Source: Nitrosopumilaceae archaeon (GTDB taxonomy: Archaea > Thermoproteota > Nitrososphaeria > Nitrososphaerales > Nitrosopumilaceae). Taken from it: a stretch of 64,000 nucleotides of DNA. This document shows positions 1 through 64,000 of the stretch, piece after piece. The notes beneath the pieces were generated by a model. It worked only from the letters and a program-made list of their open reading frames with translations, was not told the origin of the DNA and did not search any database. The position numbers were made by a program, and so were the translations under genes. The stretch is taken from the NCBI GenBank assembly GCA_028279545.1, contig JANQNN010000011.1, forward strand, positions 1-64,000, read 5' to 3'. How positions within the stretch are numbered: the first letter of the stretch is position 1; each line of letters starts with the position of its first letter.

Positions 1-996
1 GATGATGTTTTAAAACTGGATTCAAATGAGAATTTTGTAATAAATAAAAAATTTCAACAAGATGTTATCTCTTATGCAAAATCAAATTCTGATGTTAGAG
101 AATATCCATTAGGAGGAGTTGAAAAATTAATATCTAAACTATCAAAATATCTGAAAATTTCTGAAAATATGATTGGTGTTGGAAATGGCTCTGATCAAAT
201 CTTGGATTTATTTTTGACAAATATGGCTTCAAAGAAAACTAGAATTTTAACATCTGATCCAACATTTGGATTCTTTGAAGAAAGATGCAAACTATATGCA
301 ATTCCTTGTACCAAAATTCCTTTTTCATTTGATATGAAACTTGATGTTGAAAAATTCAATTCAAATCTGAAAAAATGTCAGATTCTATATTTGGATTCCC
401 CAAATAATCCAACTGGATTCCAATTCTCAAAAATTCAACTAGAGTCTTTAATCCAACAATTTGATGGTCTAGTAATAATTGATGAAGCATATGGTGAATT
501 TGGTGACTCTTCAACTGTTTCATTAACAAAAAAATATGATAATCTAATTGTTGTCAAAACATTTTCCAAAGCATTTGGACTTGCAGGTTTACGTTTAGGA
601 TACTTTGTTGCAAACAAAAAAATTGTCGAGGTCTTCAATCAAGTATTACAATATCCATACCCTCTAAACACATTAGCGATTGAGGCTGGAATTGCTTCAT
701 TGGATAAAGTTGATCAAATGAAAGAGGCAGCTGAAATCATCAAATCTGAGCGTAAAAAAATTATTGAGAACTTAAGCAAGTATGATGCTTTTACAGTTTT
801 TGATTCCAAGGCTAATTTTGTACTATTTGATGCTAAAGGTGCAGATAAACGCGTGTTTACTGCACTAGTAGAACAAGGAATTTCTATACGAAAACTTGGT
901 AAGATCGGTTCCCATTCAGGATGTCTAAGAGTTACTGTTGGAACTAAGGAAATGAACTCAAAATTCCTTTTAGCAATACGTGATCTTTTAGGATAA
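1..996 (+). CDS. hisC: Histidinol-phosphate aminotransferase, 5' end cut off by window
   Basis: PLP-dependent class I/II aminotransferase that converts imidazole-acetol phosphate to histidinol phosphate. The reading frame is open from base 1 and begins with KLDSNENF, the N-terminal HisC motif, so the true start lies upstream and only a few residues are missing; the first in-frame ATG, at 169, is internal. Visible family motifs are DSPNNPTG, IDEAYGEF and the PLP-lysine segment KTFSKAFGLAGLRLGY. The C-terminal GxLRVTVGT region is intact. The HAD gene follows after only a few bases, so it is part of the his operon. hisG and hisD presumably lie before the window. Confidence 0.95.
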   Translation, partial: DDVLKLDSNENFVINKKFQQDVISYAKSNSDVREYPLGGVEKLISKLSKYLKISENMIGVGNGSDQILDLFLTNMASKKTRILTSDPTFGFFEERCKLYAIPCTKIPFSFDMKLDVEKFNSNLKKCQILYLDSPNNPTGFQFSKIQLESLIQQFDGLVIIDEAYGEFGDSSTVSLTKKYDNLIVVKTFSKAFGLAGLRLGYFVANKKIVEVFNQVLQYPYPLNTLAIEAGIASLDKVDQMKEAAEIIKSERKKIIENLSKYDAFTVFDSKANFVLFDAKGADKRVFTALVEQGISIRKLGKIGSHSGCLRVTVGTKEMNSKFLLAIRDLLG

Positions 997-1000
997 CAAA

Positions 1001-1921
1001 TTGAATAACCAAAAATTTGATTCAATAATCTTTGATTGTGATGGCGTTCTAGTTGATATAACTCAATCTTATGATAAAACGATTGATAAAACATGTCGAT
1101 ATGTGTTAAAAGAATTTGCAGGAATTGATTCAATTGATATTGATCACAAAATAATTGATGGATTCAAAGCATCAGGAGGATTTAATGATGAGGTTGATCT
1201 GACATATGCTGCAATATTGTCATTGTATACAGCTTACAAACTAAACAAAGAATCTTCTGAGTTTATTTATGATGTAATTTCAAATGCAGATAAAACTGGA
1301 ATACGTTCTGTTCAATCATATCTTGAATCTGTTTATGATATTTCCGAATTTTTATCTAAACTTGGTTCATTAGGTGATAGACATAACAATCCTGTTTACT
1401 CTATCTTTGATCAACTTTTTTTTGGACCTCAATTGTACGAAAAATTATTTAAAAAACAATCAAAGTTTTCTGAAAAAGGAATGATTTCAAATGACAAAGT
1501 AATCTTATCTGTATCTCTATTGGAAACATTACAAAAGGAATTTGGAAAAAAACTTGCAGTTGTTACAGGGAGAGGAATTGAATCTATTCGCTATTCACTA
1601 AAAAATATGCTAAATTACTTTGATACAAAAAACTCTGCCTTTTTAGAAGATGAACCAAGAGAATTAGCAAAACCAAACCCTGCAACATTAATCCGTGCGA
1701 TCCAATCTATGGAATCAAAAAACTGTCTGTATGTCGGTGACTCGATGGAGGATTTCATGATGGCAAAAGATGCAGCACAGGCCGGACATTCTACAACATT
1801 TTGTGCAATTGTGGGAACAAGCACAAATCCTAAAGATAGGCGTAAACTATTTGCAGATTCAGGCGTAGAACTGATTCTAGAATCAATAAATGATATTCCG
1901 AAGGTATTAAATTTAGTTTGA
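1001..1921 (+). CDS. HAD-superfamily phosphatase within the his operon; candidate histidinol-phosphate phosphatase
   Basis: The 306-residue protein has all haloacid dehalogenase motifs: [11 protein letters not shown] (motif I, nucleophile and acid/base Asp) near the N-terminus, VVTGRG (motif II), a Lys in the KPNP segment (motif III) and [11 protein letters not shown] (motif IV). A long helical cap of about 130 residues lies between motifs I and II. It starts with TTG four bases after the hisC stop and precedes hisB by 28 bases, so it is cotranscribed with both. The missing dephosphorylation step of the pathway makes it the natural candidate for histidinol phosphatase. That role is inferred from context; HAD enzymes cannot be assigned a substrate from motifs alone. 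Confidence 0.72.
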
Positions 1922-1949
1922 TAAAGTAACAGTATTCTCAGGTGATAAA

Positions 1950-2537
1950 ATGAAAAAACGCTCTAGTAAGATTAAACGTGAAACAAAAGAAACCGGTGTT
2001 TTAGTAACAGTCAACATTGATGGTACTGGAAAGACTAGTGTATCTACTGGTGTAAGCTTTGTTGATCACTTGATTACTGCATTTGGAAAACACGCAATGT
2101 TAGATTTAACGGTAAAAGCAAAATCAAAAGACAATATTGTACATCACTTAATTGAAGACACAGCAATCACAATTGGAAATGCAATAGATGAAGCCTTAGG
2201 AAATAGAACTGGTGTTACTAGATTTAGCTATGCATCTGTTCCAATGGATGAATCTCTAGCTGAAGCTTCTGTAGATTTGGTGAAAAGACCATTTTACAAG
2301 TTAACTTTGTCTATAAAGAGAACAAAGATTGAAGATGTTTCCAAAGAAGATCTTGAACACTTTTTCCAATCTTTATTGCAGAATCTAAACAGCTGTATTC
2401 ACCTTACTGTAAAGTATGGCGATAATGATCACCACAAAGTAGAGGCTGCAATAAAATCTCTAGCAGTTGCATTTAGAATTGCATGTTCAAAAGATTCAAA
2501 ACAAAAAGGAATTCCAAGTACAAAAGGCGCAATGTAA
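1950..2537 (+). CDS. hisB: Imidazoleglycerol-phosphate dehydratase
   Basis: Dehydrates imidazoleglycerol phosphate to imidazole-acetol phosphate, a step of histidine synthesis. At 195 residues it is the normal length for a monofunctional enzyme, with no fused phosphatase as in enterobacterial HisB. The two metal-binding histidine motifs of the duplicated fold are present: [11 protein letters not shown] followed by HHLIEDTAI in the first half, and [15 protein letters not shown] in the second. The ATG start has AGGTGA upstream. Its TAA overlaps the ATG of hisH (TAATG), indicating translational coupling. Confidence 0.96.
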
Positions 2538-3139
2538 TGACAAAGATTGCAATATTTGATTATGGAGCTGGAAATATTTTCAGTCTCAAAAATGCACTGG
2601 AAAAACTAAATGCAACTGTAGAAGTTCAAACTCAAGTTGACAAGTTAAAAGGATATGATGGAATTTTCCTACCTGGTGTAGGAAATTTTGATCCTGCAAT
2701 ACAAAGTATTAATCGTGATTCCGCTAACTTTCTTGAAATTGTTGGTAATACTCCTGTTTTTGGGATATGTTTAGGCATGGAGATGTTCTTTGATAAAAGC
2801 CAAGAAGGAAAAGAGAAGGGCCTTGGAATAATCTCTGGTGATGTTATTGTTTTGCCTGATAAACTAAAGGTTCCTCACATGGGATGGAATGCACTTGAGA
2901 TAAAACAAGAAAACAAAATTCTTGAAGGAGTAGAAAATGGTTCATGGGTATACTTTGTACATTCGTATAGGGCAAATCCTACGGCACAAGATGTTATAAT
3001 TGCAGAATCTGATTATGATGTTAAAGTTCCAGCTATAGTTCAGAAGAATAATTACTTTGGAACACAATTTCATCCAGAAAAATCAGGCGGAGTTGGTGCA
3101 TTAATGCTAAAGAATTTTCTGCGAGAGTGCACAAAATGA
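2537..3139 (+). CDS. hisH: Imidazole glycerol phosphate synthase, glutamine amidotransferase subunit
   Basis: Class I glutaminase that feeds ammonia to HisF. The 200-residue protein begins [13 protein letters not shown]; the frame is open further upstream, but the ATG at 2537 matches the family N-terminus and forms a TAATG overlap with hisB. The catalytic triad is visible: Cys in VFGICLGMEMFF, and His and Glu in FHPEKSG near the C-terminus. The stop codon overlaps the hisA start (ATGA). Coupled expression with HisF would suit the one-to-one HisH-HisF complex. Confidence 0.96.
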   Translation: MTKIAIFDYGAGNIFSLKNALEKLNATVEVQTQVDKLKGYDGIFLPGVGNFDPAIQSINRDSANFLEIVGNTPVFGICLGMEMFFDKSQEGKEKGLGIISGDVIVLPDKLKVPHMGWNALEIKQENKILEGVENGSWVYFVHSYRANPTAQDVIIAESDYDVKVPAIVQKNNYFGTQFHPEKSGGVGALMLKNFLRECTK

Positions 3140-3846
3140 AAATAATTCCTGCAATTGACTTGATGGATGGACAAGTAGTTAGACTGTACAAAGGAGATCC
3201 TAAACAGAAAACCGTTTACAGTAATGATCCTGTATCTATTGCCAAAAAATGGCAGAAAGCAGGTGCTGACATGCTACACATTGTTGATTTGGATGCTACA
3301 ATTGGGACTGGTAGTAATTTGGACTTGATTGAAAGAATTTCTAAAGAACTATCTATTCCAGTTGAGATAGCTGGTGGTTTACGTAATGAAGAAATCATTG
3401 ATAGGGCAATTTCTTTTTCAAATAGAGTTGTAATTGGTACTTTGGCATTCAAAGATAAGGAAATGTTGCAACGAATTGGCAAAAAACATACTTTTTCAAA
3501 AATTGTAATTTCAGTTGATCACGTAGATGGATTTATTGTAACTCATGGTTGGCAAGAGAATACGAACACTCCTTTGCTTGATGCAATAAATGAATTTGTG
3601 AGTATGGGATTTACTGAATTCTTACTCACAAATGTAAGTAAGGATGGAACATTGGAAGGACCTGATTTGGAATATTTAGCCAAAGCATGCGCTATACAAA
3701 ATGCAAATGTTATTGCAAGTGGTGGAATCTCAAACGTTGATGATGTGTTTGATGTACAAAGAAAAAATGCATTTGCTGTAATTCTAGGTAAAGCATTGTA
3801 TGAAAATAAAATTTCCATTGAGGAGGCAAAACAACTTGTTAACTAA
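3136..3846 (+). CDS. hisA: ProFAR isomerase (phosphoribosylformimino-AICAR-P isomerase)
   Basis: TIM-barrel isomerase opening the ribose ring of ProFAR. The start is the ATG at 3136 ([21 protein letters not shown]), inside the hisH stop (ATGA); an in-frame ATG nine bases earlier is less likely. Catalytic Asp residues sit in the AIDLMDG motif at the end of strand 1 and in [10 protein letters not shown] of the second half, and the phosphate-binding half-barrel motifs AGGLRNEE and [10 protein letters not shown] are clear. The length of 236 residues is typical. Its 3' end overlaps the TTG start of hisF. Confidence 0.96.
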
Positions 3847-4636
3847 AAGAATTATTCCTTGTCTGGATGTCGATAATGGCAGAGTTGTAAAGGGACTAAA
3901 CTTTGAATCGATTAAAGATGCAGGAGATCCTGTAGAACTTGCTGCCAAATACAGTAAAGATGGGGCAGATGAATTAGTGTTTTTAGATATTACTGCATCT
4001 CAAGAGAAAAGAAAAACAATAAAGGAACTGGTATCTAATATTGCCCAAGTAATTGATATCCCATTTACTGTTGGAGGTGGAGTGAACAGTATGGATGATG
4101 CACGAAATATTTTGCTTAGTGGTGCAGATAAAGTTGGAGTAAACACTGGGGCTGTAAAAAATCCCGAATTGCTAACTGAACTTATGACTATATTTGGAAA
4201 ACAATGTGTTGTGATAGCTATTGATGCTAAACGAAACTATTCTGAGGATTCTGCTAAAACAATGCTAGAAGAAAATGGAGAAAAATTCTGGTTTGAGGTT
4301 TTCATTTATGGTGGGAAACAAGGAACTGGACTTGATGCAATTCAATGGGCAAAAAAAGCCACTAAACTTGGCGCTGGAGAAGTACTTCTAACTAGTATAG
4401 ACAAAGATGGAACTAAGGATGGATATGATATTTTACTTACCAAAAAAATAGTTGATACTGTTTCTGTTCCTGTTATTGCTTCTGGCGGCTGTGGTAAACC
4501 TGAGGATATGTCTGAAATATTTGAGAAATCTGATGTTGATGCAGCCTTAGCTGCATCAATATTTCACTATGAAAATCAATCAGTCAATAAAGTCAAAGAA
4601 ATCCTTAAAGATAGAAACATCTCCGTACGACTATAA
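3836..4636 (+). CDS. hisF: Imidazole glycerol phosphate synthase, cyclase subunit
   Basis: Cyclase half of IGP synthase; it condenses PRFAR with ammonia supplied by HisH. The start is taken as TTG at 3836 because an AGGAGG ribosome-binding site lies at 3821-3826 and the resulting N-terminus ([19 protein letters not shown]) matches the family; an ATG at 3800 would add 12 unrelated residues. The catalytic Asp residues are in CLDVDNG and [10 protein letters not shown], with phosphate-binding [10 protein letters not shown] and [10 protein letters not shown]. It overlaps hisA by 11 bases and hisI by TAATG. Confidence 0.96.
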
Positions 4637-4989
4637 TGAAAATTGATGTCGAAACATTAGGAACAAAGTCGATTGATGAAATCGATTTTGAGAAAAGTGG
4701 TGGTTTAGTACCTGTCATTGTTCAGGATGTATTCACCAAAGAAGTTTTGACTTTGGCATATTCAAATAAAGAATCTTTAGAACTGGCTAAAAAAACTGGT
4801 AACTCTTGGTTTTGGAGCCGTTCAAGAAAAAAACTTTGGATGAAGGGTGAAGAATCTGGAAATACTCAAAAAATTATTAAAATTTTAGTTGATTGTGACT
4901 CTGATGCAATTATTTATCTTGTTGAGCCATCTGGACCTGCATGTCACTTGGGTGAAAGAACTTGTTTTCACAATACTTTAGAAAAATAA
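4636..4989 (+). CDS. hisI: Phosphoribosyl-AMP cyclohydrolase
   Basis: Zinc- and magnesium-dependent hydrolase opening the adenine ring of PR-AMP. The 117-residue protein carries the diagnostic WSRSRKKLWMKGEESGN segment, the Asp triad VDCDSDA and the zinc Cys motif PACHLGERTCFH. It is the stand-alone archaeal form without the HisE domain found in bacterial HisIE fusions, and no hisE gene follows. It is the last gene of the his operon: the next gene is convergent and begins one base after this stop. Confidence 0.95.
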   Translation: MKIDVETLGTKSIDEIDFEKSGGLVPVIVQDVFTKEVLTLAYSNKESLELAKKTGNSWFWSRSRKKLWMKGEESGNTQKIIKILVDCDSDAIIYLVEPSGPACHLGERTCFHNTLEK

Positions 4990-4990
4990 T

Positions 4991-5569
4991 CTAGCATACT
5001 GGTTCGTAATGCTCTTCTTCTCCGGGAAGAATATCTTCTGTTATTATAAATTCTAAGTTTGGATAGTCTGTTCCTCTAAAAACTACTCTCCATTCCCCAA
5101 TTAGTTCATCAACTGTACAAATATTCTTTGTCTTTGACAAGTCTGGTTCAATGTAATAATTGAAAGCTGGTTTATCTGCTCCATCAAATGGAATAGTTGC
5201 ATAAACAGAGTAATGAGTACTATTAGATTGTCTAAGGAAAGCAACTTGTCCTTTTTCTTCATAACTAAGTCCTCCAATTCTAAGAAATATTTTTTCTCCT
5301 AAAACATATTCACTACGATCAATTTGAAATGGTCCTGATGTTATCCATTCTCTTGGTTTAGGTGAATATTCATTTTCTAAATTTATTTTCTCAATGGCGT
5401 CTAATTTTTCTTGAATTTCTGGTGTAGCTCCTTCATTTGGCCTTATCTCTTTATCCAAAGCATCTTCAACTTCCATTTTGTCAAATTCTTGAAAACTAAA
5501 TGCAGCAATTCCTATTATTGTAATAATAACTCCAATAACAATTGGAATTATGATCTTAGAATTACTCAT
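4991..5569 (-). CDS. Membrane-anchored hypothetical protein
   Basis: The start chosen (ATG 5569, MSNSKIIIPIVIG) gives about 192 residues: one N-terminal hydrophobic segment (residues 5-26), then a charged linker and a soluble extracytoplasmic domain with a Cys pair near residues 150 and 190. The frame extends to 5626, but the AT-rich TATA-like stretch at about 5638-5650 would place the transcript start below 5626, arguing for an internal start. No family recognised; single-pass proteins of this kind are common in thaumarchaea. It is convergent with hisI. Confidence 0.7.
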   Translation of the reverse strand: MSNSKIIIPIVIGVIITIIGIAAFSFQEFDKMEVEDALDKEIRPNEGATPEIQEKLDAIEKINLENEYSPKPREWITSGPFQIDRSEYVLGEKIFLRIGGLSYEEKGQVAFLRQSNSTHYSVYATIPFDGADKPAFNYYIEPDLSKTKNICTVDELIGEWRVVFRGTDYPNLEFIITEDILPGEEEHYEPVC

Positions 5570-5786
5570 GATGTTTTTCTTTTTGAAATAACTAAAAACC
5601 TTCCTCATCATTGAAATTTTTATCAAAAAATGATTTTTTTTATATTTTTTTGAAAATTCTCATCAATGATTACATTTCTCATTTATTGAGTACAGTTTTT
5701 CATTATATTTTTAACAGGTAAAAATTTAGTATTACTTAACTTGATATTAGGATTTTTTATCTATATTCCCAGAGGAGAAATTGATC

Positions 5787-7001
5787 TTGGCTAGAATATC
5801 ATTGCAATGCAGAGAATGTAAGAAGGAATATGATTCTACTTTCAAGTATATCTGTGATGATTGTTTTGGACCTCTAGATGTAAAATATGATTTTCCTCAA
5901 GTTACTAAAGAGACATTTGTAAATCGTGAAAAAACATACTGGAGATATTTTGAGTTACTTCCAATAGAAAACAAATCAAACATTGTAAGTATTGATGCTG
6001 GAATGACTCCACTAACAAAAGCAGATAAACTTGGAGAAAAATTAGGATTAAAAAATCTCTATATCAAAAATGATTCTGTAAATCCAACATTTTCATTTAA
6101 AGATAGACCAGCTGGTATAGCAGTTTCAAAAGCAAAAGAATTTGGAATGTCTGCAGTTGGTTGTGCATCTACTGGTAATTTGGCATCAGCTACTGCAGCT
6201 CATGCAGCTAAAGGTGGATTTCCATGTCATATCTTTGCTCCAAGTGATATTGAAATGGCAAAGATTGCTCAAGCATTGTCTTATGGTGCAAATTACATTG
6301 CAGTTGATGGAACATATGATGATGCAAATAGAATTGCTGCACAAATTGGTGATAGTAAAGGAATTGGTATTGTTAACATTAACATGCGTTCTTACTATGT
6401 TGAAGGCTCAAAAACTCTGGCATATGAAGTCGCAGAACAACTTGATTGGCAAGTACCTGATCAACTAATTGTACCTGTTGGCAGTGGTGCAATGCTTAAT
6501 GCAATTTGTAAAGGTTTTGAAGAATTACAAAATGTTTCGTTACTTGGAGATGTTTCTAATATGCATATGATTGCAGCACAACCACATGGATGTGCACCAA
6601 TAGTTGATGCATTTAAGAAAAATAGTACTGAAGTAACTCCTGTTGAAAATCCTGACACTGTTGCAAAAAGTTTAGCAATTGGTGATCCTGGTGATGGAAG
6701 ATATGTTCTAAAACGTTTAGAACAATACAATGGATTTGCTGAAGAATCTAACAACAAAGAAATTCTTGATGCAATCTTATTACTTGCACAAACTGAGGGA
6801 ATATTCACTGAACCAGCTGGAGGCGTCTCTGTAGCTGTTCTTCAAAAAATGGTTGAACAAGGAAAGATTGATGCAAATGATAAAGTAGTGTGCTATGTTA
6901 CAGGTAATGGTCTTAAAGCAACAGAGGCTGTAATGGAAGTTTTACAAAAACCAACCGTGATGAAAGCAGATGTTGGTGAAATCTCGGCGGTAGTTAACTA
7001 A
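5787..7001 (+). CDS. thrC: Threonine synthase
   Basis: PLP-dependent fold-type II enzyme converting O-phosphohomoserine to threonine. An N-terminal zinc-ribbon-like element (CRECKKEYD, then CDDC) precedes the catalytic domain, as in archaeal and plant-like ThrC. The PLP lysine lies in FSFKDRPAGIAV and the phosphate-binding loop in VPVGSGAML. TTG at 5787 is preferred over TTG at 5781 because the AGAGGAG Shine-Dalgarno at 5771-5777 is then well spaced. The stop overlaps the ATG of the MoaD-MoeB gene (TAATG), so the two are coupled. Confidence 0.92.
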   Translation: MARISLQCRECKKEYDSTFKYICDDCFGPLDVKYDFPQVTKETFVNREKTYWRYFELLPIENKSNIVSIDAGMTPLTKADKLGEKLGLKNLYIKNDSVNPTFSFKDRPAGIAVSKAKEFGMSAVGCASTGNLASATAAHAAKGGFPCHIFAPSDIEMAKIAQALSYGANYIAVDGTYDDANRIAAQIGDSKGIGIVNINMRSYYVEGSKTLAYEVAEQLDWQVPDQLIVPVGSGAMLNAICKGFEELQNVSLLGDVSNMHMIAAQPHGCAPIVDAFKKNSTEVTPVENPDTVAKSLAIGDPGDGRYVLKRLEQYNGFAEESNNKEILDAILLLAQTEGIFTEPAGGVSVAVLQKMVEQGKIDANDKVVCYVTGNGLKATEAVMEVLQKPTVMKADVGEISAVVN

Positions 7002-8332
7002 TGGCAAATATTACATTCACAATACCTTCTGTCTTAAATCAAGGTGGAGGAGAAAAAAAGACTGAAATTTCAGCTGAATCTTTGATTGACGCATTCTCAA
7101 AAATCTCTGAATTAATGGGTGATGATTTTAAGAGGAGAGTTTTGGAAGGTGATGGAACTCCACGTTCATTGATAAACATCTACATCAATGGAAAGAATGC
7201 AAAATTTTCTGACGGCATGGAAACTATTCTAAAAGATAATGACGAAGTTTACATCTTACCTGCAGTTGCTGGAGGTTCTGAAGAATTATCTCCAAAAGAA
7301 CTTGATAAATATTCTAGACAAGTAATGCTTGAAGAGATTGGTTATGGTGGACAATTAAAATTAAAAAATGCAAGAATATGTGTTGTTGGAACTGGAGGAT
7401 TAGGAAATCCAATTACATCCCGGTTAGCAGCTATGGGTGTTGGAACATTAAGGATTGTTGACCGTGACGTAATTGAATTATCTAACCTGCACAGACAAAC
7501 AATGTTTGATGAAGATGACGTTGGTCAAGTAAAAGTTGAAGTTGCAGCAAAAAAACTACAAAAACTAAATCCTGATTGTAAGATAGAAGCATTAGCTGTA
7601 TCCGTCAATGATTATACTGCACTTGAAGTTGTTGAAGGATGTGATGTTGTAATTGACGCACTTGATAGTGTAAATGCTAGATATGCTTTGGATAAAGCAT
7701 GTGTCAAACTAGGAATTCCATTTGTTACAGGAGCAGCTGTTGGCGTATCAGGACAAGCATTTACAATTATTCCAGGTGAAACCGCATGTTATCATTGCAT
7801 GTTTCCTGACTTGAATGAAGATACAATGCCAACTTGTAGTATTGAAGGAGTTCATCCATCAATCCTTTCAATAGTTGGCGGAATTGAAGTTGCCGAAGCT
7901 GTTAAAATTATTCTTGGAAAAAAACCTAGTCTTTCTGAAAGAATTTTACATATTGATTTAGAAAACTTGGATTTTAGCAGCACACGTACATTCAAAGCTG
8001 AAGAATGCCCAATTTGTGGAACAGGAAAACTTGAAGTTACACAAAAAGAGGAATTAATTTTAGAAGAACTTTGCGGACGAAACAGAGGAAAACGTACTTA
8101 CTCTATTACTCCAACTGAAACTTTTGATCTTGATGTTGATAGCGTCACTACAATTGCAAAAGAAAAAGGATTCATTGTTGAAAATCAAGGAGATTTAGGA
8201 TTGTCCATGAGAACAAATGAATTGTCTGTTAGTTTCATGAAGAAAGGTTCGGCAGTAGTTGTTGGTCCAAAAGATGAATCAGAAGCAATTTCTTTATACA
8301 AAAGTCTACTTGGCAAAGAGATCAAAGCATGA
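7001..8332 (+). CDS. MoaD/ThiS-like ubiquitin-fold domain fused to MoeB/ThiF E1-like adenylyltransferase
   Basis: Residues 1-92 form a ThiS/MoaD-like domain ending VYILPAVAGG, the classic Gly-Gly tail (Gly91-Gly92). Residues 95-340 form an E1-like adenylation domain: LDKYSRQVMLEEIG, nucleotide-binding VVGTGGLGNP (129-137), DALDSVNARY, PTCS with catalytic-type Cys279, and a zinc site from Cys263/Cys266 and Cys336/Cys339. A C-terminal domain of about 100 residues follows. Such pairs make thiocarboxylate sulfur carriers for molybdopterin, thiamine or other sulfur transfer. Here carrier and activator are one chain, and the gene is coupled to thrC; the pathway served is not evident. Confidence 0.85.
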   Translation: MANITFTIPSVLNQGGGEKKTEISAESLIDAFSKISELMGDDFKRRVLEGDGTPRSLINIYINGKNAKFSDGMETILKDNDEVYILPAVAGGSEELSPKELDKYSRQVMLEEIGYGGQLKLKNARICVVGTGGLGNPITSRLAAMGVGTLRIVDRDVIELSNLHRQTMFDEDDVGQVKVEVAAKKLQKLNPDCKIEALAVSVNDYTALEVVEGCDVVIDALDSVNARYALDKACVKLGIPFVTGAAVGVSGQAFTIIPGETACYHCMFPDLNEDTMPTCSIEGVHPSILSIVGGIEVAEAVKIILGKKPSLSERILHIDLENLDFSSTRTFKAEECPICGTGKLEVTQKEELILEELCGRNRGKRTYSITPTETFDLDVDSVTTIAKEKGFIVENQGDLGLSMRTNELSVSFMKKGSAVVVGPKDESEAISLYKSLLGKEIKA

Positions 8333-8420
8333 AATTGTGCTATAAAAATTTCATAAATTCTCTAAAAACTTTAAAAAATATAACGATCATTTAGAGATAT
8401 ATGGAGCAAATTGAAATTTT

Positions 8421-8435
8421 TAGATCAATGATCTA
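8421..8435. repeat. Perfect 15-bp inverted repeat upstream of S-layer gene (distal)
   Basis: TAGATC-AAT-GATCTA: two 6-bp arms with a 3-bp spacer, 128 bases before the S-layer start. It has the same 6+3+6 layout as the palindrome at 8494-8508. Possible regulator binding site; no factor is identified. Confidence 0.5.
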
Positions 8436-8493
8436 TAGAAATTATATCAAAAATGAAAATTCAATAAAAAAATTTCAAAAAATGAGATAATTG

Positions 8494-8508
8494 TGGACAA
8501 TTTGTCCA
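8494..8508. promoter_or_regulatory. Perfect 15-bp inverted repeat next to S-layer TATA box (proximal)
   Basis: TGGACA-ATT-TGTCCA, directly upstream of the TATA element. This position overlaps or borders the BRE/TFB site, where a bound regulator would act. Operator role is inferred from symmetry and location. Confidence 0.55.
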
Positions 8509-8513
8509 TTAGG

Positions 8514-8522
8514 CTTAAATAC
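8514..8522 (+). promoter_or_regulatory. TATA box of the S-layer gene
   Basis: CTTAAATAC, about 30 bases before the ATG at 8549. A transcript start 25-27 bases downstream falls just before that ATG, supporting it over the upstream TTG at 8528. Confidence 0.65.
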
Positions 8523-8548
8523 TAACTTTGAAGAAAAAATTCAATAAC

Positions 8549-11500
8549 ATGAACAACGAATTAGGACGTAAAATAACTAGTCTTACATTAATGGCAATTA
8601 TGGTTGCCGGTGGATTGACATTTGCTGTTCCAGGTGCAATGCCTGCAGCACATGCAGCCAACGCCAACCTCTTTGTATCCGCAGAAAACTCACAGTTTGA
8701 TAACTACATGTCAGGACCTCAAGTAATTGAGGTCGTGGTCATTGATTCAGATATTAATGATACTGATGAGGCAAAAGGTGAACCAGACGTTACAGTAAAC
8801 GGTAAAGTCTTAAGAATGGCTCAAGCCGTTGATGGTAACTGGTATGGTTACTTTGCAGATTTAACACAAGCAACAACCGCAGATCAAATCAATGTTGATG
8901 CTGGTGCTCCAGGTGGTCAAGGCTTAGACTTTGGTCAATTTTGTAGCTCAGCTTCAACTGGATTATCTGATGACGGTACTGCATTATTCTCAGATACTGT
9001 TGGTGTAGCAACTCCTTGGAGAACTACAGCAGCAGGATTTGGTGTTAACGGTACAGCTGTAATTACAGATTGTAACACAGCACCAACAACACAGAATAAC
9101 GGTACTGCCGGTGTTTCAATGAACGTTGTTAGAGAAGCAAAAGACCTTAACACATCGTTAGACAATAACGTTGGTCAAATTGACCTAGCATCAGGTTCAA
9201 TGTGGCCACTCGTTCAACTTTATTCATTAAACCCAACTGGTAATGTTGTCGTACAGTACAACAAAGGTGGTGGTGTTCAATCAACAACACTTACTTTTGA
9301 TACTGTTGATCAATTTGCAGAACCAGCTCTAGATAGAACAGTCTATCCTAGAGGCGCACAAGTACACGTTACAGTTACTGATCTATGGTTAAACATAGAC
9401 CCAACTGACGAAGACTCTTGGACATTTGGTACAAACTCATCTTATGTTGCAGCTAATGTAGGTGCAACAGATGATGATGGTTTGTCAGCAAACTACCAAG
9501 TCTTTGATGAAAACGGTGCTGAAGCAGGTGCAGGTACAGCAGGTGGTATTATCAATATCGCTGGCTCCCTAGACAGCTTAATGACTGAAGATAACGCTGT
9601 AATGATATTAGAAGCCGATGCCCAAGGTTCAGGTACCGCAGTTTTGACTTTACAAGATACTGATGATTCAGTTATTACTTGTACAACTGGTCAAGATGCA
9701 TCTACTTGTGCCTCTTCTGCAACAGCAGTAGGCTTAGGTGAAAATACTCAGCCAATCACAATTACTGAACAAGGACCAAACAGTGGAGTATTTGGAACAT
9801 ATGATGAATCAGATGTTTCAACAGTTCTCGTTACTGATGATGCACTAAGAGGTACATCAGCAACAGTAGATTATGTAGATTCTCCAACAACTGTCTTAGT
9901 AGGATTTGACTTTGGTACCATCGACATTCAACCACAAGATGATGAATGGAATTCTGGTGAAACAATTCCAGTCATGTTGATTGATGCCGATGCAAACAAG
10001 AACAGTAGATCTGACGAAGATCTAGATTTAGATAATCCAGAAATCGAACTACTTCCAGCATTATCAACAGGTGATCCATTCACCTTAGGTGAAGCAGGAA
10101 CTGGTGACGATACTACTGCAAGAGCTCTCTATTTACAATTCCCAGGAATTAGTGCTGGTAATGTATTAGCAGGTGTACCACAAAGTACAACTGTAAATGC
10201 AACAATTACAGTACAATCCTTCAGTGATAGAGCACTCATTACCCAAAGTGCAAACAATGTAATCACAGTAGATACTCTTATCGTAGACTTAGATACAACA
10301 ATTGAAGATCTTAGATCAACAATTACCAATGAAGATGACTTCAATGGCTTTAACTTCCTTAATGTGGATCTTAGAGGCATGAACTCAACTGGTACTTTCG
10401 ATGTTTACTTGTTAAACTCAACAAGTGATATCATTGAAGATGGTAACGTTGTTACCAATGCTAGTGCAATTGGTGCATTGATGATTGGAAGTGATGTTGA
10501 TCCACAAAGTGGATTAGTATCACTATCTGCTAACAATACTTCTCTATTTGAAACAACAAACACTGCAATCACTAATGATGTAGGTTTGATGTTCAGACAT
10601 AGTGGAAATACTCACTTTGCAGCAGCAGAGTCAGTAGACCCAATTGTTGCAGACTTCTTCTCATTCGGATTTGAAAATGACGGTTTAGATTCTGACGAAA
10701 GAATCGCAAACCAAATTATCAGAATTGAAGCTGAAGAAACCGGTGATAATACCAGTGAGTTCGAAGGTGAACTCGAGTATGTCATGGTTAACCAGCTAAA
10801 TATTCTTGATATTGGTACATACGAAGGTCTAGCTACAGTTGCAAGTGACCCAGGTTTCATTGTAATTGAAGACTTGACTGACGAAGATGCTCCAAGAGTC
10901 AATTATCTTGACTTGGGAGCAGATGGTGTATCAACACAAATCGCTGATCAAGAAGAAGCACCAAGTCACTCTGGTATTGTATCCTTTGACTTAGATACCT
11001 ACAAGACTGCTGACACAGTTACAATTACACTTGAAGACGCTGACCTTAACGTAGACCCTGATCTCCTTGATATCTATACAGTAGTTACAGCAGTAGCTGA
11101 TCAAAACCAAGATGCAGTTGGTTCTGGTAACTCCACCACTGGTGGTACATCCATTACCTTCAGCGACGGTACAACCGAACTTGGTAGACTACTTGATGTC
11201 ACCTTTGATGATGAAAGATGGCAAACTCCAACCAATGAATGTGGTGCAACCTTAACTGGTGCAGCATCAACTGATACCGGACTTGGTGCAACTGGATTTA
11301 CTCTAGTTGAAACTGATCCAGCATCAGGTGTATTCACTGGTGACTTCCAAATTCCAAACCTATGGTGTCCATCAGATGCAACCGCTGCAGTTACTGCAAC
11401 CGGTCTTGACATCGAAGTTAACTATGTTGACTTTAGAGACGCCTCTGGTGAATTCATTGAAGTAGGTGACAGCGCAGGAGTACGCGCAAACACCGGATCA

Positions 11501-13705
11501 GTAAGTCTTGATAGAACTGTCTACCCAGTACCATTTGGTGTTGAGGCAGACTTTGAAGCACAAACCTCTAATACTTCACCAAATGGTAGAGCCTTGTTCC
11601 CAATCCATGCTACTGGTATGGATACTGCTGGAACAACCAGAGCAACTGGTGGCCTACAAGCTGGTGAATTTATTCAAGATGGTGATCTTACTATCCACGT
11701 TAGAGTTAACGACCCAGACTTCGATGTATCTGCAAGTGGTGAAGACTCAATTGCACAAAACAGCACAGACAATAGAGGACCAGTAAAGATCTCTGTTATC
11801 AGAGGTTCTGATACTGTAATTCTCGGTTATGCTGGTGGTCCAGATGCCTTAGATGGTACTATTGATACTGATGGTGTCAATACCCAAGAAACTAGAGCAT
11901 TCGGTCCAATTGTTGAGATTGCACCAGACGCAGGAATTTTCGAAGCTGACATTGTAATTAGATACACTGACGGTCCAGCAAGCACCCAATGTCCAAGCAC
12001 AACTGATGATTGGACTCCATTGGATGGCTCTGCTGACGTAGCACTTAACCCAGAAACAGACAGATTTGATGTTGCCGCAACAACAGGTGATCACTGTATC
12101 TTACAAGGAGATATTCTCCAAGTAGAATACACTGACCCAGCTGATGCATCAGGTGATGTCAACACTGTTACTGACTCTGCTACATTCGACCTTAGAAACG
12201 GTGTATTACAATCTGACAAATCCGTTTACATTATTGGATCTGACATGATCTTGACCCTCATTGAACCAGACTTCGATCTGGACAATGATCAGGCTGAGAC
12301 CTATGACTTGGACTTAATTGAATGGGACTCTGATGCCGCAACCGTTACCATGGGTGACGCTGATGGCGAAGGAGGTGCATTCGACCCAGAACCACTTAAC
12401 TTCAGAGAAACTGGTGACAGTACTGGTATCTTCCAGATTGTTATCGAAATTCCTGAAGTCTTAGATGGTGACAGATTAGAAAGAGGAGAAGAAATTGTCC
12501 TCGAGTATACTGATTGGGGTCCATCCGGATCTGACTTTGTAGGTGAAGAAGATGAAGATGTCAACTTGACATTATTTACTTCAAACTTCGGAGCAACTGT
12601 AGAGCTTGACCAAAAAGTTTACACATGGACTGATAAAGTTTACATCACTATTGTCGCACCAGATCACAACTTTGACAGTGACTTAGTTGACGAAATCGGT
12701 GACACTGATTTAGATCCAATAAAGATCTCAACCAGAGGCTCTGATCTTGATAACTATGAACTTGTCGAAACTGGTACTGACACTGGTATCTTCACAGGTG
12801 AAGTAATCCTTACTGGATTCTCTACCCATGATGCTGATGGTGATGGAACTGAAGGCGATGCCACCGGACAAGAATCTGGTGACAACGGCGGTCCAACTGA
12901 CGGACTCTTACCAGCTGATGATGATGACGGACTTACAGTCTCCTTTGAATTCTCAGAGGATGAAACCGTAGTCGGTTCAGCACTTATCAGATGGAACATA
13001 GGAGAAGTTCAGTGGCTTGAAGCAAGCTATCCAGCTAGCGGAACAGGTGTTGTTAGAGTAATTGACCCAGACATGAACTTAGATCCAGAAGCAGTCGACA
13101 ACTTCGATGTCGATGTGTGGTCTGACTCCGATGCCGGAGGTATTGACCTTACTGTAACTGAGACTAATGAGGCAACCGGAATCTTCGAAGGCACTGTGTT
13201 CTTCACAACTGCTGACGAATCATCTGGTCACAGACTCAGAGTCGCAGAAGGTGACACTGTCACTGCAGAATATGAGGACAATACACTACCTGATCCATAC
13301 ACAACTGCAGATGAACTTGATATTACTGCCACTTCACTAATCGGCACTGTAGTACCACCTCTCGAGAGAGCACCAGCTGCTAACTTGAGAACCGTTGACG
13401 CATTCGGTAACAGCTTAGATTCTGTTTCCGTTGACCAACAGGTACAAATCAGCGCTGATCTAGCAAACGGTCAGGATAGAGAACAAGCATTTGCATACTT
13501 GGTACAAATTCAGGATGCTAACGGTGTTACAGTCTCACTAGCATGGATTACAGGTTCACTATCTGCTGGTCAATCATTCAGCCCAGCATTATCATGGATT
13601 CCAACTGAAGCAGGAACATACACTGCTACTGCTTTCGTTTGGGAGTCTGTTGATAATCCAACGGCATTATCACCACCAGTTAGTACAACTGTCAACGTAA
13701 GATAA
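8549..13705 (+). CDS. S-layer protein, giant acidic secreted glycoprotein-type
   Basis: A protein of 1718 residues with a secretion signal (basic MNNELGRK, hydrophobic LTLMAIMVAGG, AHAANA cleavage region) and an extremely Asp/Thr/Ser/Gly-rich body. Length and N-terminus match the single S-layer protein of Nitrosopumilus as I recall it. Repeated Ig-like beta domains can be followed by recurring VYP or DKSVY starts and acidic loops such as EPDFDLD, APDHNFD and DPDMNLD, likely cation sites. There is no C-terminal membrane segment. C-ending codons are more frequent than in neighbours, as expected for a very highly expressed gene. ATG 8549 is chosen from TATA spacing; TTG 8528 would add seven residues. 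It would form the cell envelope lattice. Confidence 0.88.
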   Translation: MNNELGRKITSLTLMAIMVAGGLTFAVPGAMPAAHAANANLFVSAENSQFDNYMSGPQVIEVVVIDSDINDTDEAKGEPDVTVNGKVLRMAQAVDGNWYGYFADLTQATTADQINVDAGAPGGQGLDFGQFCSSASTGLSDDGTALFSDTVGVATPWRTTAAGFGVNGTAVITDCNTAPTTQNNGTAGVSMNVVREAKDLNTSLDNNVGQIDLASGSMWPLVQLYSLNPTGNVVVQYNKGGGVQSTTLTFDTVDQFAEPALDRTVYPRGAQVHVTVTDLWLNIDPTDEDSWTFGTNSSYVAANVGATDDDGLSANYQVFDENGAEAGAGTAGGIINIAGSLDSLMTEDNAVMILEADAQGSGTAVLTLQDTDDSVITCTTGQDASTCASSATAVGLGENTQPITITEQGPNSGVFGTYDESDVSTVLVTDDALRGTSATVDYVDSPTTVLVGFDFGTIDIQPQDDEWNSGETIPVMLIDADANKNSRSDEDLDLDNPEIELLPALSTGDPFTLGEAGTGDDTTARALYLQFPGISAGNVLAGVPQSTTVNATITVQSFSDRALITQSANNVITVDTLIVDLDTTIEDLRSTITNEDDFNGFNFLNVDLRGMNSTGTFDVYLLNSTSDIIEDGNVVTNASAIGALMIGSDVDPQSGLVSLSANNTSLFETTNTAITNDVGLMFRHSGNTHFAAAESVDPIVADFFSFGFENDGLDSDERIANQIIRIEAEETGDNTSEFEGELEYVMVNQLNILDIGTYEGLATVASDPGFIVIEDLTDEDAPRVNYLDLGADGVSTQIADQEEAPSHSGIVSFDLDTYKTADTVTITLEDADLNVDPDLLDIYTVVTAVADQNQDAVGSGNSTTGGTSITFSDGTTELGRLLDVTFDDERWQTPTNECGATLTGAASTDTGLGATGFTLVETDPASGVFTGDFQIPNLWCPSDATAAVTATGLDIEVNYVDFRDASGEFIEVGDSAGVRANTGSVSLDRTVYPVPFGVEADFEAQTSNTSPNGRALFPIHATGMDTAGTTRATGGLQAGEFIQDGDLTIHVRVNDPDFDVSASGEDSIAQNSTDNRGPVKISVIRGSDTVILGYAGGPDALDGTIDTDGVNTQETRAFGPIVEIAPDAGIFEADIVIRYTDGPASTQCPSTTDDWTPLDGSADVALNPETDRFDVAATTGDHCILQGDILQVEYTDPADASGDVNTVTDSATFDLRNGVLQSDKSVYIIGSDMILTLIEPDFDLDNDQAETYDLDLIEWDSDAATVTMGDADGEGGAFDPEPLNFRETGDSTGIFQIVIEIPEVLDGDRLERGEEIVLEYTDWGPSGSDFVGEEDEDVNLTLFTSNFGATVELDQKVYTWTDKVYITIVAPDHNFDSDLVDEIGDTDLDPIKISTRGSDLDNYELVETGTDTGIFTGEVILTGFSTHDADGDGTEGDATGQESGDNGGPTDGLLPADDDDGLTVSFEFSEDETVVGSALIRWNIGEVQWLEASYPASGTGVVRVIDPDMNLDPEAVDNFDVDVWSDSDAGGIDLTVTETNEATGIFEGTVFFTTADESSGHRLRVAEGDTVTAEYEDNTLPDPYTTADELDITATSLIGTVVPPLERAPAANLRTVDAFGNSLDSVSVDQQVQISADLANGQDREQAFAYLVQIQDANGVTVSLAWITGSLSAGQSFSPALSWIPTEAGTYTATAFVWESVDNPTALSPPVSTTVNVR

Positions 13706-13722
13706 AACTAGTTCACATTATC

Positions 13723-13739
13723 CTTTTTTTCTTTTTTTT
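13723..13739 (+). terminator. Poly-T terminator after S-layer gene
   Basis: Two T runs (seven and eight T) broken by one C, 18 bases after the S-layer stop, with no hairpin. This is the usual archaeal U-tract termination signal. Confidence 0.6.
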
Positions 13740-13813
13740 AAATCTAACTTAACGAAAGTTATAGACAATTTTTCCAGAAGTAATATCTAGTAGAACATTA
13801 ACAAATAATTAAA

Positions 13814-14785
13814 ATGAAATTTCAAATTATATTTTCAATTTTTGTTGTCTTATTAATTTCAAGTTTTCCAAATGCTTTCTCAGAGGGACTTGAGGTTTTT
13901 ACAAATAGTAATGTGTATTCTCCTGCACATAACTTACAAGTGTATGGAACAGGTTTGCCTGAAGAGAATTTGATAATGCGAATATTTGCTCCAGATGAAT
14001 CAATCGCAAAATTTGATCAAATAACTACTGAATCTGATGGTACCTTCAACCATTCATTACTTACATGGCCACAACCTTCAACTGATTTTCCTTATGGAAC
14101 ATATACCGTTGAAGTAATCAGCACTGAACAAAATGGAATTTCAAAAAAAATTGATGTAAAGTTTTCATCAACAACTGAACTTCGGGATGTTCCAGTTGAA
14201 AGACATGTAAACACATTAGTATTTGCCCCTGAGACTGCAGCAATCAATCAACCAATCAGAGTATTTGTACAAACAACTAGTGATGGATTATTGATTGGAA
14301 ATGATCCATCAGAATTATTAGGAACAACACATGTTCATTTACCTTCTGGAATTTCGGTTCCATTAACACATTCTTTTAAGACACTACATCAAGGATTGTA
14401 TTTTGTTGATTACACTCCTATTGAGGAAGGCACTCATGTCTTTCATGTTGTTGCATTTAGTCAAGGAACAACATCTCACGGGTCTGCAGCAACAACAGTT
14501 CTAAGTCAAGATTTGGGAGGAATTTCTGAACAAATAATTAGATTAAATTCAATTTTAGATGCAACATCCGAAGAACTTGATATTCTAAAATCAGAAATTG
14601 AAGGATTTGATGCAACATTAGAGCAAGCAAGCAACAAAATTGATGAAAGTACTGTTACAATATCAAATTCAGTTGAATTTATCAGTGAAGCATCGTCTCA
14701 ACTAAATTCTTTACTATTCCCAATAATTGCATCTATAGGAATCATTGTTGCACTTCAAATTGCAATTCTTGCTAGAAGAAGATAG
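13814..14785 (+). CDS. Secreted coiled-coil protein with C-terminal membrane anchor; possible S-layer-associated protein
   Basis: The 323-residue protein has a signal peptide (MKFQIIFSIFVVLLISS, NAFS cleavage), two Ig-like beta domains (about 24-115 and 130-235), a heptad-rich region (about 240-295; IIRLNSILDATSEELDILK) and a C-terminal transmembrane helix ending in Arg-Arg-Arg. No enzyme motif. This ectodomain, coiled-coil, membrane-anchor order recalls SlaB, the membrane stalk of the Sulfolobus S-layer, and the gene lies between the S-layer gene and a surface protease. Role as S-layer anchor is an inference from layout; sequence homology to SlaB is not claimed. Confidence 0.75.
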   Translation: MKFQIIFSIFVVLLISSFPNAFSEGLEVFTNSNVYSPAHNLQVYGTGLPEENLIMRIFAPDESIAKFDQITTESDGTFNHSLLTWPQPSTDFPYGTYTVEVISTEQNGISKKIDVKFSSTTELRDVPVERHVNTLVFAPETAAINQPIRVFVQTTSDGLLIGNDPSELLGTTHVHLPSGISVPLTHSFKTLHQGLYFVDYTPIEEGTHVFHVVAFSQGTTSHGSAATTVLSQDLGGISEQIIRLNSILDATSEELDILKSEIEGFDATLEQASNKIDESTVTISNSVEFISEASSQLNSLLFPIIASIGIIVALQIAILARRR

Positions 14786-14815
14786 TTATAATAACACAAG
14801 AAAAGAAAATCTATC

Positions 14816-17800
14816 ATGCCCAAAGCGGCTATGTTCTTTTTTGTAATTCTTTTATCTCCTATTATTACAAATTCATATGCATTTACTCCTGGAGATATGA
14901 TTTCTACAAACGAATCAAATTTGATTACTTTTGATTCTGAAATAATTCACATTGATAAAAACTTCTTCCAAGAAAATGATTTTAAAAGATACTTGGTATT
15001 TGGAACCGATTTTGAAAAAAATAATTTAATCAAAAAAAATTCTCTATATGGAATTGAATCTAAAAATGGTTTCTTCTATGTTGCACTTTTATCTGAAAAA
15101 TCAGCTTCTTCTCTAATTTCACATGGATATCATGTAATTGAAGATTTTAAATTAGATTTTCATTCTGACAATGAAATAATCCAAGACGGTTCAAGAATTG
15201 GTGAAATTACAGGTTCAGCAATTGCTAAACAAAAATTTAATGCTTCAGGAAATGGAACAGTAATTGCAATTGTTGATACTGGTGTTGATTTTTCAAATCC
15301 AGATATTCAACATTCACTTGCACGAAATGAACTTAATCATCCCTTAATGCTTGATCCTGATGGACAAGGTATAGTTCTAACAAATGCAACTTTTTTTGCA
15401 TATATCGATGAAAATGAAATTATTCGAAATTACAGTAAACCCATTCCTTCTCATATGACATCATCTGCTTATGTCACCAAAGATGGGGTATTTCTTGATG
15501 TAGCACAAGGAGGAAAAGGAAGTAAAATTCCTATTTACAATTATTTTTTTCCACAACTTGGCAGTTCAATAATTTTTGATGGTACATTAGCTAATGATAT
15601 GAAAATTGGTGAGAACAATAGAGACTACATTAAATCCAAAAGTGGTGAATATCATCTTGGAGTAATCTATCAAGGAGGATTACAAGGACCATTGGCAAGA
15701 ATACAAGTTGTTCCTGTTCTTGTTGTTGATTCATTTATTGCAGGAGTTTATGATACTGTAATCCCTGATCTTAGTACCTCATGGGAAGATTACACGAGAT
15801 TTGATTTAAAACCTGGCCAAAAACCAAATTATGATTTTGATTTTACAGATGAAAAACCACTAATTTTAGGAAGTGGCAAAGAATTCCTTGTCTATGATTC
15901 AAACAATGATGGAAAAAATGACTATAGTGCAGGAACATTAGGTGCACAAGTTCTTGATGTTTATGGTGTCATTAAAAAAAATTCAACTGAACTAGATGAA
16001 AAAATCAATGCAATTAATGGCACTCTTTTACCTGCATTAGATCCTAATGGCCAATTTTTTGGTTTAATGACTGATTTTATGGGCCATGGAACTTCAAGTG
16101 CAGCATCAATTACTTCAAGAGGCCATCAAACATATGATATTTACAATAATACAAAACAATATTCAATTACAGGTGTTGCGCCTGATGCAAAAATTGTTCC
16201 TGTTAAAGCATTATGGTTTGGAGATACGGTATATGGCTGGTTATGGTCTGCAGGTTTTGAAAATCATAAACAAACATGGGAATTTTCGGGAAAATCAAGA
16301 GTAGATATTATTTCAAATAGTTGGGGTGTATCTAATTTTCCATCTTTTGAATCCTCACCTGGTATGGATGTTCTTTCATTAATTCTTTCAGTTTTGGCAA
16401 CTCCTCATTCATTAGACGATGATTATCCAGGTGTTTCAATAATTTCTAGTGCAGGAAATTCTGGACATGGTTATGGAACTATTGGTTTGCCAAATGCTTC
16501 CCCCTTTGGAATTTCAGTTGGTGCAACTACTAACAATGTATTTGTTGGATATGGTCCATTCAAAGATCAACCAAGATTTGGTACCACTATTGAACACTAT
16601 AACCATATAGTGGATTTTTCTAGTAGAGGGCCTAGCTCTATTGGAGATCCCAAACCTGATATTGTTAGTATTGGCGCTCATGGTTTTACACCTTCAAATG
16701 TTTTAAAGACTGAAAAAGACTCGAAAGACGAATCTTTTTCATTATTTGGTGGAACTAGTATGGCCGCACCAATTGTTTCTGGAATAGCAGCAATTCTAAT
16801 GGAAGAAATGAAAAAACAATCTCTGGACTATGATCCGTTTATAATCAAAAATATACTAATGTCTACAGCAACTGATCTGAAAAATGATCCATTTACACAA
16901 GGGTCTGGTTTAGCAAACATCGATTCTGCTCTGAATTATGTTCATGGTAAAAACGGCGTGTTTATTGTTCATAATGACGCATCTTATCAAAATATAAAAA
17001 AAATTCTTGATCCTGCAATTAATAATATTAATTCTACATCTATGGGATTTGAACGATTTAAGCTTCCTTCTCATTCACTTTCTATGACAAGTTGGTTTGC
17101 AGGTCAATTATTACCTGGAGATAGAACAACTACAACGTTTACTATTGAAAACCCTACTAATAATACATTGACAGTTAATGTACAATCAAATACGTTGTCA
17201 CTAATCACAAAAAATCAATTTAATGGAACAACAATTCCACGTCAACAAGACTCGATTTTAAACAAATCAAACACATTCATTCCAAACTATGTTAAATTAT
17301 CTGATGTGGAAAATCATTCAGAACTTATTGATTTGTTCAAAAATGAAAATCCTATCCCAGATGAGTCATCATTAATGGTTTTGAATGTAAACTTTCCATT
17401 TAATCAATTCATGAATGATACCTCAGAAGTTTATGCAGATGATCTCAAAATCTCTTCTCTGTATCTCTATGATTGGATTGATAACAATAATGATACCAAG
17501 ATTACAAGTGATGAATTATCTATGGTGAATAGAGCTGGTTCATGGGGAACTGTTCAGGAATTAAGAGTTTCAGAACCTAAAGAAAAATTTGAAGGTGAAC
17601 CATTGGTTGGTGTTTACCCAGTACCTACAAGATATTCTTATTGGTTAGGTGATACAAAACAAAATTCTACTTCGATAGATTATACTCTTTCAGCAAGCTA
17701 TTATCAAAAAGAAAAATGGTCTGCAGTATGGCCTGAAAGTCAAACTATTTCTGTACCTCCTGAAGATACTGCAAAAATTGATGTTACATTGATTGCTGAA

Positions 17801-18628
17801 AATGAACTTCAAACAGGAATTTATCAAGGCTTTTTAACATTTACAAGTGATTCACACACAGTTAATGCACCAATATCTTTTGTAATAAAACAACCTGTAG
17901 AAGAAAATGATTCTACACATTTACTAAATGGAATTCAAAGTGATGATATTATGTATGGAAATGGATTTACTAAAGGTGCATTTGATATGGTAAATCGTTA
18001 CATGGCAGGAGATTGGCGACAATATTATTTTGATATTCAAAACCCTTCAATTAATTCTGCTTCAGTTGAAATATCATGGATAAGTGATGATACTAATCTT
18101 GCAGTATTTGTAATGGATCCTTCTGGAAAAATAATTCAAACAAATGTCCCATCTGGAGTCTTTGGTCATTTTCTTGGATGGCCTTCTCTTGATTGGTTAG
18201 GTAATTCTATCTTTAGTCAAGGTGGAGGTTTCTTCCCAGTAAAAAATAAGGATGAAACATCAACAGTACTTTTCGTACCAATTAATCAAACAGGAACTTA
18301 TACACTTTTAACACATTCAACTTTGTTTGGAGGAAACTCAACAACTGAACCCATTTCCCTAGTAGCAAAATTTTCAAACATTTCAACTGAAAAAATCTCT
18401 CAAGATGAACAAATTGAAATTAATCTAGAATCTCCAGTTGAAACTAAAGAGAAAGATATCGAAATAGATGAAATTAAACCAGAAATTATTGAAAAAGAAA
18501 ACATTGTTTCACAATCTACAACTGATTCTGATTCATCATTTAATCTTGGAATTGGTATTGGAATTATCATTGGAATTGCGATCGGTGTTGTCTCAATCTT
18601 CGTCATTAGACAAAAATCATCAAAATAA
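14816..18628 (+). CDS. Membrane-anchored subtilisin-like serine protease (S8 family)
   Basis: The 1270-residue surface protease has a signal peptide (cleavage near NSYAF), a catalytic domain with Asp154 (IVDTGVDFSNPD), His424 (GHGTSSAAS) and Ser648 (GTSMAAPIVSG), beta-sandwich C-terminal domains, and a terminal transmembrane helix (GIGIIIGIAIGVVSIFVI) followed by a basic tail. The Asp-His distance of about 270 residues is much longer than in classical subtilisins and recalls pyrolysin and tripeptidyl-peptidase II types. It follows the coiled-coil gene by 30 bases on the same strand. It may process or turn over surface proteins; the substrate is unknown. Confidence 0.9.
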   Translation: MPKAAMFFFVILLSPIITNSYAFTPGDMISTNESNLITFDSEIIHIDKNFFQENDFKRYLVFGTDFEKNNLIKKNSLYGIESKNGFFYVALLSEKSASSLISHGYHVIEDFKLDFHSDNEIIQDGSRIGEITGSAIAKQKFNASGNGTVIAIVDTGVDFSNPDIQHSLARNELNHPLMLDPDGQGIVLTNATFFAYIDENEIIRNYSKPIPSHMTSSAYVTKDGVFLDVAQGGKGSKIPIYNYFFPQLGSSIIFDGTLANDMKIGENNRDYIKSKSGEYHLGVIYQGGLQGPLARIQVVPVLVVDSFIAGVYDTVIPDLSTSWEDYTRFDLKPGQKPNYDFDFTDEKPLILGSGKEFLVYDSNNDGKNDYSAGTLGAQVLDVYGVIKKNSTELDEKINAINGTLLPALDPNGQFFGLMTDFMGHGTSSAASITSRGHQTYDIYNNTKQYSITGVAPDAKIVPVKALWFGDTVYGWLWSAGFENHKQTWEFSGKSRVDIISNSWGVSNFPSFESSPGMDVLSLILSVLATPHSLDDDYPGVSIISSAGNSGHGYGTIGLPNASPFGISVGATTNNVFVGYGPFKDQPRFGTTIEHYNHIVDFSSRGPSSIGDPKPDIVSIGAHGFTPSNVLKTEKDSKDESFSLFGGTSMAAPIVSGIAAILMEEMKKQSLDYDPFIIKNILMSTATDLKNDPFTQGSGLANIDSALNYVHGKNGVFIVHNDASYQNIKKILDPAINNINSTSMGFERFKLPSHSLSMTSWFAGQLLPGDRTTTTFTIENPTNNTLTVNVQSNTLSLITKNQFNGTTIPRQQDSILNKSNTFIPNYVKLSDVENHSELIDLFKNENPIPDESSLMVLNVNFPFNQFMNDTSEVYADDLKISSLYLYDWIDNNNDTKITSDELSMVNRAGSWGTVQELRVSEPKEKFEGEPLVGVYPVPTRYSYWLGDTKQNSTSIDYTLSASYYQKEKWSAVWPESQTISVPPEDTAKIDVTLIAENELQTGIYQGFLTFTSDSHTVNAPISFVIKQPVEENDSTHLLNGIQSDDIMYGNGFTKGAFDMVNRYMAGDWRQYYFDIQNPSINSASVEISWISDDTNLAVFVMDPSGKIIQTNVPSGVFGHFLGWPSLDWLGNSIFSQGGGFFPVKNKDETSTVLFVPINQTGTYTLLTHSTLFGGNSTTEPISLVAKFSNISTEKISQDEQIEINLESPVETKEKDIEIDEIKPEIIEKENIVSQSTTDSDSSFNLGIGIGIIIGIAIGVVSIFVIRQKSSK

Positions 18629-18638
18629 TTGAACAAGG

Positions 18639-18646
18639 TTTATAAG
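18639..18646 (+). promoter_or_regulatory. TATA box of Rieske-cytochrome b operon
   Basis: TTTATAAG, 26 bases upstream of the Rieske ATG, overlapping the spacer after the subtilase stop. The same octamer precedes the cupredoxin gene. Confidence 0.65.
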
Positions 18647-18671
18647 CAATTTGGCGAGTACGTCAGCTTGA

Positions 18672-19280
18672 ATGTCAGAGCAGGGGATAGAGAAATCTGG
18701 CGGATTATCCAGAAGAGACTTTTTAAAATTAATGGGAGCCGCAGGAACGGGACTAGCTTTTGCTCCATTTATTCCGTGGGGAAACTATATGCCCAACCCC
18801 TCATCAGCCACTCTTGAAAAAGTTCCTGTAGTTTTACCTGATGGAACCCAAGCTCATGTTGATACTTATCCTGTAAATCATGCTGAAGTTATTACCTATC
18901 CTGCAACTGGAGATGCAGCACTTGATGCTGAAGCATTTCGAAAGTGGCAATTTATTAGAATCCCTGAGGAGCTTGGAGGCTCAAAAAAAGACGTTTCGGC
19001 TTTCCGAGGTTTTAGTATGATTTGTCTCCACCTTTGGTGCTTATGGAAATATTTTCCAGATGAAGGTAGAAAACGAGGAGAATGTCCCTGCCATGGTAGT
19101 ATGTATGATGTAGATACTGGAACTGCTTATGTTGGCCCTGCATCTGTTCAAGCTGCACCATCAAATACTTTGCCAAAATTAAGTTTTGAAATTGATTCAG
19201 ATGGCTTTTTATGGATTCTACCACCAAAATGGGGTGTGAATGATAATGGAGTAATTGGATATGGCCGTTTCATTAAGTAG
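18672..19280 (+). CDS. Rieske iron-sulfur protein of a bc1-type complex III
   Basis: The 202-residue membrane-anchored Rieske protein begins with a twin-arginine signal (LSRRDFLKLMGAAGTG), so the folded cluster protein is exported by Tat. The [2Fe-2S] ligands are intact: Cys118 and His120 in MICLHLWC, Cys138 and His141 in CPCHGS, with Cys123 and Cys140 placed for the stabilising disulfide. It accepts electrons from quinol at the outer face and passes them on, probably to the cupredoxin encoded downstream. Its 3' end overlaps the cytochrome b start by 20 bases. Confidence 0.93.
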   Translation: MSEQGIEKSGGLSRRDFLKLMGAAGTGLAFAPFIPWGNYMPNPSSATLEKVPVVLPDGTQAHVDTYPVNHAEVITYPATGDAALDAEAFRKWQFIRIPEELGGSKKDVSAFRGFSMICLHLWCLWKYFPDEGRKRGECPCHGSMYDVDTGTAYVGPASVQAAPSNTLPKLSFEIDSDGFLWILPPKWGVNDNGVIGYGRFIK

Positions 19281-20838
19281 ACGTACTGGTGCTACTGCAT
19301 TTTTCTATTGGCTTTGGGATGGATTAGATAGATCTATTTTTACAGCAATCAAATTTTCTTTCCCTGCAAGGTTTGTTAGTCCGTTTGGATTTTTAGGAAT
19401 GCTTACTTTTGTGGTGTTTGTAATTCTTGGAATTTCTGGAGCATTACTAATGTTTTACTATCAACCGATTTTAGATAGAGCATGGGACAGTGTCCAATTT
19501 ATTAACGATGAAGTTCCTTTTGGTTTCCACATTAGAAACATACACTACCATGGTTCAAACGCAATGGTTCTCTTAGCAGTTCTTCACATGTATTATCAAT
19601 ATTTTAGCGGTAGATACAAAATTAGAAATGAAATTTTATGGGTAACAGGTGTTATACTTGGTGTAATTACAATTCTTGAAGCCTTTACTGGTTATGATGT
19701 AATATTTAGTGAAAGAGCAGAACTTGCAATTAGCATTGCAGCATCGCTTACCACATCAATTCCCGTAGCTGGTCCAGTGTTGCGTGATGCGATGTTAGGT
19801 AGTGGGTTTTCAGATTTCGTTTTAAGATTTTATGCTCAACATGTCTTTTTGTTACCGATAGTAATGTTGGGTTTGATGGCCGTTCATTTCCCAAGATTTT
19901 TGGTATTTGATGTTCCAATGGTTATGGCAATTGGTGGTGCCATTTTGATTACTGGAGGAGTATTTCCAATCGATTTGGGTTTCAAATTTGAACCGACTGT
20001 ACCGCCAGGTGTAACTGTACCCGAATGGTACCTTACAGGAATCTATGCATTTATGAGGACGCAGTATGACAAATTCGTTACAGGTCTGTTATGGCCGCTT
20101 ATGTTTATCATAGCTTTGATGCTAATTCCATTTATCGACAGATACAAGAAATTCTCTTGGAGAGATCGTCCAATGATTACTGCTTTTGGAATTACAGGTT
20201 TAGCTCAAATTATGGTCACAACTTATTGGGGATTCTACATCTCTCCAGACACCACAATATCGCTAGTTGAACGTTTGGTCATAGATCCAATATTCTTCTA
20301 TTCTGTAATGATTCTACTAGTCCCGATGGGCTTTGGTTTCACATACATGATGATAAAACTTGCAAATGAGGCAGAAAGAAAGGCTAAACTAAACAAAGAA
20401 AATGGACCTCAAAAAGTAGCTACAATTAACCTCTCTGAGAAGTGGATAAATTGGCTTTTGATTGCCCTGTTGGCGTTCCAAGTTCTGCTAAACATTGCAG
20501 CTTACAATGCTGCCCTCACTGGAATGAAAAACGTCTCATTGCTGTTTGTAGGAATAATTTTGTTAGTGTTTGCTGGATTCTTCCATCTTTACAGATATGG
20601 AATGGCTCAAGCAAACAATCCTCCCCCTCCACCTCCAATTGAGAAACCAAAAGAGAAGCTAAAACTAAAAGAACCAGAAAAAACTGCAGATGGGGGGAAA
20701 CTTCCTGAAGAAAAAGGCAAATCAGATGAGAAAAAAGAACTATCTCCTGAAATTAAAACTCCAAAGATGCAAGCCGATGTTGGGGTTGATGTTAATCGAG
20801 AAACAAATGTTGGTTCAACAGATCTATCAAAACCATAA
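19261..20838 (+). CDS. Cytochrome b of complex III, full-length b type with long C-terminal tail
   Basis: A multi-pass protein holding both b haems and the quinol sites. Helix B gives NIHYHGS and, 14 residues later, AVLHMY; helix D gives YAQHVFLL and, 14 later, AVHF, the four haem ligands. The C-terminal half carries PEWY, the Qo-site motif, so b6 and subunit IV regions are fused. ATG 19261 is chosen over a TTG six bases earlier. After the last helix comes a tail of about 75 residues rich in Pro, Lys and Glu, starting with a run of six prolines. That tail is unusual. Confidence 0.92.
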   Translation: MAVSLSRRTGATAFFYWLWDGLDRSIFTAIKFSFPARFVSPFGFLGMLTFVVFVILGISGALLMFYYQPILDRAWDSVQFINDEVPFGFHIRNIHYHGSNAMVLLAVLHMYYQYFSGRYKIRNEILWVTGVILGVITILEAFTGYDVIFSERAELAISIAASLTTSIPVAGPVLRDAMLGSGFSDFVLRFYAQHVFLLPIVMLGLMAVHFPRFLVFDVPMVMAIGGAILITGGVFPIDLGFKFEPTVPPGVTVPEWYLTGIYAFMRTQYDKFVTGLLWPLMFIIALMLIPFIDRYKKFSWRDRPMITAFGITGLAQIMVTTYWGFYISPDTTISLVERLVIDPIFFYSVMILLVPMGFGFTYMMIKLANEAERKAKLNKENGPQKVATINLSEKWINWLLIALLAFQVLLNIAAYNAALTGMKNVSLLFVGIILLVFAGFFHLYRYGMAQANNPPPPPPIEKPKEKLKLKEPEKTADGGKLPEEKGKSDEKKELSPEIKTPKMQADVGVDVNRETNVGSTDLSKP

Positions 20839-20860
20839 TTTTTCAAAATTCTAAAAAAGC

Positions 20861-20868
20861 TTTATAAG
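20861..20868 (+). promoter_or_regulatory. TATA box of the cupredoxin gene
   Basis: TTTATAAG ahead of the TTG starts at 20885 and 20891; identical octamer to that of the Rieske operon. The cupredoxin thus has its own promoter although it follows cytochrome b by only 46 bases. Confidence 0.6.
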
Positions 20869-20884
20869 AACTCTGAAGGGAAAA

Positions 20885-21355
20885 TTGTCATTGAGCGCAA
20901 CTCCCATTAGTCATGCATACGGCGTTGGTCTTCTTGCAGTAATTGTTGGCCTGGGTCTGGGTTTAGTTTTCTATACGGGATTTTATCTTCCTGAATCATT
21001 AGCAAAACCTTCTGTTTCAGAGCATATTTTGCACCCAACAACTACACTTGAAATTGAGATTGTTCCTGGAGCAGTTATTGAGGGAAATGACAGCTATGTA
21101 CCAAATAAAGCATCAGTTATACTTGAACAAAATAATCGTGTAATATGGATTAATAATGATGATACTCCCCACACTGTAACTCCTGACCATCGAACTGCAG
21201 ATTCTTACAGTGGCGATTTTGCATCACCTGGTGTTATTAAAACGGGAGAAACTTATGAATTTCTTTTTACAGAACCACAAGAAATTCCGTATCATTGTGA
21301 ACCACATCCTTGGATGACTGCAACAATAAAGATTGAAAAAAGCAGAGGAATCTAA
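20885..21355 (+). CDS. Membrane-anchored cupredoxin (plastocyanin-like blue copper protein)
   Basis: A 156-residue protein with an N-terminal transmembrane helix (VGLLAVIVGLGLGLVFYTG) and an extracytoplasmic cupredoxin domain. Type 1 copper ligands are visible: His in DDTPHTVTPD and Cys, His and Met in YHCEPHPWM. In ammonia-oxidising archaea such proteins replace soluble c-type cytochromes as electron carriers, so it probably connects the upstream complex III with the terminal oxidase. A start at TTG 20885 or 20891 is equally possible; the TATA position favours a leaderless message. Confidence 0.9.
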   Translation: MSLSATPISHAYGVGLLAVIVGLGLGLVFYTGFYLPESLAKPSVSEHILHPTTTLEIEIVPGAVIEGNDSYVPNKASVILEQNNRVIWINNDDTPHTVTPDHRTADSYSGDFASPGVIKTGETYEFLFTEPQEIPYHCEPHPWMTATIKIEKSRGI

Positions 21356-21702
21356 GCCAAATATTTTGCAAAAATTATTTGACTCTCAATTTCTTTGTGT
21401 TGTTCGATAATTGATGCTCTAAATTTTACTTCATGTTCTTTTTTTGGTTCAAAGGAAATTATGGCAGTAAATTCAGCTTTATTTTCAGGCATTACGTCCC
21501 TTTTGATAAAAAGCCTTGATACATTTTGGGAAATTTTTTTTCCATTATATGATTTGTAGATAATATGTTCATTTGAATCTAAAATTGTTGTGTTTACTAC
21601 AACTCCATCGTATCTACCAGGATAGTTTACTGAAATTATACCATGGATTTCAGAATTTGGTTTAATCTCCTTTGGATTTAGATTAAATTCGATATCTTTC
21701 AT
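21352..21702 (-). CDS. Small beta-rich hypothetical protein
   Basis: A protein of 116 residues without signal peptide or membrane segment. It reads as a single beta-sandwich: alternating hydrophobic strands with IISVNYPGRYDGVVVNT and FTAIISFEPKKEHEVKF, which resembles arrestin-like or CARDB-type folds only in general style. No catalytic motif. Its stop overlaps the cupredoxin stop in a convergent arrangement. Function unknown. Confidence 0.6.
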   Translation of the reverse strand: MKDIEFNLNPKEIKPNSEIHGIISVNYPGRYDGVVVNTTILDSNEHIIYKSYNGKKISQNVSRLFIKRDVMPENKAEFTAIISFEPKKEHEVKFRASIIEQHKEIESQIIFAKYLA

Positions 21703-21739
21703 AATCTAATGATATTTTCTCTGAATAAATTTGTTAGAG

Positions 21740-21814
21740 CGGGCCCAAAGGGCTTCGATCCCTTGACCATTGGATTAGAAGTCCAACACTCTATCCATGC
21801 TGAGCTATGGGCCC
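21740..21814 (-). tRNA. tRNA-Arg (anticodon UCU)
   Basis: A complete cloverleaf on the minus strand: acceptor GGGCCCA pairs with TGGGCCC, D stem GCTC/GAGT, anticodon stem TTGGA/TCCAA around loop CTTCTAA (anticodon TCT at 21779-21777), T stem AAGGG/CCCTT. No intron is needed and CCA is not encoded. The T loop reads ATCGAAG, with A instead of the usual T at position 54, which would not carry the standard 54-modification. It decodes AGA and AGG, the favoured arginine codons in this AT-rich genome. Confidence 0.93.
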
Positions 21815-21847
21815 AAAAACCACCAAAGTAATTGCCATTTTAAGGGT

Positions 21848-22690
21848 TTACAACCAATTTTTTTTGTAATTTTCTCTTTCCATTTTAAACAAAAACTGTT
21901 GGGCGTATCCAGCATTAGTACCAAAATATTTTATTATTTTTTCATGAAGTTTTTGGTATTGTCTTTGCGTAATGGTCTTGGTGGAAAGTTCAAAAAGTTG
22001 GGGATAATATTTTTCTAAAATTCGAATCATCCATCTATCCAATGGAAAGGCTTCTAATTTGTCAAGAGAAAATAATAGTATACAATCTGCAACCTTATTT
22101 CCCACTCCTGGAATTTGAGACATTAACTCTTTGGCCTCGCTATATTCACAATTTTTTAAATATTCAAAATTAATTTTCTTGTAATAGACCATTTTTGATG
22201 CCTCTGAGATAAATTTTGCACGATAACCAACACCGCATTTTTTAATTTCATTTATAGATGCAAATGCAAGTGTTTTAGGTTCTGGAAATAAATAAAATTC
22301 TTTATTCTCAAAAAAAATTTTTTCCCCAAAGGTTTTACAAATCTTTTCTAGACAAATTTTGATTTTTTGAATATTTGAATTTGAGGAAATTATAAAGGAA
22401 ATTAGACATTGAAAAGGGTCCTGTCTTAATATCCTAAGACCCAGATATTTTGTTATTGCACTGTTAATTATTTTATCTTTGGAAATAGATTTTAAAATTA
22501 TTTCAAGGTTATCTTGATTTCTAAGATAGTCTGGCTTTTGGTTTGAATATGACTTAATTTTACCAAATTCATTTATTTTTAATATATTTTGGCCATTAAC
22601 ACCAAACCAATATTTTTCTTCTTTTTGCCAAAGGAAAACTTGACCACTGTTTATAGTATTATCTAAATTAATTTTTGAAAAATCTTGCAT
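21848..22690 (-). CDS. ogg: 8-oxoguanine DNA glycosylase/AP lyase, OGG1 type
   Basis: A base-excision repair enzyme removing 8-oxoguanine. The 280-residue protein has the OGG N-terminal beta domain (SGQVFLW), a helix-hairpin-helix (QIPGVGNKVADCILLF) with the Schiff-base Lys199, and the catalytic Asp218 in AFPLDRWM. These match Lys249 and Asp268 of human OGG1. It is the second gene of a two-gene operon: its ATG follows the stop of the beta-CASP nuclease gene after one base. Confidence 0.9.
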   Translation of the reverse strand: MQDFSKINLDNTINSGQVFLWQKEEKYWFGVNGQNILKINEFGKIKSYSNQKPDYLRNQDNLEIILKSISKDKIINSAITKYLGLRILRQDPFQCLISFIISSNSNIQKIKICLEKICKTFGEKIFFENKEFYLFPEPKTLAFASINEIKKCGVGYRAKFISEASKMVYYKKINFEYLKNCEYSEAKELMSQIPGVGNKVADCILLFSLDKLEAFPLDRWMIRILEKYYPQLFELSTKTITQRQYQKLHEKIIKYFGTNAGYAQQFLFKMERENYKKNWL

Positions 22691-22691
22691 T

Positions 22692-23957
22692 TTAAATTGA
22701 TATTATTTCATCAACAGAAGGAGCATGTGCATCTAAACCAAACTGTTCATGTATTTCTTGAGAAAATTTTTCACATGACTCTGCATCGCCATGAACTGTC
22801 AAAACCTTTGGATTTCCTTGGATTTTTTTTACTAAATCAAATAACTCTAATCTATCTGCATGTCCAGAAAATTGAAATTGTTTGACTTCAGCTGAAACAT
22901 TTAGATCTCTTCCTCTTGTGTTAACTTTACCCGTTTCAAGAAGTTTTTTGCCAGGAGTTCCTTCGCCTTGATAAGAAACAAGTGCAATGCCATTTTTGCT
23001 ATCAAAAGATAATTGCTGAAGATAATATGTTGCATTTCCACCCACTAACATTCCTGCAGGAGAAATAACTACACAGGGATCTTCTATTGCTCTTTTTCTA
23101 CTATCATGATCCTTTATGGCAACAGCTTCATTTATCGCATCAGCAAAAACCTTTGGATCTCTTAGATAACTTGGATGGCGAAATATAATGTCATTTACTT
23201 TAAGAGCCATTCCATCCATGATTATCTTATGTTTAAAATTAGAACTTCGTAAAATACATGCAATTTCTTGGGAACGTTCAACTGAAAAAGATGGAATAAA
23301 CAAAACTCCTTTTCTATCCATTACTTCATTTGCAAATTCTATAAGCTCTTTTTCTGATTCTTTTCTTGGAATTTGCTCAGTTTGTGAATAAGTACTTTCA
23401 ATTATTAGCATATCAATTTCTCCAATATCCAAGTCTGCTTCACGAAGCATCCTAGAACCATGAGTTTTAATATCTCCAGTGTAGAAGAGTTTCTTTTTTT
23501 CAGATTCAACTAAAACACTGCTTCCACCAATTACATGGCCTGATTCTCTTAACTCAAATGTTGCATTTCCTTTTTTGATTTTTTGCTTGAATCCTATTTC
23601 TTTGGCATTTCTCATCATATTATTTAATTCAGGTAATCCATAGGGCTGTGCATCTCTAGTAATTTTTAGCATATCCTCAATTAGCAACTGTGTCAAATCC
23701 AAAGTTGGCGGAGTAGCATAAACATCCGTATTTCCACTAACAAAAAGGGAGGGAACATTTCCAGAATGGTCAAGATGTGCGTGAGTGATGATTATTGCAT
23801 CCAAATCCTTGGGCTTTACATGAAGGGGGTATTGTGGAGGGGATCCACGTTTTCCAAAAAATACGCCATAATCTAATAGTAAATTGGTCCCATCACAATC
23901 TACCAAAAAACCAGACCTGCCAACTTCGTTGGCTGCCCCTAAAACTTTTACCTTCAA
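22692..23957 (-). CDS. Metallo-beta-lactamase/beta-CASP ribonuclease (aCPSF2 or RNase J-like)
   Basis: The 421-residue protein has the metal-binding signature THAHLDHSG (His59, His61, Asp63, His64), SGHVIGGSS, GDIK, and the beta-CASP histidine region with FSGHADR and TVHGDAESC. It lacks the N-terminal KH domains of aCPSF1, and its length fits aCPSF2-type enzymes active in RNA processing or 5'-3' decay. Start is TTG 23957 (MKVKVLGAANEVGRS), matching the family N-terminus. It is operonic with the downstream ogg gene. Confidence 0.88.
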   Translation of the reverse strand: MKVKVLGAANEVGRSGFLVDCDGTNLLLDYGVFFGKRGSPPQYPLHVKPKDLDAIIITHAHLDHSGNVPSLFVSGNTDVYATPPTLDLTQLLIEDMLKITRDAQPYGLPELNNMMRNAKEIGFKQKIKKGNATFELRESGHVIGGSSVLVESEKKKLFYTGDIKTHGSRMLREADLDIGEIDMLIIESTYSQTEQIPRKESEKELIEFANEVMDRKGVLFIPSFSVERSQEIACILRSSNFKHKIIMDGMALKVNDIIFRHPSYLRDPKVFADAINEAVAIKDHDSRKRAIEDPCVVISPAGMLVGGNATYYLQQLSFDSKNGIALVSYQGEGTPGKKLLETGKVNTRGRDLNVSAEVKQFQFSGHADRLELFDLVKKIQGNPKVLTVHGDAESCEKFSQEIHEQFGLDAHAPSVDEIISI

Positions 23958-24070
23958 GAAATAATCTGCATGCTAGTCTATGTTAATACCTTGCCTAGAG
24001 AACCCCGATCATTACATGTAACAAAGAATCTACAAAAGCTTTAATTAGTGCAAGCTAAGATCCGATCCAC

Positions 24071-24283
24071 ATGGGAAGATCCTATGATGAGTGGCTTGCT
24101 CAGCAAGACCAAGCTCTTGTAGCAAAAACTCGTGCAGGCGACGAAGGAAATAAAGTACTTCTTAACCAAATTAACTGGATTTGGGTTCACAATCTTATGA
24201 ATAAGAAGGCAGATCTTAATCCTTCTTCAGCAGAATTACTTGATTGGGTAACTTCTGGACAAATCGATGCAATGAGAAAATAA
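24071..24283 (+). CDS. Small soluble conserved-looking protein, unknown function
   Basis: Seventy residues, ATG start, with no hydrophobic segment. It is helical by composition (SYDEWLAQQDQALVAKTRAGD), with a central Trp-rich QINWIWVHNLMNKK and a C-terminal LLDWVTSGQIDAM. It is monocistronic, with its own upstream AT-rich promoter region and a hairpin-type terminator immediately after the stop, which suggests strong independent expression. No family recognised; I infer a thaumarchaeal lineage-specific protein. Confidence 0.72.
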   Translation: MGRSYDEWLAQQDQALVAKTRAGDEGNKVLLNQINWIWVHNLMNKKADLNPSSAELLDWVTSGQIDAMRK

Positions 24284-24316
24284 ACGTGATAAACACGTTA
24301 TCTTTTTGTTTTTTAT
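24283..24316 (+). terminator. Hairpin plus T-rich terminator
   Basis: AACGTG-ATAAA-CACGTT forms a perfect 6-bp stem with a five-base loop at 24283-24299 and is followed by CTTTTTGTTTTTT. It overlaps the stop codon of the 70-residue protein. Intrinsic-type hairpins are not usual in archaea, so the T tract may be the active part. Confidence 0.5.
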
Positions 24317-24385
24317 TAAATTGTTTTATCTAGACCGCATATTCTATTTTTTGATTAATTTTTAGCTCAAGCTCATAACACAGTT

Positions 24386-24410
24386 ATGATAATCAATCAT
24401 GGTTTAAATA
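24386..24410 (+). promoter_or_regulatory. Ferredoxin promoter: TATA box with adjacent inverted repeat
   Basis: ATGAT-AATCA-ATCAT is a 5-bp inverted repeat (24386-24400) directly abutting the TATA element GGTTTAAATA (24401-24410), 28 bases before the ferredoxin ATG. The symmetry beside the BRE position suggests a regulator site; unproven. Confidence 0.5.
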
Positions 24411-24438
24411 GCAACTCGGCATAAAAAAACTGAATAAA

Positions 24439-24741
24439 ATGCCAATCGCAATACTTCCAGACATCGATGAGCAAAGATGTATCGGATGTGCACTATGTGT
24501 AGAAATCTGTACAACCCTTGGCCCAGATGTCCTTAGAGTAAAACCAGTTGAAGGCTGGAAGAGAGGTAAGGCATTTGTCTTTTACCCAGAAAGATGTATT
24601 TCTGACGGTGCATGCATCGGTGTATGCCCAACAAAATCAATCTTTTGGATGAGACCAATGAATTACACAGCTGGACAACCAGTACCTCTTCATAAAAACG
24701 GTGTCTTCATCAACGGCTGGGCAGAAGACGCAGCATTATAA
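24439..24741 (+). CDS. Bacterial-type ferredoxin with two cluster motifs, one Cys replaced by Asp
   Basis: The 100-residue soluble ferredoxin has a first motif complete: Cys14, Cys17, Cys20, Cys24 (CIGCALCVEIC). The second is Cys53-x2-Asp56-x2-Cys59-x3-Cys63-Pro, with Asp where the second Cys would be, as in the Pyrococcus furiosus ferredoxin. Cluster II could therefore be an Asp-ligated [4Fe-4S] or a [3Fe-4S] cluster. A C-terminal extension of about 35 residues (PMNYTAGQPVPLHKNG) lies beyond the core. It is monocistronic with a strong TATA box. It probably serves as a general low-potential electron carrier. Confidence 0.88.
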   Translation: MPIAILPDIDEQRCIGCALCVEICTTLGPDVLRVKPVEGWKRGKAFVFYPERCISDGACIGVCPTKSIFWMRPMNYTAGQPVPLHKNGVFINGWAEDAAL

Positions 24742-24773
24742 ACTGCATCTGTCAGCACAATTTTTTTCTTATT

Positions 24774-26285
24774 TTACTTTAAAGATTTTCTCTTTATTTC
24801 GTTTGGTAACATTTTGATAAAATACTTCAAGAAATCGTCTTTTTTATCAAAATAAATTTCTGTAAAATTATTAGTTTCAAAAAAGGCTTTCCAAGTCTTT
24901 TGAAATTCTTCGAATTCCTTTGGATTAAAAATTGTTCTAACTGTCTCATGATGAGCTGCAGGAAAAATATCTGAAATTTCATTTGGGATTAATCCTAACT
25001 GTGGGTTGTAGTAGCAAACTTGTATCAAATCAAAATTTTGGAATTTTTGTTTTAGATTCAAATAATCCTGAGATAAATATCCCGGTTTAAGTTTTGGTTC
25101 TTTTGTAATTATCAAAATTTTTTTCTTGGATTTGAATTTTCTGACTATTTTATGATATGAAATAACTTCTGGTCTATATTGATCATCTTTGTCAAAAAGA
25201 AAAATTGCTCTGTCTTTAAACTTTGGAGTGGTGGTAATGAAATTATCAGAATTTTGAATAAAGATATCTTTCATTTCAAATAATTTTGGGTGAGCTCTAG
25301 CCTTTTTGATTACGTATTCCCATAACCTTCCTTCATAAATTGCCTGTTTTACCCTATCAACTTCGAGTTTAATTGCATGTAAGTTATGTATTGCAATCTC
25401 GTTAATTTTTTCTTGGCCTTTTAATTGCCTTAATTCATCTGGTGTATACTTTGTACAAATTTCACAATTACAGGGAAAAACCGAAATATCTGAGAGATAC
25501 CTTGTTCCATCATCAGTTATGTATCTCTCTTGTTTTGCATAAAGCATGTATGAGGCTGAATCAAAGGTATCACATCCTAAGGCTACAGCAAAAGGAATTG
25601 TTAGAGGATGGCCTGCTCCAAATAGATGTAAAGGAATAGAATGAGGCATTTGTTTTTTTGCCGCAATTATCATTTGCGCTAATAGTCTAAATTCGTAAGA
25701 CTCCATAAACTCAACTGGACTACCCAAAGCCAGCATGCTAAAGCCCATTTTGACTAATGACTTTGTGGACCTTTCAACCAAGTCAAAATGTTCGCCACCT
25801 TGAATGGGCCCAATCCAAATCTGGCCATTGTCTTCTTTTTCCTCTAGAGTAGTTTTTGAAACCTTTAGAGTATGATTTACAAAAGATTGTGCTTTTTTCT
25901 TTGTTAGTCCATAACCAGTAGGCTTGTCAAGTGGTATTGCAAAATCAGTTAAAATCCCCTTTTCAAAATTCGCCATTTCTGGTGGTAAGATATCAACGTC
26001 TCCATATTCTAATACCTGGTAGCCACCAGAATCGGTCATAATGGCTCTATCAAAATCAATTATTTTGTGTATTCCTTTTTTTATTGCCTCTTCTCCATAA
26101 TTTTTTTGTGTAATGTAGGCATTAGTAATTACTACATCAAATCCAATTTCTTTAATTTTTTTTGAGGAGATGGTTTGTTTTACAGGATGAATAACAGGAA
26201 CAAAAGCTGGAGTTTTTACCTTTCCATGATTTGTGTTAATTATTCCAATTCTTCCCGCTAAATCAGACTTTAAAATTTCGAACAA
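24774..26285 (-). CDS. tgtA: Archaeosine tRNA-guanine transglycosylase (short form)
   Basis: Exchanges guanine-15 in archaeal tRNA for preQ0 on the way to archaeosine. The catalytic TIM barrel is clear: nucleophile-type Asp in IMTDSGGYQVLEYG, GPIQGGEHFD, LHLFGAGHP, and the zinc site CNCEICTKYTPDEL. It starts with TTG (LFEILKSDLAGRIG). At 503 residues it is shorter than euryarchaeal enzymes of about 580. The region after the barrel is present but there is no room for a typical C-terminal PUA domain. It follows the Fap7-like kinase by 31 bases in the same operon. Confidence 0.9.
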   Translation of the reverse strand: MFEILKSDLAGRIGIINTNHGKVKTPAFVPVIHPVKQTISSKKIKEIGFDVVITNAYITQKNYGEEAIKKGIHKIIDFDRAIMTDSGGYQVLEYGDVDILPPEMANFEKGILTDFAIPLDKPTGYGLTKKKAQSFVNHTLKVSKTTLEEKEDNGQIWIGPIQGGEHFDLVERSTKSLVKMGFSMLALGSPVEFMESYEFRLLAQMIIAAKKQMPHSIPLHLFGAGHPLTIPFAVALGCDTFDSASYMLYAKQERYITDDGTRYLSDISVFPCNCEICTKYTPDELRQLKGQEKINEIAIHNLHAIKLEVDRVKQAIYEGRLWEYVIKKARAHPKLFEMKDIFIQNSDNFITTTPKFKDRAIFLFDKDDQYRPEVISYHKIVRKFKSKKKILIITKEPKLKPGYLSQDYLNLKQKFQNFDLIQVCYYNPQLGLIPNEISDIFPAAHHETVRTIFNPKEFEEFQKTWKAFFETNNFTEIYFDKKDDFLKYFIKMLPNEIKRKSLK

Positions 26286-26316
26286 TCAAGTATTTCCCAA
26301 CAAAGGTATTATTTAA

Positions 26317-26868
26317 TTAATAAGCAAAAAATTCTTTTAAATCATTTTTTTCTGATACTATGCTTAACCAATCAACTTGCTCTGTGTTTATTTCCCCTTT
26401 AAAGGAATCCATGACTTTTTTTATTGTTTCAGAAATATTTTTCGTACTTACATCTATTTGTACAGTTTTTTCAGCGCCAAATTGATTAACTGCGTCATGA
26501 AAAATTACTCCCAAAACCTCACTACCTAAATTATCTTTTATTTTATTTTTTGAGTATCCTCTTTCCTCATAGATTTTAATTAAATCATAGGGGTTTTTTC
26601 GTAACACTATAACTTTTTTTATTTTATTTGAAGGTAAGACATAGGGAGCCAAATGACCCACAAAAATTGAAGGCTTGGAAAATTTTTCCTGAATAATTTT
26701 AGCTAATTTTTCAACATCTACATCATTGGTTTCGTCATTTTTTTCAAACAATCCAAAATCTTGAGCAATTTTATTCAAATCCGCCATAGGTAACGATACG
26801 AGTTTGCTTAATTCTTTGGAAATGGTATGTTTTCCAACCCCTGGATTTCCAGTTATGACATAAGACAT
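26317..26868 (-). CDS. Adenylate kinase-like NTPase of the Fap7/AK6 family
   Basis: A protein of 183 residues with P-loop GNPGVGKHT at the very N-terminus and VLRKNPYDLIKIYEERGYS, the broken-lid region typical of Fap7/hCINAP (AK6). In eukaryotes and archaea this family acts in late small-subunit maturation with uS11 and has adenylate kinase/ATPase activity. It is the first gene of the operon with tgtA, which fits an RNA/ribosome theme. It is divergent from the OBG GTPase gene. Confidence 0.85.
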   Translation of the reverse strand: MSYVITGNPGVGKHTISKELSKLVSLPMADLNKIAQDFGLFEKNDETNDVDVEKLAKIIQEKFSKPSIFVGHLAPYVLPSNKIKKVIVLRKNPYDLIKIYEERGYSKNKIKDNLGSEVLGVIFHDAVNQFGAEKTVQIDVSTKNISETIKKVMDSFKGEINTEQVDWLSIVSEKNDLKEFFAY

Positions 26869-26941
26869 GTAATGATTCTAGATTAAACTTCTTTAAACAA
26901 TTTCTGCAATACTAATATGTACAATACACTTTTTGCCGATT

Positions 26942-28132
26942 ATGCAAATTGGATTACTTGGTAAAGCCAATGTTGGGAAATCTACATTTTTTTCTGCTGC
27001 GACTGAAACTTCAGTTCCTATAGGAAATTTTCCGTTTACAACAATAGAACCCAATATTGGAGTTGCATTTGTAAAATGTGATTGTGCTTGTAAACATTTT
27101 GGAATTCCACACCAAAACCCTTTATGTGTAAATAAGATTCGTTTTATTCCTGTAAAACTAATTGATGTGGCAGGATTGGTTCCTGGAGCACACGAGGGAA
27201 AGGGTTTAGGAAATCAATTTTTAGATAATGCAAGACAGGCAGAAATTCTTATTCATGTAGTTGACATTGCCGGAACCACCGATATTCAAGGTCAGCCAGT
27301 ACCTATCGGAACACATAATCCACTTGAAGATATTGAATTTGTGCAAGATGAATTTGATCAATGGTTTGTAAGTATTCTTCAAAGAGAGTGGGATAAAATT
27401 AGCAGAGAGATTGATCAAAAAAGAGCAAAACTTACCGATGCTATAACAAAACGTTTTACAGGTTTAGGAATTAAAGACTTTCAAGTATCAGAAGTACTAC
27501 AAAAACAAAATTTAATGTCAAAAAATCCTAAAGAATGGTCTGATTCTGACATTCAATCATTTGTAAAGGAACTTAGAAAAAATACAAAACCGATAATCAT
27601 TGCTGCAAACAAAGCTGATCTTTGCAAGGATTTGGATATTATCAAAAAAATTTCAGATACTGTCGTTGTTCCTTGTAGCGCTGAAACGGAGTTGCTTCTA
27701 AGAAAGGCTTCAAAGGCAGGAATAGTAACGTATTCTCCTGGTGATGAGGACTTTGCAATTGTTGAGGATAAGGAAATTTTACCTCAACAGAAAAAGGCAT
27801 TGGACCTTGTAAAAACAGTTTTTTCAAAAATTAAAACTACAGGCATTCAAAAAATTCTAAATATTGCTATTTTTGATTCGTTAAAATTTATTACTGTATT
27901 TCCAGTAGAGGATGAAACAAGACTAACAAACAAAGACGGGGAAGTATTACCTGATGCAAAACTACTTCCTCAAAATTCTACTGCAAAGGATTTGGCATTT
28001 TTGATTCATGCAGATATTGCCAAAGGATTTTTACATGCCATTGATTGTAAAACGAAACAAAGAATTGGAGGAGATCATATACTAAAAGATGGAGACGTTA
28101 TCAAAATTGTCTCAACACTAAGTAGAGGGTAA
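26942..28132 (+). CDS. OBG/YchF-family redox-type GTPase/ATPase, archaeal
   Basis: The P-loop protein of 396 residues has G1 LLGKANVGKSTFF, G3 DVAGLVPGAHEGKG, G4-like ANKAD and a C-terminal TGS domain (FPVEDETR to IVSTLSRG). A Cys/His-rich insert after switch I (CDCACKHF, PLC) is a potential metal site typical of archaeal members. ATG 26942 is chosen over TTG 26933 because it starts directly at the family N-terminus MQIGLLG. The family is linked to ribosome function and stress. One base separates it from kae1. Confidence 0.85.
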   Translation: MQIGLLGKANVGKSTFFSAATETSVPIGNFPFTTIEPNIGVAFVKCDCACKHFGIPHQNPLCVNKIRFIPVKLIDVAGLVPGAHEGKGLGNQFLDNARQAEILIHVVDIAGTTDIQGQPVPIGTHNPLEDIEFVQDEFDQWFVSILQREWDKISREIDQKRAKLTDAITKRFTGLGIKDFQVSEVLQKQNLMSKNPKEWSDSDIQSFVKELRKNTKPIIIAANKADLCKDLDIIKKISDTVVVPCSAETELLLRKASKAGIVTYSPGDEDFAIVEDKEILPQQKKALDLVKTVFSKIKTTGIQKILNIAIFDSLKFITVFPVEDETRLTNKDGEVLPDAKLLPQNSTAKDLAFLIHADIAKGFLHAIDCKTKQRIGGDHILKDGDVIKIVSTLSRG

Positions 28133-28133
28133 A

Positions 28134-29117
28134 ATGATTGGATTAGGTATTGAAAGTACAGCACACACATTCTCTTGTGCAATTATGGAAAAAAATGGAA
28201 AGAAAGGAAAAATATTATCTGATGTTAGAAAAATTTACCGACCTCCTGGAGGAGAAGGCATTCACCCAAGAGAAGCTTCAAGACACCATATTGAAAATAG
28301 TTCGTCGGTTTTATCTCAATGTCTTCAAGAATCTAAAATCAAAATAAATGATTTGGATATTATATCATATGCTGCCGGGCCAGGACTTGGTCCTTGTTTA
28401 CGTGTAGGAGCAGTTGTTGCACGGTCATTATCATCGTATTATAAAATTCCAATTTATCCTGTAAACCATGCGATAGGACATATTGAGTTAGGCAAGCTTC
28501 TAACAGGTGCAAAAAATCCACTAGTTCTTTTGGTTTCTGGTGGCCATACAATGATACTTGCATTTCTAAATAAACAATGGAGGGTATTTGGTGAAACATT
28601 AGATATTACATTGGGGCAACTTTTAGATCAATTCGGAAGATCAATTGGATTTGCTTCACCTTGTGGAAGAGAAATAGAAAATCTTGCAAATACTTCATCG
28701 ACCTACACTACCTTACCATATTCTGTAAAAGGTAATGATGTTTCTTTTTCAGGGTTGTTATCTGCAACAAAATCAGTTGTGTCTAACAACAAGGCTGATG
28801 CTTGTTTTTCTTTACAAGAAACTGCCTTTGCCATGATAAGTGAGACAGTAGAGCGAGCACTTTCATTTACAGAAAAAAAGGAACTGCTCATTGTAGGTGG
28901 TGTTGCTGCAAACAAAAGATTATCAGAAATGCTAAAAGATGTTTGTAAGCGACATGGGTGCAAATTTTTTGTAACTCCATTAAAATTTTCAGGAGATTGT
29001 GGAAGTCAAATCTGTTGGACGGGTCTGTTAGAAAATCAGGTAAAAAAAGGAGCTTCATTAGAAAAAACGTTTGTTACACAATCGTGGAGATTAGATTCTG
29101 TAGTAGTAAACTATTGA
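28134..29117 (+). CDS. kae1: tRNA t6A synthesis protein Kae1 (KEOPS catalytic subunit)
   Basis: Transfers threonylcarbamoyl to A37 of ANN-decoding tRNAs. The 327-residue ASKHA-fold protein has metal-binding VNHAIGHIE, the glycine-rich LVSGGHTMIL, GGVAANKRL and SGDCGSQICW. It is a stand-alone Kae1, not fused to Bud32 as in some euryarchaea. Cotranscribed with the OBG GTPase (one-base gap); bud32 lies 400 bases further on the same strand with a convergent GRAM gene between them. Confidence 0.94.
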   Translation: MIGLGIESTAHTFSCAIMEKNGKKGKILSDVRKIYRPPGGEGIHPREASRHHIENSSSVLSQCLQESKIKINDLDIISYAAGPGLGPCLRVGAVVARSLSSYYKIPIYPVNHAIGHIELGKLLTGAKNPLVLLVSGGHTMILAFLNKQWRVFGETLDITLGQLLDQFGRSIGFASPCGREIENLANTSSTYTTLPYSVKGNDVSFSGLLSATKSVVSNNKADACFSLQETAFAMISETVERALSFTEKKELLIVGGVAANKRLSEMLKDVCKRHGCKFFVTPLKFSGDCGSQICWTGLLENQVKKGASLEKTFVTQSWRLDSVVVNY

Positions 29118-29437
29118 TTTTTACTATCCTCTATTGCTGCATCGATATTTTTTAACCAGTCTTTGGTATTAAAAACACCAAACTTGAAGGTCTTTTCCTC
29201 ACCATCAATTACAGTAGTAAAACAAACCTTTTTCATTAACCTACCTTCTTTCCAAGTTTTTGCAACATCTTTTAATTCAACATCTAATAACGTGTCTCCA
29301 AATCGTTTTGTAAAATCCATAATTCTAGCGGAGGTTTTGTCAAATGCCAATCTTTTATTGGTTAATGTAAGAATTCCTGAGCCTATACTATCCTCATTAC
29401 AATCCTCTTGTTTTAGCCTCTTTTCTCCTTCCTCCAT
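29111..29437 (-). CDS. Small GRAM/PH-like domain protein
   Basis: The 108-residue protein carries the pattern GILTLTNKRLAFDKT, typical of GRAM-type PH-like domains, followed by beta strands (FGDTLLDVELKDV, KKVCFTTVIDGEEKTFKFGV) and a C-terminal helix. No signal or membrane segment. It lies opposite to and slightly overlaps the end of kae1. Function unknown; such domains bind lipid headgroups or proteins in eukaryotes. Confidence 0.7.
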   Translation of the reverse strand: MEEGEKRLKQEDCNEDSIGSGILTLTNKRLAFDKTSARIMDFTKRFGDTLLDVELKDVAKTWKEGRLMKKVCFTTVIDGEEKTFKFGVFNTKDWLKNIDAAIEDSKNQ

Positions 29438-29516
29438 GAACTACATTCCATATTGGGGCGATTTGTATGTTTATCAATAACTTCTAAATTATCAAAAAGA
29501 TTTTTTTTAAAGTAAG

Positions 29517-30137
29517 ATGAGGCTAGTAAAAAAAGGAGCAGAAGCAGATATCTATCTTACCAAATGGCAGAATTCAATTGCTGTTTTAAAAATAAGAAAA
29601 CCAAAAAGTTACCGGAATCAAATTCTTGATTTTAACTTGAGAAAACAACGGACCATAAAGGAATCTCAAACAATCTCTGAAGTAAAATCCCTTGGAATTC
29701 CTACACCACTTGTCTATTTTGTAAATTTAAAAAAAACATCTATAGTTATGCAGCAAATTCCTGGAAAACCAATTCATGATTTATCAAATTCTAAAATAAT
29801 TTCATTATCAAAACAGATGGGACGTTTGGTAGGCACGCTGCATAAAAATGGAATTATTCATGGTGATTTAACAACATCAAATTTTATTTTAAGCAATGAC
29901 AAGGTCTTTGTTATTGATTTTGGTTTGTCTCAAAAAACCATTAAACCAGAAGATCAAGCAGTAGATTTGAGATTGATTAAAGAGATACTAAATAGTGCAC
30001 ATGCCCCAATAATGAAGGAGTGTTGGAAAAACTTTTTGAGTGGATATAAGTTGGTAGTTGGCACTTCAAAACTTTTACAAATTAAAGATCTAGTTTCCGT
30101 AATTGAAAGTAGAGGTCGTTATGCCACAGTTGTCTGA
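29517..30137 (+). CDS. bud32: KEOPS kinase/ATPase Bud32
   Basis: A small atypical protein kinase of 206 residues: glycine-loop-like KKGAEADIYL, catalytic Lys in AVLKIRKPKSYR, HGDLTTSNFI (catalytic loop) and VIDFGLS (metal-binding DFG). In KEOPS it works as an ATPase that regulates Kae1. ATG start; it overlaps the start of the rdgB gene by 17 bases. Together with Kae1 and Pcc1 in this window, three KEOPS subunits are present; Cgi121 is not seen. Confidence 0.93.
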   Translation: MRLVKKGAEADIYLTKWQNSIAVLKIRKPKSYRNQILDFNLRKQRTIKESQTISEVKSLGIPTPLVYFVNLKKTSIVMQQIPGKPIHDLSNSKIISLSKQMGRLVGTLHKNGIIHGDLTTSNFILSNDKVFVIDFGLSQKTIKPEDQAVDLRLIKEILNSAHAPIMKECWKNFLSGYKLVVGTSKLLQIKDLVSVIESRGRYATVV

Positions 30138-30675
30138 TCTTTTTTTTGCCTCTTCTAATATCAATAAATACAAAGAAGCAAAAAAAATCCTTGATGAATT
30201 TGGAATTAATCTCAAGTTTTTCAAATGTGATCTTTTAGAAATCCAATCAAACTCTCTAAAAGAAATTGCAAAAAATAAAGCTGAACAAGCTTTTCAACAA
30301 TGTAAGAAACCAGTTTTAGTTGAAGACGATGGAATCTTTATCGATTCTCTAAAAGGGTTTCCTGGTCCTTATTCCTCATATGTTTTTAAAACAATTGGAA
30401 ACAAAGGTATCTTAAAACTTGTAAACCAAAATAGAAGAGCTAAATTTGTTTCAATTATTTCTTTTTATGATAAAAAAATTCATGAATCTTTTGAATCCAA
30501 AGTAAATGGAATTATATCTAAAACCGTAAATGGAATTGGTTGGGGTTATGATCCTATTTTCATTCCCAGTAAATCAAAAAGAACATTTGCACAATTAAAA
30601 AATAAAAATGAAATATCTCACAGATACAAATCCTTAAAAAAATTTTCTAGTTGGTATTTGCGTAAGTTTGAATAA
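30121..30675 (+). CDS. rdgB: XTP/dITP diphosphatase (RdgB/HAM1 family)
   Basis: House-cleaning pyrophosphatase that removes deaminated purine nucleotides. The ATG at 30121 gives 184 residues beginning MPQLSDLFFASSNINKYKE, matching the family; a TTG 18 bases earlier is less likely. Hallmarks are ASSNINKYKEA, EDDGIFIDSLKGFPGPYSS and GWGYDPIFIP. It overlaps bud32 at its 5' end and is convergent with the wyosine gene, overlapping it by 29 bases. Confidence 0.9.
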   Translation: MPQLSDLFFASSNINKYKEAKKILDEFGINLKFFKCDLLEIQSNSLKEIAKNKAEQAFQQCKKPVLVEDDGIFIDSLKGFPGPYSSYVFKTIGNKGILKLVNQNRRAKFVSIISFYDKKIHESFESKVNGIISKTVNGIGWGYDPIFIPSKSKRTFAQLKNKNEISHRYKSLKKFSSWYLRKFE

Positions 30676-31672
30676 ATCTCTCGATATTTCGTTTATTATT
30701 TTGTAATACAACAATTCTTGATACATAACTTTCATCCATAATTGAGAAAATTCTACTTTGTTTTACTAACTTTTCACTAAACTTTCTTACTTCTTCCATC
30801 TCTAACATATTTTCATGCTCTAATCTATTTATTGAGCGACCTATGTGCATGTAAGATTTAATTTCAACAAAATGAGGACTAGATTGTTCCAACAATTTTG
30901 CAAATCCTTCAATCATTTCTTCTTGATCATTATAATCTCTAATCAAAGTAATTCGAAGCACAGTTCTTGTATCCAAATCCTTTAACATACTCAAAGTTTT
31001 ATTCCATCTTTCCCAAGAATCATCGTATCTTGGTTGATTTATTCTCAAAAAGGAGTCATAATCTGAAGCATTTGTAGATAAATACAATTGTGTAGGCAAA
31101 GCATTTTCTTGTTTTAATTTTTGAATCATTTCTGGTTCTTGTCCATTTGTTACAAGAAAAATTGATTTTGTTTCCTTTAATGATTTTAAATATTTTATAA
31201 GTTCAGGAAGCTTTGGATACATTGTAGGTTCTCCTGACAGAGAAATAGCATAATGACTAGGTTTTAGTGATTCATCCAATCTTTTCTTATCACTTCTAGA
31301 ATCACCATAGTGTCCCATGATCAATTTCTTTCGTTCTTCCATTAATTTTTCCATTATCTCATAAGGTTCTGAAACATTTTCTGGTTCCATTTTCATAGAT
31401 TCATAAAATTCCATAGGCCTCCAACAATAGACACAGCGATTTTCACAATACATTCCAGCAGGAGAAAATTCCATGCAGCTGTGAGTTTGAATTCCATAAA
31501 ACTTGTGTTTGTAGCAATTCCCTTCATGTTTGAAGGATTTTTTGGTCCAATGACAAAGTCCTACTGTTGAGTGATCAGATACTCCGTACTTTGCCTTTTT
31601 TAGCTGATCAGAGATCATTGGTTTGATTTGAATTAATTGATCTTCTGCTACTATTTCACCAGAGCAACTCAT
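30647..31672 (-). CDS. taw1: 4-demethylwyosine synthase, radical SAM
   Basis: Builds the imG-14 tricyclic base at G37 of tRNA-Phe from N1-methylguanosine and pyruvate. The radical SAM triad is Cys76-x3-Cys80-x2-Cys83 (CENRCVYCW). A second cluster is indicated by Cys40, Cys53 and Cys66, each 12 residues apart, exactly the spacing known in archaeal TYW1. At 341 residues it is the archaeal form without the flavodoxin domain of the eukaryotic enzyme. Monocistronic, ATG start. Confidence 0.93.
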   Translation of the reverse strand: MSCSGEIVAEDQLIQIKPMISDQLKKAKYGVSDHSTVGLCHWTKKSFKHEGNCYKHKFYGIQTHSCMEFSPAGMYCENRCVYCWRPMEFYESMKMEPENVSEPYEIMEKLMEERKKLIMGHYGDSRSDKKRLDESLKPSHYAISLSGEPTMYPKLPELIKYLKSLKETKSIFLVTNGQEPEMIQKLKQENALPTQLYLSTNASDYDSFLRINQPRYDDSWERWNKTLSMLKDLDTRTVLRITLIRDYNDQEEMIEGFAKLLEQSSPHFVEIKSYMHIGRSINRLEHENMLEMEEVRKFSEKLVKQSRIFSIMDESYVSRIVVLQNNKRNIERFIQTYANTN

Positions 31673-31775
31673 AAACCGAAAATCAATTTTGGTTTACTTA
31701 AATTAATCGAGTTTTTTGTAGAATAGACAATTTCTGATCCAATATGATACCGATTTTACTCAATTTGGGAGTGAG

Positions 31776-31784
31776 GTTTAATAA
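31776..31784 (+). promoter_or_regulatory. TATA box for the three-gene TSP3-repeat operon
   Basis: GTTTAATAA, about 30 bases before the TTG at 31811. No comparable box is seen in the 12-base gaps before the second and third genes, so one transcript probably covers all three. Confidence 0.5.
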
Positions 31785-31810
31785 CTGGATCTTCCGGGTA
31801 AATTTGTAAG

Positions 31811-34246
31811 TTGAAGCCAAAGTACTTTGTAGCATTCCTAGTATTGCTTATAGCTACAATCACCAGCGTTCCCTTAAATCCAGCCATTGCGGCCAGTGAT
31901 TTGGATCGGGATGGTATAGCCGATGATATGGATAGCTGTCCCAATATACAAGAAGACTATGAGGGGGCTATTGATGGTTGTCCATCAAATTTTGTCCCAT
32001 GGTATGATGAGGACTATGATGGAATAGAAGACCACTTAGATAAATGCCCAAACGTTAGAGAAAATTATAATCAATATCAAGACTATGATGGGTGTCCTGA
32101 TGACTCTCCAGAAGTTGGAACATCAGTAGCAGACACTGATGAGGATGGATTTATTGACATTGTAGATACCTGTCCTACTCAACCTGAAACCTTTAATGGA
32201 ATTTTAGATAGAGACGGTTGCCCAGATAGTTTTAGCATGTCAAGTGATAGAGACAGAGATGGAATTTTAGATGGAAATGATTCATGTCCATTAAGTGCCG
32301 AAGTCTACAATCTTTTTGAGGATGAAGATGGATGTCCTGACAATGTACTAGACACAGAATTTGTTGATAGTGACAATGATGGAATACAAAATAAAATTGA
32401 TGATTGTCCAAACGAACCAGAAATTTTTAATGGATACCTTGATGCAGATGGTTGTCCTGATGCAATACTAGATTCAGACTTTGTTGATTCTGATGGAGAT
32501 GGAATTGCAGATAGATTTGATATTTGTGCTGACCAACCTGAAACCTTTAATCGATTTGCAGATTATGATGGTTGTCCTGATGAAGTACCACTTGTAATTG
32601 GTGGTACTAACGATTCAGATTTTGATGGAGTTTTTGATCAAGATGATTCTTGTCCAACAGAACCAGAAAGATACAATGGATATGAAGACTTTGATGGTTG
32701 TCCAGACATTCCACCTTATTCAATTGATAGAGATTCAGATTTAGATGGAATCTTAGACAGTGCAGATGATTGTCCAGAGATAAAAGAAATTTATAATTTA
32801 TTCCAAGACGGTGATGGTTGTCCTGATTACGTAAGTTCTGACGGTGCAGCACCTGATACTGATGGTGATGGAATCTTTGATTATTCAGATTTATGTCCAA
32901 CTCAACCAGAAACATTTAATGGATTTTTTGACAGAGATGGATGTCCTGATACTGATCCAAAAACTGATAGAGATGGAGATGGAATAATTGATGCTCTTGA
33001 CGAATGTCCATCTGTTCCAGAAACTTATAACAACTTCCAAGACATGGATGGTTGTCAAGACTTTGCTGATGATCAATATGGTTTTGATTTTGATGGCGAT
33101 GGCATTGGTGATTTGTTTGATAGTTGTGCATTAGAACCTGAAACAGTAAATGGTTTCCAAGATGCAGATGGTTGTCCTGATATTGCAATAGTTGATTCTG
33201 ATAATGATGGTATTCAAGATTCTTCAGACATGTGTCCTTCTGAAGCTGAAACTTGGAATAGATATCTTGACCATGACGGATGTCCAGAACAAGTTCCAGA
33301 TCAAGATACTGACTTTGATGGAATTTTTGACAGCGTAGATCAATGTATCGAAGAACGAGAAAGATACAATGGATTTGAAGATGAAGATGGTTGTCCTGAT
33401 ATTCCTGATTATCTAACAGAGGCTGACTCTGACTTTGATGGCATTTCAAATAATATGGATGAGTGTCCTCTTTATCCAGAAGTTTACAATTTATTTGATG
33501 ACTCTGATGGCTGTCCTGATTCAGTAGTTGATGGACAAAGCAGGGCCGACACTGATGGTGATGGAATTTTTGACTTAATTGATCATTGTCCAAATCAAGC
33601 TGAAACCTATAATGGAATTTTAGATAGGGATGGTTGTCCTGATGATTACATTCCATCAACTGATAGAGATAGAGACGGATTACCTGATGCTATTGATGCA
33701 TGTCCACAAAATCCTGAAACTTACAACAGACACCAAGATTCTGATGGATGTCCAGACATTATTTTAGAATTCTTTGATGTAGATTCTGATAATGATGGAA
33801 TCAATGATCCACTAGATGATTGTCCAATGGAAGCAGAAACCTATAATGGATTTGAAGACTTGGACGGATGCCCAGATGTTGATACTACAATGCCTGATTC
33901 TGATGGCGATGGTGTTGCAGATGTAATGGATCTCTGCCCAGACCAAAAAGAGACTTGGAATAGATATGTAGATTATGATGGTTGTGCCGACATTCTTCCT
34001 TCAGGACTTTCTTCAATGGATTCTGATGGTGATAGAATAATTGATTCACTTGACGAATGTGTTTATGAAAAAGAAACTTGGAATAAATACAATGATCTTG
34101 ATGGCTGTCCTGATATTGTTCCTGAACAATCCAGATACAAACATGACGCAGATCTAGATGATATAATTAATGATAAAGACATGTGTCCTCTCGAACCAGA
34201 AGATTATGATGGAGATCGAGATCATGATGGTTGTCCGGATTCCTAG
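31811..34246 (+). CDS. Secreted thrombospondin type 3-like repeat protein, 20 units (paralogue 1)
   Basis: A protein of 811 residues: TTG start, signal peptide (MKPKYFVAFLVLLIAT, AIAA cleavage), then 20 units of about 40 residues with pattern DxDxDGI-x2-x2-D-x-CP ... E-x-YN ... D-x-DGCPD. Asp positions match calcium-binding TSP3/EF-like loops; two Cys per unit suggest regular disulfides. Units 3-18 repeat with a six-unit period (units 3, 9 and 15 share the DRDGCP ending and PTQPETFNG-like text). Units 1-2 and 19-20 are end caps shared with the next two genes. No membrane anchor or enzyme domain. It probably forms a rigid calcium-loaded extracellular rod; role unknown. Confidence 0.85.
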   Translation: MKPKYFVAFLVLLIATITSVPLNPAIAASDLDRDGIADDMDSCPNIQEDYEGAIDGCPSNFVPWYDEDYDGIEDHLDKCPNVRENYNQYQDYDGCPDDSPEVGTSVADTDEDGFIDIVDTCPTQPETFNGILDRDGCPDSFSMSSDRDRDGILDGNDSCPLSAEVYNLFEDEDGCPDNVLDTEFVDSDNDGIQNKIDDCPNEPEIFNGYLDADGCPDAILDSDFVDSDGDGIADRFDICADQPETFNRFADYDGCPDEVPLVIGGTNDSDFDGVFDQDDSCPTEPERYNGYEDFDGCPDIPPYSIDRDSDLDGILDSADDCPEIKEIYNLFQDGDGCPDYVSSDGAAPDTDGDGIFDYSDLCPTQPETFNGFFDRDGCPDTDPKTDRDGDGIIDALDECPSVPETYNNFQDMDGCQDFADDQYGFDFDGDGIGDLFDSCALEPETVNGFQDADGCPDIAIVDSDNDGIQDSSDMCPSEAETWNRYLDHDGCPEQVPDQDTDFDGIFDSVDQCIEERERYNGFEDEDGCPDIPDYLTEADSDFDGISNNMDECPLYPEVYNLFDDSDGCPDSVVDGQSRADTDGDGIFDLIDHCPNQAETYNGILDRDGCPDDYIPSTDRDRDGLPDAIDACPQNPETYNRHQDSDGCPDIILEFFDVDSDNDGINDPLDDCPMEAETYNGFEDLDGCPDVDTTMPDSDGDGVADVMDLCPDQKETWNRYVDYDGCADILPSGLSSMDSDGDRIIDSLDECVYEKETWNKYNDLDGCPDIVPEQSRYKHDADLDDIINDKDMCPLEPEDYDGDRDHDGCPDS
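32132..34012 (+). repeat. Six-unit super-repeat in TSP3 paralogue 1
   Basis: Equivalent DxDxDG positions start at 32132, 32864 and 33548, giving periods of 732 and 684 bp (244 and 228 codons). Two full blocks and four of six units of a third are present. Confidence 0.7.
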
Positions 34247-34258
34247 GGTTTTTGGAAA

Positions 34259-36430
34259 ATGAAAAACTTCAAAGTTTTAGGGTTTTTACTTTTACTAGTT
34301 TCAGCCATTGGAGTTTTGCAAGGTACTGTATATGCACTTGAAACAAATGATAATGACGATGATGGTTTACCCAACAATGTTGACCTATGTCCTGTTTTGA
34401 AAGAAGATTATAGTCGAGAACATAGACTAAGTATTGATGGATGTCCTGCAGATTTTGTAAATTGGTATGATTGGGATTATGATGGAATAGAAGATCATGT
34501 TGATGACTGTCCCACAATAAAAGAAACCTATAATAGATTTCAAGATGATGATGGATGTCCTGACCTTTTGACAAATGGTGGAGAAAGTAACGTAGACTCT
34601 GATGGTGATGGTATTTTTGATTATTCTGATTTTTGTCCAACTCAACCTGAAACTTTTAATGGAATTTTTGATAATGATGGTTGTCCTGATGAAATTGTAA
34701 ATCTAAAAGATGAAGATTGGGATGGAATTCCTGATAATTTTGATGCATGCCCAGCACTTCCTGAAACTTATAATCAATTCCAAGACACTGATGGTTGCCC
34801 CGATGAGGTTTCTGATGATGGGGAAGTTTTTACTTTTCCAGATACTGACGGTGATGGAATAGAAGACAGATGGGATGCATGCGTTGAAGTACCTGAGAAT
34901 CTAAATGGAATTTTAGACGAGGATGGTTGCCCAGAACTAAAAGGAACTTCTGCTGAGGAACGCTTAGATTCTGATTTTGATTCAATTCCTGATTCAATGG
35001 ATGATTGTATTTTAGAGAGGGAAAACTTTAACAAATTTCAAGATGATGATGGATGTCCCGATGAAGTGGATTATGCCATAGTTGGTGATATAGACAATGA
35101 TGGAATTTTTGATAATGATGATTCTTGTCCATTTAATCCTGAAACCTATAATTTATTTGAAGACCATGATGGATGTCCTGATTTAGTTGCAGATGACAGA
35201 GTAATTGCAGATACTGATGGCGATGGCATTCAAGACAACTTAGATTTGTGTCCTACACAACCAGAACTTTTCAATAACTATCAAGACACTGATGGCTGTC
35301 CTGAAAGCTCTGTTTTTGAAAACGATGCTGATAGAGATGGAATTATTGATAGTTCAGATGATTGTCCACTGGTGCCCGAAGTCTACAATCACTTTGAAGA
35401 CACTGATGGCTGTCCTGATTCTGCAGTAGATGAACTTCCAATTTTTGAATTTGCAGATACTGATGGTGATGGAATTCAAGACAGATGGGATGCATGCATT
35501 GATGAACCTGAGAACATTAATGAAATTTTAGACTTTGATGGTTGTCCTGAAGTTTCAGGAGTAGTTGGTACTCAATTTAGTGATTCAGATTATGATGGAA
35601 TCCCAGATTATCTTGATCAATGCCCAACAATTGGTGAGAGATACAATAAATTCCAAGATGACGATGGCTGTCCTGATGTTGTTGAAATTCTAGTGTTTGG
35701 AGATTCAGATAATGATGGAATTATGGATGCAGATGATGAATGTCCACTAGTAAAAGAAACTTACAATAGATATTTGGACTCTGATGGTTGTCCTGATAAT
35801 GTAATTGATGGTAAGGATGTTGCAGATACTGACGGTGATGGCATACTTGATAATTCTGACTTGTGTCCAACTCAACCAGAAACCTTGAACAATCATCAAG
35901 ACCAAGATGGCTGTCCAGATGATTTCTTATCCAATATTGATAGCGACAACGATGGTATTATTGATGGTCTAGATAGTTGTCCAGGCCAACCTGAAACTTA
36001 TAATAAATTTGAAGATACCGATGGTTGTCCTGATAACGTTTCAGAAGAATTACCAGTTTACCAGTTCCCAGATGCTGATGGTGATGGAATTGAAGACAGA
36101 AAAGATCAATGTATTTTATTGCCAGAAACCTTCAATGATTATACTGATTGGGATGGATGCCCTGATTCTGTAATAGCAAAATCCAGTATTTCACCAAGAG
36201 TAGACTCTGATGGTGATGGATATTATGATGCAATAGATGAGTGTCCAACAAGTCCTGAAGATTGGAACAAATATGATGATCACGACGGTTGTCCTGATAT
36301 TTTCCCAGAACAAAAGCGATTTATTCACGATTATGATTTGGATGACATTATAAACGATAAAGACTCTTGTGTAAATGAACCAGAGGACTATGATGGTGAT
36401 AGAGATGAAGATGGATGTCCGGATCCTTAA
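34259..36430 (+). CDS. Secreted thrombospondin type 3-like repeat protein, 17 units (paralogue 2)
   Basis: A protein of 723 residues, ATG start 12 bases after the stop of paralogue 1, with signal peptide MKNFKVLGFLLLLVSAIG and VYALE cleavage region. It contains 17 calcium-type DxDxDG...CP...DGCPD units: two N-terminal caps (SIDGCPADF, then DWDYDGIEDH), three single units, two complete five-unit blocks and two C-terminal caps (SPEDWNKYDDHDGC and HDYDLDDIINDKDSC). Unit types A-E recur in fixed order. Exported and soluble; no anchor. The architecture equals paralogue 3 minus two blocks. Confidence 0.85.
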   Translation: MKNFKVLGFLLLLVSAIGVLQGTVYALETNDNDDDGLPNNVDLCPVLKEDYSREHRLSIDGCPADFVNWYDWDYDGIEDHVDDCPTIKETYNRFQDDDGCPDLLTNGGESNVDSDGDGIFDYSDFCPTQPETFNGIFDNDGCPDEIVNLKDEDWDGIPDNFDACPALPETYNQFQDTDGCPDEVSDDGEVFTFPDTDGDGIEDRWDACVEVPENLNGILDEDGCPELKGTSAEERLDSDFDSIPDSMDDCILERENFNKFQDDDGCPDEVDYAIVGDIDNDGIFDNDDSCPFNPETYNLFEDHDGCPDLVADDRVIADTDGDGIQDNLDLCPTQPELFNNYQDTDGCPESSVFENDADRDGIIDSSDDCPLVPEVYNHFEDTDGCPDSAVDELPIFEFADTDGDGIQDRWDACIDEPENINEILDFDGCPEVSGVVGTQFSDSDYDGIPDYLDQCPTIGERYNKFQDDDGCPDVVEILVFGDSDNDGIMDADDECPLVKETYNRYLDSDGCPDNVIDGKDVADTDGDGILDNSDLCPTQPETLNNHQDQDGCPDDFLSNIDSDNDGIIDGLDSCPGQPETYNKFEDTDGCPDNVSEELPVYQFPDADGDGIEDRKDQCILLPETFNDYTDWDGCPDSVIAKSSISPRVDSDGDGYYDAIDECPTSPEDWNKYDDHDGCPDIFPEQKRFIHDYDLDDIINDKDSCVNEPEDYDGDRDEDGCPDP
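34967..36196 (+). repeat. Five-unit super-repeat in TSP3 paralogue 2 (two copies)
   Basis: A-unit starts at 34967 and 35582, exactly 615 bp (205 codons) apart; the second copy ends near 36196. Unit order A-B-C-D-E is identical to paralogue 3. Confidence 0.75.
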
Positions 36431-36442
36431 GGAAGTGACTAG

Positions 36443-39400
36443 ATGAAAAAGAGTTATCTTTTAGGATTTTTACTTTTACTTGTATCAACAATTGGAATGT
36501 TGCCAAGTAGTGTATATGCTGCAAGTGCCAGCGACCTTGACGGTGATGGAGTTCCAAATAATGTGGATAGATGTCCCCATTTGCTAGAAGACTATGATCC
36601 AGAATACGGAAACAACATTGATGGCTGTCCTGCAGATTTTGTTCTTTGGTATGACTTTGACTATGACGGAATAGAGGATCATATTGATGACTGTCCCTCA
36701 GTAAGGGAAACCTACAATAACTTCCAGGATTTTGATGGTTGTCCTGATTCGGTTTCAGATGATGGCAAAGATTCTTTTGATTCTGATGGCGATGGCTTTG
36801 CTGATTTTCTTGACCTTTGTCCTAATCAACCAGAAACCTTCAATGGAATTGATGATAAAGACGGATGTCCTGATGATGCTGTATCATTAAAGGATACAGA
36901 CCAAGATGGAATTTCAGATAAGTTAGATGCATGTCCTGAGGTAAGAGAAATTTATAATCAATTTGAAGACTCTGATGGCTGCCCCGATGAGGTTTCTGAG
37001 ACTGATAAAGAATACACATTCCCAGATACTGATGGAGATGGAATTGAAGACAGATGGGATCAATGTGATGAACTTCCTGAGAATTTTAATGGTGTATTAG
37101 ATTATGATGGTTGCCCAGAAGACATGGGAGTTGAAAATACAGGTGTAATTGATTCAGATTATGACTCGATTATTGATTCAGAAGACAAGTGTCCACAAGA
37201 GCGTGAAAATTTTAACAAGTTTGAAGACGAAGATGGTTGTCCTGATGTTGTTGATTACTTGATTGCTGGAGATACAGATGGTGATGGTATTCCAAATCAA
37301 ATTGATGTTTGTCCATACCACAAAGAGACCTACAACTTGTTTGAAGACTGGGATGGTTGCCCAGACCAAGTAACTGATGGCTTGGTAACATCAGATACAG
37401 ATGGTGATGGCATTGTTGATAACTTTGATTTATGTCCAAACCAACCCGAAGTGTATAATGATTTCCAAGACACTGATGGCTGCCCTGACAAGTCAGTGTT
37501 AATCTTAGATACTGATTTGGATGGGATTGTAGATGCAGTTGATTCTTGTCCTGAAACTCCAGAAACTTACAATAATCACAATGACCTAGATGGCTGCCCC
37601 GATAGTGTTTCAACCGGTGAAGATCTCTATCTATTTCCAGACACTGATGGCGATGGTATAGAAGATAGGAAAGACCAATGCATCAATGAAATGGAAGTCA
37701 TGAATGATTATTTGGATTGGGATGGCTGTCCTGATGAGTTTATTGTCTCTCAATCTGGTCCAGTTGATTCTGATTATGACGGAATTCCAGATGATATTGA
37801 TAATTGCCCAACAGTAAGAGAAAATTACAACAAATACTTTGATGAGGATGGTTGTCCTGATATTGTTGATTATCTTGAATCAGGTGATACAGATAAGGAT
37901 GGAATTTTAAATATCGATGATGCTTGTCCACTCAATAAAGAAACCTATAACATGTTTGAGGATACTGATGGTTGCCCAGATTTTATAACTGATGGAATGG
38001 TAACCACAGATTCTGATGGCGATGGCATTGTTGATAACTTTGATTTATGTCCAAATCAACATGAGACCTATAATCAATTTCAAGATGCAGATGGTTGTCC
38101 TGATGAAATACTTTCAAAATTAGATATTGATAGAGACGGAATTGTTGATGTAATTGATTCTTGTCCAGAAACTCCCGAAGTTTACAATAACTTCCAAGAT
38201 GAAGATGGTTGTCCTGATGATGTTTCTGAAGAACTAGCTAGCTTCCAATTCCCAGATGCTGATGGCGATGGAATTGAAGACAGAAAAGATCAATGTATTA
38301 TGTTGCCTGAGACCATAAATGGTTATTTGGATTGGGATGGTTGTCCTGACACCGAGCGACAAAGTTTTAATGCTCCATTGATGGACTCGGACTTTGATTC
38401 TATTCCTGATATTAGGGATAACTGTGTATTCGAGCGTGAAAACTTTAACAAGTTTGAAGACTCTGATGGCTGTCCTGATGTTGTAAGTTATGTTCTAATT
38501 GAAGATATGGACCGTGATGGCATCCATGATCTTGATGATTCTTGTCCACTAGAACCTGAAACCTATAATCTATTTGAGGACACTGATGGTTGTCCTGACA
38601 TAGTTACTGATGATGAATTTATTCCAGATGCAGACGGTGATGGAATATTTGATGCATTTGACTTGTGTCCATCACAAGCTGAAACTTTTAACAACTTCCA
38701 AGATGAAGACGGATGTCCTGATGAAATCCTATCAACCTTAGACATCGATATGGATGGCATCTATGATTTCATGGACGCTTGTCCTAGCTCACCTGAGGTT
38801 TACAATAACTTCCAAGATGAAGACGGATGTCCTGATGATGTTTCAGTAGACCTTCCATCCTTTGAATTTGCAGATACTGATGGCGACGGAATTGAAGACA
38901 GATGGGATTCATGCATTGATGAACCTGAGAACTTTAATGGAGTATTAGATTCAGATGGATGTCCTGAAATTATTGGAGTAATTGGAGACCAAGTATCTGA
39001 TGAAGACTATGATGGTATACCTGATCATCTTGACCAATGTCCAACTATTGCTGAGAGATACAATAAATTCCAAGATGGCGATGGCTGTCCTGATGTTGTT
39101 GAAATTCTAGTGTTTGGAGATTCCGATAATGATGGTATTATGGATGGAGAGGATCAATGTCCATTAGCAAAAGAAACATATAATTTATTTTTGGACTTTG
39201 ATGGATGTCCTGATTCTGTAATTGATGGAAAGAACGTTGGAGACACAGATGGTGATGGTATTCTTGATAACTTGGACCTATGTCCTACAAGAGCAGAAAC
39301 CTTCAATGGAGTAAACGATAAGGATGGCTGTCCTGACAGTCTTGTAAACCTAAAAGATACTGATAGAGATGGACTTTCAGACAACATAGATGAATGCCCA

Positions 39401-39847
39401 AGAATGGCAGAAAACTATAATCACTTTGAAGACTCTGATGGCTGTCCAGACGTCTTTGAAGAAGAACTACCAGTTTACCAATTCCCAGATACTGATGGTG
39501 ATGGAATTGAAGACCGTAGAGACCAATGCATCTCAATGGCTGAGAATTTCAATGATTATTTAGATTGGGATGGCTGCCCTGACTCTCACGGTGCAGAATC
39601 AGCCTCAACTCAGAAGTTTGACTCTGATGGAGATGGATTGAGTGATTCAGTTGATATGTGTCCAACAAGCCCTGAGAACTGGAACAAGTATGCTGATCAT
39701 GATGGCTGTCCTGATGCTGTTCCTGAGCAATCAAGATTTGTACATGACTATGATTTAGATGACATTATCAATGATCAAGACGAATGTCCATTTGAACCGG
39801 AAGACTATGATTCAGACCGTGATCAAGACGGATGTCCAGACCGATAG
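36443..39847 (+). CDS. Secreted thrombospondin type 3-like repeat protein, 27 units (paralogue 3)
   Basis: A protein of 1134 residues, ATG start 12 bases after paralogue 2 with AAGGAAG upstream, signal peptide MKKSYLLGFLLLLVST with VYAAS cleavage region. It has 27 units: two N-terminal caps, three single units (types C, D, E), four complete five-unit blocks and two C-terminal caps. All units keep the Asp-rich calcium loop, and nearly all keep both Cys. Type E units carry Trp (RWD or DWDGCP) and an Asn-rich turn. The chain is strongly acidic, ends abruptly at DQDGCPDR and lacks any anchor. Likely an elongated extracellular calcium-binding structural protein; partner unknown. Confidence 0.85.
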   Translation: MKKSYLLGFLLLLVSTIGMLPSSVYAASASDLDGDGVPNNVDRCPHLLEDYDPEYGNNIDGCPADFVLWYDFDYDGIEDHIDDCPSVRETYNNFQDFDGCPDSVSDDGKDSFDSDGDGFADFLDLCPNQPETFNGIDDKDGCPDDAVSLKDTDQDGISDKLDACPEVREIYNQFEDSDGCPDEVSETDKEYTFPDTDGDGIEDRWDQCDELPENFNGVLDYDGCPEDMGVENTGVIDSDYDSIIDSEDKCPQERENFNKFEDEDGCPDVVDYLIAGDTDGDGIPNQIDVCPYHKETYNLFEDWDGCPDQVTDGLVTSDTDGDGIVDNFDLCPNQPEVYNDFQDTDGCPDKSVLILDTDLDGIVDAVDSCPETPETYNNHNDLDGCPDSVSTGEDLYLFPDTDGDGIEDRKDQCINEMEVMNDYLDWDGCPDEFIVSQSGPVDSDYDGIPDDIDNCPTVRENYNKYFDEDGCPDIVDYLESGDTDKDGILNIDDACPLNKETYNMFEDTDGCPDFITDGMVTTDSDGDGIVDNFDLCPNQHETYNQFQDADGCPDEILSKLDIDRDGIVDVIDSCPETPEVYNNFQDEDGCPDDVSEELASFQFPDADGDGIEDRKDQCIMLPETINGYLDWDGCPDTERQSFNAPLMDSDFDSIPDIRDNCVFERENFNKFEDSDGCPDVVSYVLIEDMDRDGIHDLDDSCPLEPETYNLFEDTDGCPDIVTDDEFIPDADGDGIFDAFDLCPSQAETFNNFQDEDGCPDEILSTLDIDMDGIYDFMDACPSSPEVYNNFQDEDGCPDDVSVDLPSFEFADTDGDGIEDRWDSCIDEPENFNGVLDSDGCPEIIGVIGDQVSDEDYDGIPDHLDQCPTIAERYNKFQDGDGCPDVVEILVFGDSDNDGIMDGEDQCPLAKETYNLFLDFDGCPDSVIDGKNVGDTDGDGILDNLDLCPTRAETFNGVNDKDGCPDSLVNLKDTDRDGLSDNIDECPRMAENYNHFEDSDGCPDVFEEELPVYQFPDTDGDGIEDRRDQCISMAENFNDYLDWDGCPDSHGAESASTQKFDSDGDGLSDSVDMCPTSPENWNKYADHDGCPDAVPEQSRFVHDYDLDDIINDQDECPFEPEDYDSDRDQDGCPDR
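37151..39618 (+). repeat. Five-unit super-repeat in TSP3 paralogue 3 (four copies)
   Basis: A-unit starts at 37151, 37766, 38384 and 38999: periods of 615, 618 and 615 bp. The near-constant length in phase with the reading frame points to block duplication by unequal recombination. Confidence 0.78.
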
Positions 39848-39895
39848 GACAATTTTATTAATACAATAAATATACAATTGTTCAAAAAACTTTAG

Positions 39896-40858
39896 ATGCT
39901 TCCAAGATTTTCAAGTCGTGCATTTTTAGCTCCCATGGCAGGAGTAAGTGATCCTGCACTTAGGTTGCAATGCAAAAAGTTAGGAGCAGGACTAGTTGTT
40001 ACTGAATTTACAAACATTCACAGCATCATTGCAAAAGAAAAAGAACTAAAAGAAGACAAGAAAACAATTCAGAGTTTTATTGAATACTCTGAAAGTGAAC
40101 GACCTTTATCTGTTCAATTGTTTGGATCAAATCTTGAAGCTTTAGAAAAAGCTGCAAAGATTGTTGAACCTTACTTTGATATTATTGATTACAACATGGG
40201 ATGTCCTGCACCACATGTAACAAGACAGATGGCAGGAGGTGCACTCTTGCAAGAATCAAATCTTACACAACAAATATTTTCTACCTTGGTTGGTGCCGTA
40301 AAAAAACCTGTTACACTAAAGTTTAGACTAGGTGTTACTGATGCAAGCCGATACCTATTCAAAGATATTGCAGAAATTGCTGAAGATGAAGGAATTGAAA
40401 TGATTACACTTCATCCAAGAACTGTAAACCAGGGCTATTCGGGAGATGCTGATTGGAAAATGATAAAGGAGCTAAAACAAATTTCTTCTATTCCAATAGT
40501 TGGAAATGGCGACATAAAAACCCCCGAGGATGCAAAAGAAATGATTGACCAAACAAATTGTGATTATGTAATGATTGGAAGAGGGGCAATGGGCAATCCA
40601 TTTTTGTTTGAACAAATCAAAGATTATCTAAAGACTGGAACATATAATCAATATTCGTTTAAAGATAAACTTGATTCTTTTTTTGAGTATCTTCATCTCA
40701 CAAAACAATACAAAATAAAATTTGCAAACATCAAAGGACAAGCAATGAGATTTACCAAAGGATTGTCTCATGGCTCAAAACTAAGATTACAAATTACAAG
40801 TTCAAAAAATATTGAGGAACTTGAAAAAATTATGAAAAATGCTTACCAGCAAAACTGA
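39896..40858 (+). CDS. dus: tRNA-dihydrouridine synthase
   Basis: An FMN-dependent TIM-barrel enzyme reducing uridines in tRNA. The 320-residue protein begins LPRFSSRAFLAPMAGVSD, the flavin-binding N-terminus. The catalytic Cys is in NMGCPAPHV; HPRTVNQGYSGDADW and GNGDIKTPEDA complete the barrel, followed by a helical C-terminal domain. ATG start, about 48 bases after the TSP3 operon, with an AT-rich upstream region that could hold its own promoter. Confidence 0.92.
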   Translation: MLPRFSSRAFLAPMAGVSDPALRLQCKKLGAGLVVTEFTNIHSIIAKEKELKEDKKTIQSFIEYSESERPLSVQLFGSNLEALEKAAKIVEPYFDIIDYNMGCPAPHVTRQMAGGALLQESNLTQQIFSTLVGAVKKPVTLKFRLGVTDASRYLFKDIAEIAEDEGIEMITLHPRTVNQGYSGDADWKMIKELKQISSIPIVGNGDIKTPEDAKEMIDQTNCDYVMIGRGAMGNPFLFEQIKDYLKTGTYNQYSFKDKLDSFFEYLHLTKQYKIKFANIKGQAMRFTKGLSHGSKLRLQITSSKNIEELEKIMKNAYQQN

Positions 40859-41023
40859 AACTTTTGGATTAAATTCTTTTATTTTCAAAAAAATTAGATG
40901 CCAAAAAACTGGATAAATTTTAATTAAAAATTGAAATTTTATTCTAGATTTAAAACAAAATTAGATTATTACTTATATATTTCCAGATTAAATTTATTCT
41001 AGAAATGGGAGTTAAACAATAAA

Positions 41024-41263
41024 ATGGCAACTGGATATGTCCTCATAAACTGTGAGCTTGGTTCTGAAGAGGCAGTTATTGGTGAGCTAAAATCTATTGA
41101 AGAAGTAAAAGAGGTGCATGGCACCTTTGGAGCATATGATATTTTAGCCAAAGTTAGTTCAGACCAAGTTGAAAAACTTCGTGAAACCATTACATGGAAA
41201 ATTAGAAAAATTCCTAAAATCAGATCTACATTGACCTTAATGGGAATTGAAGGACAAGAATAA
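41024..41263 (+). CDS. Stand-alone Lrp/AsnC ligand-binding (RAM) domain protein
   Basis: Seventy-nine residues forming one alpha-beta RAM domain: GYVLINCELGSEEAVIGEL, VKEVHGTFGAYDILAKV and the strand IPKIRSTLTLMGIEG. The DNA-binding helix-turn-helix half of Lrp/AsnC is absent, so it cannot regulate by direct DNA binding. Such small proteins may sense amino acids or oligomerise with full Lrp proteins. A TATA-like TTATATA lies upstream near 40973-40980. Confidence 0.85.
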   Translation: MATGYVLINCELGSEEAVIGELKSIEEVKEVHGTFGAYDILAKVSSDQVEKLRETITWKIRKIPKIRSTLTLMGIEGQE

Positions 41264-41289
41264 CTAGCTCCATAATATTTTTCTAAAGC

Positions 41290-41682
41290 CTACTCGCCAA
41301 AAAACTCACTCCAGTCTTTTCCAAGTATTTTGATTATTTTATAGGCCAATCTGTCGATATTTACATTGGGCTCTGCAGTAATTAAAAGAATGAAATTTTT
41401 TAATGGAAAACTTATCATTACTAATTTCTCACGTCTTGAGGCAGAATACTTTACAGCACCCATTGAGTAATCAAATTTTCTTCTAGTAGAGATTCTTAGG
41501 GCCAGTTCACGAAAAACCTGGCGCTGTTCTTCATCATTTTCAAAGGGTACTATGTTTTTACGAATTTTACTTTCAACTAAATCACCTTTTAAATTAATAA
41601 ATCCTGCAAATCTAATCCCCTCTTCATCAATAATTTTATCGAGTTTTTGCTTGAAAAAACCTTCAGATACGTTTTTCTCCAT
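41290..41682 (-). CDS. Hypothetical protein, possibly roadblock/LC7-like fold
   Basis: A 130-residue soluble protein. The order helix, strand (IRFAGFINLKGDLVES), helix, strand (KLVMISFPLKNFILLITAE), helix resembles roadblock/longin-type domains that partner small GTPases, but sequence similarity is too weak to be sure. No catalytic motif. Convergent with the RAM-domain gene, own ATG and AT-rich promoter region. Confidence 0.6.
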   Translation of the reverse strand: MEKNVSEGFFKQKLDKIIDEEGIRFAGFINLKGDLVESKIRKNIVPFENDEEQRQVFRELALRISTRRKFDYSMGAVKYSASRREKLVMISFPLKNFILLITAEPNVNIDRLAYKIIKILGKDWSEFFGE

Positions 41683-41838
41683 CTTTTACTATCTAACTAA
41701 TAATACATGTTCTCTAAATAAAAGACATACCATATTTTCCTTTTAAAGGAATTAATCAATTCAAAAACTAATTAAAAAATTCAAAAAATTTAAGTTTTAA
41801 CAGGATAAACTTAAGTTGTAATTTGTTTTGTAGTAATT

Positions 41839-42609
41839 GTGAAAAATTTAATCTTTTTGTTATTTTTAGGAATTTTAATTTTTGTTGGAGCTGAATTTGC
41901 CTTTGCAGATTCTCGAGATTGTCAAGACACCTTTATTTGCATAAATCCGGGGGAATTTCTAAAATATGAAGTGACTGGAGACAAGGAAGTTATTTTTGAA
42001 TTTGGAGAGACATTTAATGATAGACAAATTTTGCTTGTTGAGAAGGGAATTGAACAAGATGGAGCTCATTATGAATCTGAATATATTTTAGATAAAAAAA
42101 CCGGCGATATTTTTGATTTAGAAAAACCAGGTGAGGTATTTTCATTTTTTAATAAATTGATTCGAATACCAATTGAAATTAATGATCCAAATTTTTGTCA
42201 AGTTGAATTTTTCACTTTGCATGAAAAAAGAATTGATGTAATTACTTGCGTGATAGACCAAAAAGACTCTCATTCAAGGCTTACTTATGCCCCAGAAACG
42301 GGAATTTTGATGAAAAGCGAAATCAAGGCAAGTTTTGAGTATCTAGGTGAAACACAAACAATTGATACGTATGCTAAATTAATTGATACAAATATTATCC
42401 AATTTCCTGAAAAAGAATCTCGAGTTGAAACTCAGATAGATCCCCCATCTTTGGAGATTGATGTTGGACCTGCTGACCAATCCCCTCAAAGAATACCTGA
42501 CTGGGTAAAGACCACCATGGAGTGGTATATTGATGGAGTTATTTCTGAGGATGAGATGATTTTAGCCCTTCAGTACTTGGTAAACATTGGGGTAATCAAA
42601 TTAGAATAA
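41839..42609 (+). CDS. Secreted hypothetical protein with short C-terminal helical module
   Basis: A GTG start gives 256 residues: signal peptide (MKNLIFLLFLGILIFVGAEFAFA), a beta-rich domain with paired Cys, and a Pro/Glu linker followed by a distinct 38-residue tail, IPDWVKTTMEWYIDGVISED to LVNIGVIKLE. That tail resembles a motif I recall at the end of many thaumarchaeal exported proteins; its role is unknown. The main domain is not recognised. Confidence 0.7.
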   Translation: MKNLIFLLFLGILIFVGAEFAFADSRDCQDTFICINPGEFLKYEVTGDKEVIFEFGETFNDRQILLVEKGIEQDGAHYESEYILDKKTGDIFDLEKPGEVFSFFNKLIRIPIEINDPNFCQVEFFTLHEKRIDVITCVIDQKDSHSRLTYAPETGILMKSEIKASFEYLGETQTIDTYAKLIDTNIIQFPEKESRVETQIDPPSLEIDVGPADQSPQRIPDWVKTTMEWYIDGVISEDEMILALQYLVNIGVIKLE

Positions 42610-42632
42610 ATTTTTAGTTTAAAAGAAAATAA

Positions 42633-42974
42633 TTAGAGGGCTTCGGATCCTCTCTTTTTTGATGCTATGTTTAGTACATCAGCTACATCCTGTATTGCTA
42701 TGATGCCATCACCTCCATTTCCGGTAAATGCTGCATCTGCCATGGTGGATACCACTGATTCTACTTTATCGTCATCAACAATAGCAGTTATTGTTGATAC
42801 TTTGTTGTATTCGGCCTCATAAGTACCAGTTCCTCTTCCAGATCTTATTGTGTACCTTTTGCCAGAACCTCTACCATCTCCATCTAAAATGGTAAAACCT
42901 CCAACCAGGTCTTTTATGGCCTCTCCTACTGCTGAGGCTTTATCTGTCTGAACTGTTGCTTCTACTCGTTTCAT
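42633..42974 (-). CDS. PII family nitrogen-regulatory protein (GlnB/GlnK-like)
   Basis: A protein of 113 residues starting MKRVEATVQTDKASAVGEA; the ATG at 42974 is preferred over 42980 since a TATA box (42991-43000, minus strand) predicts transcription to begin close by. It has the PII ferredoxin-like fold, a T-loop with Tyr in GTGTYEAEYN, and the B-loop signature TGNGGDGIIAIQDV. The T-loop differs strongly from GlnB/GlnK. No amtB or glnA is adjacent. It probably senses ATP/ADP and possibly 2-oxoglutarate; the partner is unknown. Confidence 0.82.
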   Translation of the reverse strand: MKRVEATVQTDKASAVGEAIKDLVGGFTILDGDGRGSGKRYTIRSGRGTGTYEAEYNKVSTITAIVDDDKVESVVSTMADAAFTGNGGDGIIAIQDVADVLNIASKKRGSEAL

Positions 42975-43100
42975 TTGCATTTCTAAATACCCTTTATTTA
43001 AAAAAGATCATATGTTTTTATGAAATTTTTATGATACACTTCAGTTTTTGGGTATTATATTATCCTCTTGCCTTTTTAGTTTGAAAAAAAATTTCTTGTT

Positions 43101-43274
43101 ATGAAAAGCGAGGAGAAAAGATCCCATCGGTTAAACTATCTATTGAGATATTATTTGAACAATCCTAAAGAAAAGGACCTATATCTTAGAGCAAAACAAA
43201 TGGGGATTACAGATTCTACTGCCAAAGACTACATTAGGACTGTAATTATTCAAGCAAAGAAGGCCAGTTCGTGA
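43101..43274 (+). CDS. Small basic protein with helix-turn-helix-like end
   Basis: The ATG at 43101 opens a 57-codon frame: MKSEEKRSHRLNYLLRYYLN, a linker NPKEKDLYLRAKQMG, then ITDSTAKDYIRTVIIQAKK and stop TGA. The final part (AKQMGITDSTAKDYIRTV) reads as a helix-turn-helix recognition unit and the protein is basic, so a DNA-binding role is plausible. Supported by composition and by filling an otherwise empty 450-base gap; no homologue could be checked. Confidence 0.5.
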   Translation: MKSEEKRSHRLNYLLRYYLNNPKEKDLYLRAKQMGITDSTAKDYIRTVIIQAKKASS

Positions 43275-43430
43275 TATTTTTTTAACAAAATTTCTTTGAA
43301 ATACTTTTTTTGATTGAAATTTTATCTATTTTGTCCTTTTTTTTCGGAATAGGCCAGAATTTTTCATTTTTTCTTACTAATCCTAAACACGCTAACTTCA
43401 TAAGCGATATCGTATGAGAATAATACAGGA

Positions 43431-44156
43431 ATGACTGACCCCATTATAGATGATGTCGAGGCCCTACTAGAAAATGGGTATGGTGATAAGCAAATACTTG
43501 AGCAGATTGAAAGGGCTGCCAAAAATAATGAGGTAATTAGCAATTTTGAGAGAAATTATGTTAAAAAACTAACACAAAAACACTTTGGACAACCTCCTGT
43601 GGAGACTGAGACTCCGCAAATTCCAAAACCAACTCCAGCTCCTCCAACCCCTGATGTAGAAATTCCAACTACATTTGCATCCAAAGTATCAGAATCAGGA
43701 CAAATTCTTGCTCCTCAAAAAAAGGTCACAAAATCAAGTTCAAAAAATACCATAATAATGATTGGAGGAGGAATAGCTGCATTGGCAATAATTATAGCTG
43801 TAGCACTTTCTATGGGCGGTGATTCAACCTCAGTTACAACTCCTGTTGATATTAATCCAACAACTAGCACATCAAACACTTTTTCAGTTAAAGTAGATTC
43901 TTCATCATACAACAGAGGAGATATCATATCCATTAATGGACAGTCGCAACTCTCTCAAGGAAATCAAGTAAGAGTAACCATTGAGAATTCAGATAACATA
44001 ATGATATGGTCTGAGCAAGTAAGTGCAAAAAGTGATGGTAGGTTCAATACCATGACCTTTGCTGGAGGAGATGGTTGGAGCCAAGCAGGAAAGTTTACCA
44101 TTAAAGCCGAAGCTAATGGAGAAACTTCTACTCAAATTTTTACGTTTACTGGATAA
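43431..44156 (+). CDS. Single-pass membrane protein with extracytoplasmic Ig-like domain
   Basis: A protein of 241 residues. Residues 1-60 are a helical SHOCT-like cytoplasmic region (ALLENGYGDKQILEQIERA), then a Pro-rich linker, a basic stretch (KKVTKSSSKN), one transmembrane helix (TIIMIGGGIAALAIIIAVAL) and a C-terminal beta-sandwich (FSVKVDSSSYNRGDIISING to STQIFTFTG). There is no N-terminal signal peptide. The Ig-like end resembles surface adhesion or ligand domains. It ends one base from the convergent nuclease-like gene. Confidence 0.7.
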   Translation: MTDPIIDDVEALLENGYGDKQILEQIERAAKNNEVISNFERNYVKKLTQKHFGQPPVETETPQIPKPTPAPPTPDVEIPTTFASKVSESGQILAPQKKVTKSSSKNTIIMIGGGIAALAIIIAVALSMGGDSTSVTTPVDINPTTSTSNTFSVKVDSSSYNRGDIISINGQSQLSQGNQVRVTIENSDNIMIWSEQVSAKSDGRFNTMTFAGGDGWSQAGKFTIKAEANGETSTQIFTFTG

Positions 44157-44729
44157 TCACTCAAAGGATTTCCAGTGAGAGTCTATAATTTTTCTTAATT
44201 GCTCTACACTAATTTCTTCTAGATAATCTCGGTAAATTATGAATTTTTTCTGTCTAGCTTGGTTTTCTTCAAAATCATCTATGTTGTTTTTTGGTATGGT
44301 TCCATTTTTCCATTGTTTCATCTCAAAAAGCCAAATTTTGGAATCTGGATTTGAAAAATCAATATCATCAGTGCCAATAAAGTACATGTAACATTTGGAA
44401 GCTTGATTTAGTTTTTCATGTAGTCTTTCATAGGCAATCATTTGCCCAAATGGAATGTTTATTTTATCATTGTGAAATCCCTTAAACTCTAGAATAACAA
44501 AACCGCCGTTATGTTCAATTAACCAATCAAGGTCAGTTCCACCTGAGGTTACCATTCCGTTTACAATTAGGTTTCCAAGAATTTCTCGTCCACGTGTAAA
44601 CTCTTGTTCATCAAAGATTTGGTATTTTGCCTTTGGACTTTGGCGTATAGGTGGATTCATTTTTAGTTCTGTTGCACTTGATTTTTTCTCATAAAATGTA
44701 TCAATCAAGTCATCAGATTCACCGGGCAT
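44157..44729 (-). CDS. PD-(D/E)XK-like nuclease-fold protein, unknown role
   Basis: A 190-residue soluble protein. The stretch GGTDLDWLIEHNGG followed by FVILEFKGFH matches the PD-(D/E)XK active-site pattern: Asp in the first hairpin and Glu-x-Lys in the next strand, with helix AYERLHEKLNQ after it. A restriction endonuclease-like or Holliday/VSR-like fold is likely, but no methylase, helicase or defence gene is adjacent. It may be a housekeeping repair nuclease or an inactive derivative. Confidence 0.6.
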   Translation of the reverse strand: MPGESDDLIDTFYEKKSSATELKMNPPIRQSPKAKYQIFDEQEFTRGREILGNLIVNGMVTSGGTDLDWLIEHNGGFVILEFKGFHNDKINIPFGQMIAYERLHEKLNQASKCYMYFIGTDDIDFSNPDSKIWLFEMKQWKNGTIPKNNIDDFEENQARQKKFIIYRDYLEEISVEQLRKIIDSHWKSFE

Positions 44730-44798
44730 AAGGTACTTGAAAAATTACCTGATGATAAGATAGTTTGTAAAATAAAATAAAGTTTTGATATTTTCGAT

Positions 44799-45020
44799 TT
44801 AATGAGATAAAAATTCGCCATTACTACCTTTATACAAAATAAAGTAGTCCTTTGGATTTTTTCTATCCTTTTTTGCCTTTAGTGCGTCTTGATACATCTC
44901 AAAATGCTCAACTAGGTATAATTGACCATTAGAGTCTTCAAAATAATCAATTCCAACTAGATTAAATCCTGTATCAGGAGTAAGACTTTGTTTTTGTTTT
45001 TCTAGCTGGTTATTATCCAT
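44799..45020 (-). CDS. Small hypothetical protein
   Basis: Seventy-three soluble residues with ATG start, predicted strand-strand-helix-strand (VGIDYFEDSNGQLYLVEHFE, MYQDALKAKKDRKN, DYFILYKGSNG). No known motif. It lies downstream of the secreted-protein gene at 45070-46695 on the same strand and upstream of the nuclease-fold gene; the AT-rich gaps suggest separate promoters. Confidence 0.55.
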   Translation of the reverse strand: MDNNQLEKQKQSLTPDTGFNLVGIDYFEDSNGQLYLVEHFEMYQDALKAKKDRKNPKDYFILYKGSNGEFLSH

Positions 45021-45069
45021 GTGGGATGTTGTTTTTTGATAATTAATTAATAATTTGTCCTAGTAAATT

Positions 45070-46695
45070 TTAAGGATCTAAGTTTGGAGGATCAACTTGT
45101 GTCATTCCAGGATTAATCATAGTTGATGGCACACAGAGTTCTTTTTCCTTCTTTGTGTCTAGTTCTTCAGGACCAAAGTAGTTGTTTGTAAATACGCTAG
45201 TTCTATCATGGTTTTTCTCACCTTTTGATTTTTTGACATCATAGCATAGCAGTTGTTCTCCATAAACTCCGTTTGGAACCTTGATGACATTGTTTGTCTG
45301 CATTGAATTACAGAACATCCTTGGTTTTTTGACATCCATGGTTCGGTCCTCATCAAAGTTTGGATCATACACATCAGCTTTTATCTTCTTAAAGTTTGGA
45401 GTGCCCTTTGTAACTTTTACATCATAGCACTTGAAGTGATCAGGCTCTGACTGTAATGGATCAGGTGTAGAGGTGTGATTTTTTGCAGATGGTACTAGCA
45501 ATAATCTTTCATTTCTAATATCAAGTGAAATTGTACCAAATTGATTTTCAACTAAAACGGTACCTTTGGCTTTGTTTTGTTTATCATTTACCTTAATCTT
45601 GTATCCAACATAATGAGATTTCTCATCAACTAGACCCTCATTATTTTTGTCAACTGGGTTGAGTAGTCTGTAAAGATTGTCTACCTCAAAATCCCCTGAG
45701 ACAAATTGGTCTGTTAAAATGACATCAAAGTCATTAAACTTTGGAGTGTTTTTAGTCTCTTGAATTTGATATGTTAAAAAGTGCTCAGGAGCTGTTGGAG
45801 GAGGAATATCTTCACAAACTCTATCGCTAGTAGCTGTTGGTGGTGTTACCTCAATTTGGTTTGGACCACATACAGTCAAAGCTGTACACACTCTATCTGA
45901 AGTTTCAGTTGGTGGAGTTGATTCGTATTCATCAGCAGTACATACAGTCAATGCAATACAAGAACCCCCTGATTCATACTCATCATCAGTACATTCTGGA
46001 GGAGGACAACCATTAATTATTGCATTTCCCTGTGGCAAAGCCCCATTGTAGGTACCGCCACAGAGGTACATATCTCCAGGAGTGTTAATCATATTACTTA
46101 GTATATTGTTGATTCCGGTTCCTCCGGTATTTGAAATGACGATCGTGTCATTATTAGCAATAGTACCTACTGTAATAGACTGGATTCCTGTTCCAGTAGT
46201 ATTTGATATTGTAACAGTTCCATCGTTAGTTAGTGTCCCTGTTATATTGATGCCAGTTCCAGCTGTATTTGAGATTGTAATTGTACCATTATTGTTGAGT
46301 GCACCTGCAAGATTGATTCCAAAGATACCTGTGCTTGAAATAATTATTGCCCCATTATTAGTAAGGGTTCCTGAACCAATTAGATTGATTCCGGTTCCTC
46401 CAGTATTTGAAATTGTAATTGTTCCATTATTGGTAATGGTTCCCAATTGATTGATTCCAAGAGCAGGAGACGATATTACAAGAGTAACTCCCGACGGAAC
46501 AATAAGCTCATCTGTTGCAAAATTTACATAAAGAGTTGAAAGTGTACAGGTATCAACTGCCCATACTCCTCCCATTGTACCACAAAAAGTTGCATCAAGA
46601 GTGTTTGTAACTGCATGTGCATTAGGAGTTGTAGTAAATATGATTAAACTAAATATTGCAACACCTAGGGTACCTGTAAGAATTTTATTTCTCAT
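45070..46695 (-). CDS. Secreted modular protein 1: beta-helix-like repeats plus shared C-terminal region
   Basis: The start is taken as ATG 46695 (MRNKILTGTLGVAIF) because the shared promoter lies too close to ATG 46710. Signal peptide ends NAHA. N-terminal part: five repeats of about 22 residues (GTITNNGTITISNTGG, TGINLI), rich in Asn, Gly and Thr, typical of right-handed beta-helix surface proteins. Middle: two Cys-rich units (LTVCTADEYES, TSDRVC). The last 235 residues hold four repeats beginning HFLTYQ, HYVGYK, HFKCYDVK and LLCYDVK and ending PVDK, VPSAKN, CNSM and CVPS. No anchor. Unknown function; probably extracellular. Confidence 0.78.
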   Translation of the reverse strand: MRNKILTGTLGVAIFSLIIFTTTPNAHAVTNTLDATFCGTMGGVWAVDTCTLSTLYVNFATDELIVPSGVTLVISSPALGINQLGTITNNGTITISNTGGTGINLIGSGTLTNNGAIIISSTGIFGINLAGALNNNGTITISNTAGTGINITGTLTNDGTVTISNTTGTGIQSITVGTIANNDTIVISNTGGTGINNILSNMINTPGDMYLCGGTYNGALPQGNAIINGCPPPECTDDEYESGGSCIALTVCTADEYESTPPTETSDRVCTALTVCGPNQIEVTPPTATSDRVCEDIPPPTAPEHFLTYQIQETKNTPKFNDFDVILTDQFVSGDFEVDNLYRLLNPVDKNNEGLVDEKSHYVGYKIKVNDKQNKAKGTVLVENQFGTISLDIRNERLLLVPSAKNHTSTPDPLQSEPDHFKCYDVKVTKGTPNFKKIKADVYDPNFDEDRTMDVKKPRMFCNSMQTNNVIKVPNGVYGEQLLCYDVKKSKGEKNHDRTSVFTNNYFGPEELDTKKEKELCVPSTMINPGMTQVDPPNLDP

Positions 46696-46728
46696 ATTTG
46701 CCCGACGCATTTTATTGGCTGGTGGCAG

Positions 46729-46751
46729 TAATAAGTCTGATTAAGTGTTCC
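46729..46751 (-). promoter_or_regulatory. Shared promoter motif, secreted modular gene 1
   Basis: Minus strand GGAACACTTAATCAG then ACTTATTA. The same 23-base pattern occurs at 49574-49596 and 52014-52036. TTATTA serves as the TATA element; the GRACA and AATCA blocks upstream are conserved beyond what TBP/TFB binding needs. Confidence 0.65.
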
Positions 46752-46906
46752 AAAAAAAAATAAGACAAAATTTTTTTCCAAAAAAAACCAACAAATTGAT
46801 TTTCAATGCATTCGAATTTTTTTTTAAAACGCTTTCAGCAAATAGATCTTGATGTTTACAAAAATTTTAAAGGAAAAAACAATTGAATTTCACGAAACTA
46901 TTTGAT

Positions 46907-49531
46907 TTACGAGATTAATACGTTTGGAGTAACGATAGTAGATGGTACACACAGTTCCTCTACCTTTTTGGTCTTTAGTCCTTCATCGCCAAACTGGTTG
47001 TTTGTGTACACTTTTGTTTTCTTGTGTTTTGGTTCTCCTTTTACAGGATCTACATCATAGCATAACAGATTGGCTTCAGGATTTATGATTTGTCCTACAT
47101 ACTTGTCATGAGTTTTTTGTACGGGATTGCAGAACCACTTTGGATAGTCAACTTTGTGTTGTATTGTCTCTCCAAAGTTTGGATCATATACACTAACTAT
47201 TCTGTCTTCAAATTTGGGAGTGTTTTTAGTTTCTCTGACATCGTAGCACTTGTAGTGGTCAGAAGAATTGAATTGCAATGGATCTGGTGTAACGTCATGG
47301 TTTTTAGCTGATGGCAATAAAAGCATCCTTGGCTTTTTAACATCCAAGCTAATTTCTCCAAACTGGTTTACTACTTGGATTTGGTCATCCATACCTGAAT
47401 TTTGGTAACCCTTTTCTTGTTTTATCTTGTATCCCACCAAATGAGTAACAGTATCAATTAGACCTTCTTGGTTTTTGTCAACTGGGTTGAGTAACCTATA
47501 GAGTTGTTTTACCTTAAAGTCTCCTGAACCAAACTGGTCAGAGAGTCCCACGTATTTTGCTCTGAACTTTTGCTTGTCATTTTCTTTGATATTGTAACTC
47601 AAAAAGTGCTCAATAGTGGGTTCGGGTTTTGGAGGGTCATCGTTATTCAAAATTTCACAAGTATAAGATTCTCCTGCAATTGCATTTCCACTACATTCTG
47701 ATGATGGTGTTCCAGTATATCCTCCAGGGCCTGATTCACTGACTGAATATGGACCTGGGTTAATAGTAACTATGGTGCCAGCAATTGATCCTGCGAAATT
47801 ATTTTGCGATGGATTACTTGATGGAGAAATCATCATTGTAAAGTCTCCAGGTAATGCCGTACCTCCCTCATCATTAAGGACATCTTTGATTACAGTAAGG
47901 GATGCAGTAGTTGGTTGTGGATCAGGACATACAAGAGTTGAGACACACTCATCACCTTGAAGTTCTGTATCAGGACCACAGTTTGGTTCACACATTTGCG
48001 TTGCTTGGTTAAATGAAGTTCCCGTGCCACATGGAGGATCAATACATACTCTATCACTAGTGGCCGTTGGGGCTACTGCCTCAATTTGGTCAGCAGTACA
48101 TACGGTCAAGTCAGTACATTGCCTGTCTGATGTTGCAGTTGGTGCAACTGATTCATACTGATCAGCAGTACACACAGTCAAAGCCACACAAGAATTTCCT
48201 GAAAGATATTCATCTTGTGTACAAGATGGTACAACTCCTGAATCTACATTAATAAAAGTACAAGTAACGACATCATTTGCAGTAACCGTAACAGTCCCGC
48301 CAGGACTGACAGGACATTCAGTATCTCCTGTTGTAGATACAAATGCATAACCTGATACTAGAGTTTCATTTAGAATAGTTGCAGCATCAATAGTAACTGG
48401 AGTCAAGGCTCCTGAGGATACTCCAACTCCCCCTACAGTAAGTGCAAAATCATTTGGTCCTGCGGTTCCAAGTCCCTCATTGTTAACTTGTTTATTTAAA
48501 ATTACAAATGCTAAAGGATTGGCAGTAGTTCCTACATTTTCACAATTAATATAAGAATCATTTCCACCACCAGTATCAAAAGCTACATCTGTTCCTGGTC
48601 CACAATTAATTACATTGTCATGTCCGTTTCCAGGAGTAAAAATTACATCACTTCCATCTCCTGCATTAACCTGATTATTTCCTCCCCCAAGTGTCATTAC
48701 ATCATTACCTGGTCCTGAGGTAAAATTATCATGTCCATTTGCACCAGAAATAAAATTACTTCCACCACCTGCAACAACGGTGTTATTACCACCACCTGCC
48801 TGAATTACATCATTACCATTTCCTGTGGTTATGTTATCATGTCCACCAGCAGTTGTTACAGTATTCATCCCATGACCTGCAACAATGGTGTTATTCCCAC
48901 CTCCTGCTGCAATAGTATCATTATTGTCTCCAGTAGTAATGTTATCATGTCCACCCCCAGAAGTTACATTATTCACACCCTGACCTGCAACAATGGTGTT
49001 GTTCCCGCCAGAATCAACGATTGTATCATCTCCGTCTCCAGTAGTAATGTTATCATGTCCACCCCCAGAGGTTACATTATTCACACCATGACCTGCAACA
49101 ATGGTGTTGCCCCCACCAGAATCATTGATAGTATCATTATTGTCTCCAGTAGTAATGTTATCATTTCCGCCCCCAGTTGTTACATTATTCACTCCGGCGC
49201 CAGCTATTATGACGTTATGACCAGCACTGGCGTTAATAGTATCATTTCCACCCAAAGTCACAATACAGTCGTTTCCTGCGCCCGCATTAACCTGATCATC
49301 TCCTCCATTACCCACAATATAGTCAGCACCTGGGGTACCATTTAGAACTTCATTAGCAGCTGTTCCCAAAACAACATTGTAACTACCAATTACTCCTGGA
49401 CACGCAGCTGGAAGAGGAGGAACTGGTCCTGCAAATGCAGGTGTTGTAAATCCTACCAAAAGAACTAGAGCTAAAGTTCCCGCTAAAAGCTTGTACGAAT
49501 TGTTAAATCTAAATTTACTTTCTAATCCCAT
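46907..49531 (-). CDS. Secreted modular protein 2: RTX-like beta-roll repeats plus shared C-terminal region
   Basis: A protein of 874 residues with signal peptide (YKLLAGTLALVLLVGF, AFAGP). About residues 50-335 are RTX-type nonapeptides (GGGHDNITT, GDGDDTIVD), normally calcium-binding beta-rolls, repeated in 36-residue groups. Then come a beta domain, TNFR-like Cys units (LTVCTADQYES, TSDRQC), a prealbumin-like stalk (LTVIKDVLNDEGGTALPGDF) and the four-module C-terminal region beginning HFLSYNIKENDKQKF and ending ELCVPS. No type I secretion partner is seen, so Sec export via the signal peptide is likely. A surface or matrix role is inferred. Confidence 0.8.
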   Translation of the reverse strand: MGLESKFRFNNSYKLLAGTLALVLLVGFTTPAFAGPVPPLPAACPGVIGSYNVVLGTAANEVLNGTPGADYIVGNGGDDQVNAGAGNDCIVTLGGNDTINASAGHNVIIAGAGVNNVTTGGGNDNITTGDNNDTINDSGGGNTIVAGHGVNNVTSGGGHDNITTGDGDDTIVDSGGNNTIVAGQGVNNVTSGGGHDNITTGDNNDTIAAGGGNNTIVAGHGMNTVTTAGGHDNITTGNGNDVIQAGGGNNTVVAGGGSNFISGANGHDNFTSGPGNDVMTLGGGNNQVNAGDGSDVIFTPGNGHDNVINCGPGTDVAFDTGGGNDSYINCENVGTTANPLAFVILNKQVNNEGLGTAGPNDFALTVGGVGVSSGALTPVTIDAATILNETLVSGYAFVSTTGDTECPVSPGGTVTVTANDVVTCTFINVDSGVVPSCTQDEYLSGNSCVALTVCTADQYESVAPTATSDRQCTDLTVCTADQIEAVAPTATSDRVCIDPPCGTGTSFNQATQMCEPNCGPDTELQGDECVSTLVCPDPQPTTASLTVIKDVLNDEGGTALPGDFTMMISPSSNPSQNNFAGSIAGTIVTINPGPYSVSESGPGGYTGTPSSECSGNAIAGESYTCEILNNDDPPKPEPTIEHFLSYNIKENDKQKFRAKYVGLSDQFGSGDFKVKQLYRLLNPVDKNQEGLIDTVTHLVGYKIKQEKGYQNSGMDDQIQVVNQFGEISLDVKKPRMLLLPSAKNHDVTPDPLQFNSSDHYKCYDVRETKNTPKFEDRIVSVYDPNFGETIQHKVDYPKWFCNPVQKTHDKYVGQIINPEANLLCYDVDPVKGEPKHKKTKVYTNNQFGDEGLKTKKVEELCVPSTIVTPNVLIS
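48725..49264. repeat. 108-bp tandem DNA repeat encoding RTX block
   Basis: Equivalent positions (start of the TTATCATGTCC-like string) occur at 48725, 48833, 48941, 49049 and 49157, exactly 108 bp apart, with degenerate copies at about 48614 and 49265. Each copy encodes four nonapeptides (36 residues). Confidence 0.8.
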
Positions 49532-49573
49532 ACCAACTATCGCCCTAGTAAGGATAACTTTGTATTCTTAAAC

Positions 49574-49596
49574 TAATAAATGTGATTAACTGTCCT
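49574..49596 (-). promoter_or_regulatory. Shared promoter motif, secreted modular gene 2
   Basis: Minus strand AGGACAGTTAATCAC then ATTTATTA, about 43 bases before the ATG at 49531. The similarity to 52014-52036 continues upstream for about 20 more bases (plus-strand TGAAAATTTTAG and ACAAAAT). Confidence 0.65.
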
Positions 49597-49670
49597 GAAA
49601 ATTTTAGAACAAAATATCCATGTCTTTATTTTTTAAAAATTTAAAATTTTTAGAACTAATTTTCTTATAA

Positions 49671-51980
49671 CTATGGAGGATTAACCTGTGTCATTCCTGG
49701 ATTAATCATCATCGATGGTACACATAGCTCTTTTTCCTTCTTTGTGTCTAGCTCTTCAGGACCATAGTGGTTGTTTGTAAATACACTTGTTCTATCATGT
49801 TTTGGCTCACCTTTTGATTTTTTAACATCATAGCATAGCAGTTGCTCTCCATATACTCCATTTGGAGCTTTAAGAGCATTTGTCTGCATTGAATTGCAGA
49901 ACATCCTTGGTTTTTTCACATCCATGGTTCGGTCCTCATCAAAGTTTGGATCATAAACGTCAGCTTTTATCTTCTTAAAGTTTGGAGTGCCCTTTGTTAC
50001 TTTGACATCATAGCACGTAAAGTGACTATTCAAAGTCAATAGCACATCTGGTGTTGAATCATGACTTTTAGCTGATGGAACAAGTAGAAGCTTTGGATTT
50101 TTCACATCCAAATTAATCAAACCAAACTGGTTTGCAACCATGATTTGGTCATATCCGTCATACTTTGTATAATCTTGTTTTTGTATTTGGTATCCTACCA
50201 TGTGGGTTATTTCGTCTTGTATTCCCTCATTGTTTTTGTCAACTGGGTTGAGTAGTCTTTGGATTTTCTTTACCTTGACTTCACCGTATCCTAACTTGTC
50301 AGCCAAATCCATGTTGAATTTTTTGAACTTTGGCGTGTTTTTGGTCTCTTTGACTTGGTAGCTCATAAAGTGCTCGCCTGGGCTGTTAGTTATTGCCTGG
50401 CATACTTGGTTGTTTACACTTGGATTACATGGGTCAGAATCATCAGGATCTTCATTTGCAAGTATACCATCTTTGTCATTATCTGGATAAGTTATAGTGG
50501 ATGGCACACATAGCTCTTTTTCCTTCTTTGTGTCTAGTGCTTCAGGTCCAAACTGATTGTTTGTAAATACACTGGTTCTATCATGGTTTTCTTCACCTTT
50601 TGCTTTTTTAACATCATAACATACTAGAGGAGTTTCAGGAGATAGTATTGTTCCAGTGTAATCTCCATGAATTTTTTGTACAGGATTACAATATAGTCTT
50701 GGATTTTTTACCTCAAGTTTTCTGTCTTCATCAAAGTTTGGATCATAGACATTGACATATCTTTTCTCAAACTTTGGTGTATTCTTTGTTACCTTAACAT
50801 CATAACACTTGAAGTGATCAGCAGCATATGGTGCAAGCTCTTCAGGATAATCATCATGGTTTTTAGCTGATGGAACAAGTAGAAGTTTTGCTTTTCTAAT
50901 ATCTAAAGAAATTTCTCCAAATTGATTTTCTACAAGAATCTTGTCATACCCGTCAGTTTTTTTATAATCTTGTTGTTTTAGTTTGTATGCTACCATATGA
51001 GTTTCAGTATCATACAATCCTTCATCGTTTTTATCAACTGGATTGAGTAGTCTGTATGGTTTCTCAACTCTATAATCTCCTTCTCCAAACAAGTCTCCTA
51101 ACCATGATTCAGTTTTCTCAAACTTTGGTGTGTTTTTTGATTCGTTTACTTGATAGGTCAAAAAGTGTTCAGGAGGATTTGGTTCAATTGCAATACTTGT
51201 TTGTAATGCTATTGGAACTGAAAGAACAATAGGTACTGGTGGACCCAAAGGAGCAGGTACCTTTACTAGTATAGTTGGTGCTTGTGCAGCAGTTATGATA
51301 TAATCTCCATTAGAATCAATTGCAATATTTGGAGTTACATTTGGAAGACCTCCTGCAATTGGAGAGAAAATTCCACCACTAACTTTTCCTACAGCATGAG
51401 AAGGAGTAACAATATAGTCACCAAAAGAGTCAATTGCAATACCCCATAGTGGATTTGGCAAACCAACAATTGGTGTATTAATTCCACCAGATATTTGATG
51501 AATTACTCCTGCACCTGTTGCAATATAGTCTCCATTATAGTCAATTGAAATGCCAGTTAAGCCAGGTGCAAGTGGGCTTAGAGGATGAGGTGTAAATACT
51601 CCACCACTTACTTTTCCTATAAGGCCATTAAATCCCACTACCACATAGTCACCATTTGCGTCAATTGCCACATCTGTTAGTTGACTTGGAAGAGGACTTG
51701 ATGGATCAGGTGTAAATACTCCACCACTTACTTTTCCTATTGCACCATTAAAGGCAACTACCACATAGTCACCGTTTTTGTCAATTGCAATACTTGTTAT
51801 AGGATCAAGACCTGCCGCAATGGGAGTTACTACACCTGCAGGAGTTACTCTATCAATGGTTCCTGCTAACCCAGTGACAATATAATCCCCAGGTGCTGCA
51901 TGTGCTAAATTACTTGAAAGTGGAATAATTAGTCCTAATACTGCAATAGATAATACGATTGAAACAATCCTTTTCCCCAT
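49671..51980 (-). CDS. Secreted modular protein 3: six-repeat propeller-like domain plus two shared C-terminal regions
   Basis: ATG 51980 (MGKRIVSIVLSIAVLGL, NLAHA signal end) is chosen because the shared promoter lies only 7-29 bases above ATG 52007. Residues 30-265 are six repeats of about 40 residues (GDYVVVGFNGLIGKVSGG, with IAIDSN between), a pattern of NHL or SMP-30-like propellers. Two successive copies of the four-module region follow (each HFLTYQ or HFMSYQ to CVPS), joined by a short TSP3-like calcium loop (DNDKDGILANEDPDDSDPC). The final copy is nearly identical to the end of protein 1, even at the DNA level. Confidence 0.8.
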   Translation of the reverse strand: MGKRIVSIVLSIAVLGLIIPLSSNLAHAAPGDYIVTGLAGTIDRVTPAGVVTPIAAGLDPITSIAIDKNGDYVVVAFNGAIGKVSGGVFTPDPSSPLPSQLTDVAIDANGDYVVVGFNGLIGKVSGGVFTPHPLSPLAPGLTGISIDYNGDYIATGAGVIHQISGGINTPIVGLPNPLWGIAIDSFGDYIVTPSHAVGKVSGGIFSPIAGGLPNVTPNIAIDSNGDYIITAAQAPTILVKVPAPLGPPVPIVLSVPIALQTSIAIEPNPPEHFLTYQVNESKNTPKFEKTESWLGDLFGEGDYRVEKPYRLLNPVDKNDEGLYDTETHMVAYKLKQQDYKKTDGYDKILVENQFGEISLDIRKAKLLLVPSAKNHDDYPEELAPYAADHFKCYDVKVTKNTPKFEKRYVNVYDPNFDEDRKLEVKNPRLYCNPVQKIHGDYTGTILSPETPLVCYDVKKAKGEENHDRTSVFTNNQFGPEALDTKKEKELCVPSTITYPDNDKDGILANEDPDDSDPCNPSVNNQVCQAITNSPGEHFMSYQVKETKNTPKFKKFNMDLADKLGYGEVKVKKIQRLLNPVDKNNEGIQDEITHMVGYQIQKQDYTKYDGYDQIMVANQFGLINLDVKNPKLLLVPSAKSHDSTPDVLLTLNSHFTCYDVKVTKGTPNFKKIKADVYDPNFDEDRTMDVKKPRMFCNSMQTNALKAPNGVYGEQLLCYDVKKSKGEPKHDRTSVFTNNHYGPEELDTKKEKELCVPSMMINPGMTQVNPP

Positions 51981-52013
51981 ATTCGCCCGACGAAATTCTT
52001 TGGCCAATGGAGG

Positions 52014-52036
52014 TAATAAGTGTGATTTATTGTTCT
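52014..52036 (-). promoter_or_regulatory. Shared promoter motif, secreted modular gene 3
   Basis: Minus strand AGAACAATAAATCAC then ACTTATTA; the predicted transcript start is near 51990, just before ATG 51980. Confidence 0.65.
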
Positions 52037-52111
52037 GAAAATTTTAGCACAAAATTTTTTTTTTAACTTTTTTTAAAATTTTAAACTTTATCAAAAATTT
52101 TTTTGCTTTTT

Positions 52112-53053
52112 TTATCCTCTCAAACCAAATGCCAGTGACACAGAGTAACATCCTAGTCCACAATCTTCACATCTAGGTTTCATTGAATCTTGTTCTGCAC
52201 TACCAATGCAGCAAGGAAGTTTTTCTCGTCCCATATGATCAACGGATATTATGGTCCATGTAGGACAATCAATTGGAACGGTCCCTTTTCCTCCCCAACT
52301 ACCTCTCATCAACTCTAATTGCTTTTTGGGATTAGCAATGTAATCTTTGTATTTTGTTTTCTGCAAATGAATAATCTCATCAATTACCTTGTTTCTTTTC
52401 TCACCATATGGAAGCCAAAGTGGGTCTCCTTTCATAAAGGGAGTATGAAATTGAAACCCAATTTTGTTTGTATAGTTTTTCCAGTCTTCAATTACAGTTT
52501 CTATTGTATGGTAATTTTTGGAGTTTATCGTCATTGATATCCAAATATCTTTGAAGGCTTTTTCACCGTATTTTTCAACATAATCAACCACATTTTTTCT
52601 AGTATTCTCCCAAGCAGAAGGTCCTCTTATTTCGTTGTGTATGTCTCGAGGCCCATCAATTGAAATCCAGTAAAAATATAGTTTATCAAAACGTGGTAAT
52701 GGATAGTTACCATTTGTAACAACACATGCATGGTTTGGGAATTTTTTTGTAAACAACTCTACTACATCAGGCCTCATTAGTGGCTCACCACCAACAAGAG
52801 TAACTACAAAAACGTGTTGCTTTTTGAATTTCTCATCAATTACTTTCTCCCACTGTTCTACTGTTAGATCTTCGTTTTCTTTTCTGTTTAACCACCAATA
52901 ACAATGCTCACAGTGCAAATTGCATACATTTGTAATATCTGCCGAACCATAAATTGGACTGCGTTTGTTAAAGAGCTTGTAAGATAGAAATTTTGAAAGC
53001 AAATGAACATAGTCTGGAGTCTCTTGAATAATTTGAGAAAACCCTCTTCCCAT
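52112..53053 (-). CDS. Radical SAM protein with C-terminal Cys cluster (SPASM-like)
   Basis: The ATG at 53053 has GGAG just upstream; a TTG at 53062 is less likely. The 313-residue protein has CNLHCEHC (Cys-x3-Cys-x2-Cys), the SAM-binding LVGGEPLMRPD, and Cys-rich C-terminal segments (DCPTW, LPCCIGSAEQ, CEDCGLGCYS) that could bind auxiliary Fe-S clusters. It is broadly related to HpnH, MoaA and peptide-modifying enzymes; substrate unknown. It is monocistronic or the distal member of the minus-strand set with the ASCH gene. Confidence 0.8.
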   Translation of the reverse strand: MGRGFSQIIQETPDYVHLLSKFLSYKLFNKRSPIYGSADITNVCNLHCEHCYWWLNRKENEDLTVEQWEKVIDEKFKKQHVFVVTLVGGEPLMRPDVVELFTKKFPNHACVVTNGNYPLPRFDKLYFYWISIDGPRDIHNEIRGPSAWENTRKNVVDYVEKYGEKAFKDIWISMTINSKNYHTIETVIEDWKNYTNKIGFQFHTPFMKGDPLWLPYGEKRNKVIDEIIHLQKTKYKDYIANPKKQLELMRGSWGGKGTVPIDCPTWTIISVDHMGREKLPCCIGSAEQDSMKPRCEDCGLGCYSVSLAFGLRG

Positions 53054-53170
53054 TATCTCCAATTTTTCTCATCTCCAAAAATTACCCAAGACTTAACCCC
53101 AATCATGGTAAATTCCAATAGTTCAAACAAAGATAAAAGATTAAAGGACTAATTTGCACAAAATTAGAAT

Positions 53171-53626
53171 CTAGTGGTGTCCAATCCACTGATATCTAAA
53201 TTCCTCATCAATAATGTCGGCCACTATCTCTTTATTTTTAACCACGGTCTTTGGCAGCTTTACCTCAAAGAATCCTAGCTGACCCTTGAAGGGAATAGGA
53301 ATTCGAAATGGTTTTGCTTTTTTTAACATAAATCCATATTTTTTGTTTTGAAAATTTTTTCCAGCAAAATGATATTTTCTATCTTTCTTTATCTCAGAAA
53401 TTGTTTCATATTTTTTTACATCATAAAGATTGGCTTTGCCAACAATGGCGCCAGTAACTAATTTTTTATTTATTTTTAGTCGCTTGCAGTCTTGGGTTCT
53501 AATTTTAATTGGTGCATGTATTAGAAATTCCCCCCGAAAGTTTGTAGTCCAGTTTCGAAGCTCTATACTTTTTTTCCCTGAAATTATTAAATCAGCAAAG
53601 GGTTGGGATACTGACAAACACTTCAA
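53171..53626 (-). CDS. ASCH-domain protein
   Basis: The 151-residue protein starts MKCLSVSQPFADLIISGKK, then SIELRNWTTNFRGEFLIHA, the signature of ASCH (ASC-1 homology) domains, a PUA-related fold that binds RNA or modified nucleosides. The conserved Lys and Glu-Arg dyad of the family (GKKSIELR) is visible. In bacteria, small ASCH proteins include an N4-acetylcytidine amidohydrolase; which activity applies here is not known. Confidence 0.82.
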   Translation of the reverse strand: MKCLSVSQPFADLIISGKKSIELRNWTTNFRGEFLIHAPIKIRTQDCKRLKINKKLVTGAIVGKANLYDVKKYETISEIKKDRKYHFAGKNFQNKKYGFMLKKAKPFRIPIPFKGQLGFFEVKLPKTVVKNKEIVADIIDEEFRYQWIGHH

Positions 53627-53692
53627 TGCGATTCATCCTGAATTTTCAAAATTATTTTAGTATCAAATTTCATCGCAATACCATTTACTAGC

Positions 53693-55258
53693 TTAGCTTT
53701 CCTCTAAGATACCAATTACTTTGCTTGGAATATCATTTAGTCTGCTTACAGCCAAAGTTCGCTCATATCCCAAACGTTTGAGATTTAACGCAATTGTCGT
53801 TGCCCTTAGAGTGTTTTGTCCTAAGCCAATTGCTACCATTTGTATTCCAAAGCTCTTCAGTGTCTTTGTCATGTTTCTTACTGCAGCTGGATCAGATGGC
53901 TCTCCATCGGTTAAAGTCAAAAAGATATCAGGCCTTTTTGATTGCAGTATAGGATGCATTTTTTTGTAAACTTCAGCTAGTGGTGTAGAGCCGTTTGCAA
54001 CTATTTGCGCTAGTCGTTTAGCAGATGTTGTATTCCATTTTACACTATCAGGTTTTACCTGCCAGCAAACAACAGCCCTATTTTCTGTACTAAATGCATA
54101 TACTGCAAACTTTACGTTTAGATACGCTAAAACCTCACATAGCGCCAGTGTCGCTTTTTTGTACTCTAGAGCCTCTGAAGATATACTAGATGAGTGATCT
54201 AACAAAATTACAATTTTTGTTTTAATTGATTTTTTAACATCTGTAAAGAATGGCTCGTGTCCTTCAAGGTAACTTTCCTCATCAAACTCGTCTCCACTTT
54301 TTAGATGCTCTTCTTTCCAACCTGATTTCCATTCTTTGAATTTTATTTTCAAATTATTTATCAAACTAATATCATAAATTTTTGTTTCATCTACATTTTT
54401 TGTAGCAGGCGTTTGCAAACCAATTACTTTTGGCATCAATCCCGTGTTGTCGCTTTTTTTGTTTTCATCTAAGAGAATTTTGTACTCATCATACACATCT
54501 TGTCCTGCAATTACTGCTTTTGGATCAGTTTTGCCAAAATCTCCTTCCTTGTTTTTTGAAACTATTGTTAAAAATTTTAACAACTCTTCTTGAGTTAGTG
54601 CCATTCCTGCTTTCATAAATGGCAATGAAACAGGAACTGTAAGAAGAGAATCTATATCTAAAATTTTAATAATTTCGTTTACCTTTTTTTCTAACCAATC
54701 TGTATCGTGTCCTTTTTGAATTGCCTCATCTACAACTTTGATTCCAAACGTAGATGCTTTTTTTATTTTTTCAATATGACTTGATTGGATTTCCCCCTTT
54801 ATTGCACCAAACATAAAGTACTGGTAAAATGCCTCAACTATCCTTGCCTTGCCATATACTGTATGTAGTGGTGGTCTTGACACAAACATGAATGAATAAT
54901 TAAAAATAATTTCCTCATCCATTCCTCTCCATATTTTTCTACCCAAGCTTTCAATCCTTCTAGTCTCCAAGGTATTTAGAATAAACCCATATGCATGATC
55001 ACTGCTAAGAATTTTTTTACAAAACTTTAGTCTCATTGCCTCATACCACAGAGACATCCTTAGTTGCCTGTATCTTTGAAAATAACTTCCTATCCTTTTT
55101 TCCAAGGGAGTAAGAATGACTTTGTTTTCAATTATTCTTGTTTTAGTTTCTGTCTTGTCTGAAAACTCTACTAGAACATTTTCTTTTTGTGACCATCTTC
55201 GAACCAAAAAGGTGGCAATCTCAACTAATGTCTCGTTTCGTAATTCTAAGGATTGCAT
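53693..55258 (-). CDS. VWA-domain protein (CoxE/NorD-like), partner of MoxR ATPase
   Basis: The 521-residue protein has a long helical N-terminal region and a C-terminal von Willebrand factor A domain with a complete MIDAS: LLDHSSSIS (Asp-x-Ser-x-Ser), a Thr in the NGSTPL region and LTLTDGEPSD. Its ATG lies directly after the MoxR stop with no gap, so the pair is coupled. MoxR-VWA pairs insert metals into or activate enzymes (NorQ-NorD, CbbQ-CbbO, CoxD-CoxE). The client here is unidentified. Confidence 0.86.
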   Translation of the reverse strand: MQSLELRNETLVEIATFLVRRWSQKENVLVEFSDKTETKTRIIENKVILTPLEKRIGSYFQRYRQLRMSLWYEAMRLKFCKKILSSDHAYGFILNTLETRRIESLGRKIWRGMDEEIIFNYSFMFVSRPPLHTVYGKARIVEAFYQYFMFGAIKGEIQSSHIEKIKKASTFGIKVVDEAIQKGHDTDWLEKKVNEIIKILDIDSLLTVPVSLPFMKAGMALTQEELLKFLTIVSKNKEGDFGKTDPKAVIAGQDVYDEYKILLDENKKSDNTGLMPKVIGLQTPATKNVDETKIYDISLINNLKIKFKEWKSGWKEEHLKSGDEFDEESYLEGHEPFFTDVKKSIKTKIVILLDHSSSISSEALEYKKATLALCEVLAYLNVKFAVYAFSTENRAVVCWQVKPDSVKWNTTSAKRLAQIVANGSTPLAEVYKKMHPILQSKRPDIFLTLTDGEPSDPAAVRNMTKTLKSFGIQMVAIGLGQNTLRATTIALNLKRLGYERTLAVSRLNDIPSKVIGILEES

Positions 55259-56077
55259 CTAGTTTCCAAACAATGAAGTTATGATGTCTTTTACCTTTTG
55301 ATATTCAATGTTTCCCCATTGAGTGTATACGTTTCCAAAAACAATTGTTGCAGCTTCTTTTGGCGACATTTTATTGTCTAACAGTTTTCCAAATGCTATG
55401 GTTTCTCTAAGACTAGGAGAATAAAACAACTCCTCAACAGCTGCTGCTTGTCTTAGCAAATTTGCAAGTTTTATTCCTTGAACTAGTTCTGATTCATCTG
55501 CCTCTGAAACATATTTTTTTACAATCTTTAATTCCACGTCTTCAGGTGGATATTCCAAGCTGATTCTAACTGGAAATCTACTAAGAAGCTGAGGTGGAAG
55601 CTCTTTGGTACCACTATGTGTTAGTGGGTTTATTGTTGCAACTACAAACCATTTTTCGTTTGCCTGAATGGTCTCTCCAGTTGATTCTTTTAAAACGATT
55701 TGTCGCCTATCATCAAGTGCCTCATCTAATCTCAAAAGAACATCAGCTTCGGCAGAATTTATCTCATCTAAATACAAAAGACTTCCCTCCCTCATTGATT
55801 TTACCAATAAACCCTCATCGAAACTAACAGTCCCATTTGTAAGGGTCTTTGTTCCTACCAAATGACTTTCTCTTGTCCTTAGACTGAAATTAATTGATTC
55901 AAGTTTTTTATCATTAATTCTTGCAAATTCCCTAACTAGGGATGTCTTTCCTGTTCCTTTTGGACCAATTATTATTACGAAAAGACCAGAATCGTATGCT
56001 TTTGAAAGAGTTTGAATGGAGTTATTCCAATCAAGATAAGATAAATCTGACAAGCAAGTTTTACTTGTTTTCCACAA
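55259..56077 (-). CDS. MoxR/NorQ-type AAA+ ATPase
   Basis: A 272-residue AAA+ protein with Walker A GPKGTGKTS (38-46), Walker B LLYLDEIN (100-107), sensor 1 VVATINP and an arginine-finger region LLSRFPVRI. Size and order match CbbQ/NorQ/GvpN-type MoxR ATPases. TTG start 15 bases after the geranylgeranyl reductase stop, so ggr-moxR-vwa may be one transcript. It forms a chaperone pair with the following VWA protein. Confidence 0.88.
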   Translation of the reverse strand: MWKTSKTCLSDLSYLDWNNSIQTLSKAYDSGLFVIIIGPKGTGKTSLVREFARINDKKLESINFSLRTRESHLVGTKTLTNGTVSFDEGLLVKSMREGSLLYLDEINSAEADVLLRLDEALDDRRQIVLKESTGETIQANEKWFVVATINPLTHSGTKELPPQLLSRFPVRISLEYPPEDVELKIVKKYVSEADESELVQGIKLANLLRQAAAVEELFYSPSLRETIAFGKLLDNKMSPKEAATIVFGNVYTQWGNIEYQKVKDIITSLFGN

Positions 56078-56092
56078 TATTTAATTTTAGAT

Positions 56093-57550
56093 CTAGTTTG
56101 TGAATGATTCTATTTTTGCAAAGGATTCATCTAATGTTTTGTGAAGGGTCTTGTTCCATTCATCAAATCCAGATGGGTCTTTTGGATAATTGTAATAGTG
56201 CTCTACTAGCCATTGATTCTTTCCTGAAGTATATTTTAGACCTTCAGCAACTGTCTTATTCATTATTCCTCTAATTATCATTCCAATTTTTCCAAGACCT
56301 GAAAAGTCTGGATGCTCTCCCTTACTAATTGACTCTACATCTAGATTGCCCAAAAAGTGTTTCATACCATAACTGATTTGGTCATTTGAAAGTGTCTGAA
56401 CTAGTCTTCTAAAAAGTTCCAAGCCTGCAGTTTTGTAACCATACTCTTTTATGAAATCAAGATTGTACTGCCAAAGATTTTTTTCTGAAAAATCATTTTG
56501 CTCAACTGCTTGTGCTACATTATTTCCAATAATAGTTCCTGCAATAAGAGCTGGCCCAATACCTCCTGCATCAATTGGTTTTGGCATCCAAGCAGAATCC
56601 CCTACCATCATGTATCCACCTGATACCATACAATCATTTTGTCTTCGAACTGAAACTTGGAAAATTCCAGAGTTGTTGTTAATGTCTTCAGGATCTTGTG
56701 ATAGTCTAGAATTTTTTATAACTTGATTTCTTTGTAGATATTCATCCATTAGAGTTTGAACATTATCTTTTTTACCCAATCTAACATTTCGTTTTTCAAG
56801 AAGAGTCTTTTCTACACCAAGACCAATGTTTACTTTGTTTTCTCCTTTTGGAAAAACCCATCCATATCCACCAGGTGCAATGTCTTGATCTAAATGAATA
56901 ATACAATAGTCTGGATCAAATTCAGATAGTTCTTTTGTCTCTGGATCAAAATACATAATGTATCTTCCAGTAGACTCTAAATCTCGTCTGTCGATTCTCT
57001 TTTCAACTTTTGTAGAGTTTTTCAATGTATTTCGAAGCATCGAAGTTACTCCGGTCGCATCAACTACAATTTTTGCAGTTTTCTTGTATGGTTGTTTTGT
57101 TTTATTATCAATGCCTTGAACACCAACTACTTGTTGGTCGTCATAAATTAGCCCTGTAAGATTAATTTCAAAATCAAACTCTACTCCCATGTTTTTTGCT
57201 CTTTGATTTTGGATTTCAGGAAGTTTTTGGCGATTTAGCATATATCCTGCACCATCAAAAGGTATTGCAGTTTCCTTATCAGGTGAAAACGCCATCACAC
57301 CTTTTACGTTGTGTTCAATTTCTGGACTTGTCCATTGAACCTTTATTCTCGAACTCATATAGTCAACTGCTTCTTTTGAGCATGCATCTCCACAAGTCCA
57401 ACCCGAAAGAGATTTTCGTCCAGGATAGATTTCGGAATTTCTATCAATTGATAGAATTTTCAAGTTCTGATTAGAATAGTGAGCAATTGCTTGCGCTGCA
57501 ATGGTTCCTGTTAGTCCCCCTCCAGCTACAATTACGTCGTAATCAGCCAC
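56093..57550 (-). CDS. Geranylgeranyl reductase-family flavoprotein
   Basis: A flavin-dependent reductase of 485 residues. N-terminal FAD site VAGGGLTGTIAAQ, then GRKSLSGWTCGD with the conserved Cys of archaeal digeranylgeranylglycerophospholipid reductases, GDSAWMPKPIDAGGIGPA as second FAD motif, and PGGYGWVFPKGENKVNIGLG. These enzymes saturate the isoprenoid chains of archaeal membrane lipids. Length is somewhat over the 400 or so of typical GGR, owing to a C-terminal extension. Transcribed divergently from the small ORF at 57611. Confidence 0.85.
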   Translation of the reverse strand: MADYDVIVAGGGLTGTIAAQAIAHYSNQNLKILSIDRNSEIYPGRKSLSGWTCGDACSKEAVDYMSSRIKVQWTSPEIEHNVKGVMAFSPDKETAIPFDGAGYMLNRQKLPEIQNQRAKNMGVEFDFEINLTGLIYDDQQVVGVQGIDNKTKQPYKKTAKIVVDATGVTSMLRNTLKNSTKVEKRIDRRDLESTGRYIMYFDPETKELSEFDPDYCIIHLDQDIAPGGYGWVFPKGENKVNIGLGVEKTLLEKRNVRLGKKDNVQTLMDEYLQRNQVIKNSRLSQDPEDINNNSGIFQVSVRRQNDCMVSGGYMMVGDSAWMPKPIDAGGIGPALIAGTIIGNNVAQAVEQNDFSEKNLWQYNLDFIKEYGYKTAGLELFRRLVQTLSNDQISYGMKHFLGNLDVESISKGEHPDFSGLGKIGMIIRGIMNKTVAEGLKYTSGKNQWLVEHYYNYPKDPSGFDEWNKTLHKTLDESFAKIESFTN

Positions 57551-57573
57551 GATAGAAATCGCCGTTCATCCGT

Positions 57574-57584
57574 ATTTAAAATAA
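57574..57584. promoter_or_regulatory. AT-rich TATA-like element in divergent intergenic region
   Basis: TATTTAAAATA lies 24-34 bases above the reductase start on the minus strand and 27 bases above the plus-strand ATG at 57611; it could serve either direction. Confidence 0.4.
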
Positions 57585-57610
57585 TACTTTGGATACATGT
57601 GGTGAATGGT

Positions 57611-57703
57611 ATGGTTAAAAATTCAATTGGGTCGGTTCGTCGCGGCGTCTTCAAGGCGTTAGCTCAGACTGGAGCGGCTATTATCTCCTCATTCCCAAAT
57701 TAA
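57611..57703 (+). CDS. Small basic peptide gene, about 30 residues
   Basis: ATG 57611 opens a 30-codon frame: MVKNSIGSVRRGVFKALAQT then GAAIISSFPN and TAA. A GTG nine bases earlier could add three residues. The frame is markedly richer in G+C than the flanking DNA, including third positions, has a TATA-like box at the right distance and a T-rich run after the stop. The peptide is basic and could form an amphipathic helix. An ncRNA in the same place is the alternative. Confidence 0.42.
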   Translation: MVKNSIGSVRRGVFKALAQTGAAIISSFPN

Positions 57704-57722
57704 TTTACTGTCTTTTTCCTAT

Positions 57723-58154
57723 TTAATCTAGTTGAGGTTTTTGAAGGATTTCACTGAAAACTTTGACGGTATCTTTTTTGTTGTAAATTGGGGTATGGAT
57801 TTTTAGTTTTATTGCGTCTTTTTCAGCAAAAGAAATTTTGCCTTTCACAAATTCTTGTTTGTCAAATCTAATATGCAAAGTCGAATTTTCTGTTCTATCT
57901 TGGATCTCTTGTATTATCATCTCTTTTTGATCCTCTGATAATATTTCATTGAATCTTTCAAAAAATTTAGCGGCAGGTTTTTTTGAAATTTTTGCCTGAA
58001 GTAGAACTATGGAATTTTTAAAGTGCCCTTCAATATCGATTTTGGAAAATAGTTTTTCTTCCAAATCAAAAATCTCCTTGAAAGAATCAAAGAATTTTGT
58101 AATGTCTTCTGTGGCATGTACGATGGCTTCAATTGTTACTTCTAATTTTGCCAA
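57723..58154 (-). CDS. RNA-binding protein of the COG1325 (predicted exosome-associated) type
   Basis: A soluble protein of 143 residues starting MAKLEVTIEAIVHATEDITK, the typical beginning of this archaeal family of small alpha-beta RNA-binding domains predicted to be exosome-associated. Further features are FKNSIVLLQAKI and STLHIRFDKQEFVKGKISF. It is the last gene of the operon led by uS15, 24 bases after eS1. Confidence 0.75.
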   Translation of the reverse strand: MAKLEVTIEAIVHATEDITKFFDSFKEIFDLEEKLFSKIDIEGHFKNSIVLLQAKISKKPAAKFFERFNEILSEDQKEMIIQEIQDRTENSTLHIRFDKQEFVKGKISFAEKDAIKLKIHTPIYNKKDTVKVFSEILQKPQLD

Positions 58155-58178
58155 TTTAAGGTGCTAAAAACTTCAGGT

Positions 58179-58790
58179 CTAGGCTTCAAGAAGTGCGATT
58201 TCTTTATCAGCAGTTCTAATCAATTTTACTTTCTCAAGGCCCACATGTCGTATTCTGATTACTTTTTTTGCTGCAGCCATAATATCAGAATTTATTTTAC
58301 CATAACAAGTTGCCTGTACAAACTGATCAATTGTCATTTCTGGAATGGTCTTGTTGATGATATCTCTTACAATTAATCTCAAATCATGTTTTCTAGATGT
58401 GTTTAACTGCCTATGGGTCAAGGCAATAACTTTTATTCTGAAAATATAACCGTCTTGGGTTTTAGCGTCAATTACAAAATTGATTTTAGAAGAGCCTCTT
58501 CTAACGAGACTTCGCAAAAATTCCTTGGAATACTCAAATCGTTTGAAAATGGTACTTGCCTTGTCGTCATCGACTTTGTCTATTTGAAAGTAAATTTTGT
58601 ATTGATGCTGTGATGGATCTCCTTTAAGAATATCATACAGGGTTACTTCTAAAACTCTACCTGAAGCATTTTCATCATCTGTAATTGGAACATAACCTAT
58701 TGGAACGTTGTTAAATGAATCTGGGGCATTAATTGTAATCCATTTCTTTTCTCTCCACTTGTCCTTTACTCGACCTTTTCTACGTGCCAA
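58179..58790 (-). CDS. rps3ae: Small-subunit ribosomal protein eS1 (S3Ae)
   Basis: The 203-residue ribosomal protein begins MARRKGRVKDKWREKKW and contains the family core NVPIGYVPITDDENASGR, LRSLVRRGSSKINFVID and KHDLRLIVRDIINKTIPE. It is found only in archaea and eukaryotes. It lies between serS and the COG1325-like gene with gaps of 40 and 24 bases, so it belongs to the same transcript. Confidence 0.95.
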   Translation of the reverse strand: MARRKGRVKDKWREKKWITINAPDSFNNVPIGYVPITDDENASGRVLEVTLYDILKGDPSQHQYKIYFQIDKVDDDKASTIFKRFEYSKEFLRSLVRRGSSKINFVIDAKTQDGYIFRIKVIALTHRQLNTSRKHDLRLIVRDIINKTIPEMTIDQFVQATCYGKINSDIMAAAKKVIRIRHVGLEKVKLIRTADKEIALLEA

Positions 58791-58830
58791 TTATTATCGA
58801 CCTAAGAATCCAAAATATAAGGGTATGTTA

Positions 58831-60093
58831 CTAGATGGTTTTTTGACCAAAATATTTTTGCAAAACACTTGGAATTTCGATATGGCCGTCCTTGGTTTGA
58901 AAATTTTCCATTATTGAAACTAAAACTCGAGATGTAGCTACTAGGGTACTGTTTAGGGTATGTAGATATTTTGTCTCTTCATTGGTCTTGTCTCTATATC
59001 GAATCTTCAATCTCCTTGCTTGAAAATCCAAACAATTTGAACACGATACGATCTCCCGGTATGCATTTTGGCCTGCCATCCAAGCTTCAATATCAAAAGT
59101 TTTTGCAGATATTTTTCCCATGTCTCCAGATGAGAGGAGCATTACTCTGTAGGGAATTTCTAAATTCTGATAAAATTGCTCGGTGATTTCTAACATTTGC
59201 TCATGTTCTTTCCAAGAGTCTTCAGGTCTAGAAAATACAAATTGCTCAATTTTTTCAAATTGATGAACTCTAAAAATTCCCTTTTGGTCCCTTCCATGAG
59301 CTCCTGCTTCTTTTCTAAAGCAAGGACTAACACCTGCATATCTAATTGGCAAGTCCTTTCCTTCAATTATTTCCCCTGAATGCATTGCTGCCATTGCGTG
59401 CTCTGAGGTTCCAATCATGTAGAGGTCTTCATCTTCAATTTTGTAAATTACATCTTCAAAGTCATCGGTAATGACAGCTCCTTCCATTGATTTGTGATTA
59501 ATCATAAAGGGCGGTTGAACAAGCGAATAGTTTTTTTCTGCTAAAAAATCTAAAGCATATTGGATTAGGGCTTGATTTAATTTTACAAGTTCGTTTCTCA
59601 AATAATAAAATCTAGCACCAGCTACTTTTGCTGCTCTTTCAAGATCCACCAAGTCTAAATTTTCTGAAATGTCGATGTGGTCATTTATTTTAAAATCAAA
59701 TTTTGGAATGGCTCCCCAATTTTTTATTTCCTTGTTTTCAGAATCATCTTTTCCAATTGGAACTGATGAGTGGACAAGGTTTGGAATTGTTAATGCCAAG
59801 TGTTTGTATCGTTTTTCAATCTCTTCTTGTTTTGTTTCTAATTGTATCAATTCTTTTGAGACAATTTTCATCTCCTCTAAAATAGAAGTTGCATCTTCTC
59901 CTTCCTTCTTTTTTTGAGAGATTTGCAAGGCAACTTGATTTTTCTTTTTTCTCAATTCATCAGTTTTAATTATGAAATCTCTTCTCTGCCGGTCTGCCTC
60001 AATTAAGCCATCTAAATCAAAATCCAAGTTTCTTGAGTTTAGCATCTCTTGAATTAATTGTGGATTTTCTTTGATAAGTTTCGGATCAAGCAT
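58831..60093 (-). CDS. serS: Seryl-tRNA synthetase
   Basis: A class II aminoacyl-tRNA synthetase of 420 residues, common (bacterial/eukaryotic) type rather than the rare methanogen type. The N-terminal coiled-coil tRNA-binding arm spans about 25-110 (KKKNQVALQISQKKKEGED). The catalytic domain has motif 2 CFRKEAGAHGRDQKGIFRVH and the motif 3 region NSTLVATSRVLVSIMEN. ATG overlaps the pcc1 stop (TAATG). Confidence 0.95.
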   Translation of the reverse strand: MLDPKLIKENPQLIQEMLNSRNLDFDLDGLIEADRQRRDFIIKTDELRKKKNQVALQISQKKKEGEDATSILEEMKIVSKELIQLETKQEEIEKRYKHLALTIPNLVHSSVPIGKDDSENKEIKNWGAIPKFDFKINDHIDISENLDLVDLERAAKVAGARFYYLRNELVKLNQALIQYALDFLAEKNYSLVQPPFMINHKSMEGAVITDDFEDVIYKIEDEDLYMIGTSEHAMAAMHSGEIIEGKDLPIRYAGVSPCFRKEAGAHGRDQKGIFRVHQFEKIEQFVFSRPEDSWKEHEQMLEITEQFYQNLEIPYRVMLLSSGDMGKISAKTFDIEAWMAGQNAYREIVSCSNCLDFQARRLKIRYRDKTNEETKYLHTLNSTLVATSRVLVSIMENFQTKDGHIEIPSVLQKYFGQKTI

Positions 60094-60335
60094 TATTCAA
60101 TCACCTTTAGGGCAACCTGCACATGAGCTAAAACCTCATCGATGGTGCTTATCATTTTTTTCATGTTGTCCTCATTCTCAAAATTAAAGACTACTTTGTT
60201 ATCAACATTCTTAACAACAAGTTTTAGCCCCTCTGGAAAATTTACATTGTCAGGATCCAAAGCTCTTTTTACAGTTTGAGCTTTTTCCTTTGAGAGATTA
60301 TCAAGAGTTATCTTTACTTGACAGGTTAACGACAT
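60093..60335 (-). CDS. pcc1: KEOPS subunit Pcc1
   Basis: Eighty residues with the Pcc1 alpha-beta fold: a first strand ending TLDNLSKEKAQTVKRALDPD, GLKLVVKNVDNKVVFNFE and a final helix TIDEVLAHVQVALKVIE. Pcc1 dimerises and bridges KEOPS complexes beside Kae1. It overlaps the recJ-like gene by 35 bases and serS by TAATG, hence the coupling of t6A synthesis with a tRNA synthetase. Confidence 0.85.
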   Translation of the reverse strand: MSLTCQVKITLDNLSKEKAQTVKRALDPDNVNFPEGLKLVVKNVDNKVVFNFENEDNMKKMISTIDEVLAHVQVALKVIE

Positions 60336-61719
60336 TTACATCTAAATAATCTAAAAAGTCATTTAATTTGTCTTTAGTTATTTTTGCCCCAGCTGCTCCA
60401 CTATGTCCTCCTCCAATCCCATCAAACTTTTCTGCTCCGGTTTTCATCAGATCGCTTAGATTAATGGCCGAATCACATCCAAAGGATTTTCTTGATGAAA
60501 ACTTGATTGTATTTTCTTCTGCTTTTGTTCTCAAAATTACAATCTTTCCCGAATTTTTAGGGGATCCTGCGATCAGAGAAGATATGGTGCCAGTCATTGT
60601 TTCAGGGATTATCCCTTCCCCATTTACCATAACGCAATTATCGCTTTCAGAAATTCTCCATCTTTCATTTGATAAAATATTCATGTAATTTCTGATTAAT
60701 TTTCTGTATTCTGAAAGTATGGTTTTTCCTTCCTCTAAAATCTTATTTCTGTCTCCCATGCAGATTGCCATACCGACTCCTGATTTGCTAATTCTTCCAC
60801 ATGAATTTAGAAGGGTTGAAAATTCCCGGCCATCTCGCAAAAAACTTCTCTTGTCTTCTCTGGTAAATGTGTAGGTATATCCAATTAATTCTGAGACGAT
60901 ATCAGTGACATTTTTGCCAGATGCATATTTGGTTATTTCCTGAATTATTGTCTTTTTTTCATCTTCGTTTAATTCCGCAGGTACTCTCCACCTTCCATCT
61001 TCTTTTAGGGTAATTCCCGCCGAGTTTAGCAATGCAAAGCAAGATTCTCTATTCCAGGTTAATCCCTCAATAAAGGGCTGGGAGGTAAATGCCATTGCAT
61101 CAGAAAGTGGTCTTGTTTCTCGTCCCACCAAAAGCAAATCAAGATCAATCTCTACTAGGCCAAGTTCTTTAGCCTTGTTTGCAATTTCAAAATTCTTACC
61201 CGTAAAGGATTTTCTCTCTCCTTGGTCTTGCCTGTCTCCAAGCGCTGACACTACTGCCAAAGCAGACAAGTCTGAATTTTTTTCATCAAGGGAGTTTGCT
61301 GCAAAATATGCCATTCCTCCAGCACATATCTCTGTGCCACCATCTATACCATATTTCCAAGCATTGATGACTCTTGGATTATCATGTTCATATTCTAATA
61401 TTTGATGGTGATCAAGTACTATCCAGTTTTCACCTAGGGATTCGTCTAATTGTTTTGAAAACCCACCGCCCAAGTCCGTAATAATATGAAAATCTCTTGA
61501 ATCTTCTTTTAGTGAATTTACAACATTTTGATTAAATTCTTTTGATGTTCGAAGTGTGCATCTTGCCCCTGCCCTGATTAAGGCTTTGGTAATAATGCTG
61601 CCAGATGTTAATCCATCACAATCAATATGTGTTGTAACTAGGATTGATTTTTGCGATCTTATGCATTCAGATATTTTATCCTTGAATAATGAAAGAGACT
61701 CATCAAAAGATTTTGCCAT
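60301..61719 (-). CDS. RecJ-like DHH phosphoesterase (archaeal RecJ/GAN type)
   Basis: A nuclease-type DHH protein of 472 residues: TTHIDCDGLTSGSII, ITDLGGG, VLDHHQ (the DHH motif), ALGDRQDQGE and a C-terminal DHHA1 domain with GIGGGHSGAAGAK. Archaeal members are single-strand exonucleases, some (GAN) bound to the GINS replication complex. ATG overlaps the uS15 stop (TAATG). Confidence 0.88.
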   Translation of the reverse strand: MAKSFDESLSLFKDKISECIRSQKSILVTTHIDCDGLTSGSIITKALIRAGARCTLRTSKEFNQNVVNSLKEDSRDFHIITDLGGGFSKQLDESLGENWIVLDHHQILEYEHDNPRVINAWKYGIDGGTEICAGGMAYFAANSLDEKNSDLSALAVVSALGDRQDQGERKSFTGKNFEIANKAKELGLVEIDLDLLLVGRETRPLSDAMAFTSQPFIEGLTWNRESCFALLNSAGITLKEDGRWRVPAELNEDEKKTIIQEITKYASGKNVTDIVSELIGYTYTFTREDKRSFLRDGREFSTLLNSCGRISKSGVGMAICMGDRNKILEEGKTILSEYRKLIRNYMNILSNERWRISESDNCVMVNGEGIIPETMTGTISSLIAGSPKNSGKIVILRTKAEENTIKFSSRKSFGCDSAINLSDLMKTGAEKFDGIGGGHSGAAGAKITKDKLNDFLDYLDVNVVNLSSKDNS

Positions 61720-62168
61720 TATTCTAATTGAGCAACCACGGATTTATATTTCCAGTTTTGAGGAATTCGATCTATTTTTTTGTAATAAACCGACAATCTG
61801 TGGACTTTAGCTTCAATTAATTCAAGGGATCTAACATTTCTTCTGTCTCCTTTGTTTGCCTTTAGGTGTTTTTGAAGACCGACAGCTTTGTTTACAATGT
61901 TCTCAAGGTCTTCAGGCATTTCTGGCATGAGTTTGTTTTCTTCTAAAATCTCACCAATGGTTTTTTTCGTGATCGGTTTTATCAAAGGAATTGAATGTTG
62001 ATCTCTTAATTTAATTCCAATTTGGCTTGGGGTTAAACCGTCTTTGGCATACTTTATGACTAGTTCTTCAATTTCTTTTGGCCCTAGTGATACCCAAGAA
62101 GGAGCACGTAAGGTTGCAGGTCGAATTGAATGAGATTTTCCATGTCTATGAGTATGCATTCTTCCCAT
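61719..62168 (-). CDS. rps15: Small-subunit ribosomal protein uS15
   Basis: The 149-residue archaeal-length uS15 begins MGRMHTHRHGKSHSIRP, an N-terminal extension specific to archaea and eukaryotes, then the helical core SQIGIKLRDQHSIP and LKANKGDRRNVRSLELIE. It is first in the operon uS15-RecJ-Pcc1-SerRS-eS1-COG1325. Confidence 0.96.
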   Translation of the reverse strand: MGRMHTHRHGKSHSIRPATLRAPSWVSLGPKEIEELVIKYAKDGLTPSQIGIKLRDQHSIPLIKPITKKTIGEILEENKLMPEMPEDLENIVNKAVGLQKHLKANKGDRRNVRSLELIEAKVHRLSVYYKKIDRIPQNWKYKSVVAQLE

Positions 62169-62293
62169 GACGCGCCTAAATTTAAAACAAAATTAAACGT
62201 TACTTATTCGGAATTCGTACATATTTTCCAAAATTTGAAGTTCAGAAAAAAAGTTAAATAAGTACAGTGGTTTCAAAACGACAGGTAAGCGGT

Positions 62294-62626
62294 ATGAACA
62301 ATAAAGCATTATTAGCAGCATCCTTAATTGCTGTATTTGTCGTAGGCTACTATGGCGCAAGCTCAGTAGCATTTGCACAATACATGGGTAATGTCGGTCA
62401 AAGTGGAGAAACCGGAAAATATACCTTAGAAGAGGCATTAGAGCTTCAACAAAGAAGAATTGAAGTTGCCAACGCAAACCCAGCCTCTGGATCAGGAACA
62501 CCTTATCTTGATGCAAGTGGTGTAGGCGGAGCAGCTGTAATTTCTGCAGCAGTCTTTGGTGGTATAGCAGCAGCATTCTTCATTAGAGGACGAAGCGGCA
62601 AATACGCAGCAATGGGCAGAGGATAA
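62294..62626 (+). CDS. Small membrane protein, signal peptide and C-terminal helix
   Basis: ATG 62294 gives 110 residues (a GTG at 62267 lies upstream of the probable transcript start set by TTAAATA at 62254-62260). N-terminal signal or helix (ALLAASLIAVFVVGYYG, VAFAQ), a short external helix (YTLEEALELQQRRIEVANAN), then a second helix (GGAAVISAAVFGGIAAAFFI) and a basic C-terminus. C-ending codons suggest high expression. Possible accessory subunit of a membrane complex; none named. Confidence 0.72.
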   Translation: MNNKALLAASLIAVFVVGYYGASSVAFAQYMGNVGQSGETGKYTLEEALELQQRRIEVANANPASGSGTPYLDASGVGGAAVISAAVFGGIAAAFFIRGRSGKYAAMGRG

Positions 62627-62705
62627 AAAATACCTTATCTTTCTCTTATTTTATTAGACTAGTCTAGGTAAAACTGATCTCGGCATTTTTGATAATAACA
62701 GAAAT

Positions 62706-62712
62706 CTATATA
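62706..62712 (+). promoter_or_regulatory. TATA box of the 89-residue membrane protein gene
   Basis: TATATAT, 26 bases before the ATG at 62738, ideal for a leaderless message. Confidence 0.6.
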
Positions 62713-62737
62713 TCGTAGAAATTCAGCCAAAATATAC

Positions 62738-63007
62738 ATGACTCCTATCGTAGGAATTTTCCTTAACATTCTGTCAACAGTAACAGGACAGTTAGGACCA
62801 AACTATGATCCATTGTTCTACGATGTAATGATTTACATCTTTGGAACCATGATGTTCACGGTCTTCCTTTTAGGAATTATCTCTTTCTGGTTACGTGTAC
62901 ACGGATGGAGCTATAAGGACAACCGTGAGAGATGGATTGATGAATTAGACAGACACTTTGAAAGAGAAGGTATCGGTCTTATTCCAGATAACGGAAAATA
63001 CTGGTAG
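62738..63007 (+). CDS. Small membrane protein with charged C-terminal domain
   Basis: Eighty-nine residues: a first amphipathic or hydrophobic segment (MTPIVGIFLNILSTVTG), a clear transmembrane helix (VMIYIFGTMMFTVFLLGIISFWL) and a charged cytosolic tail (YKDNRERWIDELDRHFERE, IPDNGKYW). No cofactor motif. Like its neighbour at 62294 it has its own promoter and many C-ending codons. I infer an abundant small subunit of a membrane complex; identity unknown. Confidence 0.75.
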   Translation: MTPIVGIFLNILSTVTGQLGPNYDPLFYDVMIYIFGTMMFTVFLLGIISFWLRVHGWSYKDNRERWIDELDRHFEREGIGLIPDNGKYW

Positions 63008-63090
63008 AAAAACTACCTTTATTCTTTTCATTATTTTCAATTTTTCAAGAAAATTATTTTCTAATATTTTGAATTTTTTCAAAGTCGAAT

Positions 63091-63609
63091 TTATTTTTCT
63101 GGTAGGAAGTCTTGGTCTTTTGATGAATCATAATCCTTTGTAATAAATTCCCCTCGATAATGGAATCCATCTTGCAAGGGATGATTTATGAATAGTTCTG
63201 ATTCTTTTCCATTTACCAAAATTTTGGATTCTGATTGTTCCATATCCCTTAAAGGAAATTCAAAAATCCATAAGAAGTGACCTATCTCAAAATTAGGATT
63301 TTCTGACCATTCAGCATAAACTGTTCCATCATCGGTAAGTGTGTAGATGGCCCTTTGACAATCTCCTTGAAATCCAACCTTGGCTGGAATATCTGCTTTT
63401 TCCTTGTCAACTATTACTTCAACTGTAAAGGATATTTTCCAATTTCTTTCAACATCGTTTATGCATGCACTATGAGGTTGCTGCCCCAAGAGGGGGTTTA
63501 CAACCATGGTTGTTAATAAAACTGCAATGGCCCCAATTGCTGCGGACAATAAAAGAAATTTAATGGTTTTTTTCCTTTTGTAGGGATCCCCCATCCCAGG
63601 CCAAATCAT
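63091..63609 (-). CDS. Membrane-anchored hypothetical protein
   Basis: A protein of 172 residues with a short basic N-terminus (DPYKRKKTIK), one transmembrane helix (FLLLSAAIGAIAVLLTTMVV) and an external beta-rich domain with two Cys that may pair (HSACIND and GDCQRA). No known motif. Arrangement resembles the protein at 4991-5569, though no sequence relation is seen. Confidence 0.68.
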   Translation of the reverse strand: MIWPGMGDPYKRKKTIKFLLLSAAIGAIAVLLTTMVVNPLLGQQPHSACINDVERNWKISFTVEVIVDKEKADIPAKVGFQGDCQRAIYTLTDDGTVYAEWSENPNFEIGHFLWIFEFPLRDMEQSESKILVNGKESELFINHPLQDGFHYRGEFITKDYDSSKDQDFLPEK

Positions 63610-63646
63610 GTAATTTCATTTCAAATATTACTTAAAGTCGTTTCCC

Positions 63647-63973
63647 TTACTCATCAACTATCTCTATAGTGTCTAGTTGGTCTTGATGGTCAGCAAGGTA
63701 ATATGTTATGATATCTGAATCAATTTCTACCCATTCAGATTGCCCACAAAAAGGCAATAAATCCTCCACAAAAAGATCCCCCTGCCCTGAGAATCTGACT
63801 ATGTAATGGTTTTTTTTAGTGCCTATTTCAAAAGGCAATTTGAGGACTTTGCCTCTTTTTTGATTTTGAATATTTATTTTGTATTTATCATTTCGAAATT
63901 CAACATCTCCAAAAAAATAACTTTGAGAAATATCTAGTTTTTGGATTTTAAAACTAATCACAAATACCTTCAT
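63647..63973 (-). CDS. Hypothetical protein, beta-rich
   Basis: A protein of 108 residues with ATG start and no signal or membrane segment; alternating strands (VFVISFKIQKLDIS, HYIVRFSGQGDLFVEDL) and an acidic C-terminus. It lies upstream of and codirectional with the membrane protein at 63091, 37 bases apart, so the two may be cotranscribed. Family not recognised. Confidence 0.6.
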   Translation of the reverse strand: MKVFVISFKIQKLDISQSYFFGDVEFRNDKYKINIQNQKRGKVLKLPFEIGTKKNHYIVRFSGQGDLFVEDLLPFCGQSEWVEIDSDIITYYLADHQDQLDTIEIVDE

Positions 63974-64000
63974 TTTTTCTAATTGATAAAACTTAGTTCA

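Follow-up and report, generated by a model that had tools for sequence, protein, structure and literature searches.

Structure of the gene trio

In the window (the whole 64,000-nucleotide stretch of DNA analysed), which derives from a Nitrosopumilaceae ammonia oxidizer, three consecutive genes, designated T1, T2 and T3, encode proteins built of thrombospondin type 3 (TSP3)-like units. The genes and the features discussed with them are as follows.

8528-13705, forward strand: ortholog of the Nitrosopumilus S-layer protein (8c8k; 2288 bits), 18 kb upstream of the trio and outside the cassette
30647-31672, reverse strand: TYW1-like wyosine radical SAM gene, the conserved divergent upstream neighbour
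31771-31795, forward strand: putative cassette promoter element GTGAGGTTTAATAACTGGATCTTCC with the TATA-like TTTAATAA within it, conserved, 40 bp 5' of the T1 start
31811-34246, forward strand: T1, 811 aa, TTG start; signal-peptide-like N-terminus and 20 TSP3-like units, 40 Cys
34259-36430, forward strand: T2, 723 aa; signal-peptide-like N-terminus and 17 units, 34 Cys; five-unit (205 aa) super-repeat
36443-39847, forward strand: T3, 1134 aa; signal-peptide-like N-terminus and 27 units, 54 Cys; five-unit super-repeat of the T2 type
39896-40858, forward strand: tRNA-dihydrouridine synthase (Dus) gene, the conserved downstream neighbour

The open reading frame coordinates, which leave 12 bases between T1 and T2 and again between T2 and T3, and the Cys counts of 40, 34 and 54 confirm a sequence-only reading of the locus as three adjacent genes with 20, 17 and 27 units; its proposal of an operon is supported by the 12-base gaps and by the conservation of the genes as a trio. 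By inspection, every N-terminus carries a hydrophobic signal-peptide-like stretch, in agreement with the signal peptides that this reading had assigned, while no C-terminal anchor was seen in any of the three proteins, whose chains terminate directly at DGCPDx. A cytoplasmic location is not favoured, given these N-termini. The mature proteins contain ~22-23% Asp, with net charges of approximately -201, -180 and -282 for T1, T2 and T3, respectively; D and E together make up ~30% of the residues, and the pI is near 4. The TTG start of T1 is conserved, as it was found in 37 of 41 loci under the first-start rule.

Two Cys per unit and the affinities of the repeat

When the chains are split by Cys, the unit of T1-T3 can be written as DxDxDGIxDxxDxC - PxxPETYNxFxDxDGC - PD plus a linker. 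The core residues D1, D3, D5 and D12 are present in 64 of 64 units, far above chance; each of the 64 units has exactly two Cys, and the C1-C2 spacing is 16 in 61 of them. In Pfam, TSP_3 (PF02412) was the sole domain in T1, T2 and T3 (E = 5e-38, 2e-24 and 1e-55; whole-protein scores of 128.8, 85.4 and 185.6 bits, all above the 25-bit threshold), so that the HMM search proposed earlier as a check returned all three proteins, and the absence of any further domain alongside two Cys per unit was borne out. The full 36-residue TSP_3 unit was not matched in T1-T3; the best stretches cover model positions ~14-35 (~20 of 36). Thus, the assignment to the thrombospondin type 3-like class stands at the level of Pfam, but the second half of the unit (ETYNxFxDxDGCPD) differs from that of animal TSP3. 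Calcium-binding, secreted repeats of this general kind, as postulated previously, are indicated by the Pfam matches, the invariant DxDxD cores and the resemblance to 5WTL, COMP and TSP-2 in sequence and local fold.

Which type of TSP3 repeat do these units resemble? The only relatives found by sequence in the PDB were the TSP3 region of Capnocytophaga OmpA (5WTL), animal COMP and TSP-1; the calcium-bound TSP3 structures matched in sequence and local fold were 5wtl, 3fby, 1yo8 and 2rhp, among which 5WTL was the best solved structure for the trio by both measures. Animal thrombospondin and COMP (3fby, 1yo8, 1ux6) share the DxDxDG calcium loops and Pfam TSP_3 with T1-T3 but differ in the arrangement of Cys, and Pfam detected neither EGF nor C-terminal lectin-like domains of the animal type in T1-T3. 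Judged by sequence, two Cys per unit placed 16 apart is a prokaryotic arrangement, whereas the animal kind has one Cys per repeat, and T1-T3 appear to resemble bacterial TSP3 proteins (MtsC and OmpA 5WTL) more closely than animal thrombospondin. The OmpA region has two Cys per repeat as well; however, it is a short linker within the OmpA protein, and its C1-C2 spacing is ~12 without the extra DxDG loop, compared with 16 and the loop in T1-T3. The title of the work on the bacterial OmpA region (Dai 2017, cited in PMC6593220 and PMC12045341) speaks of calcium binding that depends on intra-repeat disulfides; therefore, by analogy, we infer that the disulfides of T1-T3 are likely intra-unit, unlike those of animal thrombospondin. 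On the same title, the earlier expectation of disulfide linkage as in animal matrix gives way to an intra-unit pattern as the likelier one.

Among NCBIfam profiles, the best for T1-T3 was that of MtsC (NF047638; E to 4e-62), a myxobacterial cell-cell cohesion protein, followed by TraB; the scores of T1, T2 and T3 (174.9, 140.1 and 210.6 bits) did not reach the curated MtsC cut-off of 350 bits. Tandem TSP3-like units are common to MtsC and the trio, while the trio is archaeal, consists of three tandem genes, is organized in five- or six-unit blocks and lacks the MYXO-CTERM sorting tail, which was absent from all three proteins.

Two other loci of the same genome encode TSP3 units. One open frame (C37:121500-123516), interrupted by the contig end, contains three cassette-type units (AENFNGFEDTDGCPD) followed in the same frame by an apparent cupredoxin domain. 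The other (C44:1-879, reverse strand) is a second TSP3 protein of the classic type, with ~39 aa units and an animal-like second half, and is also incomplete at the contig end.

Distribution and synteny in Nitrosopumilaceae

The named relatives are Nitrosopumilus, Nitrosarchaeum, Nitrosomaritimum and Cenarchaeum, and the proteins are found both in free-living species and in a sponge-type Cenarchaeum bin. T1 was matched at E <= 0.001 in 90 of 150 family genomes, nearly over its full length in ~50 of these, and its full-length protein identity in 37 aligned relatives is 56-76%. Outside Nitrosopumilaceae, the matches to T1 were only weak and generic. Within the family, T1 is absent altogether from several genera, and its role is therefore not essential.

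The position of the genes is conserved. Of the 40 loci selected because T1 matched them strongly, 39 have TYW1 upstream, and each of the 29 that reach past the cassette has Dus downstream. Checked genomes without T1 included one with TYW1 and Dus ~90 bp apart and another in which both are close and the cassette is missing; such a junction is an empty site, resulting from loss or dating from before gain. Across Nitrosopumilaceae the trio forms a syntenic cassette flanked by TYW1 and Dus, and the window trio agrees with it in full-length orthology, unit number and synteny. This family-wide synteny rules out horizontal acquisition by this species alone. Recent array expansion or an assembly artefact is also ruled out, as independent genomes contain the same trio and the repeats in the window are only ~60-84% alike at the DNA level. 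The sequence-only reading had called such a disulfide-rich matrix unusual for an archaeon, which does not hold within the family: many Nitrosopumilaceae species carry such genes, and TSP3-like proteins have been published for Nitrosopumilus (PMC6593220) and, as a cited thrombospondin-like structure, for one deep-sea AOA group (PMC7265257).

Near-constant unit numbers and block organization

Of 41 complete copies of T1, 38 contain 40 Cys, and 52 of the 64 genes that follow it in the cassette contain 34; despite the 56-76% identity of T1, the unit counts are close to constant (20/17/17). The unit lengths at each position, linkers counted, are also almost invariant among relatives. The copy numbers of tandem repeats tend to drift, yet the counts in the cassette are near-constant; therefore, something appears to hold the length, and near-fixed unit numbers and lengths would be expected if geometry matters.

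The mean unit identity by lag peaks at 5 in T2 (0.77 versus ~0.58) and T3 (0.74) and at 6 in T1 (0.68), and the super-repeat in the window measures 615 nt. Genes of the T2/T3 type that possess both end caps contain 12, 17, 22 or 27 units, the T3 of the window being two blocks longer than that of most relatives, and in one relative, a T1 of 26 units accompanies a partner gene of 22. Full-type genes thus change length by whole blocks (12/17/22/27; 20 to 26), the exceptions being one 14-unit hybrid and short extra genes of 6-8 units. When the three-block plan is read from unit lengths, T1 (2 + 6 + 6 + 4 + 2) may be taken as the T2 plan (2 + 5 + 5 + 3 + 2) with one unit more per block. T2 and T3 of the same genome are more alike at their ends than in the middle (N-cap 0.87 and C-cap 0.89, compared with ortholog averages of 0.76 and 0.81, uncorrected for relatedness), which suggests gene conversion and possibly means that the ends of T2 and T3 are matched.

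A conserved element upstream of the cassette

The element GTGAGGTTTAATAACTGGATC, whose first base precedes the T1 start codon by 40 bp, is kept in 38 loci including the window (25 non-redundant), at an almost equal distance from the start and with far less conserved flanks. Even with 3 mismatches allowed, nothing else in the 1.92 Mb genome matches it. In most relatives whose T2-T3 gap is 40-90 bases, GTGAGACTTAATAAATAC is found ~42 bp 5' of T3; in the window, where this gap is 12 bases, the T3 element is absent. Searches of ten genomes with GTGAGRYTTAATWA gave 15 matches, 14 of them within the cassette (5' of T1 and, in relatives, 5' of T3). The sole match elsewhere is at C1:705197-705210 of genome G028. 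We infer that the element acts as the cassette's own promoter, and its TATA-like core, ~34 bases 5' of the start, suggests a transcript with little or no leader. A leader peptide within the motif was set aside as unproven, because the encoded residues change among variants and the frame varies by species, and Rfam gave no match to an RNA element in 31400-32000.

Structure prediction, folding machinery and neighbouring surface proteins

AlphaFold models of T2 (46 sequences) and T1 (38 sequences) were of low confidence, with mean pLDDT values of 58.0 and 56.6 and pTM of 0.17-0.18. The Foldseek matches of these models to calcium-bound TSP3 structures were local (E to 3e-11, TM ~0.1 or less) and support the TSP3 unit, not the overall shape of the chain. 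Five DsbA-like (PF13462) proteins of the extracytoplasmic type were matched in the genome; the two proteins inspected combine an N-terminal hydrophobic segment with a CPFC or CHFC motif. VKOR and DsbB, which would reoxidize DsbA, were not found in the genome.

Other surface-type genes lie in the window. A subtilase (Peptidase_S8; 1270 aa; 14816-18628, forward strand) directly follows the S-layer gene region, and a group of large surface-type proteins occupies 44157-52007 on the reverse strand; within it, the protein at 46907-49531 combines RTX calcium repeats with SpaA_2 and DUF7450, and DUF7450 proteins are also encoded at 49671-52007 and 45070-46710.

Discussion

The explanation we favour, with some reservation, is that T1-T3 are calcium-loaded rods or struts of the cell-surface coat, locked by intra-unit disulfides and located near the S-layer; the trio is probably a standard component of the outer coat in these cells. 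Secretion, calcium loading, disulfides, rod shape and an S-layer or matrix role are all parts of this proposal, and a matrix role is plausible. The proteins would be exported by the Sec route under the control of the dedicated promoter motif and, once beyond the membrane, would fold as elongated chains saturated with calcium; in each unit, the DxDxDGxxDxxD loop and the DxDG loop that comes after it would hold the calcium, and the two Cys would close an intra-unit disulfide. Such acidic chains (net charge -180 to -282) would need calcium to fold, and calcium is plentiful, not limiting, in seawater. Because there is no membrane anchor or sorting tail, attachment would probably be non-covalent, to the S-layer or among T1-T3 themselves, and the chains would serve as fixed-length struts or tethers of the coat.

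This surface-strut explanation draws on the TSP_3 matches (E to 1e-55), the invariant Asp and Cys and the matches to calcium-bound TSP3 structures; on the cell-cohesion protein MtsC as the best, though below cut-off, NCBIfam match; on the near-constant Cys counts and unit lengths; on the extracytoplasmic-type DsbA-like proteins and the S-layer ortholog 18 kb away; and on the joint increase of TSP3-like and S-layer proteins reported for Nitrosopumilus under H2O2 (PMC6593220). Counted against it are the low-confidence models, the missing VKOR and DsbB and the genera without T1; moreover, with no visible anchor, T1-T3 could simply be released.

It is unlikely, by comparison, that the proteins are adhesins or cohesion factors, that is, surface-attached ligands for cells, particles or hosts as proposed for myxobacterial MtsC, in which length gives reach rather than coat architecture. 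The first rank of the MtsC profile, the small aggregates reported for Nitrosopumilus exposed to H2O2 (PMC6593220) and the occurrence of the proteins in both the sponge-type Cenarchaeum bin and free-living species would fit this role. However, T1-T3 have neither a terminal adhesin domain nor an anchor. Adhesin stalks often vary in length, unlike these proteins, whose unit number is nearly constant across species. A narrower version of the strut explanation, a family-specific three-part rod set with block-fixed length, the T1/T2 plan and its own promoter that spaces or cross-braces the S-layer lattice, also seems rather unlikely. Still more doubtful is a released buffer that keeps calcium (or copper) near the cell or blocks surface mineral growth: the ~30% of D+E, the pI near 4 and the lack of an anchor suit it, but fixed unit numbers, position-specific lengths and two Cys per unit would all be needless, and seawater calcium does not limit. 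A sacrificial thiol shield, in which peroxide oxidizes reduced surface Cys and other targets are spared from H2O2, is highly improbable in spite of 40, 34 and 54 Cys per chain and the 15-40x increase of TSP3-like proteins under H2O2 (PMC6593220), since the Cys pairs are placed as in the solved bacterial TSP3, whose disulfides are, by the title of that work, structural and intra-repeat, and extracytoplasmic DsbA-like proteins would oxidize them beforehand.

TSP3-like (TT3R) proteins of Nitrosopumilus, their 15-40x greater abundance under H2O2 and their likeness to a myxobacterial cluster have already been published (Bayer et al. 2019, PMC6593220). They are proteins of the same kind from the same archaeal family, and orthologs of T1-T3 are very probably among them, though the published ones may be others; the sections of that paper considered here concern abundance under H2O2 and make no mention of a cassette of three genes, of unit numbers or blocks, or of a promoter motif. 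In the open-access literature searched, neither the cassette nor the constancy of its units, its stepwise change by blocks or its promoter motif had been reported before. In the ocean, ammonia-oxidizing archaea rank among the most numerous cells, and, to our knowledge, the exterior of their S-layer is poorly known. A conserved, calcium-dependent, fixed-length surface set under one promoter motif would provide a concrete, testable component of their coat.

Follow-up and report, generated by a model that had tools for sequence, protein, structure and literature searches.

Two described archaeal systems offer the closest comparison for the promoters reported here. According to the account in PMC10665913, the EarA motif, A(C/G)(C/G)TACA(T/C), lies nine nucleotides upstream of the BRE of archaellum promoters in Methanococcus and Thermococcales, occurs in one to three tandem copies ahead of one operon, and marks sites where EarA probably acts via TFB recruitment. 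TrmB-family sites and the Thermococcales glycolytic motif, as described in PMC4158304, are palindromic operators upstream of the BRE/TATA that define a multi-promoter regulon; the TrmB palindromes are TACT-N3-AGTA or of the TATCAC-N5 type and belong to sugar-related genes. Published work on the promoter classes of this archaeal lineage seems sparse, and we found no description of a promoter motif of this kind in the open full-text literature (PMC).

The locus that we analyzed is a 64-kb stretch of a Nitrosopumilaceae genome (the window), on whose minus strand three neighboring genes encode predicted exported proteins. The genome is recognizable as archaeal by genes for S3ae and for a digeranylgeranylglycerophospholipid-reductase-like protein, the reductase match scoring under its curated cut-off. 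Gene 1 (45070..46695) combines a TNFR-like Cys-rich region with DUF7450 repeats, gene 2 (46907..49531) combines RTX repeats, a SpaA-type domain, and DUF7450 repeats, and gene 3 (49671..51980) combines N-terminal repeats with two DUF7450 units. All three have signal-peptide-like N termini, differing N-terminal modules, and DUF7450 C termini. Judging by the alignment of the leaders, genes 1 and 3 likely start at ATG 46695 and ATG 51980 and not at the ATG/TTG farther upstream with which the longest ORFs begin. An earlier note on this DNA had reported a near-identical motif ahead of the three genes, and we recovered it exactly: the 23-mer RGRACANTWAATCANAYTTATTA matched the minus strand with zero mismatches at 46729-46751, 49574-49596, and 52014-52036, and nowhere else in the window even when 3 mismatches were allowed (shuffle mean = 0.02; 3 matches reached in 0/100 shuffles). 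The upstream extension claimed for genes 2 and 3 was likewise present, with 36/41 bases identical between them; over the same extended 41 bases, gene 1 was identical to each at 26/41. The GGGC(G/A)A string between promoter and start was located at minus-strand positions 46703, 49545, and 51988, and of just 3 GGGCGA strings in the whole 64 kb, 2 are in the leaders of these genes. Similarity among the three genes alone would be little proof of a shared promoter, because they are paralogues with common DUF7450 repeats.

The real unit is not the 23-mer but a dyad, a TATA box, and the block GGGCGATAG. Profiles of eight DUF7450 promoters together with a scan of the genus gave the element TTGTaAY-N7/8-nnACA, 9 to 10 bp, a TATA box (CTTAATA/CTTATTA), about 25 nt, and GGGCGATAG. 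The GRACA of the 23-mer is the right half of the dyad, its roughly 20 extra upstream bases are the left half, and the GGGCRA string is the strongest block of the element. At each of the three genes the 23-mer thus covers the right half of the dyad, the BRE region, and the TATA box (CTTATTA in genes 1 and 3, TTTATTA in gene 2). For gene 1, the dyad region at 46753..46775 is of the TTGT-N16-ACA form (TTGTCTTATTTTTTTTTGGAACA by regex, 10 bp ahead of the TATA box), and with the right half in 46746-46751 the dyad spans about 46746-46768; the start-proximal block GGGCAAAT lies at 46696..46703, 32 nt past the TATA start, all on the minus strand. The match of gene 1 to the profile R3 covers 46699-46775. 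For gene 2, the dyad TTGTTCTAAAATTTTCAGGACA lies at 49591..49612 and the block GGGCGATA at 49538..49545; for gene 3, the dyad TTGTGCTAAAATTTTCAGAACA lies at 52031..52052 and the block GGGCGAAT at 51981..51988, again all on the minus strand.

We examined the anatomy of the element in 31 promoters, a set collected by hand by the author, as the training sets were also hand-chosen; the models were built without alignments A3 and A6, where the spacer or block sat wrongly. By regex, the dyad ended 9 to 10 bp ahead of the TATA box in 23 of the 26 dyad-bearing promoters and was absent from the other 5/31, namely three of the eight DUF7450 genes, G002:C115, and G006:C45. One dyad-less DUF7450 promoter carries GGGGGAAA in place of GGGCGATA, and the sharpest dyads were found in relatives (e.g., TTGTAACAAAATTTTGTGACAA and TTGTAATAAATTGAAATTACAA). 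Relative entropy over the 31 promoters peaked at GGGCGATAG and the TATA box and was near zero in the spacer. The spacing from TATA to GGGC had a median of 32 (sd = 2.8, range = 26 to 40), a spread that is looser than that of a strictly start-locked element, and the distance from the element to the start codon was variable (about 7 to 55 nt). What is conserved across promoters is the box and its spacing to GGGCGATAG, the transcript start being a predicted position. We rejected the idea that the GGGCGATAG block is coding sequence (TTG GGC GAT AGN) as a general reason for its conservation, since this frame is closed or startless in other genes; it is open and conserved in the genes for a 35-aa peptide.

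Set beside the known systems, the element resembles EarA in having a short candidate regulator site at a fixed distance upstream of the BRE, with a surface structure as its putative target. It differs from EarA, as described in PMC10665913, in that a TTGT...ACA dyad precedes many separate genes and is accompanied by GGGCGATAG; what these promoters conserve is not the EarA motif but the half-sites TTGT and ACA, paired as a dyad. With TrmB-family sites the element shares a palindromic site upstream of the BRE/TATA at multiple promoters, but its half-sites and spacing differ from the palindromes given in PMC4158304, and the consensus here, TTGTAAY-N7/8-nnACA, does not fit TrmB-family operators. 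As in the general archaeal BRE/TATA/initiator promoter, a TATA-like box would stand about 27 nt ahead of the presumed transcript start; the general initiator is described as mostly a pyrimidine-purine pair, whereas these promoters conserve nine bases and have a dyad in addition.

The 23-mer failed as a definition of a regulon, the use for which it had been put forward: allowing up to 3 mismatches, the whole 1.92-Mb genome yielded these three genes and one further match, inside coding sequence. Other simple patterns were discarded as well. The 16-base core with 1 mismatch was rarer than its reversed control (22 versus 43), the 23-mer at up to 2 mismatches had 7 matches in 60 relatives, each within a coding sequence or at the end of one (four of them placed by eye from near-identical sequence), and TTATTA-N20..32-GGGCRA alone was too loose (11 versus 7 in the reversed control). 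A profile built from the eight DUF7450 promoters (R1) gave 27 matches in the genome: the 8 training sites (E up to 8.1e-5), one strong untrained match at C56:129385 ahead of an exported collagen/fn3 protein (E = 1.7e-6), and 18 weaker untrained matches (E = 0.1 to 8.9), of which anatomy led us to retain 3 and discard 15; truncated loci (e.g., L117), for which the offset used in this inspection may be wrong, were left uncounted. Two of those with full anatomy, C56:200820 and C56:211448, stand ahead of paralogous exported proteins, the latter with FG-GAP and Polysacc_deac_1 domains, and the third, C13:131827, stands ahead of a small membrane peptide. The fuller element therefore marks about 12 promoters in this genome, at 46.7, 49.6, and 52.0 kb of the window, at C26:103.4 kb, at C13:131.8 and 166.7 kb, and at C56:129.4, 138.7, 162.7, 192.6, 200.8, and 211.4 kb.

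In 455 kb of the same genome, the dyad with TATA occurred 6 times, was intergenic in 6/6 cases, and was followed by a GGCGA-type block in 6/6; GGGCGATA occurred 8 times, and all 5 of its intergenic occurrences were of the element class. Among 369 ORFs of at least 120 aa, 89 were exported-looking by a crude rule, and these included 7/7 ORFs with the strict element, four of the 7 being DUF7450 paralogues. Dyads of the form TTGT-N14/15-ACAA without a TATA box were intergenic in 14/52 and 16/50 cases, compared with 4 to 9 of 40 to 56 for other spacings and arrangements; because such TATA-less dyads also occur between other genes, the dyad's putative regulator may have further targets. A perfect palindrome of the TTGTAATRTTATAAYATTACAA type lies between divergent genes at C26:138427-138448 (L186), without the TATA and GGGCGATA blocks, and is perhaps another target of the same putative regulator.

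Next, we looked at how the element is distributed across relatives. Scans with R2 covered 41 genomes and scans with R3 covered 10 genomes of the genus; the training of R3 took in the relatives' sites G002:C115, G009:C81, and G008:C114. Both scans gave further sites, and untrained ones in relatives included G003:C17:661 (E = 6.7e-5), G002:C52:6567 (E = 7.7e-5), G006:C34:565 (E = 1e-4, ending at model position 74), G001:C86:16493 (E = 2.1e-4), G001:C113:358 (E = 1.1e-3), and G009:C60:1981 (E = 1.6e-3). Applied to 250 family genomes with a cut-off of E up to 0.005, R3 matched in 7/10 genomes of the genus and in 5/240 others. We set the matches outside the genus aside as chance, 3/5 lying in or against ORFs and none having GGGCGATA; the remaining 2/5 represent a single site shared by two genomes of another genus, next to sequence that looks tRNA-like by eye.

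We also searched the 250 family genomes with a pattern that leaves the dyad out (CTTAWTA-N22..32-GGCGATA), using the reversed pattern as a control. The pattern had 14 matches in 9/10 genomes of the genus (reversed control, 1), whereas the 240 genomes outside it gave 7 matches (27 for the control by manual count). All 14 matches in the genus were intergenic, that is, outside ORFs of at least 90 aa, and all 7 outside the genus were inside sense or antisense ORFs of that length. A dyad (TTGT-N13..16-ACA) was present within 42 nt upstream of 12/14 genus matches, whereas 2,000 dinucleotide shuffles averaged 0.62 and never exceeded 4. Several of the 14 sites had already been seen with R1 to R3, so the test is independent in the question asked and not in every site. 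These results establish the presence, spacing, and co-occurrence of the blocks, their restriction to the genus, and the type of genes downstream, with the operator standing at a fixed spacing before several nonhomologous genes, as is expected of a shared-regulator promoter class.

The majority of the downstream genes encode predicted exported multidomain surface proteins, with exceptions. Downstream proteins were scanned in one set of 10 and one of 7, this genome and its relatives together. The domains found were DUF7450, RTX, SpaA, collagen, fn3, TSP3, NHL, GSDH, LamG, and FG-GAP, those of the relatives' scanned proteins being of the SpaA, TSP3, NHL, GSDH, or LamG type, and no family was matched by two of the ten proteins of the first set. 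As had been claimed, the element goes beyond a BRE/TATA match and marks separate transcription units; it also precedes genes without detected homology to genes 1 to 3 and occurs in other species of the genus. The nonsurface members are a PIG-L deacetylase, a small Cys-rich protein, and a membrane peptide of 35 to 36 aa. The Cys-rich protein (CxxCG...L..DxLLTHCS..C) follows the element in G005 (L161), G001 (L165), and G009 (L221) and is a possible regulatory peptide. The single-helix membrane peptide, (V/T)HNLKLIGFSVAIWVN..., is conserved in five genomes of the genus, always behind TTGGGCGATA (L113/L223 in this genome at C13:131907, L220, L224, L226, and L227), and is apparently an unannotated small gene.

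This genome has eight DUF7450 genes, with domain hits at 45118-51170 in the window plus seven on contigs C13, C26, and C56. Besides the three described above, they are located at C56:138750, C56:162776, C26:103471, and about C56:192660, and one lies partly at the end of C13 and partly at the end of C56. Within that gene, the end of C13 (168261) and the end of C56 (214950) overlap by exactly 70 identical bases, and the two contigs are therefore probably neighbors. The second DUF7450 unit of gene 3 with its linker (window 49671-50375) is almost identical to C56:165605-166276; each copy is 71% identical to gene 1, visibly less than to the other, and their near identity suggests a recent gene conversion or duplication. 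Among 250 family genomes, DUF7450 was found in this one alone and, with the Pfam model, in none of 60 relatives. Related loci in GTDB genomes numbered 26, titled as bacteria, at 24 to 39% identity, in a set from which records very near this genome may be missing; no relative was confirmed on viral contigs. Eight genes here, zero in the other family genomes, and bacterial relatives at such identities suggest that DUF7450 was acquired and then amplified in this genome. Open full-text literature (PMC) yielded no paper on DUF7450, and for GGGCGATA the matches listed were unrelated by title.

We consider it quite probable that the 23-mer forms the core of a class of archaeal promoters that is specific to the genus, drives mainly exported multidomain surface proteins, and consists of three blocks read with the help of a putative dimeric regulator. 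The first block, a 21- to 23-bp dyad (TTGTAAC-N7/8-GTNACA(A)) ending 9 to 10 bp ahead of the TATA box, would be bound by a homodimeric bacterial-type regulator in contact with TFB/TBP. The second would be an ordinary BRE/TATA (CTTAATA or CTTATTA). The third, GGGCGATAG, about 32 nt past the TATA start, is predicted to lie at or just after the transcript start, because the TATA centre is about 27 nt ahead of GGGC; it may belong to the same control system as an element of the start site or of the 5' leader, acting as DNA (through start selection or a second contact) or as the RNA 5' end. The putative regulator is more likely an activator than a repressor, given the position of the dyad upstream of the BRE/TATA and the analogy with TrmB-type sites and EarA.

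The direction of control is where the best-surviving alternative lies. If the dyad were a repressor operator, expression would be off until a signal freed the dimer; a dyad adjoining the BRE can block TFB/TBP, and one TrmB site described in PMC4158304 overlaps the BRE/TATA and represses. We regard this as doubtful, since the dyad stops 9 to 10 bp upstream of the TATA box and leaves it free, and in the same account activating sites lie upstream of the BRE/TATA and repressing ones over or downstream of it. It is also rather unlikely that the RNA is decisive. In that reading, an RNA-binding protein or small RNA would recognize GGGCGAUAG at the 5' end of the mRNA and so govern translation or stability, and the dyad would be secondary. 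No block is more conserved than GGGCGATAG, which always has the sense orientation of the gene and is spaced relative to the TATA box and not to the start codon; all of this would suit such a role. Yet the dyad is present at 12/14 sites found without it, so that something at the level of DNA is required; the block falls within the reading frame of some genes or right at its beginning; and curated covariance models (Rfam) had no match at E up to 0.1 in window positions 44000-54000.

Plain paralogy, in which the genes were duplicated along with their promoters and the likeness is leftover ancestry with no dedicated common regulator, is improbable. It could draw on the DUF7450 common to all three genes and five more, and on the 45/59 bases identical between genes 1 and 3 from motif to ATG, spacer included. 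However, the same blocks with unrelated spacers precede non-DUF7450 genes in this genome and occur in other species wholly without DUF7450, and the dyad-free search over 250 genomes largely refutes it. Least probable of all is that these promoters are read by a TFB paralogue, sigma-like and with BRE/TATA preferences of its own, a specificity that the earlier note had named alongside a shared activator: the bases just ahead of the TATA box (TWAATCA or GAATATT) are alike within promoter groups, but positions -11 to -1 carry little information across all 31 promoters and the extra information sits outside the BRE/TATA, in strong blocks beyond the TFB footprint (the operator-type dyad and the start-proximal block), so that a dimeric regulator would be the simpler reading.

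One can tentatively picture a single system that marks both the DNA (the dyad by the TATA box) and the mRNA 5' end (GGGCGAUAG), couples transcription with posttranscriptional control in a genus-specific surface regulon, and later captured a bacterial-type DUF7450 that this species alone of 250 family genomes acquired and spread to eight genes. The element also suggests that a protein family new to this genome came under a promoter class that the genus already had. With its three blocks, the element provides a definition of the regulon, predicts where the transcript of each member starts, and can serve as bait for the putative regulator of a cell surface with collagen-, fn3-, TSP3-, SpaA-, NHL-, and LamG-type proteins. 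Because the same three-part switch also precedes other surface genes in this genome and in close relatives, it points to a previously undescribed system by which these archaea may control their cell surface.
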